DNA of 51,498 nucleotides, from contig JAWXAN010000015.1 of the NCBI GenBank assembly GCA_034439475.1, positions 1 through 51,498 of the forward strand. The letters run 5' to 3'. A program made the translations under genes and the position numbers. The DNA comes from Candidatus Zixiibacteriota bacterium (GTDB lineage: Bacteria; Zixibacteria; MSB-5A5; GN15; FEB-12). Shown in pieces: positions 1 to 51,498 of the stretch (position 1 is its first letter; every line of letters starts with the position of its first letter). A model generated the notes under the pieces. That model did not search any database, was not told the DNA's origin, and was given only the letters and a program-made list of their open reading frames with translations.

Positions 1-81
1 TCGGCGCTCAAGTACCGGACGCCGAACCAGGCCGAAGTAACCTATAACTTAGGCCATGAGACACTCTTCAAATCTGCTTGA
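1..81 (+). CDS. C-terminal tail of a probable IS3/IS481-type transposase (partial)
   Basis: The window opens inside a reading frame of 26 codons ending in TGA at 79-81. The visible peptide contains LKYRTPNQAEV, which resembles the end of the integrase core (rve) of IS3/IS481-like transposases, where an 'L-x-Y-x-T-P-x-x-A/V' stretch follows the catalytic glutamate helix. The rest of the gene lies outside the window, so catalytic residues cannot be checked. No terminal inverted repeat is evident downstream. The call rests on one short motif and could be wrong. Confidence 0.4.
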   Translation, partial: SALKYRTPNQAEVTYNLGHETLFKSA

Positions 82-115
82 CTAATGGGGAGCAGTACAT
101 GATATCCATAATGGG

Positions 116-286
116 TCAGGGCATCCTGAGATTTGGACAGGTAGATGATATAATCCTTCTCGACGAGCGGTGGCTCGTCTTTGGGGGCTCGGTTGGTTTC
201 TTGTCGCAGACGATAAAAGCTGCGCCAGCCGAAACTAAGGCCAGTAGCAAGAGCAAAAACGAATGTCTTCGGCTGTATGCGGACAT
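116..286 (-). CDS. possible small single-pass membrane protein (56 aa)
   Basis: A 56-codon frame begins with ATG at 286, preceded by a strong GGAGGG ribosome-binding sequence about 6 bases upstream. The N-terminus is basic (SAYSRRHS) and is followed by a hydrophobic run (FLLLLLALVSAGAAFIV), then a Cys and a basic, Ser/Thr-rich tail. This fits a small inner-membrane protein or a signal peptide; the Cys sits about where a lipobox could end, but the preceding residues are not a good lipobox. I recognise no family. The nearby DNA is repeat-rich, so this could also be a chance frame. Confidence 0.35.
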   Translation of the reverse strand: MSAYSRRHSFLLLLLALVSAGAAFIVCDKKPTEPPKTSHRSSRRIISSTCPNLRMP

Positions 287-846
287 AGAATCCCTCCTCA
301 GATTAGATACCGATGTGCCCCGTTGACAGAATCCAGTGTATCCTGCCTCTAAATGACGCGCAAGGTATTCTTTTGTGCAGTTGATTTTTTTTCTGATGTG
401 CGGGGTGTCACTGGCCCGCACCAACAGCAAGAACCCGCCGAAAGCGGTGCGGTACAAGATTCAAAGCCAACTTTCCCATCACGTCGTTGCGAGGAGTGAG
501 GCGAAGCCGAGCGACGTGGCAATCTCATATTTGTCTTGATCGTTGATGCGGGCAGAGACGCCCGACCGCACTTCCTCATTCTTCGTGTGAGACGTCCCTG
601 TCGCGCACTGGACGAAGAGAACATGAGATTGCCACGTTTCGCTCGGAAGCGAAACTCGCAATGGCGATCTTGAAAATGTCTCCTTTGATTCTTGTACCAC
701 CGTCCGCCGCGGCGGACGGTGGTACAGGAATCAAAAACAGACTACCAGCAGTGTCATCGCAAGGAAAGCTTTCTTAGGAGTGGCGAAGCAATCTCATGCC
801 GGCCTACCGAAAGGAGATTTCCTTTATCTTGTTATTTCTTTTTACT
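287..846. repeat. non-coding stretch filled with interspersed palindromic repeats
   Basis: No convincing gene is present. The stretch holds several modules that recur through the window: a TTGCGAGG...GCAATCTC element at 483-526 and a second at about 753-796; a related segment at about 626-670 with an internal TTTCGCT/AGCGAAA hairpin; a 24-bp hairpin copy at 585-608 and a degenerate one near 548-571; and a perfect 34-bp palindrome at 693-726. Short frames here are read-through of these repeats. Confidence 0.8.
693..726. repeat. perfect 34-bp palindrome, GC-rich repeat family (core TCCGCCGCGGCGGA)
   Basis: Both 17-base halves are exact reverse complements (left arm TGTACCACCGTCCGCCG). Diverged copies of the same core occur at about 7158-7183, 10771-10797, 13411-13432, 20042-20066, 20148-20167, 29857-29884, 37566-37589, 38262-38282, 43609-43632 and 50531-50551, nearly always between genes and often joined to 'gtggtacaag'. 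This is the most regular member seen. Confidence 0.85.
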
Positions 847-871
847 AAAAAAACGACCCACCTAATGGGTC
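847..871 (-). terminator. rho-independent terminator of the 862-1374 gene
   Basis: On the minus strand a GACCCA/TGGGTC stem with a 5-base loop (855-871) is followed by a run of seven T. The loop overlaps the TAG stop codon of the gene read from 1374, so the hairpin begins before the stop. Confidence 0.75.
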
Positions 872-1374
872 TCTCTAATTTTTGCATCAATAATGATGGC
901 ATTGTCATAGAGTAACCCTACCAAACGATTCAATCTATCGCTCTGAGCCTGCCCGATGTCATCGGCATAATACTGAAGTATGCCGTTCAGTTTGGACTTG
1001 TATGAAGAAATTAGGATTCTGTGAAACTCCATGTTAAACGTTGCTTGTAGATGTACTATTGAATCACATTTTATGTCATACACATAAGCCCATTGCATTA
1101 ACCCTGAATGGTGGTTTATGACGCTAAAGGTCAATTCCATAAGAAGTTGGGCTTCGCGAAAATCGTTCTTGGTCGATCGTCCGGAAGCTTGCTCCACAAT
1201 ATCATCTGTAAGTTCTATAAGAGAATCCTTTATGGGCTTTGTGCTATCCAAGGCGTTATCAATTGAAGCTTTGTGATCGACTTGTACTTTTGAATTCTCA
1301 TCAGCAAAGGCCGTAAAAGGCGCGTTGACTATAACAAGTGAGATTAGAAAAGCATCTCGCAACATTTTTATCAT
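862..1374 (-). CDS. exported hypothetical protein
   Basis: A 170-residue protein with an N-terminal signal peptide (basic MIKMLRDAF, hydrophobic LISLVIVNAPFTA, likely cleavage after AFA before DENSK). The mature part is predicted mostly helical and acidic/basic mixed, without Cys pairs, repeats or a motif I recognise. The ATG at 1374 is preferred over an in-frame TTG at 1389 because GAAAGG lies about 6 bases upstream of the ATG. A terminator follows directly. The gene is visibly richer in A+T than the origin-proximal genes nearby. Function unknown; a periplasmic location is inferred from the signal peptide only. Confidence 0.7.
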   Translation of the reverse strand: MIKMLRDAFLISLVIVNAPFTAFADENSKVQVDHKASIDNALDSTKPIKDSLIELTDDIVEQASGRSTKNDFREAQLLMELTFSVINHHSGLMQWAYVYDIKCDSIVHLQATFNMEFHRILISSYKSKLNGILQYYADDIGQAQSDRLNRLVGLLYDNAIIIDAKIRETH

Positions 1375-1435
1375 GACAACCTTTCTCAAAGATTTCTCAA
1401 TGGGTGGACATTTTCAACATAAGCCAACAACTCCA

Positions 1436-2041
1436 CTATCTATCTCCTAAATTGAGTTGTACCGTGATTGGCTCTCGAATCACAGAATAGATCGCATAAC
1501 AAGTGAAAGCCCCTAACTTAGGGTCATTTCCAAACTGACCCAGAAGAAGAATCATACAAAAAGGAAAAGCTTCTCCTTCGATTTTAACTCTCAGTTCTTC
1601 GAAATCCCCTGTTCCCTCAACATCGATTAAGACCGCTAAGATCATATCATTATCGGGCGGGACCAGACTTTTCTTCCGAATGAGGTTAATTAAACCTTCA
1701 TCGGTATTATTTCCAGTATAGTGTTCCTCAAGGCGTGTAACCTGAACCGGATGAGCATCACCATCTTGGTTTATCAGATATAGGTCAACATCCGCATCCA
1801 CATGCAACGACTCATTTGTGATGAGTTCACTTAGGGTATAAGGCTCATCGGGCCGTTGTTTCAGAGGAAGTGCGATTTCTCCTAAATGGCCATCGAAGGT
1901 TTCGAACACTTTGGACAATACACAGCCGGCCAAAAGTTCTTGACCTCGCTTCTTTTCCATATGATGCGGAGACTCGCGGAAATGATCTTCAATCGCAGTC
2001 GGATGAATGTTGATACGAGGATGGTAAATTGGTCGATACAT
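1436..2041 (-). CDS. hypothetical protein, possibly PD-(D/E)XK-like
   Basis: A 201-residue protein. The start is ATG at 2041, with GGAGGGGGAGAG just upstream; longer in-frame extensions run into the DUF58 gene and are not needed. The central part reads DADVDLYLINQDGDAHPVQVTRLEEHY: an Asp followed after a beta-hairpin length by 'V-Q-V-T' resembles the D...(E/Q)xK-type core of PD-(D/E)XK nuclease-fold proteins, but the lysine position is not convincing. The gene lies 13 bp after the DUF58 gene, so it is probably the last cistron of that operon. Family not recognised; the nuclease-fold idea is weak inference. Confidence 0.65.
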   Translation of the reverse strand: MYRPIYHPRINIHPTAIEDHFRESPHHMEKKRGQELLAGCVLSKVFETFDGHLGEIALPLKQRPDEPYTLSELITNESLHVDADVDLYLINQDGDAHPVQVTRLEEHYTGNNTDEGLINLIRKKSLVPPDNDMILAVLIDVEGTGDFEELRVKIEGEAFPFCMILLLGQFGNDPKLGAFTCYAIYSVIREPITVQLNLGDR

Positions 2042-2054
2042 CACTCTCCCCCTC

Positions 2055-2951
2055 CTACAACAACCGCTCCCGCTTCGCCAAAAATGCATACAACGCCTTG
2101 TCAAATGACATACTCGTATCAATCGGATGGTAATCAATCGATGATTGACGGCACGCCGATGATATCTCACTTGCGAACTGCGACACCTGATTCGCGAAAT
2201 CTTTCTTTATTTGAAATGGAAGCGTCGTCACTTCTTCGCCCGTCTCCATATCCTTGAATATCGCCTCAGCCCCGAAATTAAAATCCCGTTCGCGCGGATC
2301 GAGAATATGAAAAACAATAATCTCATGTTTGTTATATCTGAAATGTTTCAGCCCTGAGATAATCTTCTCCGGCTCATCGAGCAAATCAGAGAGAATGACC
2401 ACCAGCCCGCGGCGTTTTATCCGCTCGGCCATCTGGTGAAGTGCCGATGAAATATCTGTTTTATCACTCGGCCGCTGGTTGGCGATATCATTGAGTAGCA
2501 AATGCAGATGCCCGCTTTTTGAGCGGGGAGGGATGTAGCGCCGGATTTTATCATCGTATGTGACCAGCCCGACTGCATCGCGCTGGCGAAGCATCATATA
2601 CGACAGCGCGCCGCACAACAATCCCGCATAATCGAATTTGCTCATATCGCCCGAACTGTAAGCCATCGACCGTGAGCAGTCCAAAAGCAGGTACCCCTTG
2701 AGGTTCGTTTCTTCTTCATACTGCTTGATATAATATCTGTCGGTCTTGGCGTAAACTTTCCAGTCGATATCTTTGATGGCATCGCCGGGCATATACTGTC
2801 GATGCTCGGCAAATTCGACCGAGAACCCGTGATACGGCGACTTATGCAGTCCGGCAATAAAGCCTTCGACCACCATCCGCGCCCGCAACTCAAGCCCTTT
2901 AAGTTTTGAAACTGTACCCGGTTGGAGATATTGTCGGTAATCGGCCTGCAT
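2055..2951 (-). CDS. DUF58 / von Willebrand A-like domain protein
   Basis: A 298-residue protein of the DUF58 family, which commonly accompanies MoxR ATPases and is thought to act with them in assembling or activating envelope or metal-dependent protein complexes. The family signature is clear at residues about 44-84 (SVEFAEHRQYMPGD...IDWKVYAKTDR...KQYEEETN). It is followed by DCSRSM at 91-96, a DxSxS metal-ion-dependent adhesion site as in vWA domains. No membrane segment is seen. The ATG at 2951 overlaps the TAA of the preceding gene (TAATG), indicating translational coupling. The partner MoxR ATPase is at 5705-6712, unusually separated by a restriction-modification module. Detailed substrate unknown. 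Confidence 0.92.
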   Translation of the reverse strand: MQADYRQYLQPGTVSKLKGLELRARMVVEGFIAGLHKSPYHGFSVEFAEHRQYMPGDAIKDIDWKVYAKTDRYYIKQYEEETNLKGYLLLDCSRSMAYSSGDMSKFDYAGLLCGALSYMMLRQRDAVGLVTYDDKIRRYIPPRSKSGHLHLLLNDIANQRPSDKTDISSALHQMAERIKRRGLVVILSDLLDEPEKIISGLKHFRYNKHEIIVFHILDPRERDFNFGAEAIFKDMETGEEVTTLPFQIKKDFANQVSQFASEISSACRQSSIDYHPIDTSMSFDKALYAFLAKRERLL

Positions 2952-3622
2952 TATTGGCTCGCACGCCGCTTCCACAACTCAACAATCACCATGAGCGTCA
3001 TATACACAATCATCACCAAAATCGCCACACCGCTCAAAGCAACCATATCATCGTAGATCGAATGAAACCCTGCGCCGCTAAGCCCAATAGTGTGAATGAC
3101 TATTGCAAATCCGAACACGATATACACCGTCTTTTTTATTTTCCTCGGCACATTGGTAAACAGAAAAACAACTCCCAACGCAAAATAGAGAAGGGAGAGG
3201 CCATTGATATGCGTGTGCGCAAGTTTGACATTATGTTTGAGCAATCTATATCTGTCCACGATAACCGATGGCGCGCCTACTTCTTCGTTACCGCGAGCAT
3301 TTTTAAGTCGTCCTAAACCCTGCGCCGAATCGACTGCGGCGCTGTCAAACGGCACATCCTCGCCGGCATCCGCTGAATCCCATCTCGGCGCCTGCACCGC
3401 CTCGCTGTCGGCATAAATCTCCGCCATATCCGCAGGCTGGTCAGCATCCATTTTTATTTTCGGTTCTGAAGATGCTGGCGCCGGGTCCGGCTCAACCCGG
3501 CCCTGCTCGATATAGAGCAGCCACATCGCCCAGAGCACGACCATCACCATGAGAACCGAAAACATCCCCAGAAATATCTTGGCATAGAGTGGGAGCTGAC
3601 TCAGTCTAAGATTTGCTATCAT
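2951..3622 (-). CDS. membrane protein of the MoxR-DUF58 locus (hypothetical)
   Basis: A 223-residue protein with one N-terminal membrane segment (about residues 13-37), then an acidic, Asp/Ala/Pro-rich region of roughly 90 residues (PDPAPASSEPK...DSADAGEDVPFDSAAVDSAQ) that looks disordered, then three hydrophobic segments in the last 80 residues. No enzymatic motif is visible. Its ATG at 3622 overlaps the TGA of the endonuclease remnant (ATGA), and its own stop overlaps the DUF58 start, so it is translated as part of a polycistronic message. Its position suggests a membrane partner of the MoxR/DUF58 pair; that is inference from context. Confidence 0.8.
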   Translation of the reverse strand: MIANLRLSQLPLYAKIFLGMFSVLMVMVVLWAMWLLYIEQGRVEPDPAPASSEPKIKMDADQPADMAEIYADSEAVQAPRWDSADAGEDVPFDSAAVDSAQGLGRLKNARGNEEVGAPSVIVDRYRLLKHNVKLAHTHINGLSLLYFALGVVFLFTNVPRKIKKTVYIVFGFAIVIHTIGLSGAGFHSIYDDMVALSGVAILVMIVYMTLMVIVELWKRRASQ

Positions 3623-4263
3623 AGTTTCTTTAATCTTTCCATTTCTATTCTAATTTCATCAACAACTTCGATGTTTGCAATCTTTTTGACTTTCTCGGCT
3701 GTAACCGACATGACATAAAACACGCGTCCGCCGAACTCCTTCGTAAACCGTAAATGTGTTTCCACTTGAATGCCTCTCTCTTTGAATATTTGGGGAATAT
3801 GAGAAACTTCGCTTACGGGCTTGATTTGCAGTCCAATAAATTTTCCGCCAATCTCGATGAAGAAATCTACATTGTAAAGCCTGTCCCATTCATCTGGCGC
3901 AGGGGATATGTTTACATCTAGAAACTTCTCAAGTTGTCCATAAATCGTTGTAATTTCTGTTGTATAGCCGTCATACGAACGATTGATGACAAGATTCTGG
4001 ATATAGTCAATACAATCTTGCTCAGTGATCACCGCCACCTCGGCAGCCAGTACTTCCGTAACTTTAATATACAGTTTTTGACCAAGTTGAGTTAAATGCT
4101 CCTTGGATTTTACATTTATATAATAATATTGCTCCCATTCTTGGAGAGACTTCGGCTAACATTTTCGTATACTTTCGGAGGTCGGCCCAACATTTCGTTT
4201 GAAGTTCAGTTGAAAACGGTTAGTCGCAGAATTAAGAATCCACTCTTTTGACAATAGTCCCAT
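3619..4263 (-). pseudogene. MjaI-like type II restriction endonuclease, interrupted by an in-frame TAG
   Basis: Read from an ATG at 4263, the frame encodes about 213 residues apart from one TAG at 4156-4158 after residue 35. Before the stop: KEWILNSATNRFQLNFKR, NVGPTSESIRK. After it the same frame continues without a gap through LQEWEQYYYINVKS, GQKLYIKVTEVL, ITEQDCIDYIQN and DEWDRLYNVDFFIEIGGKFIGLQIKP. The last part is a plausible PD-(D/E)XK core (D, then Q-I-K). Order and total length fit what I remember of the MjaI restriction-endonuclease family. The start overlaps the methyltransferase end by about 32 bp, and the end overlaps the next gene by ATGA. A shorter product could start at GTG 4038 but would lack the N-terminal third. 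A sequencing error at the TAG is the alternative; family identity is from memory. Confidence 0.72.
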
Positions 4264-5527
4264 CCATTTTAAGCAGAGAACGATTGTTCATTTTCCAATC
4301 ACGGTCAAGAACAGCTAACCCACTCTTAAGGAAATGAGCATTAACAAAAGTCTTGTTCTTTAAGTATAGATATACAAATAGGTTATTTGCATCATCATAG
4401 AGCGTTTCGTCGAATTTTAGCGATACTTGTTTCCCGCGTATCATTTTTTCCATGAATTGCCTGCCCTCTAGTTCGAATCCTACCAAAGGTCTAACTCCCA
4501 ATAATCTGATATTGAGACCGTTATTGAGGACGAAACGGTCTGGAGCAAGAATTTGCTTTACGGTGTATTGTTCGGGTGCAGCCGAATCGGAATTACCAAT
4601 GCGAGAGCCGAACTTAAGTTTATGCGGATCGAGCTTTTTATCAAGCTTTAATGGGTCTATAAATTGATATGGCAAGGAAATATAATCTTCTTTGGTCGGT
4701 ACACTGGAATCGGATAACACATCAAAATCTACATTCGAAAATAATCCCTGGGCTTTAGAAAATTTGTTTTGGATAAAAGGCAAGAACTCCTTGTTGATTT
4801 CATATCCCAATGAATTGCGTTGAAGCTTTAGCGCTGTGGCTGCAGTAGTACCACTCCCCAAAAATGGATCGAGCACTGTCTCATCAACAAAACTAAACAT
4901 CCTAATCAGCCTCTTAGGTAATTCTTCTGGAAACATTGCTAAATGACCATCTTGTTTTTCGCCTGGAAAATTCCAGTGCCCGCTGAAGTAGGAATTCCAT
5001 TCTTCAGTTGTCATTTTTGAGGCCTCTTTTGCGCTCTTGGTCGCTACAGGAGCTTGCCCATGCTTCTTAAATAGAAGTATAAATTCATAATCAATCTTTA
5101 CTATCCCATTTCTTGGATAGGGGAAAGAGCCCATCACACTCGCCCCTCCTGTCGTATTGCAGGTAGTCACTTTCTGCCAAATGATAGACCCCATAAAGTC
5201 AAAACTGATAGTCTCACAAAAGCGCGTTATTTCGGTGCGAATCGGGATGACCTTATACCGCCCATAATATACTGACCGGGCAAACTGATCCCCAATGTTT
5301 ATGCAGAGCCGGCATCCGTCGTGAAGAACACGATGGCATTCTTTCCATACAAGGTTGAGATTGTTGATATATTCTTCATAAGAATGATCAAAACCAATTT
5401 GATTTGGCGAACCGTAATCCTTGAGTTGCCAATAAGGTGGTGACGTCACAACGAGATGAACACTTTGGTCGTCCACAAGTGACATCTTACGAGCATCTCC
5501 TATAATTATTTTGTGAGAGGTACTCAT
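4232..5527 (-). CDS. DNA (cytosine-N4 or adenine-N6) methyltransferase with C-terminal SNase-like domain
   Basis: A 431-residue, SAM-dependent DNA methyltransferase. The catalytic motif TSPPYW (residues 28-33) precedes the SAM-binding motif DPFLGSGTT (220-228), the permuted order of beta-class enzymes. SPPY is more usual in N4-cytosine than in N6-adenine enzymes. Residues about 319-415 form a second domain with the beta-barrel pattern of staphylococcal-nuclease-like folds (YTVKQILAPDRFVLNNGLNI, RLLGVRP, GKQVSLKFDET, FVYLYLKNKTFVNAHFLKSGLAV). The DGDT metal site and the second catalytic Arg (normally GR before LAY) are absent, so it is probably a binding rather than a cutting domain. The cognate endonuclease is the broken gene immediately downstream. 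The module is A+T-richer than its surroundings, consistent with transfer. Confidence 0.9.
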   Translation of the reverse strand: MSTSHKIIIGDARKMSLVDDQSVHLVVTSPPYWQLKDYGSPNQIGFDHSYEEYINNLNLVWKECHRVLHDGCRLCINIGDQFARSVYYGRYKVIPIRTEITRFCETISFDFMGSIIWQKVTTCNTTGGASVMGSFPYPRNGIVKIDYEFILLFKKHGQAPVATKSAKEASKMTTEEWNSYFSGHWNFPGEKQDGHLAMFPEELPKRLIRMFSFVDETVLDPFLGSGTTAATALKLQRNSLGYEINKEFLPFIQNKFSKAQGLFSNVDFDVLSDSSVPTKEDYISLPYQFIDPLKLDKKLDPHKLKFGSRIGNSDSAAPEQYTVKQILAPDRFVLNNGLNIRLLGVRPLVGFELEGRQFMEKMIRGKQVSLKFDETLYDDANNLFVYLYLKNKTFVNAHFLKSGLAVLDRDWKMNNRSLLKMDGTIVKRVDS

Positions 5528-5704
5528 GAGACAACCGCTAAATCGAGCTGGGAATAGTCGGGGGCTTAAACGAATATTGGACGAGAGTGATGCGATCTCT
5601 ATCCCGACTGAAACGTTTACGGCTACCCATACTATAAAATGTGCTCATAAAATAATGCCGACTCCCATAATCCATAGTATAGGGTAAAAGCATTCAATCC
5701 CCTA

Positions 5705-6712
5705 TCACTTCCGCTCTTTGACCGTCTCCATAATTTTTTTTATAATTTGCAGTGTATCGATGCCATCGGCCTCGGCATTAAACGAGGTCACTATTCTATG
5801 CCGCAACACCGGATAGGCCGCAAAGCGAATATCTTCAGGTCCCGGAGTCGGGCGGCCATCGAGTATTGCTCGGGTTTTCGCGGCTAAAATAAGATACTGC
5901 GAGGCCCGTGGTCCCGCCCCCCAATTGACCCAGTTTTTCACAAACTCCAGCGCCGAGTTTTCATTGGGACGTGTCGCCCGAACAATATCGACCGCATATT
6001 CCACAAGATGATCCGATACTGGCACCCGACGTACGAGTTGCTGAAAGGCGACAATATCCTGGGCCGAAAGAATCCGCTGGAGTGTCGGCGTCTGCAGGGT
6101 AGTCGTTGCCTTGACAATCTGACGCTCTTCTTCCGCCGACGGATAATTCACAAAGACATTGAACATGAACCGATCAAGTTGCGCTTCAGGCAGGGGATAG
6201 GTCCCTTCCTGCTCAATCGGATTCTGTGTGGCCAAAACAAAGAATGGCTCATCGAGCCGATATGTCTCACCGGCCGTTGTGACTTCATGTTCCTGCATCG
6301 CCTGCAAAAGCGCGGCCTGGGTTTTAGGCGGAGTTCGGTTTATTTCATCAGCTAAAATGATATTGGCAAAGACCGGCCCTTTGACAAATCGGAACTGCCG
6401 TTTGCCAGTGGTGTGGTCTTCCTCGATTATTTCTGTTCCGGTAATATCCGATGGCATGAGGTCCGGAGTGAACTGAATTCTATTGAATGAAAGATTCAAC
6501 ACTCTCGCAACAGTAGAAATAAGCAGGGTTTTGGCAAGTCCCGGCACGCCTACCAAAAGACAGTGTCCCGATGAAAGAAGCGATATCAACAACTGCTCGA
6601 CAACCTCATTCTGCCCGATGATTACTTTGCCGACCTCGGATTTTATTTGCCTGTAGGCGGTGTTAAGATTTTCAACGGCGCTGATATCGGATTTCGTTTC
6701 ACTCGGTGTCAT
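5705..6712 (-). CDS. MoxR-family AAA+ ATPase
   Basis: A 335-residue cytoplasmic ATPase of the MoxR/RavA group, chaperone-like enzymes that work with vWA-domain partners. Walker A is GVPGLAKT (residues 55-62) and Walker B IILADEINR (118-126). The sensor-1 region (LATQNPIEQEGTYPLPEAQLDRFMF) is typical of the family, and the C-terminal lid ends with the usual GPEDIRFAAYPVLRHRI. The ATG at 6712 follows CCGGAGGAA. The natural partner, a DUF58 protein, lies 2.8 kb downstream on the same strand after the methyltransferase/endonuclease pair; in most genomes the two are adjacent. Confidence 0.95.
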   Translation of the reverse strand: MTPSETKSDISAVENLNTAYRQIKSEVGKVIIGQNEVVEQLLISLLSSGHCLLVGVPGLAKTLLISTVARVLNLSFNRIQFTPDLMPSDITGTEIIEEDHTTGKRQFRFVKGPVFANIILADEINRTPPKTQAALLQAMQEHEVTTAGETYRLDEPFFVLATQNPIEQEGTYPLPEAQLDRFMFNVFVNYPSAEEERQIVKATTTLQTPTLQRILSAQDIVAFQQLVRRVPVSDHLVEYAVDIVRATRPNENSALEFVKNWVNWGAGPRASQYLILAAKTRAILDGRPTPGPEDIRFAAYPVLRHRIVTSFNAEADGIDTLQIIKKIMETVKERK

Positions 6713-7235
6713 CAATTCCTCCGGAAATTTTGTCTTTTGTAAGGGGAAAGTATAAGAATTCAGGAACAGGTATGCGTAACACCCCTTTTATACCCGTCTT
6801 GCGAATAAAAGTAACAGCCATATTCATGGGAGTATATAACATAAGAGGGATGCCCGCCAAGAGAAATTGCCGGTCGATGTCATTCCGGCGCGGACCAGAA
6901 ACGATCTTCATCTTTATCTTGTAGCGATGAACCCTTGCGGTTCAGCGATTCTTAATTCCTCATGAATATGACCCCCCCCCTCTCTCTCAAGGGAAGCGGG
7001 GGAAGAACAAGTCGTTAATTGGTTCCGTCGGGTCTTGACTATTCCTGAGCGTAGTGCGGGGATAGTTGTGACCTGACGGTCACTTCGTGCGCGACATCGT
7101 GGCTGGTGTACGTCCCGCCACGCCTGCCCACTGTGGCGAGTTCTCTTCTCTTGGTAGGTCAGTCCGCGCCGCGGCGGACTGACATCTTTTCTTCATCTTT
7201 AAGCGATTCCGCTGTTTCAGCCATGCACCACATAG
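6713..7235. repeat. intergenic stretch with repeats, no gene supported
   Basis: Upstream of moxR. It holds a member of the GC-rich palindrome family at about 7158-7183 (GTCAGTCCGC.../...GGCGGACTGAC) and pieces of other modules: 'ggttccgtcgggtcttgac' near 7020-7038, 'tgacctgacggtcac' near 7069-7083 and 'cgccacgcctgccc...tgtggcg' near 7115-7140. Short frames here have no ribosome-binding site or family resemblance. Confidence 0.7.
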
Positions 7236-7271
7236 AAAAACTGCCTTCTGATTACTTAAATCAGAAGGCAG
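7236..7271 (-). terminator. rho-independent terminator downstream of bactofilin
   Basis: A perfect 13-bp stem (7241-7253 with 7259-7271) and a 5-base loop, followed on the minus strand by five T. It lies about 260 bp after the bactofilin stop and probably ends the parA-parB-M23-bactofilin transcript. Confidence 0.75.
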
Positions 7272-7380
7272 TCACAATCTGCGGTCATCATCCTATCAAT
7301 GAACCCGAGAAACCCACACTAAACTATTGCTATATATCAGAGACAATCTAACCCAGCGCTTGATACTTTTTCCCTAAGTT

Positions 7381-7514
7381 AAAATCTCATATTGGCTTAA
7401 CAAATTCCGATACTTGTGGATAAGCGACACGTATCTCAACTTGTCAGTGCTCGTTAAAGCGTTTAATTCCCAATGAGTTACATGGATTTCCACAACAAAC
7501 GCTTTTTGTCCACA
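7381..7514. other. cluster of DnaA-box-like sequences, possible origin element
   Basis: An A+T-rich non-coding stretch with one perfect DnaA box (TGTGGATAA, complement TTATCCACA, 7415-7423), a one-mismatch box TTGTCCACA at 7506-7514 and a two-mismatch site at 7486-7494. It lies in the partition-gene cluster beside bactofilin. Against it: dnaA is absent, the boxes are few, and another perfect 9-mer occurs by chance within yidC (16771-16779). Treat as a candidate only. Confidence 0.35.
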
Positions 7515-7530
7515 AAGCCACCGATATAGC

Positions 7531-7962
7531 CTACTTGAACTCCTTAGGCTGAAGAGTCGCGAATTCCTTCTTCTCCTTTTGCGGAGCCAGGAAACCCAAA
7601 TCCGGAGTCTGGTTCTTCATATTGCATGATCCGCAGAAGACTGCTCCCTGTTCGATGACCAGTGATTTGGTCTTTAAGTCCCCATCCATCTCGCATTTGG
7701 CCTGAAGTTCAATCTTGTCGCTTGCGACAATATTGCCAGTCATGCGTCCTGCAACTACCGCGCTCACCGATTCGATATCTGCCTCAACAAAACCAGTTGC
7801 GCCAACTGTCACACAGTCGGAGCAGATAATTTTCCCCTTGACTGTTCCGTCGACGCGCAAGGCGCCTTTGATGTCGACTGTTCCGGTAATGATTGTGTCT
7901 TTGCCAATAATGGTGTTCATGAGACCATCCACTTCATCAGTATTAAAAGGTTTCTTTAGCAT
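7531..7962 (-). CDS. bactofilin (polymer-forming cytoskeletal protein)
   Basis: A 143-residue bactofilin. The core from about residue 17 (IIGKDTIITGTVDIKGALRVDGTVKGKI...) shows the repeated short beta-strand, Gly/Val-rich pattern of the right-handed beta-helix that self-assembles into filaments without nucleotide. Both termini are short and polar, as usual. A Cys-x-x-x-Cys near the end (GAVFCGSCNMK) is not typical and may be lineage-specific. The start overlaps the end of the M23 peptidase gene by 20 bp. Bactofilins next to M23 peptidases commonly position cell-wall hydrolases to shape the cell; next to parAB they can also organise chromosome partition proteins, as in Myxococcus. Confidence 0.93.
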   Translation of the reverse strand: MLKKPFNTDEVDGLMNTIIGKDTIITGTVDIKGALRVDGTVKGKIICSDCVTVGATGFVEADIESVSAVVAGRMTGNIVASDKIELQAKCEMDGDLKTKSLVIEQGAVFCGSCNMKNQTPDLGFLAPQKEKKEFATLQPKEFK

Positions 7963-8737
7963 ACAAGTTGTCCAAAGGGTTTATAGGTTGTTCAAAGAGT
8001 CTAACTTCATAATGGAGATGAGCTGTGCTCGAAATCCCGCTATTGCCCGAAAGCGCGATCTGCTGCCCGACAATAACCCTATCGCCCGCGCGAACCAAGA
8101 GCGAATCGTTGTGACCATAGAGCGTGGAAATGCTATCGTTGTGTCTAATCACCGCCAGATATCCCATTGTCGAATCAAAATCAGCAAACTCTACAAGGCC
8201 AGAACCAGTCGCGAGTACCGCTGAGCCATTGGCGCAGGCAAAATCAACCCCTGTGTGAAATGTGCCCGACAAAGTATCCACCCCGAATAGTTTGAGTATC
8301 ACGCCTTTAACTGGGGTACCGATAGGATTTGAACCTTTACCTGAGCGCGTGTAGGTAACAGGAGCGGCCTCGCCCAGACTATCGAGTTCGACCGCCATCA
8401 GCGTCGAATCATCGGGCAATTCAGGAAATTGATATTCTATCCCCGCCAACTGTGTGAGTCGAGTTACCACGCCTCTGACCTGCTCCATATTGTTTTCAAG
8501 TAACTGCACTTTATATCTGTATCGGCGCAATCGCTCATTTTCTTCAGTCAATTGTTCGGTGCGTGCCGCACGACTAAGAATTAGTCCATAAAACGTAAAA
8601 AACATCACTATGCCGATAACCGTGACGGCGAATGCCACCATAATTAAGTTCAGCACCCATCGACGCACTCTCCATCCACGACGGCTTTCTGTGCCATCGG
8701 GTACGAGCATAAGGGTGACATATCGTGATTCACGCAT
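7943..8737 (-). CDS. M23 family metallopeptidase, membrane-anchored
   Basis: A 264-residue LytM-type peptidase. A single N-terminal membrane segment (about residues 27-53) is followed by a coiled-coil stretch (TEQLTEENERLRRYRYKVQLLENNMEQV). The C-terminal peptidase domain contains the zinc and catalytic motifs HTGVD and HLHYEVR (last ~110 residues), both intact, so it should cut peptidoglycan cross-bridge peptides in the periplasm. The start overlaps or abuts the parB end (8737), and the end overlaps bactofilin. Context and coiled coil suggest a cell-shape hydrolase controlled by the bactofilin scaffold. Confidence 0.94.
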   Translation of the reverse strand: MRESRYVTLMLVPDGTESRRGWRVRRWVLNLIMVAFAVTVIGIVMFFTFYGLILSRAARTEQLTEENERLRRYRYKVQLLENNMEQVRGVVTRLTQLAGIEYQFPELPDDSTLMAVELDSLGEAAPVTYTRSGKGSNPIGTPVKGVILKLFGVDTLSGTFHTGVDFACANGSAVLATGSGLVEFADFDSTMGYLAVIRHNDSISTLYGHNDSLLVRAGDRVIVGQQIALSGNSGISSTAHLHYEVRLFEQPINPLDNLYAKETF

Positions 8738-9600
8738 CAGACCTTGTCAATCCGTTTGAAAAGGTCCCATAGCCGGTCGAGGTCATCCTCGCCATAGTAA
8801 TCAATTTCAATGCGGCCACGTTTAAGACCGGGATGAATCTTGACCGAGGTCCCAAGCAGTTGTTTGAGACTCGTTTCGACTTCGGCTAAAGCAGGAAGAT
8901 GGCGTTTTGGAAGAAGCCGTTTCTTTTTCGCGCGAGGTGAAATTGATTCCTGCTCGGTCTGACGCACCGAAAGCGAACCATTGATGATCCGATCGGCCAT
9001 TTCCAGCATCTTCGGTTCCGATTCAAGGGCCAGCATGGCGCGCCCATGCCCTTCGCTAAGCGCTCCAGCGCGAAGCAGTTGCTGGATTTGTGGGGGGAGG
9101 GTAAGCAGACGCATTGTGTTGGCAATGACCACACGCCCTTTTCCGATTTTATTCGCCAACTGCTGTTGCGTGAAATTGCAATGCTCGATGAGCCGGCGGT
9201 AGGCTTCAGCAAGTTCGATCGGATTTAAATCCTGCCTGTGAATATTTTCGACGAGCGCAAGTTCCAGCATTTTGGTATCATCGGAAGCATCCATAATAAC
9301 AACCGGGACTTCGGCAAATCCCGCAAGTCTCGCGGCGCGGTAGCGTCGCTCGCCCGCTATAATAGTATATCCGGAGGCCGCTTTTTTCACCACCAGCGGT
9401 TGCATAAGCCCGTTCTCTTTAAGTGATTGAGCCAATTCATTGAGCTTGTCTGTGTCGAACTCATGACGCGGCTGCATCGGATTCGGCGCTATCTCATCGA
9501 GCACCAACATCGCAAACTGAGTGAACTCGGTGACGACAGAAGAGCCGTCATCGGTCGGGATGAGTGCGCCAAGTCCTTTTCCTAAGACTAATTTTGTCAT
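8737..9600 (-). CDS. parB: chromosome partitioning protein ParB
   Basis: A 287-residue ParB/Spo0J protein. The N-terminus [13 protein letters not shown] is the conserved ParA-contacting segment. The CTP-binding/ParB box appears as [12 protein letters not shown] near residues 80-95 with the [12 protein letters not shown] segment after it, followed by a helix-turn-helix region ([27 protein letters not shown]) and a short C-terminal dimerisation domain. ATG at 9600 overlaps the parA stop (ATGA). Two perfect parS sites lie upstream at 11308-11323 and 13549-13564, so this is the chromosomal system. Confidence 0.97.
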
Positions 9601-10355
9601 CGCGCCATCACCTCTTTTGTGAATGACATATAATTTTCCGCTCCTGTCGAGAGGATATCATAGAGAATGATCGGCTTGCCGAACGATGGGGCTTCGGAGA
9701 GACGGACATTTCTTGAGATCACGGTTTCATAAACTTTGTTATCAAAATGTTTTCGCACTTCATCAGAGACCTGTCTGGAAAGATTCAACCGGCCATCGAA
9801 CATGGTCAGAAGCACACCTTCAATCTGAAGAGCCGGATTGAGGTGGCGCTGGACGAGTTTGATTGTATTGACCAATTGCCCAAGTCCCTCAAGGGCATAA
9901 TATTCACACTGAATTGGGATAATGAGCGAATCGGCGGCGGTCAATGTATTTACCGTCAAAAGGCCGAGCGAGGGCGGACAGTCTATGATGATATATTTGT
10001 ATTTGTCCTTAATAGGAGCAAGTGCCGCTTTGAGACGTGTCTCACGGGATAGCATCCCCACAAGTTCGACTTCGGCTCCGACCAGTGAGATAGACGACGG
10101 CACCACATTGAGATAGCTCATTTCTGTCTGTACGATGACATCGGATATGCTTTTGCTACCCACGAGCGCTTCATAAATTGAAAATTCTATTTTGGATTTG
10201 TCGATACCGACACCGCTGGTGGAATTGGCCTGCGGGTCCATATCGATAAGTAGGGTCTTCTGTTCCGCCGCGGCCAAGCAGGAGGAGAGATTGACAGCCG
10301 TCGTGGTTTTGCCGACCCCACCTTTTTGGTTGGCGATCGCTATAATTTTATTCAC
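9597..10355 (-). CDS. parA: chromosome partitioning ATPase ParA/Soj
   Basis: A 252-residue ParA. The deviant Walker A KGGVGKTT is at residues 11-18, the switch I Asp in [12 protein letters not shown], and Walker B in [13 protein letters not shown]. The length without an N-terminal helix-turn-helix is that of the chromosomal Soj type. The start codon is GTG at 10355 with AAGGAA upstream. First gene of the parA-parB-M23-bactofilin string; the 480-bp region before it contains only repeats, where a promoter is expected but not clear. Confidence 0.97.
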
Positions 10356-10833
10356 AATGGGTTCCTTGTTGTCTTATTTCGTATCACAACGTATGGTAGA
10401 GCATGAATATACGGGAATCAACTAAAAATATCCCAGCCCCTACAACTTTCTCTGCCCGCCGTGGAGGGTTCTCCCATATTCGTAGGTCAGGATCCTTGCG
10501 ATCCTGACATTTTATGCTGGCGCACGGGGCTTTCAAGTCCGCTGTGGTGGAACGTACACCAGCCACAAAATATTCCGTTGGGTCTTGGCTATATCGTTGC
10601 GTGAACAAGGATATAGGCGCTAAGGCTTCCTAAGTCCGCCGCAGGTGGATGACCCTGACGGTCACCCCGGTGCGGGGCAGAGACGTCCCGCACGAAGCCA
10701 TTTACCCCGCAATTTCTCTTTAGATCTTCGTGCAGACCGTCTCTGGTCTGCACCAACTGGAAGATCACACAGTCCGCCGCGGCGGAGTGTGGTACAAGAT
10801 CATGAATCCATGTCTTACCCCGTAGCCCCCTCC
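10356..10833. repeat. intergenic repeat cluster between rsmG and parA
   Basis: No gene supported. It holds two copies of the 24-bp hairpin (10670-10693 and 10730-10753, opposite loop orientation), a GC-rich palindrome copy at about 10771-10797, a GTCAGGATC/GATCCTGAC hairpin near 10484-10508, and 'cctgacggtcacc' and 'ccgttgggtcttggct' fragments also seen near 7020-7083 and elsewhere. Confidence 0.8.
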
Positions 10834-11445
10834 CTACCCGCGCTTACGGATTAGCGTGTAACTCTTATTCGCCTCACCTATCCCATCCTTGAAATGAAAC
10901 GTCTCCACCTCAACATGCGGAGGAATTTTCACCTCCGGCGAAGCATAGTAAACAAAAGTCCCTGCATCAGTGAGTTTACCCGTCAGATGTTTAAGCAGAG
11001 GAAGTGTCAGCTTCACATACCTCATTGTGATAAGATCATATTTCGATGTCAGCGCAATCTCCTCGAATGTTTTGGGCAGAACTTCGCCCGGAAGATTTAA
11101 CGCCACAAGCATCGATCGAAGGGCTTTCGTTTTTTTTAGAGTGCGCTCAATGAGTTTGATTTCGCCGGAAAATTTCCGCGCGAACAGAATTGGAATCGCT
11201 GGCAACCCACCCCCTGAGCCGATATCGAGATAGCTCTCACTCACACCGGAAATCTTCTCCAGTGGAAGGAGGCATTCAGCGATCATGCGGGTGAAGCCTT
11301 CACGATTTGTTTCACGTGAAACAAGATTGATTTTTTGGTTCAACTCCATTAGCGACGAGTAGTAATTTTCGACTCTATCAAACAGTCTGTACTGTGTGAT
11401 AACCTCATGCGGATTAAGAAGTACTGATTCCTGCTGTGTGGTCAT
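10834..11445 (-). CDS. rsmG: 16S rRNA (guanine-N7) methyltransferase RsmG
   Basis: A 203-residue class I SAM-dependent methyltransferase (GidB) that methylates G527 of 16S rRNA. Motif I is YLDIGSGGGLPAIPI near residues 70-84; NLVSRETNREGF precedes it. The start ATG overlaps the mnmG stop (ATGA at 11442-11445), the conserved mnmG-rsmG coupling. A perfect parS site lies in codons for V-S-R-E-T, as in many bacteria where parS is embedded in this gene. Confidence 0.95.
   Translation of the reverse strand: MTTQQESVLLNPHEVITQYRLFDRVENYYSSLMELNQKINLVSRETNREGFTRMIAECLLPLEKISGVSESYLDIGSGGGLPAIPILFARKFSGEIKLIERTLKKTKALRSMLVALNLPGEVLPKTFEEIALTSKYDLITMRYVKLTLPLLKHLTGKLTDAGTFVYYASPEVKIPPHVEVETFHFKDGIGEANKSYTLIRKRG
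11308..11323. promoter_or_regulatory. parS centromere site (inside rsmG)
   Basis: Exact 16-bp palindrome TGTTTCACGTGAAACA, the consensus ParB-binding site, within the coding sequence of rsmG about 1.7 kb from parB. Confidence 0.97.
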
Positions 11446-13313
11446 GAAAGAGCGGCCTGTTCTTTAAATCGTTTCATATATACGGACAAAACAGCCACAT
11501 CGCCGGGTGTGACCCCTTCAATTCGGCCTGCCTGGCCGAGCGATGCCGGACGAAAACGCTGGAATTTTTCCAGCGCTTCTTTTTTAAGACCGACAATGTT
11601 GTTATATGTGAAGCTCACTGGGATTACTTCATGCTCGAGCTTTTTAAATCTGTCAATCTCGCGCTGCTGTTTTTCAATGTAGCCCTGATAGCGAATATAA
11701 ATGAGGGCGCGATCGGCCGATTCTGTCTCAACGGCATCAAAAAACTCCTTGCCGAAAAGAGCTGTTTTTATTTCATGAAATTCGACGGCCGGTTGTTTGG
11801 CCAGTTCAGCGACAGTCATAGTCTGTAATTTGGGAAGCCGGTCAGCTAACGCTCCAAGGTCGGTCACTCGGAGCCGCGTCTTTTCAAAAAGTCTGATTGT
11901 CTCTTTTGTACGGGACTGAAGTCCGACAAATGATTCATATTCCGCCGTCTCAATTAATCCGTATTTATGTGCGAAATGGGTCAGCCGATCCCGCGCATTA
12001 TCCTCGCGAAGAGCCAGTCGATATTCGGCCCGCGATGTGAACATCCGGTACGGTTCGGTGGTCGAGCGGGTAGTCAAATCATCGACCATTACCCCGATGT
12101 ATGCTTCTGATCTATCGAGTATAAATGCCGGTTCATCTCGAATGGAGAGCATTGCATTGATTCCAGCCATAAGCCCTTGAGCTGCTGCTTCTTCATAACC
12201 TGAAGTTCCATTGATTTGACCGGCAAAAAAGAGCTTTTTGATCCGTTTTGTCTCAAGCGATGGCTTGATTTGGTAGGTCGGACAGTAGTCATATTCGACC
12301 GCATATCCCGGACGGGTGATGCGTACATTTTCAAGCCCAACTATTGTTCGAATAGCGCCATGCTGGACGTCCTCGGGAAGGGATGTCGAGAAGCCGTTGG
12401 GATAGATTTCGTTTGTCCCGTTTCCTTCCGGTTCGAGGAATATCTGATGGGTTGCCTTGTCGGCAAAGCGGAAGAATTTGTCTTCAACTGATGGACAATA
12501 TCTCGGACCGCCCGCTGTAATCTGCCCGGAAAACATCGGCGAGCGATGGACATTGGCCAGAATAATCTCTTTGGTTTTGGCTGTGGTGCTGGTCAGATAG
12601 CATGGACTTTGGATAAATGACTCGCGATTGCTTCTGTGCGAGACGAATGGAATGGGTTCTTCGCCGGGCTGGATTTCACAGACCGACCAGTCGATAGTTG
12701 AGCCATCGAGACGTGGCGGAGTGCCAGTTTTGAGTCGTCCAAGTTCAAAGCCAAGTTTGGCAAACGAATCGGAGAGTTTGTAGGCCGCTGGTTCGCCAAA
12801 TCGGCCAGCTTTGGTTTGCTTTTTGCCAATATGAATAAGTCCACCTAAAAAGGTGCCGGTTGCAACAATAACTGCCTTGCATGTGATCGGCTGGCCAGAT
12901 TCGGTGCGGATACCGACCACTTTGTCTCCTTCGACCATGATTTCACCGGCTAAAGCTTCGATAACGGTGAGGCCGTTTTGTTTGGCCACAAAGTCGCAGA
13001 TGAATTGGTTATATTTGATGCGATCAGCCTGGACACGAGTCGACCAGACCGCCGGGCCTCGTGAAAGATTGAGGCGTCGGAACTGAATACCAGTCATATC
13101 GGTCGCAAATCCCATAATTCCGCCAAGAGCGTCTATTTCTTTGACTAATTGGGACTTGCCGATGCCTCCGATAGCCGGATTGCAGGACATTAGGGCCAAT
13201 CGTTGGGCATCCATAGTCACAAGCGCGGCAGTCCCGCCCATGCGTACGACGGCCAATGCGGCCTCGACACCGGCATGCCCACCCCCGATTATAATGACAT
13301 CAAAATCGCGCAT
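11442..13313 (-). CDS. mnmG: tRNA uridine-5-carboxymethylaminomethyl synthesis enzyme MnmG
   Basis: A 623-residue FAD-dependent enzyme (GidA) that with MnmE installs carboxymethylaminomethyl on wobble U34. The N-terminus DFDVIIIGGGHAGVEAALA is the dinucleotide-binding fold; LMSCNPAIGGIGKSQLVKEIDALGG and the GTPPRLDGSTID segment are family hallmarks. The C-terminal helical domain ends in GVTPGDVAVLSVYMKR. I chose ATG at 13313 (GGTGAAAG upstream); the longer frame to 13439 has no family resemblance before this point and runs through repeat DNA. Downstream rsmG overlaps by 4 bp. Confidence 0.96.
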   Translation of the reverse strand: MRDFDVIIIGGGHAGVEAALAVVRMGGTAALVTMDAQRLALMSCNPAIGGIGKSQLVKEIDALGGIMGFATDMTGIQFRRLNLSRGPAVWSTRVQADRIKYNQFICDFVAKQNGLTVIEALAGEIMVEGDKVVGIRTESGQPITCKAVIVATGTFLGGLIHIGKKQTKAGRFGEPAAYKLSDSFAKLGFELGRLKTGTPPRLDGSTIDWSVCEIQPGEEPIPFVSHRSNRESFIQSPCYLTSTTAKTKEIILANVHRSPMFSGQITAGGPRYCPSVEDKFFRFADKATHQIFLEPEGNGTNEIYPNGFSTSLPEDVQHGAIRTIVGLENVRITRPGYAVEYDYCPTYQIKPSLETKRIKKLFFAGQINGTSGYEEAAAQGLMAGINAMLSIRDEPAFILDRSEAYIGVMVDDLTTRSTTEPYRMFTSRAEYRLALREDNARDRLTHFAHKYGLIETAEYESFVGLQSRTKETIRLFEKTRLRVTDLGALADRLPKLQTMTVAELAKQPAVEFHEIKTALFGKEFFDAVETESADRALIYIRYQGYIEKQQREIDRFKKLEHEVIPVSFTYNNIVGLKKEALEKFQRFRPASLGQAGRIEGVTPGDVAVLSVYMKRFKEQAALS

Positions 13314-13635
13314 ATATACTTTCACCTTGTGCAATCTCGCGTATCTGCTTGACTGTCTTTTGGTGTCGGGCAGGGACACCCAACACAACTTGTGTAAAGA
13401 AAAAATAAACCATCCGCCATCGGCGGACTGGGGTGACATTTGCGAAGTGTTGTTGCGAGGAGCGACTTTCTTAAGGCGCGACCCTCCACGGCTGGTCCAC
13501 CTCGGCGGATGTCAATCTCAATTCTCTTTTCTGCCAATTAATCCGCAATGTTTCACGTGAAACAATTCAATAAACCGTTTACTAAGCCGGAATATATCTG
13601 AATTACCATCGATTTACCATCGTTCTTGTACAAAA
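13314..13635. repeat. intergenic region with repeats and a parS site
   Basis: Between mnmE and mnmG. It contains a 24-bp hairpin copy at 13363-13386, a GC-rich palindrome fragment near 13411-13432, a degraded TTGCGAGG element near 13449-13520 and the second parS site at 13549-13564. No gene seen. Confidence 0.75.
13549..13564. promoter_or_regulatory. parS centromere site (intergenic)
   Basis: Second exact TGTTTCACGTGAAACA, about 4 kb from parB in the gap between mnmE and mnmG. Confidence 0.97.
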
Positions 13636-15051
13636 TCATTTTCCAATACAGAATCGTGAGAAAATCTCGCCCAAAATGTCCTCAGTATAGACTTTGCCGA
13701 TTATTTCATCGAGGGAATTGATGCTCTCGCGCAGGTCAAAAGCTATCAGTTCCGGTGATGCCCCAGCTGTCAGTTTTACCATGGCAGAAGCCAGCGAATC
13801 TTGAGCCAATGCCAGTTTATGGCGATGGCGGGCAGAAGTTACAACCAGGCCTGAAGTCAGGTCCGGCATCTTTTGTTCGATACAAGCGAGCAAAGCTGTT
13901 TTGAGTTCCTCTATTCCCTCACCAGTAAGACAGGAAATTAACAAGCCGTCATTGGATTTTGTAACTTCATGGATGTTTTTATTTTTTACCAGATCGTGTT
14001 TGTTTCCAACAGCAAGTAGCTGATGACCTGAAAGAGCGTTTATGTCAGTCTGCAAGTCGACGATGGCTGTTGTGTCGGACAGATCAAAGAGCCATAACAC
14101 CAGATCGGCCTTATCGATAATCTGTTTGGCACGTTGCTGGCCTGATTTTTCTATTTCTCCGCCTTCTTTGCGGAGTCCCGCGGTGTCTACAAGGTTTATT
14201 GAAAATCCATTAAGTATAATCCATTCAGAGAGATAGTCGCGTGTAGTGCCAGCTTGGGGGTTCACAATTGCCCGATCTTGTTGTAAAAGTCGGTTAAAAA
14301 GAGATGATTTGCCGGCATTGGGACGTCCGGCTACAGCTACAGTGAAACCCTCGCTGATAATTTTGCCACCGGTATAGGTCAATATCAATTTTGACAGGTT
14401 TTTTTCGACTTTGGTTGCTATTTCAGTTAGTGTGTGATAGGGAGCGGAGTAGTTTTCGTTTTCGGTGAAATCGATTGCGGTTTCGATCTCGGCCAAAAGT
14501 CCAAGGAGCCTCTCCCTTAGACTCGTGATATGCTCCGAATATGCTCCAAGAAGATGCTCCCGACTCACGGTATATGAATGGTGCGAATTGGCCGAGATTA
14601 TTTCGGCTACGGCTTCGGCTTTGGCCAAATCTATTCGTCCGCTGAGGAAAGCGAGTTTTGTGAACTCTCCCGGGAGCGCGGGACGTGCGCCGCACGCTAT
14701 GATGTCCTCTAAGATCAGCTTAACTATTTGTTGTCCGCCATGACAGAAGATTTCGGCTTGGTCTGCCCCGGTGTATGAATGTCCGCGAGTCATGCAGACA
14801 GCCATGACCTCATCGAGCATCTCTCCATTGATAGAATAATAACGCCCGAACTGCATATGCATCGGTTCAAAGCTGATAGACTTGTTGTCTGTGGATCGGA
14901 CTGACAGGGTGAGCAGTGAATGACTTTTCGGCCCGGCCAGCCGGATGGCCGCAATGCCGCCTTCGCCGGGCGGGGTAATAATCGCGACAATGGTCTCATT
15001 GTGCGGGCTGTCGACGCGGCCAGTGTCGACCGAATTGACAGAATCGGTCAT
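13636..15051 (-). CDS. mnmE: tRNA modification GTPase MnmE
   Basis: A 471-residue GTPase, partner of MnmG. The N-terminal folate-binding domain starts at TIVAIITPPGEGGIAAIRLAG. The G domain has G1 GRPNAGKSS, G2 QAGTTRDYL, G3 DTAGLR and G4 NKHD. The C-terminus ends in FCIGK with the conserved Cys. The first 20 residues (TDSVNSVDTGRVDSPH) are longer than usual; a later start is possible but no ATG is present before the domain. It follows yidC by 8 bp, so they are probably co-transcribed. Confidence 0.96.
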   Translation of the reverse strand: MTDSVNSVDTGRVDSPHNETIVAIITPPGEGGIAAIRLAGPKSHSLLTLSVRSTDNKSISFEPMHMQFGRYYSINGEMLDEVMAVCMTRGHSYTGADQAEIFCHGGQQIVKLILEDIIACGARPALPGEFTKLAFLSGRIDLAKAEAVAEIISANSHHSYTVSREHLLGAYSEHITSLRERLLGLLAEIETAIDFTENENYSAPYHTLTEIATKVEKNLSKLILTYTGGKIISEGFTVAVAGRPNAGKSSLFNRLLQQDRAIVNPQAGTTRDYLSEWIILNGFSINLVDTAGLRKEGGEIEKSGQQRAKQIIDKADLVLWLFDLSDTTAIVDLQTDINALSGHQLLAVGNKHDLVKNKNIHEVTKSNDGLLISCLTGEGIEELKTALLACIEQKMPDLTSGLVVTSARHRHKLALAQDSLASAMVKLTAGASPELIAFDLRESINSLDEIIGKVYTEDILGEIFSRFCIGK

Positions 15052-15059
15052 AGAAAGAC

Positions 15060-16787
15060 TCAGGCCGTTTTTATCTGGGCGTTTTTGCTGCCGCGTTTGA
15101 AGAGAGCGTAGTCTATGAGCGAGAATAGGGAGAATACCGTCCAGTAGAGAACAAGTCCGGCGGCAAAACTATGAAAGATAAAGCCCATCACGAGTGGCAT
15201 GGCATAAAGAAGCATTTTGTTCTGCTGGGTCTGGGCTGTAGTCAGATACTGCGAGACAAACTGCGCTGCGATCATGAGCACGACGAGAATGATATACGGG
15301 TCGGTGAAACTCGATGCCCCATGCGAGAGGTCATTGATGAAGCCAATAAAAGGCGCGTCGCGCAGTAATATGGTCGAGCGGAAGACAGAAAAGAGCGCAA
15401 AAAAGAGCGGCATCTGCATGAGCATGGGCAGACAGCCGGAGAATGGATTGACGCCGTTATCTTTATAGAGTTTCATCATTTCAGCGTTGAGAGCCTGCGG
15501 ATTATTTTTATGTTTGGCCTTCAATTGCTCCAGTTTTGGCCCGAGTTCTTTCATGGCGTTCATGGATTTGAATGACTTAAGTGACAGCGGGAGAGTGACA
15601 AGCTTGACGAGCAGGGCAAAGAGAATAATCACTACGCCATAGTTGCCGATAAAGCTGTACATTTTGGGAAGAAGCCAGATGATGGCGAGCGCAAACGGTT
15701 TTATTATCCATCCGATATAGGGGGTTGTGCCGATATCGAGCATGTCTTCGAGTTGGACATCGTAACTGGACATCAGGGTATAGTCAAGCGGCCCGGCAAA
15801 GACGGTAAAGCTGTCGGTGAACGACGAGCCAGCTTCGATAGGAAGCTCCATCCCGGCAGTGAGATATTTCTCCTGCAGGACATCTCCCTCACTCGGGACA
15901 TTACGGATTTCACCTTGGGCCATTGCGGCATCGGCGACTTTGTTTTTGGGAATAATGATGGCGGCAAAGTATTTTGAACGGACACCGGCCCACGAGGTGT
16001 AGCCAGTGAGGGACTGATTGAGGGTGTTGTTTTGAAAGTCATCAAGTTTGACTCTTGAGCCAGACTGCATCGCTACGGCTTCAATTGCTTCATGGTCAAA
16101 CTTCTTATCTGGTTCGGTGATACCGATCGGACTGTTCCAATTTATAGAATACTGCTGTTCGAATCCGAGCTGCTCGCGGTTTGTAATTTGGAGGGCAAGG
16201 TCGATATGATATTCATCGGGATAGAAGGTATATGTCTTGGTGATTTTGCCCCCGCTCGGCGAGGTGTAAGTGTATGCAAGAGAAAAAGATTGACCTGAGA
16301 CATCGTATGACCTCGGCTCGCGGCTGGATTGAAACGATAAATCGGATGTCGCGACTGTGCCATTGGCAAAGCGAGCTTCGGGGACTCCGCCATCGGTTTG
16401 CGGAATCATCTCAACTGGGCTGCGATCGCGGTAGGTATGTTCTTTGAGGAGAAGTGAGACAAGTCCACCTCCCTTAGTGGAGAGCGTCGCTGTATATTTG
16501 TTTGTGTTGATGACCACGCTATCGGTTTCGGTTTGCTCGGTCGGCTGTTGGAGTGAATCAACGGGCGTGGGTTGTAGTGAATCTGTCTGAGAGATGTCGG
16601 CCCGGCCAAAGGTCGACGCGGTATCAGTTGGCGTTACAGACTGCGAATTTGTATCGGGGATTTGCTGGGCTGGTTGTTGGTCAGAGGCAGGAGTGAGTCC
16701 GAAGAATTGGAGAATCTGCCAGTAGAACATGACGAGTAGAGCGAGAACGATAATTATCGGGAGAGTCTTCTTATCCACAGAGCGCAT
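15060..16787 (-). CDS. yidC: membrane protein insertase YidC
   Basis: A 575-residue inner-membrane insertase of the Gram-negative type. The N-terminal anchor (residues about 9-28) is followed by a Gln/Thr/Ser-rich linker and a large periplasmic beta-sandwich domain. The conserved insertase core from about residue 360 has five hydrophobic segments, including YGVVIILFALLVKLVTLPL with the conserved cytoplasmic loop (MKELGPKLEQLKAKHKNNP...NPFSGCLPMLMQMP). The C-terminus ends in a basic tail. It handles Sec-dependent and independent insertion. It lies between yidD and mnmE in the standard order. Confidence 0.97.
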   Translation of the reverse strand: MRSVDKKTLPIIIVLALLVMFYWQILQFFGLTPASDQQPAQQIPDTNSQSVTPTDTASTFGRADISQTDSLQPTPVDSLQQPTEQTETDSVVINTNKYTATLSTKGGGLVSLLLKEHTYRDRSPVEMIPQTDGGVPEARFANGTVATSDLSFQSSREPRSYDVSGQSFSLAYTYTSPSGGKITKTYTFYPDEYHIDLALQITNREQLGFEQQYSINWNSPIGITEPDKKFDHEAIEAVAMQSGSRVKLDDFQNNTLNQSLTGYTSWAGVRSKYFAAIIIPKNKVADAAMAQGEIRNVPSEGDVLQEKYLTAGMELPIEAGSSFTDSFTVFAGPLDYTLMSSYDVQLEDMLDIGTTPYIGWIIKPFALAIIWLLPKMYSFIGNYGVVIILFALLVKLVTLPLSLKSFKSMNAMKELGPKLEQLKAKHKNNPQALNAEMMKLYKDNGVNPFSGCLPMLMQMPLFFALFSVFRSTILLRDAPFIGFINDLSHGASSFTDPYIILVVLMIAAQFVSQYLTTAQTQQNKMLLYAMPLVMGFIFHSFAAGLVLYWTVFSLFSLIDYALFKRGSKNAQIKTA

Positions 16788-16861
16788 TCCTTGCTTGGGT
16801 TTCTGCTGACACAGAGATGGTTATATTCTTGTGAGAAATGTTTTGCATGAGAAACGTGAAA

Positions 16862-17119
16862 CTACTTCGCAACCGGGTCATAGCCGCCATCGTGACACGG
16901 GTGGCATCTGAGCAGACGTTTAATGGCCATTATGCTCCCACGGAAAGGGCCATGGGCGCGAAGGGCGTCTTCGGCATAGCGGGAACAACTGGGATAAAAC
17001 CGACAGGATCCTCCCAGAAAGGGTGACAAAGTAGCGCGATAGAGATAAATGAGGAAGATAAACGGCCAGGCCAATATGGGTGTGGAAACGCTTTTGGGTG
17101 CAGCATCACCGGATTTCAT
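16862..17119 (-). CDS. yidD: membrane protein insertion efficiency factor YidD
   Basis: An 85-residue small protein with the conserved cysteine-containing core CRFYPSCSRYAEDAL and the C-terminal CHPCHDGGYDPV. It aids YidC-dependent insertion at the inner membrane. The start overlaps the rnpA stop by ATGA, with GGAGAGG upstream. Confidence 0.95.
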   Translation of the reverse strand: MKSGDAAPKSVSTPILAWPFIFLIYLYRATLSPFLGGSCRFYPSCSRYAEDALRAHGPFRGSIMAIKRLLRCHPCHDGGYDPVAK

Positions 17120-17487
17120 CTTACCTCTCCCCTCTCGCTTTTGTTCACTCTATCAATGGCTGACACTAAATCTTGGGAGATTCGGCTGAAATCGGCCTGG
17201 ACAGTTTCGGATTTGATGATAAGTCCCATTCTGCCCGGTTGGGTAAGAGAATGTCGGTTGAGGCGGAGAGCTTCGCGGAAAAGCCGTTTTACTCGGTTCC
17301 GTTTGACGGCATTGCCAAGCCGACGCGAGACAAAAACTCCATAGGAGAACTGCTCCGACGGTTGCCAGATAAGGGTATGAAATGTCCCATGAATCCGTGT
17401 ACCGGTCTTGAAAAGTGAATCGATTTCAAGACGGCTTTTCAGACTGAGGTCTCGGGGAAGACTATTTTTTCCGGGCGACGACAACAA
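17116..17487 (-). CDS. rnpA: ribonuclease P protein component
   Basis: A 123-residue basic protein, the protein subunit of RNase P that assists tRNA 5' maturation. It has the signature [21 protein letters not shown] (written in two pieces: [14 protein letters not shown] and LFREALR) near residues 55-75 and an N-terminal [16 protein letters not shown]. There is no ATG: the frame starts at TTG 17487 or the next TTG at 17484, either of which overlaps the 3' end of rpmH by 23-26 bp. The exact start is uncertain. Confidence 0.93.
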
Positions 17488-17614
17488 CTAATCTCTTGCG
17501 GCCCTTGGCCCTGCGGCGAGCGAGCACTTTCCGGCCATTCTTGGTAGCCATACGCGCGCGGAAACCGTGATCGTTAATCTTCTTCCGGTTCGATGGTTGA
17601 AATGTTCTTAACAT
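17462..17614 (-). CDS. rpmH: 50S ribosomal protein L34
   Basis: A 50-residue, Lys/Arg-rich protein: [13 protein letters not shown]... followed by [20 protein letters not shown] and KGRKRL, matching the conserved L34 core. The C-terminal extension LVVVVARKK is slightly longer than usual (44-46 residues is common) and is the part overlapped by rnpA. It is the first gene of the minus-strand cluster and lies where gene orientation changes. Confidence 0.95.
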
Positions 17615-18051
17615 AATTTATATACCTCTTCTCAAGTCGGACAATATATAGGTTTCGGAGGCCGCGTCAAGCGGTATTTGGATGTTTTTGGCGGGGGTGG
17701 GGAGTACTCGTTCCGTGGTGTCGGGCGAGGGCGCCTGACACCACTTCCAGGAACTGAAAAAAAGATGACAAAACCACAAAAGTTAATTTGAAGCGCCCCG
17801 TGTCCGCATGGTTTGACGACATACAACCAAGGAAGTGCGAAACAAGTAGGTGAGGCTTTCGTATTACCAACGAGACACCCAAGTTGACGAGGCAACCGCC
17901 GATGCTTTTGGGTTTTAGAGTTGAAATTTCTGAATTCGCGGGTGAGTAGTACGTTCGGCAAGCCTTGGCTCGGGCTGATGGAGTGACACTGACTCGCAGA
18001 GGCCAGAGAGATGAAATCGGTCTTGCCCGTAACAAGAACTGGAGACACGAC
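17615..18051. repeat. intergenic region upstream of rpmH
   Basis: It should contain the rpmH promoter; no clear -35/-10 pair was found. A 24-bp hairpin copy lies at 17718-17741 (GTGTCGGGC arm). The text 'gatgacaaaaccacaaaagt' near 17766-17785 recurs near 18961-18979. No DnaA boxes or dnaA gene are seen, though this is where many genomes have them. Confidence 0.6.
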
Positions 18052-18756
18052 ATGAACTCAGCTAAAGCAGTAGCGCGGCAAGCAGGAGTACTGTACTTCC
18101 TGATTATGGTAGTGGGGATCTTCGGCGAGTTTTTCTTTCCCGAGTTCGTTGTTCTTGGGGATGCTACAGCGACCGCCCTCAACATTACCGCTGCCAAGCT
18201 TACTTACCGCATTGGCATTCTGATTGACTTTGTCTCCCAGATCATGTTTACTTCTTGGTCGTAATGCTGTACAACCTACTCAAAGACGTCAACAAGAAGC
18301 ACGCCATGCTCATGGTGGTATTTGGTGTCAATCGGCGTCGCCCTGGCACTTGCCAACCTACTCAATGAGATTGCGCCGCTGATACTCCTGAGTGGCGCCG
18401 ACTACTTGTCGGTTTTCACCAAACCTCAACTGGATGCTCTGGCGCTGGGCTTTCTCAGATTAAACGGCAGTGGAGAATCTGTTGTCATGGCATTCTGGGG
18501 TCTCTGGCTCTTTCCCTTCGGCATCCTTGTCATCAAGTCGGGTTTCTTTCCTCGGATCCTGGGCATCTTGCTGATGGTTGCCGGCTTCGCCTATATCATT
18601 AGTAGGTTTACATCCATCCTCTTGCCTGCTTACAGGCACGTTGTTTTCCAGGTCATGATGCCGTTGTCTTTCGGAGAGGTGCCGATAATCTTGTGGCTTC
18701 TCATCAAGGGAGCAAAGGTGCCGCTACCACAGCCCCGGTCTTCCCATGTCAGCTGA
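18052..18756 (+). pseudogene. DUF4386 family membrane protein, with two compensating frameshifts
   Basis: The first frame (MNSAKAVARQAGVLYFLIMVVGIFGEFF..., from ATG 18052 with GGAG upstream) runs to about 18250 and hits TAA at 18262. A second frame carries the family-like continuation FLVVMLYNLLKDVNKKHAMLMVVFG up to about 18317. The original frame resumes with SIGVALALANLLNEIAPLILLSGADYLSVF and WGLWLFPFGILVIKSGFFPRILGILLMVAGFAYI to TGA 18756. Joined, the order matches a DUF4386 protein of about 230 residues with six or so membrane segments. Function of the family unknown. The two shifts cancel, so either a decaying gene or two sequencing errors beside short homopolymers. Confidence 0.75.
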
Positions 18757-19066
18757 CGTCCCGCCCAATGGTGATGCCTAACCCAGTAAAGAAGGGAACT
18801 GCCACGTTCAACTATGTAACCGTTCATACGGGCTGTTATGAATATAAATGATTTTGTCCCTGGGCAGGTTGCTGAAGTTTGGTGCGGGGCGGGGACACCC
18901 CGCACGAAGTCTTTAGGCACGCGTTGGTGCATGGGGAGGTACACTAACCACGATAAAATAATGACAAGACCACAAAAGTGTCAAGGATGTCCCCGGTTTA
19001 TGCCGTGGAAGGCCGGGCCCACCGCAAGCGGTGGGGTACCAAAATATATGCGGTTCGGAAATTAAT
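18757..19066. repeat. intergenic repeat stretch
   Basis: 24-bp hairpin copy at 18882-18905 (GTGCGGGGC arm), then the 'gtgcatggggaggtacactaacca' module and a CACCGC/GCGGTG hairpin at about 19019-19034. No gene seen; nothing resembling a clear promoter for the epimerase-like gene. Confidence 0.65.
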
Positions 19067-20002
19067 ATGCCAATTCTAACTGACCGTGTACGTAACGTGC
19101 TGGAATATTTCAGGGTTCGCTCGAAAAGTTATTTTCATTCAAGTACCCCGGTTTCATACGATCCTGACAATATTCTCCCCTACTACATCGACCACGCCGA
19201 GCGGGCGATTTATCCCGGGCCCGTCGATTCCGCAGGCATACCATTATATAACCATCGCGGCACGGTTGATTATCAACCAGTGGGGATTGCATTGACGGCA
19301 TTCGGGAACCTGGATATGTATCGCCGCACTGGAGACGAGACATATAGGATGAGATTTATTCAACTATGCGATTGGTTTGTGGCGAAGCAGGATAACAATG
19401 GGATGTGGCTGATTAATCTGTTTGACCGTCAGTATGGACTGATGAAACCGTGGCCGTCGGCATTAACTCAAGGCAAAGCTATTTCCTGTTTGGTGCGGGC
19501 ATACGCATTAACAAACGATATGCGATATTTGGTTTCGGCTCGAGCAGGGCTAAAATCTTTTCATATAGAAATTCAGGACGGCGGCGTCGTTCGCACAAAT
19601 GATGGTTTGAGCTGGTACGAGGAATATCCGTCGGCTGTACCGTATCAGGTTCTCAACGGTTTCATTTTCGCGCTTTGGGGATTGTATGATTTGGTTCGCA
19701 TCGAGGAGAATGCATTGGCACGAGAGTTATATGAAGCTGGTTTGCAGGCACTTAGGAAGAAACTTCCAGAATTTGATACGGGCTATTGGTCGCTCTATCA
19801 TATTAGTTTTGAAATGACAAATCCGGCGAGTGTGCCGTATCACCGGTTGCATATTGCGCAGGTGCATGCGATGTATAGGATCACAGGGGACGAGATTTTT
19901 GAGAGGTATGCCGCACAATGGGAAGAATATCTGAATGGGCGGTTTAACGCCTTGCGGACGTTGCCAGCGAAATTGCGGTGGCGCATGGCGCATTGGATGT
20001 GA
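19067..20002 (+). CDS. D-glucuronyl C5-epimerase C-terminal domain protein
   Basis: A 311-residue protein resembling the C-terminal catalytic domain of D-glucuronyl C5-epimerases, an (alpha/alpha)-barrel-like fold that inverts C5 of uronic acids in polysaccharides. Features: PVGIALTAFGNLDMYRRTGDE, WLINLFDRQYGLMKPWPSALTQGKAISCLVRAY, WYEEYPSAVPYQVLNGFIFALWGLYDL and a Tyr-rich end (YWSLYHISFE). The Tyr residues and the W-P-S-A-x-x-Q-G motif are typical. It has no signal peptide. The ATG at 19067 has only a weak upstream GGAAA. It stands alone, with no glycosyltransferases nearby, so its substrate (exopolysaccharide uronate?) is not known. Confidence 0.85.
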   Translation: MPILTDRVRNVLEYFRVRSKSYFHSSTPVSYDPDNILPYYIDHAERAIYPGPVDSAGIPLYNHRGTVDYQPVGIALTAFGNLDMYRRTGDETYRMRFIQLCDWFVAKQDNNGMWLINLFDRQYGLMKPWPSALTQGKAISCLVRAYALTNDMRYLVSARAGLKSFHIEIQDGGVVRTNDGLSWYEEYPSAVPYQVLNGFIFALWGLYDLVRIEENALARELYEAGLQALRKKLPEFDTGYWSLYHISFEMTNPASVPYHRLHIAQVHAMYRITGDEIFERYAAQWEEYLNGRFNALRTLPAKLRWRMAHWM

Positions 20003-20290
20003 TGCTTCGCTGGTGCACGACACCACAGAGCTAAGAAGATCACACCGTCCGCCGCGGCGGATGGCAATCTCATGTTCTCTTCCTCCGGCGCGTAACCGGG
20101 ACGTTTCTCACGGGGACGTACACCAGGCACGAATCCATCTTCGTGCGGTCCGCCACGGCGGACTGTCCCGCATCAAGTGACGGTCAGGTCACACTCATAT
20201 CTTCACTGCGCTCAGATATAAGCAAGACCCGACGTAACAGGAATTTGGTGAGTGAGAAAAAATGTCGAGACCTCGGAAGATATCGACCTG
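20003..20290. repeat. intergenic repeat stretch between convergent genes
   Basis: GC-rich palindrome core at about 20042-20066, joined directly to 'ggcaatctcatg' of the TTGCGAGG family; a 'gggacgtacaccaggcac' module; a second GC-rich palindrome at about 20148-20167; and 'gtgacggtcaggtcac' plus 'gacccgacgtaac' fragments. It separates the convergent epimerase-like gene and murJ; no T-run terminator was recognised. Confidence 0.7.
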
Positions 20291-21859
20291 TTATGCGTTG
20301 AAGGTTTTCTTTTTGAGTGTGGCCAAAAGCTTTATTGGCTCTTCAAGTTTCAACGCATAAGCGAGACCCAGATAAACCACGATCCCAATAATGCCAAAAA
20401 TTGTCAACCTGATAAAAGTATAAAGCAGGCTGTGCGTGGCAGATGCTGAAAGCTCGCCTTGGAGAGACGGCCAGAGAGTGTCAAGCCAAAGCCAGAGAGC
20501 GGCGACTATGGCGAGCAGAAGGGTGATTTTGAGGATAGAACTTCGCCACAGCTCCCTCATGCTCAATTGGAGCTTTCGGCTCAGATCAAATGACATAATG
20601 AGGAATCCTGAAAGCCATGCGAAAGTAGTGGCGAGAGCAAGGCCATCCTGGGCCATCGGATGAACCAGCCAGAGACTCAAAGTAATTTTAATGACAAGCA
20701 TCACAAGTAGAATGAATCCGAGTCGTTTGAGCAGAGAGCCGGCATAATAGAGGCGCATTTGAAAAAGATAAACCGAGTAGAGCGGGATGCCAATGGCATA
20801 ATAAAAGAGCGGACTGCTTGTGAGTGAAAGTGATTGCGCGTCGAAGGCCCCGCGCTGGAATGCGACGCGGACAATTTCTTCGGAAAAGATGACCATGCCG
20901 ACCGCAATAAAAGACATGATAAAAAACAAAAGCCGCACACTGTGTGAGTAGAGCAAGTGGAGTTTCTCTTTTCCGTCCGGTGTGGAATAGTCTGATATCC
21001 ACGGAAATGCGGCCAGAGAAATTGTAGCGGCGAAGATCCCGGTTGGGATATGGGCCAAAAATATTGCATATCTGAGGGCCGCTATTTGACCATCGCCAAG
21101 ATACCATCTGGCGAGAATTCGATCGACAACGGGATATATAAGCGCGATGGCTTCGACAAGCCCGACAGCGATTGTGGCCAGAAGAAATGGTTTGATGGCA
21201 GCTGTATAGACGGTGAAGGCTTTTGGTTTGATTAATAAAAATGCCGCCGCCCCGTTATAGACGAAAATAACGAATGAACCGACAAGCCATGAGTAGGCCA
21301 GCAGTTCAATAGTGATATCATTTTGCCAGAGAAAAAGTATTCCTAGAACGACAGCGTTCACCAAAATTGAAGAAAGGGATGGAACAACGAATCGCTTTTT
21401 TTCATAGAGCCAGCTTCGAAAGTATGCCTCCATCCCCCGAAAGAAGATAAATCCCGAGAAAATAAGTATGAGTCGCGCAGCAAGTTCTCTCTGCTCAGGC
21501 ACAAGATTGGGGTCTATCCAGATCGGGATGCTTTCACGAAACGCTATTAGCAAGAGCGCGATCAGCGCAAAAATTGAGGCGAAGAGAATTGTGCCCGACC
21601 AGAACAATTCTGATTCGTCGTGACCTGATTCTTCATGGCTCTTTTTGGCTGGAATAAATGCAGTAGGTATCGCCGCAAAAAAGATGAAGGTCAACAGTTC
21701 AGGGAGTGTGAAGGCGATGATGAAGACTTCAAGAGCGGCGCTTGTGCCAAAAAAGTTGGCAATAACGGCTTCGCGGGCAAAACCAAAAAAACGGCTGCCA
21801 ATATTGGCCAGCACAGTAATAAGCGAGGCGCCGACAAGTGTCGCTGTGCGCGCTTTCAA
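20291..21859 (-). CDS. murJ: lipid II flippase MurJ (MviN)
   Basis: A 522-residue polytopic membrane protein with about 14 hydrophobic segments. The N-terminus (TLVGASLITVLANIGSRFFGFAREAVIANFFG) and the central RYAIFLAHIPTGIFAATISLAAFPWIS match MurJ/MviN, which flips lipid II to the periplasmic face for peptidoglycan synthesis. The start ATG overlaps the Nudix gene stop by 4 bp, so it is last in an M24 peptidase-Nudix-murJ operon. A related polysaccharide flippase is the alternative but less likely. Confidence 0.9.
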   Translation of the reverse strand: MKARTATLVGASLITVLANIGSRFFGFAREAVIANFFGTSAALEVFIIAFTLPELLTFIFFAAIPTAFIPAKKSHEESGHDESELFWSGTILFASIFALIALLLIAFRESIPIWIDPNLVPEQRELAARLILIFSGFIFFRGMEAYFRSWLYEKKRFVVPSLSSILVNAVVLGILFLWQNDITIELLAYSWLVGSFVIFVYNGAAAFLLIKPKAFTVYTAAIKPFLLATIAVGLVEAIALIYPVVDRILARWYLGDGQIAALRYAIFLAHIPTGIFAATISLAAFPWISDYSTPDGKEKLHLLYSHSVRLLFFIMSFIAVGMVIFSEEIVRVAFQRGAFDAQSLSLTSSPLFYYAIGIPLYSVYLFQMRLYYAGSLLKRLGFILLVMLVIKITLSLWLVHPMAQDGLALATTFAWLSGFLIMSFDLSRKLQLSMRELWRSSILKITLLLAIVAALWLWLDTLWPSLQGELSASATHSLLYTFIRLTIFGIIGIVVYLGLAYALKLEEPIKLLATLKKKTFNA

Positions 21860-22407
21860 AGCAGTTCTTTTACCGCATCGTGCAGATCGGCGCGATAGTG
21901 CAAACCACCGCTGTCGCTTTGCCGCATCATAGATGAGAATCGTTCGAATTCGCCGAGCGGAACGAGGGCGATCTCGCGGATTTCATGGGTGTCGGTAAAA
22001 TTGAAATCCCCTGAGAGCCAGTGGGCGGTAAAGATAAATGACCGCCATTCGATGTATTGGCCGTCGATATGAAAATAGACGCGGGTTTGGAGAATGAATC
22101 GCTCCAGTTCGACTGTACAGCCAAGCTCTTCGGCAACTTCGCGGGCTATCCCCTTCTCGAATGTCTCCCCCGGTTCGATTCCGCCGGACATGGAGCGAAA
22201 CAGACTGTGTGGGTAGCTGTGTTTTGACATGACGAGATATTCGCTCCCTTTGGTGATGTAGAGGGTGACATCATGGTTGCGTCCCTCTTTTTGGGACTGT
22301 TTGATACGGTCGAATTCTTCGTCGGAGATAATATAGGTGAACTCTTTGAATACTGGAGAACCGTAACGTTCGGCCATGTGCGCGATCATCGAGTCAGTGA
22401 TGAACAT
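21856..22407 (-). CDS. Nudix hydrolase
   Basis: A 183-residue protein with a complete Nudix box, GGIEPGETFEKGIAREVAEELG (G-x5-E-x7-REVAEELG), near residues 75-97, which binds Mg2+ to hydrolyse nucleoside-diphosphate-linked substrates. The substrate cannot be read from the sequence. It is 3 bp downstream of the M24 peptidase gene and overlaps murJ by 4 bp. It resembles ADP-ribose/(d)NTP-type Nudix enzymes in length only. Confidence 0.92.
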   Translation of the reverse strand: MFITDSMIAHMAERYGSPVFKEFTYIISDEEFDRIKQSQKEGRNHDVTLYITKGSEYLVMSKHSYPHSLFRSMSGGIEPGETFEKGIAREVAEELGCTVELERFILQTRVYFHIDGQYIEWRSFIFTAHWLSGDFNFTDTHEIREIALVPLGEFERFSSMMRQSDSGGLHYRADLHDAVKELL

Positions 22408-22410
22408 GGG

Positions 22411-23589
22411 TTAGAACAGTGTCACAATCTCCGTTTGGAGCGGGAGGGTCGTGATTTCAACCCCTTCATTACTGATCAAGACATCAATTTCGGTCCGGAA
22501 TCCGCAATCAGCCATGTATATCCCCGGCTCGACTGAAAAAAGATGGCCTTGCTGGAGCACACGACGATCCTCGGTTTCGAGGTTGTCGATATTCGGGCCT
22601 GTGCCATGGGTTGATGTCGTGATCGAATGGCCGGTACGGTGGGTGAAATACTTGTCGTAACCGGCGGCGATGACGACATTCCGGCAGGCATCGTCGACCT
22701 CGTAGCCAAAAACTTGGCGTTTGTCGATGTTGTCGCGAAGAAACTGGATGGCTGCATCGCGGGCGTGGGCGAGGACCGAAAAGAGCTCGTTGTATTTGGG
22801 CGGGATTTCGGATTTCCTGCCAGCAAAAGCCATCCAGGTGATATCGGCCATGACGGCGTTATCGATTTTCAGTTTTGCCCAGATATCCAAAAGAATCAGG
22901 TCTCCCCTTTTAATGATTTGGGCGTTTTCTGCGGTTGGCTCATAGTGCGGATTGCCGGCATTCTGGTTTATAGAGCAATTGGGGCCGTGGTCGTTAATCA
23001 TGTCATATTCTTCAAACTGAGCCAGCATGTAATTCATAATATCAAATTCAGTCTGCTTTTTGTTTGTGTTGAGGCAGTCGGCAATATGTTTGAGGGTTTT
23101 ACTTTTGATCTCTATAAGATTTTTGGCGGCAATGCGATGGGTGGCTATCTGCTCAACCGAGAGCCTCGCTTGAAAGAAGGCAACAAGGTCGGCCGATGTT
23201 ACAATCTCGCACCCGAAAGAGCGGATAAGTTCGATGGTGCCGGCATCGACAAGGCCAATATACGGGAGCCTGCCGTGGGGGGCGTACTCCATGGCTATCT
23301 TTTTGCAGTCTACTAACAGTTTTTGCAGTTCAGATTCAAGAAGGCGGTAAGAAGAAAATGGAATAATGGTGCCCTGGAGGGCGGAGAATTTGGCTTTTTC
23401 AATATTATGTACCAACGCAGTCGGGCTGCCGGATGACGGAATAAAATAGCAAAAACGCCGGGTGAGAGTGGTCGGCAGGCCAAGCATCTGCACGGCGATA
23501 TCATTGCGGCTGTGGAAATCGACCATTAGCCAGCCATCGAGACCGTGCTTTTTTAAATAGCCTTGAATTGTGTCGATTGGCAGTTTCAT
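22411..23589 (-). CDS. M24 family metallopeptidase (Xaa-Pro aminopeptidase-like)
   Basis: A 392-residue cytoplasmic peptidase with an N-terminal creatinase-like domain and a C-terminal pita-bread domain. Metal ligands are all recognisable: Asp in LILLDIWAKL, Asp in MADITWMAFAG, His in HRTGHSI, Glu in LFSVEPGIY and Glu in FRTEIDVLI. The His-Gly segment STHGTGPNID is also conserved. It removes N-terminal residues next to proline or cleaves dipeptides. First gene of the three-gene minus operon; a shared divergent region (23590-23695) separates it from the ATPase gene. Confidence 0.92.
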   Translation of the reverse strand: MKLPIDTIQGYLKKHGLDGWLMVDFHSRNDIAVQMLGLPTTLTRRFCYFIPSSGSPTALVHNIEKAKFSALQGTIIPFSSYRLLESELQKLLVDCKKIAMEYAPHGRLPYIGLVDAGTIELIRSFGCEIVTSADLVAFFQARLSVEQIATHRIAAKNLIEIKSKTLKHIADCLNTNKKQTEFDIMNYMLAQFEEYDMINDHGPNCSINQNAGNPHYEPTAENAQIIKRGDLILLDIWAKLKIDNAVMADITWMAFAGRKSEIPPKYNELFSVLAHARDAAIQFLRDNIDKRQVFGYEVDDACRNVVIAAGYDKYFTHRTGHSITTSTHGTGPNIDNLETEDRRVLQQGHLFSVEPGIYMADCGFRTEIDVLISNEGVEITTLPLQTEIVTLF

Positions 23590-23695
23590 TGTCTCCCTGT
23601 TCCTCTTTTCTGTTTATGTCTATTGCGACTCAGGCAGTATACTTAACCGGAGACATCTTGACACTACAAAATCAGTAGGATAGATTGATCTGTAC

Positions 23696-24283
23696 ATGGA
23701 AACGGAGATGATGAAAATTGTTATCACCGGCGCGCCAGGCTCAGGCAAGACCGAGTTTATTGAACGGCTGAAACTGCTCCCTGAATTTGAGGATGTGGTT
23801 TTCTTCGATGAGCTTGCCCGGCGATTATTAATCAAAAAACCGGAATACCGCGCCAACCTAAAAGAGTTTCATAAGCGTATCTATGCCGAGCAGGTACGCC
23901 GCGAGGATGCTGTTTCGGGCAGGCCGTTTATCAGCGACCGCGGGACGATCGATGCCTTCGCCTTCCACCCCGAGACACTGGCATTTGTCGGGACCACCCT
24001 CCAGCGAGAATATCGGCGGTATACGGGCGTCATTCATTTGGGAAGCGCCGCGAGTCTGGGGGAGCGCTACTATATAAAGGATGCCGTCCGGTTGGAGTCG
24101 ATCTCTGATGCCTTGGAAATAGAGCAGGCCATCCGCTCGGCCTGGCAGGGGAACAACTCGGGCGGTAACGCCACAGGTGGCCATCCGCGTTATCAATTTG
24201 TGGGAGCAAAACTGGATTTTGAGGAAAAATACAAGGAATTCATGGAAACTCTCGCTACCTTTGACACGTCTCAAAGAAGATAA
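23696..24283 (+). CDS. P-loop AAA_28 / NadR-like ATPase domain protein
   Basis: A 195-residue protein. The Walker A GAPGSGKT lies near residues 12-19. The following helix, VVFFDELARRLLI, ISDRGTIDAFAF and the C-terminal YQFVGAKLDFEEKYKEF fit the AAA_28 family (kinase-like domains related to NadR and Ttd14). It is likely a nucleotide-dependent kinase; the substrate is unknown. The ATG at 23696 is uncertain; ATGs at 23708 and 23711 are in frame and closer to the P-loop. Confidence 0.82.
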   Translation: METEMMKIVITGAPGSGKTEFIERLKLLPEFEDVVFFDELARRLLIKKPEYRANLKEFHKRIYAEQVRREDAVSGRPFISDRGTIDAFAFHPETLAFVGTTLQREYRRYTGVIHLGSAASLGERYYIKDAVRLESISDALEIEQAIRSAWQGNNSGGNATGGHPRYQFVGAKLDFEEKYKEFMETLATFDTSQRR

Positions 24284-24361
24284 TAGACACTTCGCCCACT
24301 TTGGGCGTCTGTACAATGTCACATAAGCCGTAGAAAGAACCGCATGATAGGGGAAAAGTAT

Positions 24362-26572
24362 ATGAACAGAATATGTATGGCTTTGGCCGCTTTTGTATTG
24401 TTTTCGCCGCTGAATACAATCGCCGCCGACTCTAAATTCATGAAAGAGTTTAAAAATAACTATGAGCTTTTGGAACTCGATCTGCTCAACAATCCGTGTG
24501 AAGTGGCGACAATCACCAACTTTGTTTATAAAAAAGACGCGGCCACATTTACGTTTACCAACGGAAAGATGTTTTTTCTTCGCTATGTCAACGACCGCCC
24601 CACCACAGCTATATATATCGGAGATGGCAAAGCCGAGGTAGCAATACCCAGCCACGTAGAAAGACAAACGCTGATTTCCATCACGCGCGACAGCACCGTC
24701 GATCAGGCATTTACTTTCTGTTTTATCCGAATGGCCGATGATTTTGATCTTCTCGTCAGGGAGAAGTTCGCCTTGGAGCAGACGGAACTTGATATGCGTA
24801 ATTTCGGGATTACAAAAAAAGAGCAGGGAGAATTTTTCTTCAAGCCAACTGTCATGCATATCAGCGATAATAACTTTCAACTTCTTCGCTCGGTCTATGA
24901 GCGGAAGGCCGATGGCTATTTCTGGATAGACTTCAACCGTTATGTCTATTCGTTTGATCCGAATCGCCCTGAGGAGGTCATTGTAGGATACGAGCGTGAA
25001 GGCGGAGATATCTCGGCAACGGACGCCGCAGTGTTTCAGCGCACCGAGAGTAATGTGACCGCCGATTTGGACATGTCTACAATCGATTATCCGCTCTCAC
25101 TGCTTGACCGCAAAGGGAAATTGCACTTGGGGGGCGCCGAAGGGGATGTCATTGAAGGCGCGGACATATCGCTCGGCATAGTCGTCAATGCCGACAGTGT
25201 GCGATTTGCATCGCTGTACCTCCACAGCAGATTGAAACTCGATTCGATTTTTATAGGCAATAAACCGCTCGATTATTACCGGCGCGGGGATTTCAGTTTT
25301 GTCGGGCTGATATTTCCTGAGTATTACCATAAAGGAGACTCGTTCGCGCTCCGTTTATTTTATCACGGAAAAGATTACGCGAATCTCTTTCCTTTCCTTA
25401 CTCAGCCGCAGGCCACACCGCATTCAATTGAGTTTATTGCCCCCAATGGATTTACATATATTGTTCCGGGGATGTCCGAAATAACGCCAAAAAATGATGA
25501 CAGTGTGCACTTTACCGTTCAACCGGACGAGCCATACCATCTATTGTCATTCCAGAGTTATGCCTCGAATTTTGACACAGTGTCACTGGTGAGCGATATC
25601 GGGGTCACAGTCAATTTTTTGAAATCAAAGAGTATTACGAAGAATAAGTTCGAATGCTTCATTCCGCATGAGACATACCAGAGTGTTGTCATGAGCGCAT
25701 TTAATTTCATGACAAGTAAATTGGGCGCTCCGCCTGCGACCTTCAATCTCTCCGTTTTTCCTGAAGGCGGAATGAGCTTGCCCGGACTTATCGAACTTCC
25801 ACAAGTCCAGTGTTTCAAAGAGGAAACCGGAGGACTTCATGCCACAGCCGGATTCCAGGCCGCGCGACAGTGGTTCGGCGGACTGGCACGTCCTGCGAGC
25901 GACCGTGAGTACTGGCTATTGGATGCCGTTCCTGATTATCTCAGCCTGCTCTATATACAAGATGCGGTCGGGCCGGAGATTTTCTTTGGAGAACTCGGAA
26001 GGCGCAGAAATTTCATGCACACCCTTCAGGAACGCAACGACGACCAACCCTTGGCCACAGGGCGGCGTTTGGATGTCACTGCCCGAACAGCAAAGGGAGT
26101 CTGGGTGCTACATATGCTTCGCTCGCTCATGTATGACATAGACAAATCGTCGGATCTGACATTTTGGAAATTTGTGCGAGAACTTGCCGTGTTGACCAAT
26201 AACAAATCATTCACGAATGCTGATGTCGTTAAACTTGCCGAGAAACATTACGGGCAATCGCTTGACTGGTTTTTTAGTCAATGGCTTTTTGGACGTAATC
26301 TTCCTGAGTTTAGCGGCGGATATACGTACGAGACACGCGACAATCAGTTTTATGTCACGACCGATGTTAATATAAAAGGTGTTGATCAGGCATTTTCAAT
26401 GCCGGTACTGATGCGGGTCGCAGACGGAGCCGGGGCGTCGGTTTACTCAAGGCATATATTGAAATCGGGGGCTAACAATTTTGAGCTCGGGCCCTTCAGT
26501 TCACAGCCCAAAGAAGTTGTCTTTAACGAGCTTTACAGCGTGCTTTCAAAAGGCGAAGTAAAAAAACAGTAG
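24362..26572 (+). CDS. exported M1-peptidase-like protein lacking the zinc site
   Basis: A 736-residue protein with a signal peptide (MNRICMALAAFVLFSPLNTIAA). Overall order matches M1 (gluzincin) aminopeptidases: N-terminal beta-domain to about residue 420, then a catalytic-like domain. The GxMEN/GGMEH counterpart reads GGMSLPG at about 469-475. Where HExxH-W should stand, the protein reads AGFQAARQWFGG (about 496-507). Where the third ligand N-E-G should be, it reads LLDAVPDYL. All three zinc ligands are therefore missing, while the distal helix (HYGQSLDWFFSQWLFGRNLPEF) is well kept. The ATG at 24362 is chosen for AGGGGAAAAG upstream. Periplasmic, non-catalytic in the usual sense; role unknown. 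Confidence 0.85.
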   Translation: MNRICMALAAFVLFSPLNTIAADSKFMKEFKNNYELLELDLLNNPCEVATITNFVYKKDAATFTFTNGKMFFLRYVNDRPTTAIYIGDGKAEVAIPSHVERQTLISITRDSTVDQAFTFCFIRMADDFDLLVREKFALEQTELDMRNFGITKKEQGEFFFKPTVMHISDNNFQLLRSVYERKADGYFWIDFNRYVYSFDPNRPEEVIVGYEREGGDISATDAAVFQRTESNVTADLDMSTIDYPLSLLDRKGKLHLGGAEGDVIEGADISLGIVVNADSVRFASLYLHSRLKLDSIFIGNKPLDYYRRGDFSFVGLIFPEYYHKGDSFALRLFYHGKDYANLFPFLTQPQATPHSIEFIAPNGFTYIVPGMSEITPKNDDSVHFTVQPDEPYHLLSFQSYASNFDTVSLVSDIGVTVNFLKSKSITKNKFECFIPHETYQSVVMSAFNFMTSKLGAPPATFNLSVFPEGGMSLPGLIELPQVQCFKEETGGLHATAGFQAARQWFGGLARPASDREYWLLDAVPDYLSLLYIQDAVGPEIFFGELGRRRNFMHTLQERNDDQPLATGRRLDVTARTAKGVWVLHMLRSLMYDIDKSSDLTFWKFVRELAVLTNNKSFTNADVVKLAEKHYGQSLDWFFSQWLFGRNLPEFSGGYTYETRDNQFYVTTDVNIKGVDQAFSMPVLMRVADGAGASVYSRHILKSGANNFELGPFSSQPKEVVFNELYSVLSKGEVKKQ

Positions 26573-26608
26573 ACACACACATCGATAAAGGAGGCGGGGT
26601 ATCACATC

Positions 26609-27043
26609 ATGACAACACGATTACACACGGCGCAGAGAATTATATTCGTGCTGGCGCTTTCGGCATTGGCAATTATGGGAAGCCAACGCCTGACACTGGC
26701 CGATGAAACAGGCATTGATAACTCAGCAGCGACAGAACAGCCAGTGGCGAAGAAACAGTTTGTTATTTTGATTGCCCCTACTCGGGCAAATTTTCTTGAG
26801 ACGATGACAAAAGAAGAACAGACAAAAGTCAGCGAGCATTTTTTACGCCTGAAAGGGCTTCACGCTGAGGGGAAAATTATCCTTGCCGGGCCATGCGACG
26901 ATGCGGCATTTGGCCTTATTGTAGTTGAAACCGAGACCGAAGCCGAGGCTCGTGAAATTGCCCACGGTGATCCTGCCGTTCAGGCCGGCGTGTTTGTTTT
27001 AAAAGAGATACACCCGTTTACGGTCGCGTTGCTGAGGAAGTAG
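26609..27043 (+). CDS. exported YciI-like domain protein
   Basis: A 144-residue protein. A signal peptide (RIIFVLALSALAIMGSQRLTLA) and a short Ala/Gln-rich linker precede a YciI-like domain of about 90 residues: KQFVILIAPTRANF, KVSEHFLRLKGLHAEGKIILAGPCDD, AFGLIVVE and ETEAEAREIAHGDPAVQAGVFVLKEIHPF. This ferredoxin-like fold is usually cytoplasmic and of uncertain function; a secreted version is uncommon. AAAGGAGGCGGGG precedes the ATG. It follows the M1-like gene by 36 bp, likely in one transcript. Confidence 0.88.
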   Translation: MTTRLHTAQRIIFVLALSALAIMGSQRLTLADETGIDNSAATEQPVAKKQFVILIAPTRANFLETMTKEEQTKVSEHFLRLKGLHAEGKIILAGPCDDAAFGLIVVETETEAEAREIAHGDPAVQAGVFVLKEIHPFTVALLRK

Positions 27044-27060
27044 GGAGGGAGGCACTATAA

Positions 27061-27636
27061 ATGATATTTGCTGTTGGATTATTATTTCTCAAGCTTTTTA
27101 GCGATCCGATTCAGGATACTGTTCAGGGCGACTCTTTGCCCACAACCTGCAAGGAAATAGTCTATACTTCTGAGAATAGTTCGGAGTGTTTAATTTTGTA
27201 TTTACTAGGTAAGTGTGATACGGTTTTACCGCGTGGCTTTGCAATTGCACGTTACGAGAGTGATACTGTCTGGGAAATTGTATGGTCAAAATTATCGGTG
27301 GATCAAAATTTGGTAGAATCTTATTCCATGGATTTTGACTGTGACGGCATTAATGAATTCATCACCTTGTTTACCGATGAATTTTTCGTTTGGGGGTTTG
27401 CTCATCGTTTCAGTGCAAGGCAAGGAAAATTGTTTTCAATGCAAAGTCTGGAACTGCCTCTAGTAGGGAAAGCAACTAATGTAAATGACTTTAAATATTC
27501 GCGTATTAATCCCAATAATACATTTACTCTGCCTGGAATGAGTGATCTTGGATTTAAGGGACTGACGGTTGTCTACGACGAAGCGGGTGATAGCCTTTCA
27601 ATTGAGTACGGAGAATACATGGGTTGTAGGCATTAG
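27061..27636 (+). CDS. hypothetical exported protein
   Basis: A 191-residue protein with a hydrophobic N-terminus (MIFAVGLLFLKLF) that may be a signal or anchor. The middle has a DFDCDGINEFITLF stretch that resembles the Ca2+-binding/FG-GAP-type 'D-x-D-G-x-x-E' pattern of integrin-like or VCBS repeats, but only one copy exists. Strong GGGAGGGAGG ribosome-binding sequence. The coding DNA is A+T-richer than the neighbours. No family recognised. Confidence 0.7.
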   Translation: MIFAVGLLFLKLFSDPIQDTVQGDSLPTTCKEIVYTSENSSECLILYLLGKCDTVLPRGFAIARYESDTVWEIVWSKLSVDQNLVESYSMDFDCDGINEFITLFTDEFFVWGFAHRFSARQGKLFSMQSLELPLVGKATNVNDFKYSRINPNNTFTLPGMSDLGFKGLTVVYDEAGDSLSIEYGEYMGCRH

Positions 27637-27907
27637 AAGATTAAGAGAACCGAGATTGCCGCGTCGTGCCGAAGACGGCACTCCTCGCAACGACGTACTG
27701 GGAAAGTTAGCTTTGATCCATGTACCGCACAGCTTTCGGCGGGTTCGCGGACGGACCCGCCCTACTTACATCACTGTTGGGAAGGAGCAACCGACAGCAC
27801 GGACTGACGAACACGAGTCCATCTCATCGCTCCTCTTTGACTCTAAATAATCTGGCCGGCTCTCATTTGGAACTACCATCCCACCTTCGGGTTATTATCT
27901 TTACATT
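27637..27907. repeat. intergenic repeat stretch before hflX
   Basis: A full TTGCGAGG-type element (complement orientation, GAGATTGCCGCG...CTCGCAACGAC) at 27652-27694, with an internal hairpin GTGCCG/CGGCAC; then a degenerate 'cggcgggttcgcggacggacccgcc' hairpin near 27737-27761. No gene seen; start of hflX at 27908 has little visible ribosome-binding sequence. Confidence 0.7.
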
Positions 27908-29014
27908 ATGACCAAGAGCACTAACAAAAAAATACCGGAGCGGGCAATTCTAGTTGCCTTGGCAAGCAGTTCAAAAGAACGGCCCGCTGTCGAAGACTCG
28001 CTCGATGAATTGACCCGTCTTGCCGAGACGGCTGGAGCGACAACGGTTGCCAGACGAATTCAGACCCGTCCAAGACCTGAGGCGTCGACCTATATCGGCA
28101 AAGGCTTGGTGCAGGAGCTGAAAGAGCAGGCCGTCGAACTCAATGCCAACTGCATTATTTTCGATGACGCCCTCTCCCCCGCCCAGCAGAGAAATCTTGA
28201 GGCCGAGTTAGAAACAAAAGTTATCGACCGCTCGGTTTTGATTCTCGATATTTTTGCCCACGGCGCCCGGAGCGCCGAAGCTCGGCTTCAGGTGGAACTT
28301 GCGCAGTTGGAATATACAATGCCAAGACTGACTGGCGCATGGGTACATTTTTCAAAACAATACGGCGGCATCGGCTCAAAGGGACCGGGTGAAACGCAGT
28401 TGGAAATTGACCGGCGGCGTGTTCGCGACCGGATAAGCCATGTAAAGATGAAACTTGGGCAAGTCGATAAACAACGCGCGACCCAGCGGAAACGACGACA
28501 GGGTCTTTTCAAAATCGCGCTTGTGGGATATACCAATGCCGGCAAATCGACATTATTCAATGTGTTGACAAAATCCGAAGTCGAAATTGCGGACAAGCTC
28601 TTTACTACTTTGGATTCAACGACGCGGGTCATGTCGGCCGATTACCCCTGTCAGATAGTTTTCTCTGATACCGTTGGATTTATTAAGAAATTGCCGCATC
28701 AGTTGGTGGAGTCATTTAAGTCCACGCTTGAGGAGGTGGCGCTGGCAGATTTATTGTTGCATGTGGTCGATTCGACGGACCCGAACTATGAGAGCGCGAT
28801 AGCTCAGACAAAATCGGTCTTGGTAGAAATCGGGGCCGAGAACGTCCCTTATATATTGGTCTATAACAAAGTCGATGCTCTCCCCGGTTTTGAGACACCT
28901 ATTGGTACCGGTAGTCCAAGTCTTTCTATTTCAGCGCTCAAAAAGACTGGGATTGCGGCCCTTAAGGCCGAAATTGTGGCTCAAGCCGAGCGTATTCCCT
29001 CCTATAAAAAATAA
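27908..29014 (+). CDS. hflX: GTPase HflX
   Basis: A 368-residue ribosome-associated GTPase that splits or rescues stalled ribosomes. The N-terminal HflX domain contains ASTYIGKGLVQELKEQA, FDDALSPAQQRNLE and TQLEIDRRRVRDRI (with KQYGGIGSKGPGETQ). The G domain: G1 GYTNAGKSTLFN, G3 DTVGFIKKLPHQLVESF, G4 NKVD. The C-terminus is short (no extended CTD), as in shorter HflX types. It is not in an hfq operon. Followed 46 bp later by a CheY-like gene. Confidence 0.96.
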   Translation: MTKSTNKKIPERAILVALASSSKERPAVEDSLDELTRLAETAGATTVARRIQTRPRPEASTYIGKGLVQELKEQAVELNANCIIFDDALSPAQQRNLEAELETKVIDRSVLILDIFAHGARSAEARLQVELAQLEYTMPRLTGAWVHFSKQYGGIGSKGPGETQLEIDRRRVRDRISHVKMKLGQVDKQRATQRKRRQGLFKIALVGYTNAGKSTLFNVLTKSEVEIADKLFTTLDSTTRVMSADYPCQIVFSDTVGFIKKLPHQLVESFKSTLEEVALADLLLHVVDSTDPNYESAIAQTKSVLVEIGAENVPYILVYNKVDALPGFETPIGTGSPSLSISALKKTGIAALKAEIVAQAERIPSYKK

Positions 29015-29060
29015 TTCAACCTTCTGCCTCTCTCGCCGATAATAGCGGAGGAGGTAATGA

Positions 29061-29417
29061 ATGGCCAAAAAAATACTGATTGTCGACGATAATCCGAATA
29101 TGTCTTCTCTTCTTTCAGAGATGTTAGAAGTTTTTGATCATATGTCGGTCAGAGCTGCCGATGGAACGCAGGCATTGACCGAGTTGCACAAAGGCGGGAT
29201 CAGCATGGTTATCACCGATATGCGAATGCCTAATATGACCGGACTTGAATTGTTGCAGCAGGTCAAGAGCCTCTACCCTGCTATTCCGGTGGTGCTCATC
29301 TCAGGGTACTCGGTCGCAGAGATCGAATCCCAGGCCGGGCATTTGAAGGCCGATGGTTTTCTTGGGAAACCGCTGCTGATGTCTGATATCGAACAGTTGT
29401 TGCATAGACTGCTTTAG
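29061..29417 (+). CDS. CheY-like response regulator receiver (single domain)
   Basis: A 118-residue receiver domain with no output domain. Acidic pocket D9-D10, phosphoacceptor D53 in VITDMRMPN, S81 in VLISGY and K103 in LGKPL are all present, so phosphorylation is expected. GGAGGAGG precedes the ATG with good spacing. No histidine kinase is nearby; its partner is unknown. Chemotaxis or any phosphorelay role is possible. Confidence 0.94.
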   Translation: MAKKILIVDDNPNMSSLLSEMLEVFDHMSVRAADGTQALTELHKGGISMVITDMRMPNMTGLELLQQVKSLYPAIPVVLISGYSVAEIESQAGHLKADGFLGKPLLMSDIEQLLHRLL

Positions 29418-30018
29418 ATTTCTTCTGATTGTAATTCTCCGATAATTAAAGATGTGCGATGTTGTTGGCCGCGACCGGGCGGTTATCCTCACACGACACG
29501 CTTATGCTCAGGCAGTAGGGCGGGGAAGCCTGTCCGCCGTGGTGGATCCGCGAAGCCATTTTCATTGCGTAATTCCTCTTTGGATCTTGGTGCAGGCCGT
29601 CTCTGGCCTGCACCAACAGTAGGGTCACACCGCAAGCAGTGTGGTACAAGAATTAAAGCAAACATTCGAAGCACCGTCATTGTGGGCCGAGCTTTTTAGG
29701 CGCGGCATGGCAATCTCATATTCTCTTTATATTTCGTGCGCGACAGAGACGTTCCACACGAAGAGAACAATATGTGCAGTCAGGCGTCTCTGCCGGACAG
29801 TTAAATTATAGTGTCGGGCGGGGGCGCCCGACACCACAGAAAAGAAGTAAGATCACACCGTCCGCCGCGGCGGAGTGTGGTACAAGAGCTGGTGCACGGG
29901 GACATACACCAGCCACTCTAATTCTTGGGAATAAGAATAATCAACCGTCCCGACGAATGTCGAGAGTGGGGTACCCTATGGTATGAACCAGTCGTACCCG
30001 TTTTCTTTGCACTGGGAA
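29418..30018. repeat. intergenic repeat cluster
   Basis: No gene supported. Four or more hairpin copies: 29590-29613 (GTGCAGGCC arm, GTCTCT loop), 29736-29759 (GTGCGCGAC arm), 29811-29834 (GTGTCGGGC arm, perfect 9-bp stem) and a degraded one near 29774-29800. GC-rich palindrome at about 29857-29884; 'gcatggcaatctcatatt' end of a TTGCGAGG element near 29705-29722; 'gctggtgcacggggacatacaccagcc' hairpin near 29889-29915. Confidence 0.8.
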
Positions 30019-30084
30019 ACCAACATTATCTAACCAATATCTAACATTGAACATGTAATACACTAACATAATTCCAACTTAATG
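30019..30084 (+). promoter_or_regulatory. probable Pho box: tandem 11-bp direct repeats upstream of porin and pstS
   Basis: Seven-base units followed by four spacer bases: CTAACCA (30030), CTAACAT (30041), a poor unit (30052), CTAACAT (30063) and CCAACTT (30074), each exactly 11 bp apart; a weaker CCAACAT is at 30020. An 11-bp period is characteristic of PhoB-type binding sites. The first gene downstream encodes a phosphate-selective-type porin and the next PstS, which supports phosphate-starvation control. The regulator is not in the window. Confidence 0.65.
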
Positions 30085-30139
30085 AAGCTGTGGTTAGGAC
30101 AAAAACGAACTTTTACGAACTAAGGACGGGAAAAAGATT

Positions 30140-31429
30140 ATGGTCATTCAAACAAAATGGGTTTTAGTAGCCGCTCTGCTTCTTTCATCGGGCGTATTCG
30201 CGCAATCGAGCGAGGACTCTGCCAACATTGGAGACGATCGGCTCCACGGGCAGGTAGAAAGTATCAATGAGAATCTTGCCGTGGTCAACAGCGACCTCTC
30301 CATTTTGAAATGGCTCAAGGTCTCCGGCTACCTTCAGGCACGATACGAACTCAATGATACATCGCAGAACGGTGTTTTGAACGGAGACTATTCCAAAAAT
30401 AGAAACGCTAATAACTTTTATATCCGACGCGGACGGCTCAAATTTACCTTTCAGCCGCTGACATCGAGCAGATATGTTTTCTATATCGATGCCTCCAAAC
30501 AATCTATCTCGCTCAAAGAAGCATATGTGGAATTGAACAAGAGATTCGGTGAACATGGATTCGCGCTGACAGCGGGACAGTTCAATATCCCTTTCGGCTA
30601 TGAAATAGAATACTCATCGTCGAAACGTGATTTCCCCGAGCGAAGTCTTGCTGAGAATAAATTGTTCAAAGGAGAGCGTGACCGCGGATTGAATTTCACC
30701 TATGTCATGCCGCGTTATCTACAGTTCAATATCGCTCTGTTACAGGGCTGGGGAATCGAGGGCTCCGAAGGAAAATCGCCGACATGGTATGACCCCACTA
30801 TTGCAAAGGATTTTGTGGCGCGCGCCAAAGCAAAGCTGGGAATGGTTGACTTAGGAATCTCCGGCTACTGGGGTAAAAATTATTTAGCCGGAAGTCCCTC
30901 TGTTGCCGCCAGAGCGGGAGTTACGACATGGTTTGACGCCAACGGTAACAGTATTATCGATGCTGGTGAGACCACGACCACTGCTCCGGTTGCGGCCAAA
31001 TCCGCAGTAGCAGGGTTTGAAAAGGACAAAACGCGGTATGGAGCCGACGCACAAGTCTATCTTGATATTCTTCCTTTTGGAGGCACAGCTTTTCGCGGCG
31101 AACTTTTTATCGCCGAGGATTATAACAATTCTGCCGCGGATTCGCTCGCATCAAAAATCGGCTGGTACCTCTGGCTCTCGCAGTCTCTCAGCACGAAATT
31201 CGGCGCGGCAGTTCGCTATGATTACTGGGACCCCAATACAGATGCAACCGCTGCCAATGATGCAATTGGCACTTTGTCGCTTGCGGGACATTATTATTTC
31301 GACAGTTATGTCCGTATCACCGCCGCTTATGATATTCCGAGCCTGCTTGAAGGACGGTCCACATTCAGAAAGCATCCGGCTGATATCACAGATAACCGAT
31401 TCACACTTCAATTCCAATTCGCCATATAG
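30140..31429 (+). CDS. phosphate-selective porin O/P-like outer-membrane protein
   Basis: A 429-residue protein with signal peptide (WVLVAALLLSSGVFA, cleavage before QSSED), a short helical segment (HGQVESINENLAVVNSDLSILKWLKV) and then alternating beta-strands rich in aromatic and charged residues (GYLQARYELND, NFYIRRGRLKFTFQP, YVFYIDASKQ, FALTAGQFNIPFGYEIEYSSSKRDFPERS). This arrangement fits the OprO/OprP-type porin family, and the C-terminal strand RFTLQFQFAI is of outer-membrane type. It sits 23 bp before pstS. Substrate phosphate is inferred from pstS and the Pho-box-like repeats. AAGGACGGG lies upstream of the ATG. Confidence 0.88.
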   Translation: MVIQTKWVLVAALLLSSGVFAQSSEDSANIGDDRLHGQVESINENLAVVNSDLSILKWLKVSGYLQARYELNDTSQNGVLNGDYSKNRNANNFYIRRGRLKFTFQPLTSSRYVFYIDASKQSISLKEAYVELNKRFGEHGFALTAGQFNIPFGYEIEYSSSKRDFPERSLAENKLFKGERDRGLNFTYVMPRYLQFNIALLQGWGIEGSEGKSPTWYDPTIAKDFVARAKAKLGMVDLGISGYWGKNYLAGSPSVAARAGVTTWFDANGNSIIDAGETTTTAPVAAKSAVAGFEKDKTRYGADAQVYLDILPFGGTAFRGELFIAEDYNNSAADSLASKIGWYLWLSQSLSTKFGAAVRYDYWDPNTDATAANDAIGTLSLAGHYYFDSYVRITAAYDIPSLLEGRSTFRKHPADITDNRFTLQFQFAI

Positions 31430-31452
31430 CACTTAGAAAAGGATAAGAAAAT

Positions 31453-32301
31453 ATGAAAATGAATAGCTTGACAACAGTATGTATCGCCGCGGCTTTCTTC
31501 TTGATAACCGCAGTGGCGCAAAAAGAAATCTCGGCCCGCGAATCAATCACGATCAAAGGCTCCGATACGATGATTCTTCTTGGGCAGCGTTGGGCCGAAG
31601 CGTATATGAAAATAAATCCGCAGACGACAATTCAGGTTACAGGCGGAGGGTCGGGTGTCGGTATCGCGGCGCTCATCAATGGCACAACAAGCATCTGCGA
31701 GTCATCGCGCCCGATTAAGTCATCGGAGATCGACAAACTTAAAGAACGCTTTAATACTGTCGGGGTCGAGATACCGGTAGCAAAAGACGGGTTGTCTGTC
31801 TACGTCCATGCCGACAACAGCATTCAGGAGTTGAGTATCCCACAGCTTAAGGCAATATATACCGGCGAATTTACAAATTGGAACCAAGTCGGCGGGCCGG
31901 ATGCAAATATCATTCTCTATGGCCGTGAGAACAGTTCCGGCACATATACTTTTTTCAAAGACAATGTGCTAAAGGGGGAGGACTTTGCGCCGCAGACCCA
32001 GACACTGCCCGGGACCGCAGCGGTTGTGAATGCCGTGTCAAAAGATAAACTCGGGATTGGTTATGGCGGCGCAGCATTCAGCAAAGGAGTCAGACAAATT
32101 AAGGTTAAAAAAGATGATGTGTCGGAAGCGTTTGAGCCGTCGGCTGAAAATGTCAAATCCGGCGCATATCCGCTCTCTCGCAATCTTTTTTGGTATCTTA
32201 GGAACAAACCGACCGGGGATATGAAGAAGCTTGTGGATTTTGTATTGTCAGAAAAGGGGCAGAGGCTTGTTATCGAGGTCGGCTATTTTCCGGTGAAATA
32301 G
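31453..32301 (+). CDS. pstS: phosphate ABC transporter substrate-binding protein PstS-like
   Basis: A 282-residue periplasmic phosphate-binding protein. Signal peptide (LTTVCIAAAFFLITAVA), then ESITIKGSDTMILLGQRWAEAYM, where the SDT loop binds phosphate, TGGGSGVGIAALINGT, ESSRPIKSSE, YTGEFTNWNQVGG and RENSSGTYTFFKDNVL, all hallmarks of the PstS family. It ends at 282 residues, the short class. No pstC, pstA or pstB follows; the permease must be elsewhere. Probably co-transcribed with the porin. Confidence 0.93.
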   Translation: MKMNSLTTVCIAAAFFLITAVAQKEISARESITIKGSDTMILLGQRWAEAYMKINPQTTIQVTGGGSGVGIAALINGTTSICESSRPIKSSEIDKLKERFNTVGVEIPVAKDGLSVYVHADNSIQELSIPQLKAIYTGEFTNWNQVGGPDANIILYGRENSSGTYTFFKDNVLKGEDFAPQTQTLPGTAAVVNAVSKDKLGIGYGGAAFSKGVRQIKVKKDDVSEAFEPSAENVKSGAYPLSRNLFWYLRNKPTGDMKKLVDFVLSEKGQRLVIEVGYFPVK

Positions 32302-33081
32302 AGGTCAGTTAGGTTGTAAAAGAATGTGGTGCAGGGCGCACTCGCCCGCGAACCCGCCGATTATATGGCCGTCAGGTCACACACACTCCTCGCTGTTCGC
32401 TCGAAGTGACCAAGGCCAGACGGAACAGGAAACTGAGATTGCCGCGTCGCGCAGTTTATCCCGCGAAGCGGGACTCCTCGCAACGACTTATTGTAGTGTC
32501 ACCCCAGCGAAAGCTAGGGGGTCCCTCTTCTCTTTGATTTCTTGTCCCGCACTCCCGACATTAGTCGCGACGGTGTGATCTTTTCTTTACCCTCTACTTA
32601 TTGACGTGGGGAGGGTGAGGACTTATTCACGAGCAATACAGAATCGCTGAACCGTTCGCCTGCGGCGAACCGAGGCGGAATCGCTACAGAGGAAGAGAGC
32701 ACGCCGCCGCAGAATCGTTACAAAATAGGATGAAGATGGATTCCAGCTTGCGCTGGAATGACAATGAGAGAACACCACACTTCCGACATTGGTCGCGACG
32801 GTGTGGTCATATCCGTGGTGCGGGACGTCTCTGTCCGACACTATGATCTGCTATTCTTTGTACCCCACCCAACGGGTGGGTTATTATTTTACCCATGTGT
32901 AAGCCTACTTTACCCGTAGCGCCCCGCCCCACACCAAACCTGAAGAACCTGATCATTCTCACACTGGGCAGGAAAAACCCAGCCGTTGGCTGGGCTACAG
33001 GAAGAAAAGATACCCCCTCCCCCTATATTCCTCTCTTTACAAATCACCATAAATCCACTATTATTGGCGGTTATTTAGGAA
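32302..33081. repeat. long intergenic repeat cluster before ileS
   Basis: No gene supported in about 780 bp. Contents: TTGCGAGG-type element at 32435-32487; the widely known 'CCCAGCGAAAGCTaGGGG' and 'ATTCCAGCTTGCGCTGGAAT' hairpins near 32500-32523 and 32740-32759; a 24-bp hairpin at 32818-32841; a GGGTGGG terminator-like hairpin at 32864-32886; and an AGCCCAGCC/GGCTGGGCT-type hairpin at about 32978-32998, shared with 37437-37461. No T-box or other leader is recognisable for ileS. Confidence 0.8.
32864..32886 (+). terminator. terminator-like hairpin downstream of pstS
   Basis: CCCACCC/GGGTGGG stem with AAC loop followed by TTATTATTTT. It lies 560 bp after pstS and might instead be one more repeat, since a sibling hairpin occurs at 37774-37797. 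Confidence 0.45.
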
Positions 33082-36000
33082 ATGGAACAAATGAAATTTG
33101 ACCCGCTAAAAGACAATTTTTCACTGCCCAAAGCCGAAGAGAAAATCCTCGAGTTCTGGAACAAACAGGACGTGTTCACGGCCTATAACGAGGCCGCTAA
33201 AGATCGTCCGCAGTTTGTCTTCTACGAGGGCCCGCCGACTGCCAATGGCCGGCCGGGCATTCATCATGTTATCTCACGCACCGTCAAAGATTTAGTTTGC
33301 CGCTACAAGGCTATGCAAGGCTTCCGGGTAGACCGCAAAGCGGGCTGGGATACGCATGGTCTTCCGGTCGAAATAGAGGTCGAAAAACAGCTTAAGCTCG
33401 ATAACAGAGCCAAAGTCATCGAATACGGAATCGACAAATTCAACCAGAAATGCCGCGAGTCGGTCTTCAAATATCTCGAAGACTGGCGCAAAATCACCCG
33501 CCGCACCGGCTATTGGCTTGACCTCGACGATGCTTATGTCACGCTGACAAATGACTATATCGAATCGGTCTGGTGGATACTAAAGAATTTTTATGACCGC
33601 GATTTGATTTATAAAGGCTTCAAAATAATCCCCTTCTGTCCCCGCTGCGGAACGGGCCTCTCGAGTCATGAAGTCGCCCAGGGATATGCCATGATCAAAG
33701 ACCCATCGGTCTATGTCAAAGTTCAGGCGGCCGACGGGGATTTTTCATATCTGGTCTGGACGACGACGCCCTGGACGCTGCCATCGAATGCCGCGCTCTG
33801 TTTGAAAGCCGATGCCGATTATGTGACTGTCGAGCATGAAGGTGAAAAGTTGGTTTTGGCTGAGGCACTCGTGCCTAAACTGTTCACAGAACCTCCAAAA
33901 ATAGTTGCTCGCGCCAAAGGCGAGAGTTTCTTGAAGCGTAAATATATCCCGCTCTTTGATACATACAAAGACCAAAGCGATAAAGCGTTCTATGTTATCA
34001 CTGGCGATTTTGTCACCCTCAATGACGGCACCGGAATTGTCCATATCGCGCCCGGCTTTGGCGCCGATGATTATGAGATCGGGAAAAAGTACGACTTGCC
34101 CGTTTTGCAGGCAGTCGAGCCGAATGGGCATTTCAAAGATATCGCCGGGCCATACAAAGGGATGTTCATCAAAGACGCCGATCCGGTCATCATCAAGGAT
34201 TTGAAAATCGCCGGACGGTTATTCAAAAAGGAACAGTACGAGCATAACTATCCCTTCTGCTGGCGGTGCGATTCGCCGCTTATTTATATCGCGCGTGAGT
34301 CGTGGTATATCAAAACGACCGCTTTCCGCGAGCAGCTGCTCAAAAATAATAATGCCATCAATTGGGTGCCCGATGAAATCCGCACCGGCAGAATGCTCAA
34401 CTGGCTTGAGAACAATGTCGATTGGGCGCTCTCGCGCGAGCGATTCTGGGGAACACCGCTTCCGATTTGGATTTGCACAGATAAAGCCTGCGCGAAACAG
34501 CGGGCGGTCGGTTCGCTTGAACAGCTTCGCGCCGAAGGCATAAATGTCCCGTCTGATCTAGATTTACATAAACCGTATATCGACGCAGTGGAGCTTCGCT
34601 GTGACTGCGGTGGGACTATGAAACGAGTGCCCGAGCTTATCGATGTCTGGTTTGATTCGGGCGCAATGCCCTATGCGCAGTGGCATTATCCGTTTGAAAA
34701 CAAAGAGGTGTTTGAATCAAAATTTCCGGCTGACTTTATTTCTGAAGCGGTCGATCAGACTCGCGGCTGGTTCTATTCCCTTCTGGCTATTTCGACGATG
34801 CTCTTTGACAAACCGGCATTCAAAAATGTTGTTGTGATTGAGTTCATCCTCGACAAAGAGGGGAAGAAAATGTCCAAGCACAAAGGGAATGTGGTCGATC
34901 CGTTTATTACAGTCGACACCTACGGCGCCGATCCGGTGAGATGGTATCTGGTGTCGGTTTCCAATCCCTCGTTGCCGACGCGATTTGATCTGAATGGATT
35001 GGCCGAAGTCGTGCGGAAATTTTTCGACACACTCCGCAACACCTATAGTTTCTTTGCGCTCTATGCCAACATTGACGACGTGGTTGACAAAGCCGACAAG
35101 AATAGCCAAACAGTCGAAGAATATCTCGCGGGAAAGGCCGGAGAATCAGAGGAGTTCGATAATTGGATTATCTCAAAATATCAATCGCTTGTGAGAAATG
35201 TCACTGCGGATTTCGATAAATATGAAATCACTCGACCTGTTAGAGCGATTCAATATTTTGTCATTGAAGATATGTCGAATTGGTATGTCCGCAATAACCG
35301 CCGTCGTTTCTGGGCGGCTGGTGATGATCCGTCCAAGATGCGCGCCTATCATACGCTCTATTCTATTCTTGAAGGTGTTTGCAGACTCATCGCGCCGGTT
35401 GCGCCGTTTATAAGCGAACTGCTCTGGCAGGAGCTTGTCCGCAAAACAAGAACACTGAAGTCGCCATTGTCGGTTCATATGACGCGATTCACGAAACATA
35501 ACGTACTTAGGGCTGAACTAGGTGAATTCAAATTAACTTTCGGTGAGGCAACTCTCACTTACACTCAGAAACCAACTGAGACGGAATCTTCTTCTATCAA
35601 TGAAGAACTGGAATCAGCGATGGATTTAGTTCAAAAGATTGTCTCACTCGGACGCGCCGCGCGCTCTCGAAAAAATCTGAAAGTTCGCCAGCCGCTTTCG
35701 CGGCTTCTTATCGGAGGCCAGCGAAAGAACGTTTTTGAGACACTTGCGCCGTTTCTTCATATAATCAAAGACGAACTCAATATTAAAGAGATTGCAGAAG
35801 CTGACCTTGATAACTATGTCACCTACTCTGCCAAGCTGAATTTCAAAACAGCCGGACCAAAATTGGGGGCGCAGGTAAAAGCGGTTGCGGCGCATATTGT
35901 TCAGTTGGATAATTCCGCAGTCGCGAAATTTGCCCAGAGTGGCTCTTTGAATGTTGACCTTAAATCCGGTTTGCTTACCTTGACGGGAGAAGATGTGGAA

Positions 36001-36363
36001 ATCATTAGAACCGAAAAGGAAGGTTTGGCCGTTGAAGTCGATGGCCCGCTTGCGGTGGCCATCGATACTGTTCTGACAGAAGATTTACTTGATGAGGGAT
36101 TCGCGAGAGAAATGGTTAGTAAGATTCAAAATCTGCGGAAAACATCCGGTTTTGACGTCACTGACCAGATAACAATCAAAGTTGCGGTGTCACCGAGGTT
36201 AAAAACGGCGGTGACAAAGCACGAAGATTTTATCCGTCGTGAAACTTTAGCTGATAAAATGGAGTTTACAGACAACGGCTCTTTTGCCTCCCCGACAAGC
36301 GGCGAGAGCACCGAGTGGAACATCAACGGCGAAAAAGCGGCCATCGCGGTGGCCCGAGTATAA
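33082..36363 (+). CDS. ileS: isoleucyl-tRNA synthetase
   Basis: A 1,093-residue class I synthetase of the long (type 2, eukaryote-like) form. The HIGH-type motif is HHVI (61-64, in GRPGIHHVI), the editing region includes VWTTTPWTLPSNAAL, the active-site segment DQTRGWFYSLL, and the second signature is KMSKH (596-600) rather than KMSKS. The C-terminal half holds the anticodon-binding domain (LIAPVAPFISELLWQELV, LKVRQPLSRLLI). An in-frame ATG at 33091 is a possible alternative start. It heads an ileS-traR/dksA-lspA cluster (15 and 16 bp spacings). Confidence 0.97.
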   Translation: MEQMKFDPLKDNFSLPKAEEKILEFWNKQDVFTAYNEAAKDRPQFVFYEGPPTANGRPGIHHVISRTVKDLVCRYKAMQGFRVDRKAGWDTHGLPVEIEVEKQLKLDNRAKVIEYGIDKFNQKCRESVFKYLEDWRKITRRTGYWLDLDDAYVTLTNDYIESVWWILKNFYDRDLIYKGFKIIPFCPRCGTGLSSHEVAQGYAMIKDPSVYVKVQAADGDFSYLVWTTTPWTLPSNAALCLKADADYVTVEHEGEKLVLAEALVPKLFTEPPKIVARAKGESFLKRKYIPLFDTYKDQSDKAFYVITGDFVTLNDGTGIVHIAPGFGADDYEIGKKYDLPVLQAVEPNGHFKDIAGPYKGMFIKDADPVIIKDLKIAGRLFKKEQYEHNYPFCWRCDSPLIYIARESWYIKTTAFREQLLKNNNAINWVPDEIRTGRMLNWLENNVDWALSRERFWGTPLPIWICTDKACAKQRAVGSLEQLRAEGINVPSDLDLHKPYIDAVELRCDCGGTMKRVPELIDVWFDSGAMPYAQWHYPFENKEVFESKFPADFISEAVDQTRGWFYSLLAISTMLFDKPAFKNVVVIEFILDKEGKKMSKHKGNVVDPFITVDTYGADPVRWYLVSVSNPSLPTRFDLNGLAEVVRKFFDTLRNTYSFFALYANIDDVVDKADKNSQTVEEYLAGKAGESEEFDNWIISKYQSLVRNVTADFDKYEITRPVRAIQYFVIEDMSNWYVRNNRRRFWAAGDDPSKMRAYHTLYSILEGVCRLIAPVAPFISELLWQELVRKTRTLKSPLSVHMTRFTKHNVLRAELGEFKLTFGEATLTYTQKPTETESSSINEELESAMDLVQKIVSLGRAARSRKNLKVRQPLSRLLIGGQRKNVFETLAPFLHIIKDELNIKEIAEADLDNYVTYSAKLNFKTAGPKLGAQVKAVAAHIVQLDNSAVAKFAQSGSLNVDLKSGLLTLTGEDVEIIRTEKEGLAVEVDGPLAVAIDTVLTEDLLDEGFAREMVSKIQNLRKTSGFDVTDQITIKVAVSPRLKTAVTKHEDFIRRETLADKMEFTDNGSFASPTSGESTEWNINGEKAAIAVARV

Positions 36364-36377
36364 ATCGGAGGAGATGT

Positions 36378-36761
36378 ATGAAAGAAGTCGATGCAAAAAA
36401 GTATGAGGTCCTGCTTCTGCAAAAGAAGAAAGAGATGCTCGATGAAATGGGCATTGTCAATCCTGGCGGAAATGCCAACCAGAAAGAAGCGTCAGGAGAT
36501 ATCTCGTCGTATTCCTATCACATGGCCGACCAGGGCACGGACACTATGGATCGCGAAATGGCATTCATGTTTGCCTCTAAATCAGGCCGGCTTGTCTATC
36601 ATATAGACCAGGCCCTGCTTCGCATCAAAGATGGCTCGTTTGGAATCTGCACGGTCTGCAATAAACCGATAAGCACCGCGCGGCTCGAAGCTGTCCCCCA
36701 TGCGAGGCTTTGCATAGGCTGTAAATCCGCTGAAGAGGAAGCAAAAGCTGGCCGCAAATAA
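36378..36761 (+). CDS. TraR/DksA family zinc-finger protein
   Basis: A 127-residue protein. The N-terminal coiled-coil segment (KYEVLLLQKKKEMLDEMG) is followed by a short ASGDISSYSYHMADQGTDT stretch and a four-cysteine zinc finger (CTVC ... CIGC) near residues 91-115, then a basic tail. The typical DksA acidic tip (DxxDxA) is represented only by the DQGTDTMDRE region. Proteins of this group bind RNA polymerase secondary channel or act as uncharacterised regulators; location beside lspA and ileS is seen in other bacteria. ATG at 36378 is supported by GGAGGAG. Activity is inferred. Confidence 0.9.
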   Translation: MKEVDAKKYEVLLLQKKKEMLDEMGIVNPGGNANQKEASGDISSYSYHMADQGTDTMDREMAFMFASKSGRLVYHIDQALLRIKDGSFGICTVCNKPISTARLEAVPHARLCIGCKSAEEEAKAGRK

Positions 36762-36777
36762 GTTTAGCTGGCTGAGA

Positions 36778-37308
36778 ATGCCGGCCCTTATAATTGCTAT
36801 TGTCGTTCTTCTCGACCAGATAACCAAAATCTGGGCGGTGGACGCGCTTACCGGGCAGCCGTCGAAATCGATCATCGGCGATTTTCTGATGTTCACGCTG
36901 GTCTACAATGAAGGGGGCGCGATGGGGACGAACTTCGGGCCATCGGGCTATTATCTCATCACCGCCCTTATCATACTCCCCTTACTGCTCTATTATATCT
37001 ACGCAAACCGCACGTATAAAATGATTGCCCTGCCGCTTTCGTTTATTGCCTCAGGAGCGCTCGGAAATGTTATTGATAGAATAAGAATCGGTAAAGTTGT
37101 CGATTTTATCGATGTCGACTTTTTTGACCTGTCCCTTTTCGGTTACCGGCTGGAGAGATGGTGGACGTTTAACATCGCCGATGCCGCAATCACCTGCGCC
37201 ATAGTTTTTATCCTGCTCACCATGTTTAGAAAGCCGCCAACGGAATCGGTTGGAGCAACTGCCGTTGAGACTGCGCCCAATTTCACCAATCATTCAGAGA
37301 ATTCGTAG
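36778..37308 (+). CDS. lspA: lipoprotein signal peptidase (signal peptidase II)
   Basis: A 176-residue inner-membrane aspartyl protease that removes signal peptides from prolipoproteins. Four hydrophobic segments; motifs VLLDQITKIW, NEGGAMG (usually NxGxAF), GNVIDRIRIGKVVDFID with the first catalytic Asp region, and FNIADAAI with the second. The C-terminal tail (PPTESVGATAVETAPNFTNHS) is polar and variable. The ATG at 36778 is used, but it lacks a clear ribosome-binding sequence; translation may be coupled to the preceding gene. Confidence 0.94.
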   Translation: MPALIIAIVVLLDQITKIWAVDALTGQPSKSIIGDFLMFTLVYNEGGAMGTNFGPSGYYLITALIILPLLLYYIYANRTYKMIALPLSFIASGALGNVIDRIRIGKVVDFIDVDFFDLSLFGYRLERWWTFNIADAAITCAIVFILLTMFRKPPTESVGATAVETAPNFTNHSENS

Positions 37309-37770
37309 TCACTCGTCTTAAGTGATTGCAACAGCTCTTCCTTCTCATTGATTCTCGTACCGCATTGGTCTTCGTGCGGAGCGTCTCAGTCCCGCACCAA
37401 ATCTCAGCAACTTGTTTATTCTCACACTGGGCACGAAAAACCCAGCCGTTGGCTGGGCTACGGGATCTGAACGGACAAAGCAAATATGAGATTGCCGCGT
37501 CATTCGGCTTCGCCTCACTCCTCGCAACGACATGTAGTGATACTTGTTGTGATTTGGGGTACCCCACTCCGCCATCGGCGGACGGTGGGCGGTGTGCTCT
37601 TATTGGTGGTGCAGGCCAGAGACGGCCTGCACGAAGATTTAAAGAGGAATTACAGTATAAATGTCTTCGTGCGGGACGTCCCTGTCGCGCACCGGAGTGA
37701 AGAAAACTGAGATTGCCGCGCCACAGTGGGCAGGCTCGTTGGACAGTGGGTTTCCAAATAGTCTTTTCTT
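37309..37770. repeat. intergenic repeat cluster after lspA
   Basis: Hairpin copies at 37374-37397 (CGTCTCAG centre), 37609-37632 (GTGCAGGCC arm, perfect) and 37669-37692; TTGCGAGG-type element at 37488-37531; GC-rich palindrome at about 37566-37589; and an AAACCCAGCC/GGCTGGGTTT-type hairpin at 37437-37461, part of a roughly 45-bp segment nearly identical to one at about 32955-33001. No gene supported. Confidence 0.8.
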
Positions 37771-37773
37771 TGT

Positions 37774-37797
37774 AACCCACCCAGCGGGTGGGTTTTT
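37774..37797 (+). terminator. rho-independent terminator
   Basis: A nine-base stem AACCCACCC/GGGTGGGTT around AGC, followed by T's. Could end the ileS-traR-lspA transcript about 460 bp after lspA; a near copy at 32864-32886 means it may also be a repeat. Confidence 0.55.
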
Positions 37798-37917
37798 CAT
37801 CATCGATTTCTAATCCGGCTGTTCGCTTGAAGTGAGCAAGACCTAACGGAACATTACAAACGTTCTTGAAGTGGCAGGTCATAGTCAGATGCTCTTTTCG
37901 CTCCTGTGCCAGCCAAT

Positions 37918-37950
37918 AAAAAAGCCAGCAACATTGTGTAAGTTGTTGGC
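37918..37950 (-). terminator. rho-independent terminator of tRNA-Arg
   Basis: On the minus strand GCCAACAAC and GTTGCTGGC form a 9-base stem (one G-T pair) over a 9-base loop and are followed by six T (37918-37923). It lies 26 bp after the tRNA 3' end. Confidence 0.8.
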
Positions 37951-37976
37951 CATCAGCAGGGAATCGGCAGATTTTA

Positions 37977-38050
<74 letters not shown>

Positions 38051-38072
38051 GTAAGGAATCTTTCGAAGCTTG

Positions 38073-38102
38073 AAACTACGAACATACACCGCCCTTTGTC
38101 AA
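38073..38102 (-). promoter_or_regulatory. sigma-70-type promoter for tRNA-Arg
   Basis: TTGACA (38097-38102, minus strand) and TAGTTT (38073-38078) with 18-bp spacing, about 23 bp before the tRNA 5' end. The -35 is perfect; the -10 matches consensus in four of six bases. Confidence 0.5.
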
Positions 38103-38360
38103 CCCCTTTGAGTTGGGTGTCTGAGATGGAAAGGCCTTAAATGTCAGTCCGCCACGGGGGACGGGATTGACAATGTGTTGGAATGACAAGATAGGGCCTT
38201 GACTGCGCTTCCTTGTTCTTCGTGCGAGGCGTCTCTGCCACGCACCAGGTGACCGTCAGGTCATCCGCCGTGGGCGGACTTCGGAAGTCTCAGCACCTCT
38301 GCCCTAAGAAGGCCGGCAAGACCTAACGGAACATCAAATAAATAAGCGTCTTAATTGCGG
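38103..38360. repeat. intergenic repeats between nnr and tRNA-Arg
   Basis: GC-rich palindrome remnants near 38147-38163 and 38262-38282, a 24-bp hairpin copy at 38222-38245 (GTGCGAGGC arm, GTCTCT loop), 'caggtgaccgtcaggtcatc' and 'aagacctaacggaaca' fragments (the latter also near 37840). No gene seen. Confidence 0.7.
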
Positions 38361-39902
38361 CTACTCAAGATACTCAAAGGCATACGGGAGACTCTCCATT
38401 ATATCGCCGGCAATCATGGCGCGCTGAGTAAAAGTTTCCGCTACAAAATCACCAGCCAATCCATGAACATAGACTCCGCAGACTGCTGCGGCATCCGGCG
38501 TCATCCCTTGCGCAAGAAACGAGCCGATTATTCCTGAGAGGACATCGCCCGTCCCCCCGGTTGCCATGCCGTTATTTCCAGTCGGATTGAGATAAACCTC
38601 GCCTGCCGGAGTTGCGACCAAAGTCGGACTTCCCTTTAACACCAATACAATCTTATTCTCTGTGGCAACTTTTCGAACAAGCGCTATTCGCTGGTGAATG
38701 TCATCCGGCGTTTTTAATCCCGTCAGCCGCTCAAATTCTCCACCGTGCGGAGTCAGGATCGGCGGGATAGAACAATCTCTCAACATTGCCAGTTGACCAG
38801 CAAGAGCGTTGAGTCCATCGGCGTCGATAAGACATGGTTTGTCCATTTTTGCCACAAGCCGCCGTACCAGTTCAAACGTCTCATGGTGCCTTCCAAGCCC
38901 GGGGCCGATTACAACCGCGTCATGCTTTTTTATCAGGGCGCGAATCTCTCCAAGGGCGCGAAGCGCCAAGGCTCCTTTTTTGCCGACATCGGGCAAGGGA
39001 TGGGTCATCACTTCGGTCAGTTTTATCGCCAGTATCGGCTGAACAGATGCCGGTGTGCCCACGACAACTGTGCCGCAGCCCGATCTCAACGCGCTTAAAC
39101 CGGCGAGCGCCGCCGCGCCGGTGAGTCCGGTCGATCCGGCAATCACACAAAGTTTTCCAAATTCCCCTTTGTGGCCATCGAATTTCCGCTCCGGAAGTAG
39201 ATCTGCGACCGCATCATCGGTGAGAAGCAGACAATCTTTTGCGACACTCTCGACAATCTCATCAGGAATCCCGATAGGAATGACTTCGATTTCTCCGGCC
39301 AGCTCCCGCCCCGGTGTGAGGAAAAGTCCATACTTTGGCAGACCGAGCGCATACGTATAATCGGCTTCTACCACCGCCCCAACTGCTTCGCCACTGTCGG
39401 GATTTACACCGGAGGGGATATCGACAGAGACGACAATGCAATCATGCAGGTTTATATGCTCGATCATTTCGGCGGCAAGTCCTTCAGGCGCCCCTTCGGA
39501 GCCGCTTCCCAAAATTGCATCGACAACAAGGTCACATTCATCCGGGTGCGGCAGATCGTCAACGGATGAAATCTCAACCGTGTGAATACCGTCAGCAATT
39601 GCATGGTCGAGATTCAGGCGCGTCTCCTGAGATATTTTCTCGGTGGGTCCGATATAAAAGACTGTCACACTCGCACCTTCCTCAGCCAAATGACGGGCAA
39701 GAACAAAGCCATCGCCGCCATTATTACCGCGCCCGCAATAAATGTGAATCACGCTTCCTTCGGAGGCGGGAAGCAGGGCCGAGATGATTAATTCAGCAAT
39801 ACCCGATCCGGCGTTCTCCATCAGACGCGCGCTGGAGAGTTCGGTCTGCTCGGAGGTGAGACGGTCTATCCGCCGCATTTGGGCGGCTGTGACCAGTTTC
39901 AT
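38361..39902 (-). CDS. nnr: bifunctional NAD(P)H-hydrate epimerase / ADP-dependent dehydratase
   Basis: A 513-residue fused enzyme that repairs damaged NAD(P)HX. The N-terminal YjeF_N epimerase domain (residues ~1-215) has IYCGRGNNGGDGFVLARHL and VDAILGSGSEG. The C-terminal ribokinase-like dehydratase domain (~225-500) has KGEFGKLCVIAGSTGLTGAAALA, GPGLGRH, LTPHGGEFERLTG, GNNGMATGGTGDVLSG with catalytic Asp, all intact. It is 18 bp after lon and is probably the last gene of the ychF-lon-nnr group. Confidence 0.96.
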   Translation of the reverse strand: MKLVTAAQMRRIDRLTSEQTELSSARLMENAGSGIAELIISALLPASEGSVIHIYCGRGNNGGDGFVLARHLAEEGASVTVFYIGPTEKISQETRLNLDHAIADGIHTVEISSVDDLPHPDECDLVVDAILGSGSEGAPEGLAAEMIEHINLHDCIVVSVDIPSGVNPDSGEAVGAVVEADYTYALGLPKYGLFLTPGRELAGEIEVIPIGIPDEIVESVAKDCLLLTDDAVADLLPERKFDGHKGEFGKLCVIAGSTGLTGAAALAGLSALRSGCGTVVVGTPASVQPILAIKLTEVMTHPLPDVGKKGALALRALGEIRALIKKHDAVVIGPGLGRHHETFELVRRLVAKMDKPCLIDADGLNALAGQLAMLRDCSIPPILTPHGGEFERLTGLKTPDDIHQRIALVRKVATENKIVLVLKGSPTLVATPAGEVYLNPTGNNGMATGGTGDVLSGIIGSFLAQGMTPDAAAVCGVYVHGLAGDFVAETFTQRAMIAGDIMESLPYAFEYLE

Positions 39903-39920
39903 ATTTTTCTGATTTTCAGT

Positions 39921-42317
39921 TTAGGCCGAGGCTTTGGATTTGCTCTTTTTCGGCTGTCTTTTATTTTTAGTGACAGGAACATCAAGAGCAAACTTAATCG
40001 CTGGGAGGACATCAGAAAAGAACTTTATTTTGATCTTCTTCTTAATTTCTGCAGGCAATTCTACTGTGTCTTTGCGATTTTCGGCTGGCAGAATGATGGT
40101 CGTCACACCGGCGCGAAGCGCGGCCAGGAGCTTTTCCTTAAGTCCGCCAATGGGAAGCAGTTCACCGCGAAGTGTAACCTCACCGGTCATGGCAAGAGCT
40201 GGTTTGACCGGACGCTGAGTGAAGAGGGATACCAATGCCACAGCCATTGTGATTCCCGCCGATGGCCCGTCTTTGGGTGTCGCGCCTGAGGGGACATGAA
40301 TATGGATTTCCTGATTTTCAAATTTTTGTGATGCAATCCCTAAATCCGCAGCATTGGAGCGAATGAATGAGAGCGCGGCCTGAGCCGATTCTTTCATCAC
40401 ATTTCCCAACTGACCCGTGAGCATCATCCCGTTTTTCCCGGGCATTAATGTCGCCTCGACAAAAAGCAGTTCCCCGCCGGCGGCCGTATAGGCAAGACCG
40501 GGGACGACACCGGGACGCCCATAGCGGGTAAGAACTTCGTGCGAGAATCGTCTTGGGCCAAGAAGCCGCGCGACAGCCGGGGCGTTGATCAAAGTTTTCT
40601 TTGTAGTTCCCGATGCCACTTTGCGGGCTACTTTGCGAACGACCGAGGCGATTTCCCGCTCGAGATTACGCACACCGGCTTCGCGGGTGTAATCTTCAAT
40701 TAAAGTCCGGAGGCCGTCGTCGTTCACCTCAAGATTCTTCTCGGACAGACCGTGATTCTCCAACTGTTTGGGAAGCAAATGCCGCTTGGCAATGGCCAAT
40801 TTTTCTATTTCGGTATAACCCGGGATCTGAATCAACTCCATCCGGTCACGGAGAACATGGGATATCGGCTCGGCCCAGTTAGCGGTTGTGATGAACATTA
40901 CTTTCGATAGGTCGAAGGGGACATCCAGATAATGGTCAGTGAAAGAGTCGTTCTGTTCCGGATCGAGCACTTCAAGAAGCGCAGATGCCGGATCGCCGCG
41001 GAAGTCGGAACCGAGTTTGTCTATTTCGTCAAGCATGATAATCGGATTGTTCGAGCCGCACCGTTTTAAGCTTTGGATGATTCGTCCCGGCAGGGAACCG
41101 ATATAGGTTCGACGATGTCCGCGAATTTCAGCCTCGTCCCTCATGCCACCCAAAGAAATACGCGCAAACTCGCGTCCCATCGCGCGGGCGATGGATTTCC
41201 CCAGCGATGTCTTTCCAACTCCAGGAGGGCCCACAAAGCAGAGGATAGGCCCTTTGATATTTGCCTTCAACTTACGGACGGCAAGGTATTCCAGTATCCG
41301 TTCTTTTACTTTTTCCAAATCAAAATGATCTTCGTCGAGTATTCGCTTGGCTTTTTTTAAATCCAGAATATCAGTCGTGCTGATACTCCACGGGAGCGAG
41401 ACCAGCCAGTCCAAATAAGTACGGGAGACAGTGTATTCAGCCGACGACGGAGCCATGTGAGAGAGGCGGTCGAATTCCTTCATGGCCGTCTTGGCGACGG
41501 CTTCGGGCATTTTCGCATCGGCAATTTTTTGTTCAAGGTCTTCGAGGTCGCGCGGGCCATCTGTCTCGCCAAGTTCACGCCGAATGGCTTTGATCTGTTC
41601 GCGCAAAATATAATCGCGCTGTGATTTTCCAAGTTCGCTTGCGGCCTGGGCCTGAATTTTTTGCGACAGCTCAAGCACTTCGATCTCTTTATTTATCGCC
41701 TGATACAGCTTTTGCATTCGTTTGACGACATCGAGTTCCTCGAGCAACTGTTGTTTAAAGGCGAGCGGTATATTCAGGCTCGATGCCACAAAATCGGTCA
41801 GCTTGGAAGGGGTGTCTTGATTGATGGCCGAGACATGGAACTCCTCGTTTAGATACGGCGCAAGTTCCACAAGTGTCTTTATACGGTCGATGAAATTTCT
41901 CTGTAACGCCGTTTGACGAAGCGAGTCGTCTTCGTTTTCATCCAACTCAAAAACTTCAGCCGTTAAATGGGGCGAGTCGGGCAGAAAGCGGCGAACTTTG
42001 ATGCGAGTTAATCCCTGGACAAGAAAACGGACGGTGCCATCGGGAAACCGGAGCATTTTGAGGATATTGCCGGCAGTGCCGACATGATAGAGCCCATCGG
42101 GACCGGGATTTTCCTCTTTGGGGTCTTTTTGGACAAAGAGACCTATTCGTGATCCTTGCATGAGGGCGTCATCGACAAGACGAGTCTGCTCCACCTGTTG
42201 GATCATGAGCGGAACCACCAGATAGGGATAAACGATTATTCCTTTAAGGGGAAGAATCGGCAATACCTGGGTCTCAGTCTCTGATTTGACTATATTTCTT
42301 TCCAGCACTTTGGTCAT
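39921..42317 (-). CDS. lon: ATP-dependent protease Lon
   Basis: A 798-residue Lon protease. LAN substrate-binding domain at the N-terminus (LPILPLKGIIVYPYLVVPLMI), helical middle (GKSQRDYILREQIKAIRRELGE), AAA+ module with Walker A GPPGVGKTSLG and Walker B IIMLDEIDKLG, and C-terminal protease domain with catalytic Ser in KDGPSAG and Lys in GGLKEKLLAALRAG. The tail is Lys-rich (KNKRQPKKSKSK). Cytoplasmic quality control; no HrcA/CIRCE or sigma-32 site was noticed before it. Confidence 0.97.
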   Translation of the reverse strand: MTKVLERNIVKSETETQVLPILPLKGIIVYPYLVVPLMIQQVEQTRLVDDALMQGSRIGLFVQKDPKEENPGPDGLYHVGTAGNILKMLRFPDGTVRFLVQGLTRIKVRRFLPDSPHLTAEVFELDENEDDSLRQTALQRNFIDRIKTLVELAPYLNEEFHVSAINQDTPSKLTDFVASSLNIPLAFKQQLLEELDVVKRMQKLYQAINKEIEVLELSQKIQAQAASELGKSQRDYILREQIKAIRRELGETDGPRDLEDLEQKIADAKMPEAVAKTAMKEFDRLSHMAPSSAEYTVSRTYLDWLVSLPWSISTTDILDLKKAKRILDEDHFDLEKVKERILEYLAVRKLKANIKGPILCFVGPPGVGKTSLGKSIARAMGREFARISLGGMRDEAEIRGHRRTYIGSLPGRIIQSLKRCGSNNPIIMLDEIDKLGSDFRGDPASALLEVLDPEQNDSFTDHYLDVPFDLSKVMFITTANWAEPISHVLRDRMELIQIPGYTEIEKLAIAKRHLLPKQLENHGLSEKNLEVNDDGLRTLIEDYTREAGVRNLEREIASVVRKVARKVASGTTKKTLINAPAVARLLGPRRFSHEVLTRYGRPGVVPGLAYTAAGGELLFVEATLMPGKNGMMLTGQLGNVMKESAQAALSFIRSNAADLGIASQKFENQEIHIHVPSGATPKDGPSAGITMAVALVSLFTQRPVKPALAMTGEVTLRGELLPIGGLKEKLLAALRAGVTTIILPAENRKDTVELPAEIKKKIKIKFFSDVLPAIKFALDVPVTKNKRQPKKSKSKASA

Positions 42318-42418
42318 CTCTATGTTAAAAACCTCTATTTAACTTATCGGCCTTGATGAGCAAAAAATGAACATCTAAAGATAAAAACGTGTGGACAAAG
42401 TAGAAGTTCCCCTTGGCC

Positions 42419-43471
42419 TTAGACGTTGAAGCGGAACATCACGACATCGCCGTCATCGACGATATACTCTTTCCCCTCAAGGCGCATCTTGCCTGCGGCT
42501 TTGATTGCGGCAGGAGTTTTCAGGGAAACATAATCGGCATACTTAATTATCTCGGCGCGAATAAAACCACGCTCAATATCGCTGTGGATAACTCCGGCGG
42601 ATTTTTGCGCGTTTGTGCCTCGTTTGATTGTCCAGGCCCGCACTTCGGGCTCGCCCGCGGTAAGGAATGAAATAAGTCCGAGCAGGGAATATGATTTCTG
42701 GATAACCTGTGAAACGGCAGGTTCGGAAATTTTCAACTCCTGCATGAACATCTCACGCTCGTCGTCGCCGAGGGCGACAAGTTCCATCTCTACTTTTCCG
42801 CACACAACCGCAAGTTCACGGCGTCCCGGTGAAACAATACTTTTGTGTTTTTCGTATATCGCGCTCGAGTTCGCCAACTGGTCTTCGGAAATATTTAGCA
42901 CAATCAGGAGCGGTTTCAGAGAGAGAAACATATACCCGCGAATGAGCTTTAGTTCTTCATCGGTCAAGTCCAAATCTATGAGCGGTTTTTCCTGTTCAAG
43001 AAATGCCAGAAGTTTCTGGAGCAGTTCGATTTCGCGTGTTTCGGTTTTGTCGCCGGTCATGCGGCTTTTCTTCGATTTCTTCACGACCGCACTTTCAATC
43101 ATCGCCTGATCGAGCAGAATCAATTCATCGATAAGGTTTTTTATTTCGACCGTCGGATTGGCGTCGGGGGCGAAAGCGTTCACCACCATTATATAGGTAT
43201 CCATATGGCGAAAATCGGAGCTTATCTCAAGTCCGGCACCCTCTTTTCCTTTGCCGGAAAGGCCAGGAGCATCGAGAAATTCAATTTCGGCGGGTGTGAT
43301 TTTCTTGGGGTTGACCAGCTCGGCAAGGGTCTGCAGCCGAGAATCGGGTACTTTGATGACGGCACGGTGCACAGCCTGCGAAAAATCACCGACTGCTTCC
43401 TGCATACCTGCGGCGGCATTGAAGACGGTTGTTTTGCCCGATTGTGGTTTGCCTAAAATCCCAAGTTTCAT
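42419..43471 (-). CDS. ychF: YchF/OLA1 family GTPase/ATPase
   Basis: A 350-residue protein. G1 GKPQSGKTTVFNA, G3 DAPGLSGKGKEG, and an NISEDQL motif replacing NKxD (the family's relaxed specificity, which allows ATP hydrolysis). A central coiled coil (VVKKSKKSRMTGDKTETREIELLQKLLAFLEQE) and a C-terminal TGS domain (IHSDIERGFIRAEIIKYADYVSL) complete the family architecture. Binds ribosomes; implicated in stress response. Slightly short of the usual 363 residues. Confidence 0.95.
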   Translation of the reverse strand: MKLGILGKPQSGKTTVFNAAAGMQEAVGDFSQAVHRAVIKVPDSRLQTLAELVNPKKITPAEIEFLDAPGLSGKGKEGAGLEISSDFRHMDTYIMVVNAFAPDANPTVEIKNLIDELILLDQAMIESAVVKKSKKSRMTGDKTETREIELLQKLLAFLEQEKPLIDLDLTDEELKLIRGYMFLSLKPLLIVLNISEDQLANSSAIYEKHKSIVSPGRRELAVVCGKVEMELVALGDDEREMFMQELKISEPAVSQVIQKSYSLLGLISFLTAGEPEVRAWTIKRGTNAQKSAGVIHSDIERGFIRAEIIKYADYVSLKTPAAIKAAGKMRLEGKEYIVDDGDVVMFRFNV

Positions 43472-43736
43472 AGCCGGTAATGGTACGGCTATCGGCTCTC
43501 TGAGGCAAGAGTTAGTTGGGGGAGAACATCTATTTGGGCAAGAGCATCTATGTTGTGGTGTCGGGCGACCCCGACGGGGCAGTTATCCTGCCCGACACGT
43601 CAAGACAGTCAGTCCGCCGCGGCGGAATCGCTACAAGATAAGAGAATATGAGATTGCCACACCAGCCACAGAGTACGCCATAGGGTGCAGGCCAGAGACG
43701 GCCTGCACGAGAAGCCAAACAAGAGCTATTGATTGA
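43472..43736. repeat. intergenic repeats between nfo and ychF
   Basis: An expanded hairpin at about 43558-43599 whose GTGTCGGGC and GCCCGACAC arms are separated by a longer loop containing ACCCCGACGGGGC; GC-rich palindrome at about 43609-43632; 'gagattgccacaccagcc'; and a perfect 24-bp hairpin at 43685-43708 with the same GTGCAGGCC arm as 37609-37632. Confidence 0.75.
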
Positions 43737-44585
43737 TCACACCGCCAGCCCTCGCAGTACGCGCAGATTTTCAATATCCTCGGCAAGCGTGTCTTCGTCT
43801 TTGGGAGTCTCGATAATTTTGGGAATGGCGGCAAGCCTTTTATCTGTTACGATATTACGGAATGCCTCCAGACCGATGAAGCCTTTTCCGATATGCTCAT
43901 GCCGGTCTTTTTTGGCTCCGAATTCTTTTTTGCTGTCGTTCATGTGAATTATTTTAAGTCGTTTCAATCCGATGACAGAATCGAAAGTGGCCATTGTTTT
44001 TTTGTAATCCTTCGGATCGCTAATAGGATATCCGGCGGAAAAAACATGACAGGTGTCCATGCACACCCCAAGCTGGGCATGTTTATGCGCATGGTCGATG
44101 ATATAGGCGATCTGCTCAAAGGTATAGCCGAGGTTTGAGCCCTGGCCGGCGGTCGTCTCAAGCAGGAGACAGACATTGTTGTTGGTAAGTTCATCGAAAA
44201 GGCGAATGAGATTAGCGACTATTGCATTGAGACCAGTCTCTTCGCCTGAACCGACATGCGAGCCGGGATGCATGACAAGACAGGGGATTTTCAATAGTTC
44301 ACAGCGCTCCATCTCCTCTTTGAGGGCAAGGTAGGATTTTTTATTCAGTTCCGGATTGGGCGAAGCGATATTGATCAGATAGCTTGTGTGCGAGGTGGCA
44401 ACTGTGACTTTTGTATCCAGGATGAGTTTGAAATACTGGTCCAACTCTTTTGTTTCGAGTTTTTTGGCGCGCCATTGGCTGTTTGATTTGTTGAATATCT
44501 GGATTGTTCCGCAGGTTGCCTTTTGGCCCCGGGTGATGGCGTTGAAAACTCCGCCGGCAATTGATTCATGGGCTCCGAATAACAT
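43737..44585 (-). CDS. nfo: endonuclease IV (AP endonuclease)
   Basis: A 282-residue TIM-barrel repair enzyme that nicks DNA 5' of abasic sites. Zinc ligands lie in the recognisable blocks CLVMHPGSHVGSGEE, LLLETTAGQGSNLGYTFEQ, GVCMDTCHVFSAGY, IHMNDSKKEFGAKKDRHEHIGKG and IIETPKDED. The start MLFGAHESIAGGV is conserved. Complete and probably transcribed alone. Confidence 0.97.
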   Translation of the reverse strand: MLFGAHESIAGGVFNAITRGQKATCGTIQIFNKSNSQWRAKKLETKELDQYFKLILDTKVTVATSHTSYLINIASPNPELNKKSYLALKEEMERCELLKIPCLVMHPGSHVGSGEETGLNAIVANLIRLFDELTNNNVCLLLETTAGQGSNLGYTFEQIAYIIDHAHKHAQLGVCMDTCHVFSAGYPISDPKDYKKTMATFDSVIGLKRLKIIHMNDSKKEFGAKKDRHEHIGKGFIGLEAFRNIVTDKRLAAIPKIIETPKDEDTLAEDIENLRVLRGLAV

Positions 44586-44748
44586 AGAGTATGACTCCGC
44601 TGTTCAGTTTGTTTACTGTAGAAATAATAATGACTGGAGGTTATAAAATCAAATTGTTCTTCTCTTGTAGCGATGACGTAACCGGGATAAGCCGGTGCAC
44701 GAGGCTTCCAGTCGCCTAACTGCACGGCTAAGCGCAGCCCGCGGCGCC

Positions 44749-45156
44749 CTATATCTTCCGCGCTATCAGCCAGGCGTTGGAGGCTTTTTCAAAACCCACA
44801 TGCCCATAATATCCCGCTGCGGTTGGGGCCTCAAGAAGCAGGAATGTCACCCTGCCGCCGCCGGAAGCCTCGTGGGTGAGACGCATTAACTCCTGTCCGA
44901 TCTTTTGTCCCTGGTAGGCTTTGTCGACAGCCAGATCAGAGAGATAACAACAGAAGCTGAAATCAGTCACAGCGCGAGCGATACCGACAAGTTTATCTCC
45001 GTCGCGGGCGCAGAGCATGAGCGAAGCAAACTGAACCATTTCAGCAATACGCTCGGGTTCATCGACCGGGCGTCGAGCGGCAAGTCCTGAGCGGTTGAGG
45101 AGATCGATGAATTCTTTGGCGGTCAAATCCGGTTCGGTAGTGTAGGCAATGGGCAT
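44749..45156 (-). CDS. GNAT family N-acetyltransferase
   Basis: A 135-residue protein with the GNAT core: LVGIARAVTDFSFCCYLSDLAVDKAYQGQKIGQELM carries motif A (QGQKIG, the acetyl-CoA pyrophosphate loop), followed by LLEAPTAAGYYGHVGFEKASNAWLI. Substrate unknown. It begins 3 bp after the aldehyde dehydrogenase stop, so the two are co-transcribed. The short 160-bp spacer to nfo has only repeat fragments. Confidence 0.93.
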   Translation of the reverse strand: MPIAYTTEPDLTAKEFIDLLNRSGLAARRPVDEPERIAEMVQFASLMLCARDGDKLVGIARAVTDFSFCCYLSDLAVDKAYQGQKIGQELMRLTHEASGGGRVTFLLLEAPTAAGYYGHVGFEKASNAWLIARKI

Positions 45157-45159
45157 TTA

Positions 45160-46590
45160 TTACTTCACATCCATTTTAAGGGCCAGCAGTTTTATTTCAG
45201 TCATCGATTCAATAGCATAGCGGATTCCTTCGCGGCCTGTGCCGGAATCTTTCATCCCCCCGTACGGCATCTGGTCGGCGCGGTAAGTGGGGATGTCATT
45301 TACTATAACACCGCCGCAATCGATATATTTGAAAGAATACATAATATCATTCATGCGGTTTGTGAAAACGCCCGCCTGTAAACCAAACGGAGAATCATTT
45401 ATTGCCGCGACGGCATCAGTAAACTTTTCATACTTTTCGACAATTACAATTGGCGCGAAGGCTTCTGTGCGGTTTACATCAAGCTTACGATCCACGTCGG
45501 TCAAAATTGTCGGTTCAATCATCTGTCCTGTTACAGTTCCACCAGTAAGAACTTTTGCTCCCTTTGAGACGGCATTAGAAATAAACATTGAGGCCTTCTC
45601 CACAGCATCGGGCGTTATCATACAGCCAAGATCTGTCATAGAATCAATGGGATTTCCAATTTTGAGCGCTTTGGTTTTTTTGGTAAACAGCGCGATAGTC
45701 TGTTCATAGACGTTGGCATGAATGAAGATTCGTTGGACGGAAATACATGACTGCCCGGCGACACCAAATGCTCCGGTGACCAGCCGAGTTGTCGCCCACT
45801 CAAGATCGGCATCATCGGCGACAATCACACCGGCGTTCCCCCCGAGTTCCAATACTACTTTCTTACGCGGCGCTTGTTCTTTGATCCACCAGCCGACTTG
45901 GCCCGAGCCGGTGAAACTAATAAGTTTCACCCGTTCGTCTTTGATAAGCGGGCTCGTCTCGGATGGCTGTCCCGGCAGAATGGAAATCGCGCCTTTCGGA
46001 TAATCCGTTTTGTCTATCGCTTCGGCCAACAGCATCGCCGAGAGCGGAGTTGCTGAGGCCGGTTTGAGGACTATCGTATTACCCGATGCCATAGCCGGGC
46101 CGATTTTATGCGCCACCAGATTCAGTGGAAAATTGAAGGGTGTGATTCCGGCAATGACGCCGAGTGGAAACCGCCTGACCAAGCCAATGCGATTTTCACT
46201 TCCCGGATTCCAATCAAGGTTGATTATTTCGCCGCCGATTCGTTTCGATTCTTCAGCAGAGATTCTAAAAACGCCGATAGCTCGGTTTACTTCAAGTTTC
46301 GCTTCTTTGAGAGATTTGCCTGATTCAAGCGACAAGACTTTTGCAAACTCTTCATGACTATTTTTAATCTGCTCCGCAATCGAGAGACAGCACTTTTCGC
46401 GCACGTAGGACGGCAGTTCGCGGGTTTGGGCAAACGCGGTATGGGCGGCTTCAATTGCAAGAGTATAATCGTCAGACGATGCCGATGAAACAACCCCGAC
46501 CACTGACTTATCGTAGGGGGATTTTACTGTTATCTGTAGGGCTTTCTCAGCCCATTTCCCTGCGAGGTACAAAGCGAATTTTAGACTCAT
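45160..46590 (-). CDS. NAD(P)-dependent aldehyde dehydrogenase
   Basis: A 476-residue ALDH-superfamily enzyme. Catalytic Cys282 in GQSCISVQR, general-base Glu248 in VLELGG, Asn153 in ITPFNFPLN, and the cofactor loop FTGSGQVGWWI. The first ~30 residues are in the usual arrangement (KFALYLAGKWAEKALQITVKSPYDKSVVGVV). It resembles lactaldehyde/succinate-semialdehyde and non-phosphorylating GAPDH types; the substrate cannot be assigned from motifs alone. Divergent from the pilin operon across a 269-bp gap. Confidence 0.94.
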   Translation of the reverse strand: MSLKFALYLAGKWAEKALQITVKSPYDKSVVGVVSSASSDDYTLAIEAAHTAFAQTRELPSYVREKCCLSIAEQIKNSHEEFAKVLSLESGKSLKEAKLEVNRAIGVFRISAEESKRIGGEIINLDWNPGSENRIGLVRRFPLGVIAGITPFNFPLNLVAHKIGPAMASGNTIVLKPASATPLSAMLLAEAIDKTDYPKGAISILPGQPSETSPLIKDERVKLISFTGSGQVGWWIKEQAPRKKVVLELGGNAGVIVADDADLEWATTRLVTGAFGVAGQSCISVQRIFIHANVYEQTIALFTKKTKALKIGNPIDSMTDLGCMITPDAVEKASMFISNAVSKGAKVLTGGTVTGQMIEPTILTDVDRKLDVNRTEAFAPIVIVEKYEKFTDAVAAINDSPFGLQAGVFTNRMNDIMYSFKYIDCGGVIVNDIPTYRADQMPYGGMKDSGTGREGIRYAIESMTEIKLLALKMDVK

Positions 46591-46859
46591 TGAACAAGTT
46601 TTGCATTCAACAGTGGTAAAGTCAAGCTGGCAGTTTGTAGGCTTTTCAGATATGGGGGAAAACCAATAGATTGTGGCACTTCGGAGCGAAAAAATATGGG
46701 ATTTTACCTATTGATTCGCTGCTGGACACACCAGATTCGTATTTTTCTATCCCATTGATGCATTAGTTCTTATGTCAGTTAAAGAGCAGTTTTCGTGTGC
46801 GCGTTATGTCTACGGCACACTTGTTACATACTACAAGCTGAAATATAAGGAACAATACC

Positions 46860-47252
46860 ATGAAAATAGGCAGAATTATGAAGAAATTAAGAAACACAAG
46901 GATCAATCAAAGAGGCCAGCGCGGTATTTCGATTCTTGAGGTTATGATCGCCATGGTCATTCTGGGCGTGTCCCTTCTTCTCCTTTTAAATATGGCGATG
47001 GTCGCCCTCGATGGCAACGATTGGTCAAATCGAACTACTATTGCCACGCAACTTATGCAGGAGAAGCTCGAAGAACTCCGGGCTACAGGCGAAACTTTGA
47101 ATAGCTCGGACACCGCTCAAGGTATCTCGCGAAGCTGGACAGTCACTGATATGGGAAGCCATTTGATTAAAATCGATGTCGCTGTCACATGGGAGGACGT
47201 GCGCTCAAAGACCAAAACGAGCAGTATGAGCGCATTTGTCCGAACTGAATAA
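46860..47252 (+). CDS. PilV-like type IV minor pilin
   Basis: A 130-residue prepilin. The leader ends in QRG and is cut by PilD between G22 and I23; mature sequence starts ISILEVMIAMVILG with the obligatory Glu at +5. A hydrophobic spine runs to about residue 50; the short globular part (TATGETLNSSDTAQGISRSWTVTDM) fits PilV-type minor pilins. It starts the pilV-pilW-pilX gene string. Confidence 0.9.
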   Translation: MKIGRIMKKLRNTRINQRGQRGISILEVMIAMVILGVSLLLLLNMAMVALDGNDWSNRTTIATQLMQEKLEELRATGETLNSSDTAQGISRSWTVTDMGSHLIKIDVAVTWEDVRSKTKTSSMSAFVRTE

Positions 47253-47255
47253 ATA

Positions 47256-48119
47256 ATGAAAGACTCTAACAGAGATAGAAAGCAAAGGACTCAAAAGGCT
47301 ATGAGAACTCTACTACGAAAGCAAACGGGAGCGAGGGGATTCTCCATCATGGAGGTTCTCATCTCGCTCGTCTTGATGGGTATGGTGACAACGGCTGTGC
47401 TGAAGACCTATTTGACTCAGCATGAGCACTATTTAATCCAGGATGACATCTCACAAATTCAGCAGTCCGCCCGGGCTTCGATTGATGAACTGACGCGACA
47501 GATCCGCATGGCCGGCTACGGTCTCCCCGACGGTTTGGAAGCTATAGACGCATACAATACAAATCCTGATACGATAACTGTAAACTACCAGACTTCGGAC
47601 TGCGATACCTATCTGGCGGCAGCCATGCCTATGCCATCGGCGGAGTTGAAGTGCGCGACAGACATATCCTGCTTTAGTGATAATCAGTGGGTATATATTT
47701 TTGAACCCGATTCGGGAGGCGGCGAATGGTTTGTCATTACTCACGTTCAGACTGCATCTAGAATGTTGCAGCATAATACAATGAGGCTGTCAAGGTCATA
47801 TGGCAAAGACGCCGTCATTCTCTTAATGTATCAGGTCAAGTTCTATATAGACAACACGACTGACCCGAACAAACCCTGTATGATGATAAAGCTTTTCGGG
47901 CAGAACCCTCAGGTATACGCCGAGAACATTTCTGATCTGCAGTTGACGTATCGTCTTGAAGACGGGACAATTGTCGATGTGCCGACGGTCTCAGAAGACA
48001 TTCGCGAGGTGAAAATTTCTCTGACTGGTCGTTCGGCCAATCCTGATCCCGACAAGACAAGCGATCCCTATCGCTTGAGAACGTACACGTCATCAGTTAA
48101 TGTGAGAAATATATCTTAG
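47256..48119 (+). CDS. PilW-like type IV minor pilin
   Basis: A 287-residue prepilin. Cleavage G28/F29 (ARGFSIMEVLISLVLMGMV, with Glu33 at +5 of the mature protein), then a spine and a C-terminal domain with DDISQIQQSARASIDELTRQIRMAGYGLPDG, characteristic of PilW. Four bp after PilV. The ATG at 47256 is used, but the leader of 28 residues is long; ATG at 47301 (MRTLLRKQTGARG) may be real. Confidence 0.88.
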   Translation: MKDSNRDRKQRTQKAMRTLLRKQTGARGFSIMEVLISLVLMGMVTTAVLKTYLTQHEHYLIQDDISQIQQSARASIDELTRQIRMAGYGLPDGLEAIDAYNTNPDTITVNYQTSDCDTYLAAAMPMPSAELKCATDISCFSDNQWVYIFEPDSGGGEWFVITHVQTASRMLQHNTMRLSRSYGKDAVILLMYQVKFYIDNTTDPNKPCMMIKLFGQNPQVYAENISDLQLTYRLEDGTIVDVPTVSEDIREVKISLTGRSANPDPDKTSDPYRLRTYTSSVNVRNIS

Positions 48120-48137
48120 TAAAGGAGATAGAATATT

Positions 48138-49796
48138 ATGTTGTGTAAGCCGCTGAAAAATGAGACGGGCGTTGCGACGCTCATTGCGTTGATAATGATC
48201 GGTATGCTGACCCTTATTGGACTGGCCGCCATGTCGACATCTGACAACGATGTTACCATTGCTGGTAACCAGCTCAAGGAGATGCGTGCCTTTTACGCCG
48301 CTGAAGCAGGACTTGAGTACGCTTCGGCGCAAATACAGAATGTTTATGACAGCACCGGCAAAGCGCCTACGCTTATGCCGTCGGGAAGCGAAACCATAAA
48401 TGGCTGCTCCATCGTGTATGAGACCAAGGATAACGGCCCGGCAGTAACTAAAGCTCTGTCCATAGGGCCGTATGCTGGTCTTAATTCCACCGTTAAATCC
48501 TTCAGTGTTCAATCTGAGGCAACGGGCCCACTAGGTGAAGGAATTGTCTCGATGACGATGACCTTCGAAAACCAACTCATACCGATTTTTCAATACGCCG
48601 TTTTTTATGACGGCGATCTCGAAATGGCGCCCGGGCCGGATATGACTCTAGTTGGTCGAATTCACACAAACGGTAACCTCTACATTCAGTCGAGCAATAA
48701 CCTAAATATAGACAGCTATGTAACTGCCGCAGGTAAATTTCTCCGCGGACGCAAAGGCCCCGGCACAGTAGGAGCAGGCAAAGTCTACGTTAAGAACGCC
48801 AGCGGAATATATAAATCTCAGCAAGACAACAAAGGGAATTGGCTTGATGCGACCGTCTCCACCTGGAAATCAGATGCCCTCAGCCGCTGGGGCGGCAAGG
48901 TTCAAGACGGCTCACATGGTCAAGCCAAAATGAATCTTCCTGTGGCTGATGAGACCGGCAATCCTCATAAAATAATCGAGCGGGCGAACGGCACAGCGAA
49001 CCCGGATTCGTACGAAAACAAAGCGACACTTAAGATCGTCGACAACATCGCCTTCAAACAAGTCGCCGGCTCCTGGGTCGATGTCACCGCCTTGATGGTT
49101 GCGACAGGCGTCATTACCTATAGCGCCGACAAGTTCACCGATGGACGTGAAGGTAAAAAAGTTGATGTCACAGATATCGATATTCAGAAACTCTACGCCA
49201 ATGGATTTGCCCCGTCCAATGGAGTCATCTATTTCTCTGATGCTTCGGCAAGCGCATCAGAGTATCCTGCGCTTCGACTGAAAAACGGCGCCGAGCTTGG
49301 CGGCGGATTGACTATCGCAAGCGAGAATCCGGTCTACACGGTTGGAAATTTCAACACAGTTAACAAGAAACCGGCCTCGCTCATGGGGGATGCCCTTACC
49401 TTTCTCTCTAATTCTTGGGATGATTCCAAGAGCGCCCTTGCAAAGACCGACCGCATCGCCAGCAGTAGCACCGTCAATGCCTCATATTTTACCGGCGGAC
49501 AGACCACGACCTCCACCGAGTACGGCGGCGGCTTTGAAAATCTGCCCCGGTTCCTTGAAGACTGGACAGGCAAAACATTTACCTGGAAAGGCTCTGCTGT
49601 CAATCTCTGGGAAGCTCAACAGGCTGTTGGAAAGTGGAGCAATGCATTTTTCTCTGAGCCTATACGCAACTGGTCGTACGATACCGGCCTGGATGACGCT
49701 GCCAACCATCCTCCCGAAGCGCCAGTTGTGAAAATCTTTCGCTGTACCGGATGGCAGCGGGAGCATGTCGGATCAGACTCCCATATGTATCTATAA
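48138..49796 (+). CDS. PilX-like pilus assembly protein (large)
   Basis: A 552-residue protein with a PilX N-terminal domain (ETGVATLIALIMIGMLTLIGLAAMSTSDNDVTIAGNQ), a membrane segment near residues 14-32, and the typical AFYAAEAGLEYA stretch. The large remainder is rich in Ser, Asn and Asp, with an NLNIDSYVTAAGKFLRGRK region, and resembles the big extracellular part of PilX/DUF-type pilus tip-associated proteins. AAAGGAGATAG precedes the ATG. A broken second copy follows 15 bp later. Confidence 0.82.
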   Translation: MLCKPLKNETGVATLIALIMIGMLTLIGLAAMSTSDNDVTIAGNQLKEMRAFYAAEAGLEYASAQIQNVYDSTGKAPTLMPSGSETINGCSIVYETKDNGPAVTKALSIGPYAGLNSTVKSFSVQSEATGPLGEGIVSMTMTFENQLIPIFQYAVFYDGDLEMAPGPDMTLVGRIHTNGNLYIQSSNNLNIDSYVTAAGKFLRGRKGPGTVGAGKVYVKNASGIYKSQQDNKGNWLDATVSTWKSDALSRWGGKVQDGSHGQAKMNLPVADETGNPHKIIERANGTANPDSYENKATLKIVDNIAFKQVAGSWVDVTALMVATGVITYSADKFTDGREGKKVDVTDIDIQKLYANGFAPSNGVIYFSDASASASEYPALRLKNGAELGGGLTIASENPVYTVGNFNTVNKKPASLMGDALTFLSNSWDDSKSALAKTDRIASSSTVNASYFTGGQTTTSTEYGGGFENLPRFLEDWTGKTFTWKGSAVNLWEAQQAVGKWSNAFFSEPIRNWSYDTGLDDAANHPPEAPVVKIFRCTGWQREHVGSDSHMYL

Positions 49797-49811
49797 CAGG
49801 AAGGTGATATA

Positions 49812-50532
49812 GTGCGTACGAAAATAGTAAGGCGTGAATCAGGCTTTGCGACTCTGATCGCGCTTATCATGGTCGGTCTGCTTACACTAATCGGGTTGGC
49901 GACAATGTCGACTTCGGATACAGAGGTCTCAATCGCTGGCAACCAAATTGCATGAGATGCATGCCTTTTATGCGGCAGAAGCGGGGCTTGAGCAGGCCGC
50001 GGCATCGCTTCAGTGTACCTACGACAGCACCGGCGCTCCGCCGCTGGTCATGCCTATAGGAACAAATGCCGTAAATAACTGCGCGGTGGTATACTCGACC
50101 ACAGATGACGGATTTCCTACAGTCAAGGATCTGACAGTCGGCTCTATGGCCGGGCTGCATGCGCTGATGAAATCTTTCAGTTTGAACTCGACAGCGACCA
50201 GCTTGCAGGATCATGGCAAGGTTGAAATGTCTCAAACGTTCGAAACTGCGCTTATACCGATTTTCCAGTTTGCGGTATTTTATGGCAATGATTTGGAGAT
50301 CGCCCCCGGTCCGGATATGACGCTCTTTGGACGGGTGCACATAAACGGCAATCTGTATTTGCAGTCAAATAATAATCTTCGCATGGACAGCTATGTCACA
50401 GCGTTGGGTAATATCATCCATGGCCGCAAAGGAGCCGGAGCGGCGGGTGCAAGCGACGTGCTGGCTAAGAATGCCACTGGAACCTATGTCTCAATGAAAG
50501 ACGGATCTGATCTTGCCCTACCATTCCATTGC
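49812..50532 (+). pseudogene. second PilX-like gene copy, frameshifted and truncated
   Basis: Starts with GTG 49812 after AGGAAGGTGAT. The first 47 codons parallel the intact gene (ESGFATLIALIMVGLLTLIGLATMSTSDTEVSIAGNQ) but reach TGA at 49953-49955. In the +1 frame the homology continues (EMHAFYAAEAGLEQAAASLQCTYDSTG ... NNLRMDSYVTALGNIIHGRKGAGA) to about 50513, near the position equivalent to residue 220 of the intact copy, and then stops in repeat DNA. One extra base around 49947-49953 accounts for the shift. The copy lacks more than half of the protein and is most likely non-functional. Confidence 0.85.
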
Positions 50533-50880
50533 AGTCCGCCGCGGCGGATGCCTGACTGTCTTTTTGTGTCGGGCAGAGACGCCCGACACCACTTACTTAT
50601 TCTTCGTCCAGTCTGCCCCGCACCAAGGATGAAGACGAATATGAGATGATGAAGAGGGCAACCACGGGGGGTTGCCCCTACGGAATATCGACGCAATATC
50701 GAATGTGCGGCATTAGTGTCACAGTTCTATATTTGTAGGGGCAGGTCCCTGTGCCTGCCCTTATTTACGTGACTGGTGTACATCCCGCCACGCCTGCCCG
50801 CTGTGGTGGGGCGGACCTGAAAGCCCCGTGCACCAGCCCTTGTACCACCGTCCCCATTTCCCTCGTTGCTTTCACCCCCC
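50533..50880. repeat. repeat cluster joined to the broken pilX copy
   Basis: GC-rich palindrome (about 50531-50551) is directly at the end of the PilX homology; then 24-bp hairpin with perfect 9-bp GTGTCGGGC arms at 50566-50589, a 'ggggcaggtccctgtgcctgccc' hairpin near 50737-50759, and 'ctggtgtacatcccgccacgcc' and 'gtgcaccagccc' modules. No gene seen before the Mrp start at 50952. Confidence 0.8.
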
Positions 50881-50951
50881 AATACTCCTTTATTAACCCT
50901 CGGAACTTGCGACTATAAAAGTCGTTACACCCTGTGAAAGAGATTTTTGTT

Positions 50952-51498
50952 ATGCTCAATACCGAAACCGTCATGCACATCCTCTCCGGAATCGATGACC
51001 CGGAACTCAAAAAGCCCCTCACAGAACTTGGAATGATCAAATTTGTCGATATTGAAGGCGGCGATGTCACTGTCGGCGTCACCCTTACCGTTCCAGGCTG
51101 TCCCCTCAAAGAGAAAATCACAAACGATGTCACAAATGCCGTCATGCTCATTCCCGGCGTCGAGCGGGTCGCCGTCAAATTCGATGTCATGAACGACCAA
51201 CAGCGGACCGAGCTTCGGACAAAACTCGGTATGGGAGTCAAACCGACGACCGGAAACCAACCCGCTACGGGTCGGGCGCCAGCTTCTGTCATCAATTTCG
51301 CCGATAGATTTATCGCCGTCTCGTCCGGCAAAGGGGGTGTCGGCAAATCGACTGTGACTGTAAACCTGGCCTGCGCCCTCGCGCGGTTAGGCAAAAAAGT
51401 CGGTCTGCTCGATGCCGATGTCTACGGTTTTTCCATTCCGCGAATGCTCGGAGTCCAAGGCCAGCCTATAGTTATCGATGATATGATTGTCCCGCTCA
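50952..51498 (+). CDS. Mrp/ApbC family Fe-S cluster carrier ATPase (partial, 3' end outside)
   Basis: 182 codons are visible. N-terminal MIP18/DUF59 domain ([46 protein letters not shown]), a Pro/Ala-rich linker and the start of the P-loop ATPase, with deviant Walker [11 protein letters not shown] at residues 125-134 and [15 protein letters not shown]. It binds and transfers Fe-S clusters in the cytoplasm. The CxxC cluster motif would lie beyond the window end. ATG at 50952 follows GAAAGAG. Confidence 0.95.

Follow-up and report, generated by a model that had tools for sequence, protein, structure and literature searches.

A truncated tandem pilX copy best read as a breakpoint of origin-block rearrangement in a Candidatus Zixiibacteriota genome

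In bacterial gene maps the surroundings of dnaA-dnaN-recF are, as a rule, comparatively stable. Pseudogenes at breakpoints of bacterial chromosome rearrangements are genes cut at a new adjacency, with repeats at the joint and the former neighbour at another joint, and the locus analysed here resembles them in all of these respects. It differs in that the moved block is the dnaA-dnaN-recF origin cluster, in that two clusters are interleaved with order and orientation kept, and in that the lost half of the cut gene was not found at the reciprocal joint. The cut gene, a second copy of pilX (pilX2), is a clear example of an already known kind of genome scar; the interleaved order with a gene cut at one joint makes it a resolved case of origin-block rearrangement, apparently in an uncultured phylum.

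The repeats at the joints also have described counterparts. GTAG-tagged REPs are defined as stem-loops with an unpaired GTAG at one end, a stem of 5–13 bp and a loop of 2–20 nt (Table 1, PMC3733652); the passages of that paper on which we draw also allow pairing of the two REP arms with each other, and the hosts that they name are Proteobacteria, Cyanobacteria, Chloroflexi and the PVC group, not Zixibacteria. REPINs are short elements made of two inverted REPs (PMC3116915), and TRIP1 repeats and rearrangements in E. coli are treated in PMC10888264. Judged by titles and the beginnings of abstracts, none of the papers listed on Zixibacteria and repeats is evidently about the repeats described below. 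By their titles, the papers found on tandem duplication–random loss and bacterial gene order all concern animal mitochondria, and the one found on Zixibacteria and oriC deals in general terms with genomes from metagenomes.

The window, by which we mean the whole stretch of 51,498 nucleotides that was analysed, is contig C15 of a 2.66-Mb genome in 82 contigs, given as 98.7% complete. Of 13 loci matched by protein in named genomes, 6 bear the label Candidatus Zixiibacteriota, more than any other label, and the window probably belongs there. The window contains the following features.

33082–37308, plus strand: block O1 (ileS, a dksA/traR-type gene and lspA), directly before nnr-lon
37309–38360: joint J1 (lspA/nnr), with repeats at 37369–37797 and 38179–38298
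37977–38050, minus strand: tRNA-Arg inside joint J1
38361–50511: block P1 (nnr, lon, ychF, nfo, a GNAT gene, an aldehyde dehydrogenase gene, pilV, pilW, pilX1 and truncated pilX2)
48138–49796, plus strand: pilX1, an intact PilX-like minor pilin of 552 aa, 42–59% identical to full-length relatives
49812–50511, plus strand: pilX2 pseudogene, with a one-base frameshift near 49945, ending at the equivalent of pilX1 residue 234 of 552
50512–50951: joint J2 (pilX2/mrp), mostly repeats
50512–50531: spacer of about 20 bp from the last pilX-homologous base to the first clear repeat
50532–50607: repeat A/B, a GC palindrome and a GTGTCGGGC...GCCCGACAC hairpin, 93% over 76 bp to C37:6044–6119
50612–50647: repeat C, 36 bp, 94% to C20:89–124
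50648–50766: repeat D, two hairpins (50655–50681 and 50735–50761), 85% over 119 bp to C39:10583–10700
50763–50846: repeat E, quasi-palindromic, 80–89% to eight other places over 64–84 bp
50952–51498, plus strand: 5' part of mrp (NUBPL/ApbC-type P-loop ATPase), the rest being on contig C39

The pilus genes were named partly by context: pilV has an N_methyl match in Pfam, the position of pilX1 downstream of pilV supports the PilX name, and pilW, for which the Pfam search gave no match, is named by position. The two contigs are linked inside mrp by an exact and unique overlap of 99 bp (window 51400–51498 = C39:34658–34756, the reversed C39 end), and the only other match to the window's final 100 bp is one of 28 bp (E = 1.5). 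Beyond the overlap, C39 continues with mrp-dnaA-dnaN-recF-abc, a gap of ~225 bp that contains repeats (joint J3, abc/sppA), sppA, a 370-aa gene and spoU; by family matches, this sppA encodes an S49 peptidase and spoU a SpoU methylase. DnaA-box-like sites lie between mrp and dnaA and would fit, although they do not prove, an origin there; GC skew around the origin block is too weak to show a switch. Among known RNAs, the tRNA-Arg in J1 was the only one found at the joints. The assembly break inside mrp coincides with no dispersed repeat and may stem from strain variation or from graph trimming.

The initial annotation described pilX2 as a tandem second copy with a one-base frameshift, and this description is borne out. 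In a tblastn search of pilX1 against the DNA from 49750 on, residues 4–46 matched in one frame (70%) and residues 45–230 in another (58%), with E(2) = 1e-73, and no other match had E below 0.7, the 3' end of pilX1 itself aside; where the frame changes, near 49945, pilX2 is one base longer than pilX1. The pilX1 product matches PilX_N (PF14341) with E = 3e-4 and 21.1 bits, below the Pfam cutoff of 25.5 bits, and the pilX2 piece has no PF14341 match. Over 185 residues, pilX2 is 57% identical to pilX1 and up to 65% identical to relatives, and therefore belongs to the same family by homology. Each of the 35 relative sequences, compared over up to 185 residues, is more similar to pilX2 than to pilX1; the set includes three short partial sequences, and its rows are not independent. 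The pilX2 branch is also shorter (0.34 against 0.88 for pilX1) in a tree of low resolution that leaves 14 of 31 inner branches open. The frameshift aside, pilX2 is free of stops over 47 and 189 codons, and this lack of further stops fits a recent break.

Aligned with relatives, the homology of pilX2 reaches '...YVSMKDGSD', which ends at 50511. Neither tblastn nor the alignment with relatives detects any homology that resumes after this position, and the truncation stands. The aligner placed LALP, just past 50511, on an LNLP motif ~40 residues further on; we rejected this as resumed homology, given that 382 of 3000 stretches drawn at random from the window fit the pilX tail equally well. For all seven residues of the 20 bp past the break the figure is 3207 of 5000 random stretches, and a restart of homology there is not above chance. 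A search with PilX1 (E ≤ 1e-5) found no second pilX tail elsewhere in the genome, and none was found at the reciprocal joint beside sppA, including the ~225-bp gap on C39. Gene conversion of the C-terminal half of pilX1 by the lost half of pilX2 was considered and set aside: conservation of the C-terminal half is not clearly above that expected from the N-terminal half (mean z of 0.49 over 32 relative sequences, with single relatives from −0.64 to 0.74).

To what extent this arrangement departs from an earlier one was judged from other genera, since the same genus is not represented among the 40 relatives returned, whose best PilX match has 59% identity. A convergent sppA-like gene of ~805 aa comes directly after the last pilX in 15 of 22 loci of relatives (of which L077 and L078 come from one genome), and after it come a ~350-aa gene with no Pfam match and spoU. 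Two other genes precede the sppA-like gene in L087 and L088; in L081 the second and third genes are kept and the first is masked by an antisense reading frame; and four loci (L068, L069, L070 and L078) have another order after the last pilX. Downstream of pilX, the stretches from the 15 relatives with the sppA arrangement contain no J1–J3 sequences, save for one 16-bp match (E = 0.035). Relatives with intact tandem pilX genes, with which the initial annotation proposed a comparison, were found in L064, L068, L069, L074 and L075, which have two or three full copies; copies of pilX in tandem are a common arrangement. Upstream, nnr adjoins lon in all eight relatives' loci examined, and three of the eight have, at varying distance outside nnr, a gene that we take to be secA-like. 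A pilX match at E ≤ 1e-100 was found in 26 relatives. Eight of them (G004, G007, G008, G009, G013, G016, G027 and G036) have lon and pilX no more than 20 kb from each other on one contig; the other 18, some of them well assembled (G003, G017 and G019), have the two genes on different contigs. This cluster is not fixed among relatives.

In relatives the origin neighbourhood is arranged as ileS-dksA-lspA-(mrp)-dnaA-dnaN-recF-abc. One or both sides were fetched for 14 genomes, of which G003 has a contig that ends too soon. In eight of the 14 the gene after lspA is mrp or dnaA, in one case beyond a single small gene; this order was not seen in the fetched stretches of G013 (L092/L114), G002 (L096), G006 (L097), G019 (L118) and G017 (L121). 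After abc comes mutM in four of seven relatives. In the source genome mutM lies at the end of C67, and it is the probable former neighbour of abc. We searched 24 relatives for mrp, and in all nine with strong matches to both mrp and pilX the two genes lie either on separate contigs or, in G027, some 0.55 Mb from each other, taking its single contig to be circular; where an assembly is fragmented (for example, G004, G006, G010 and G033), a split over contigs does not alone exclude linkage.

Seen against these orders, nnr-lon-...-pilX2 now lies between lspA and mrp, and mrp-dnaA-dnaN-recF-abc now lies between pilX2 and sppA, which places the truncated gene about 7 kb from its former neighbour, with the dnaA block between. 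This order and its three joints are read directly from the contigs, and a single interleaving of one pair of clusters is consistent with all three. As judged from the sequence, the order O1 (ileS-dksA-lspA), P1 (nnr...pilX2), O2 (mrp...abc), P2 (sppA...spoU) appears to be that of two ancestral clusters, interleaved with internal order and relative orientation kept. The old neighbour sppA is thus found elsewhere and the new neighbour mrp is foreign to the pilX locus in relatives, as expected at a breakpoint; the missing part of pilX is absent from the reciprocal joint, and its loss has to be assumed. We consider it probable that pilX2 is a pseudogene and that it was cut when a rearrangement of the chromosome interleaved the O and P clusters as O1-P1-O2-P2, with the P1/O2 joint inside the last pilX. 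The truncation is best read as a breakpoint of origin-block rearrangement in repeat-rich DNA, and not as the footprint of a repeat insertion.

On this reading of a rearrangement, the O cluster would originally have been ileS-dksA-lspA-mrp-dnaA-dnaN-recF-abc, the origin neighbourhood, and the P cluster nnr-lon-...-pilV-pilW-pilX-sppA-...-spoU. The P1/O2 joint would fall inside the last pilX copy, with loss of its 3' half; the joint itself presumably removed the tail, and recombination in or near REP-like repeats may have made or fixed the joints. A likely route would be tandem duplication across the neighbouring clusters and then complementary loss, or an exchange of blocks with the same result. 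That route assumes that the O and P clusters were already neighbours, and no relative examined shows such an adjacency. The frameshift in pilX2 would be later decay, and the interleaving could have come before or after the truncation. A simple inversion would not produce the interleaved O1-P1-O2-P2 order. A bolder reading, which we hold to be rather unlikely, is that REP-like clusters mediated the exchange: nnr-pilX2 and dnaA-recF would have been duplicated in tandem, the new joint falling inside pilX2, and one copy of each would then have been lost in complementary fashion. If so, the gene context of the origin would have been relocated with the orientation of every block kept, and truncated pilX2 would be the scar of the duplication joint.

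The repeat cluster at J2 spans about 50527–50846 (~320 bp) and consists of four adjoining repeats. The GC-rich palindrome (14 bp, 50535–50548) and the 24-nt hairpin (50566–50589) reported by the initial annotation are real, and the hairpin also appears in the predicted fold of 50500–50940, for which the z-score of −3.1 refers to the whole 441 nt. That annotation had homology ending exactly at the repeats; it does end at this cluster, but about 20 bp short of the repeat edge rather than to the base. At E ≤ 1e-3, at least 52 further matches to the J2 repeats occur in the same genome, far beyond chance; the count is of matches listed rather than of independent elements, and it covers the 40 candidate regions scored out of 176. 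A search of 41 genomes gave long matches in the source genome only and matches of 26–32 bp in eight others.

Repeat D is the element that most closely resembles a described one. Each of its hairpins has an unpaired GTAG facing inwards, with stems of 7–8 bp and loops of 6–8 nt (both read by eye) and a 53-bp spacer; the arms are in opposite orientation with the tags inside (tail-tail), the stems differ (a heterodimer), and in the predicted fold of 50500–50940 the two arms pair with each other. Both hairpins agree with the definition of a GTAG-tagged REP, as do the many dispersed copies with the repetitive nature that it implies, and by that definition repeat D fits a GTAG-tagged REP dimer like those described (PMC3733652), a putative assignment made from the sequence. 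It likewise resembles the REPINs of PMC3116915 in its architecture; the difference is that its other copies (six copies aligned, with further partial matches) are 71–85% identical to it.

Repeats were found at J1, J2 and J3 and after mutM. Repeat B is common to J2 and J3 (74% over 46 columns) and repeat E to J2 and the contig end at mutM (87%); J1 has no significant repeat in common with J2 or J3. Such repeats occupy 12 of 41 gaps in the window overall and 11 of the 12 gaps over 200 bp, in a baseline that was built from a hand-made gene list and from own-genome loci mostly fetched as J2-repeat matches and that leans to J2-type repeats. As nearly all long gaps carry them anyway, repeats at the joints are weak evidence of cause, and repeats at a joint should not be taken as evidence of repeat insertion. 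The initial proposal that recombination at repeats truncated the gene holds in that the cut coincides with a breakpoint of rearrangement and every joint examined has repeat clusters, but the repeats are no more than a possible cause; nor, given that baseline, does the event date repeat movement, as had been suggested. Further mosaic clusters of related repeat families, mostly intergenic, occur in the window at 387–721, 7022–7186, 10466–10799, 20012–20291, 29494–29974 and 32366–33021. The same families lie within about 110 bp of an end in at least eight contigs (C60, C61, C64, C51, C59, C67, C20 and C45), and for this reason they probably limit the assembly.

The proposal that the arrival of repeats truncated pilX2 is not upheld in its simple form: no homology detectably resumes, sppA is displaced beyond the dnaA block, and a simple insertion with target duplication was rejected because there is also no empty site. 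A more elaborate version is that REP-like elements inserted into pilX2, that the remainder was deleted between repeats, and that the dnaA-block rearrangement was a separate event in the same repeat-filled gap. The repeats nearly abut the truncation, the gap is tiled by four adjacent elements as repeated insertion would predict, and REPs inside genes are described in the part of PMC3733652 used here; this account nevertheless needs an extra event, and no pilX tail was found on either side; we regard it as unlikely. A false joining of the pilX locus to the mrp-dnaA locus through repeats during assembly might be suspected from the repeats near contig ends, but the same two clusters are interleaved at each of three separate joins, which are internal to two contigs that share the unique mrp overlap, and the best other copies of J2 elements reach only 85% over 119 bp and 93% over 76 bp, with a longest fully identical row of 31 bp (40 of 176 candidates scored), making such a chimera highly improbable. 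That pilX2 is a functional short pilin-like gene, expressed by programmed frameshifting or from an internal start, is scarcely credible: its two stop-free parts and good conservation would suit this, but the first frame stops after 47 codons and the internal TTG frame lacks a hydrophobic N-terminus and continues into repeat sequence.

Some observations on relatives concern the same two regions. The spot beside the origin may be broken repeatedly, as the lspA-mrp/dnaA order is absent from the fetched stretches in five other genera, and in L117 (G012), L119 (G007) and L124 (G005) mrp was not found between lspA and dnaA, the order being otherwise kept. In G013 (L076:6210–7841), an additional full pilX precedes pilV; it sits between the pil cluster and the aldehyde dehydrogenase gene, the usual copies being on the other side.
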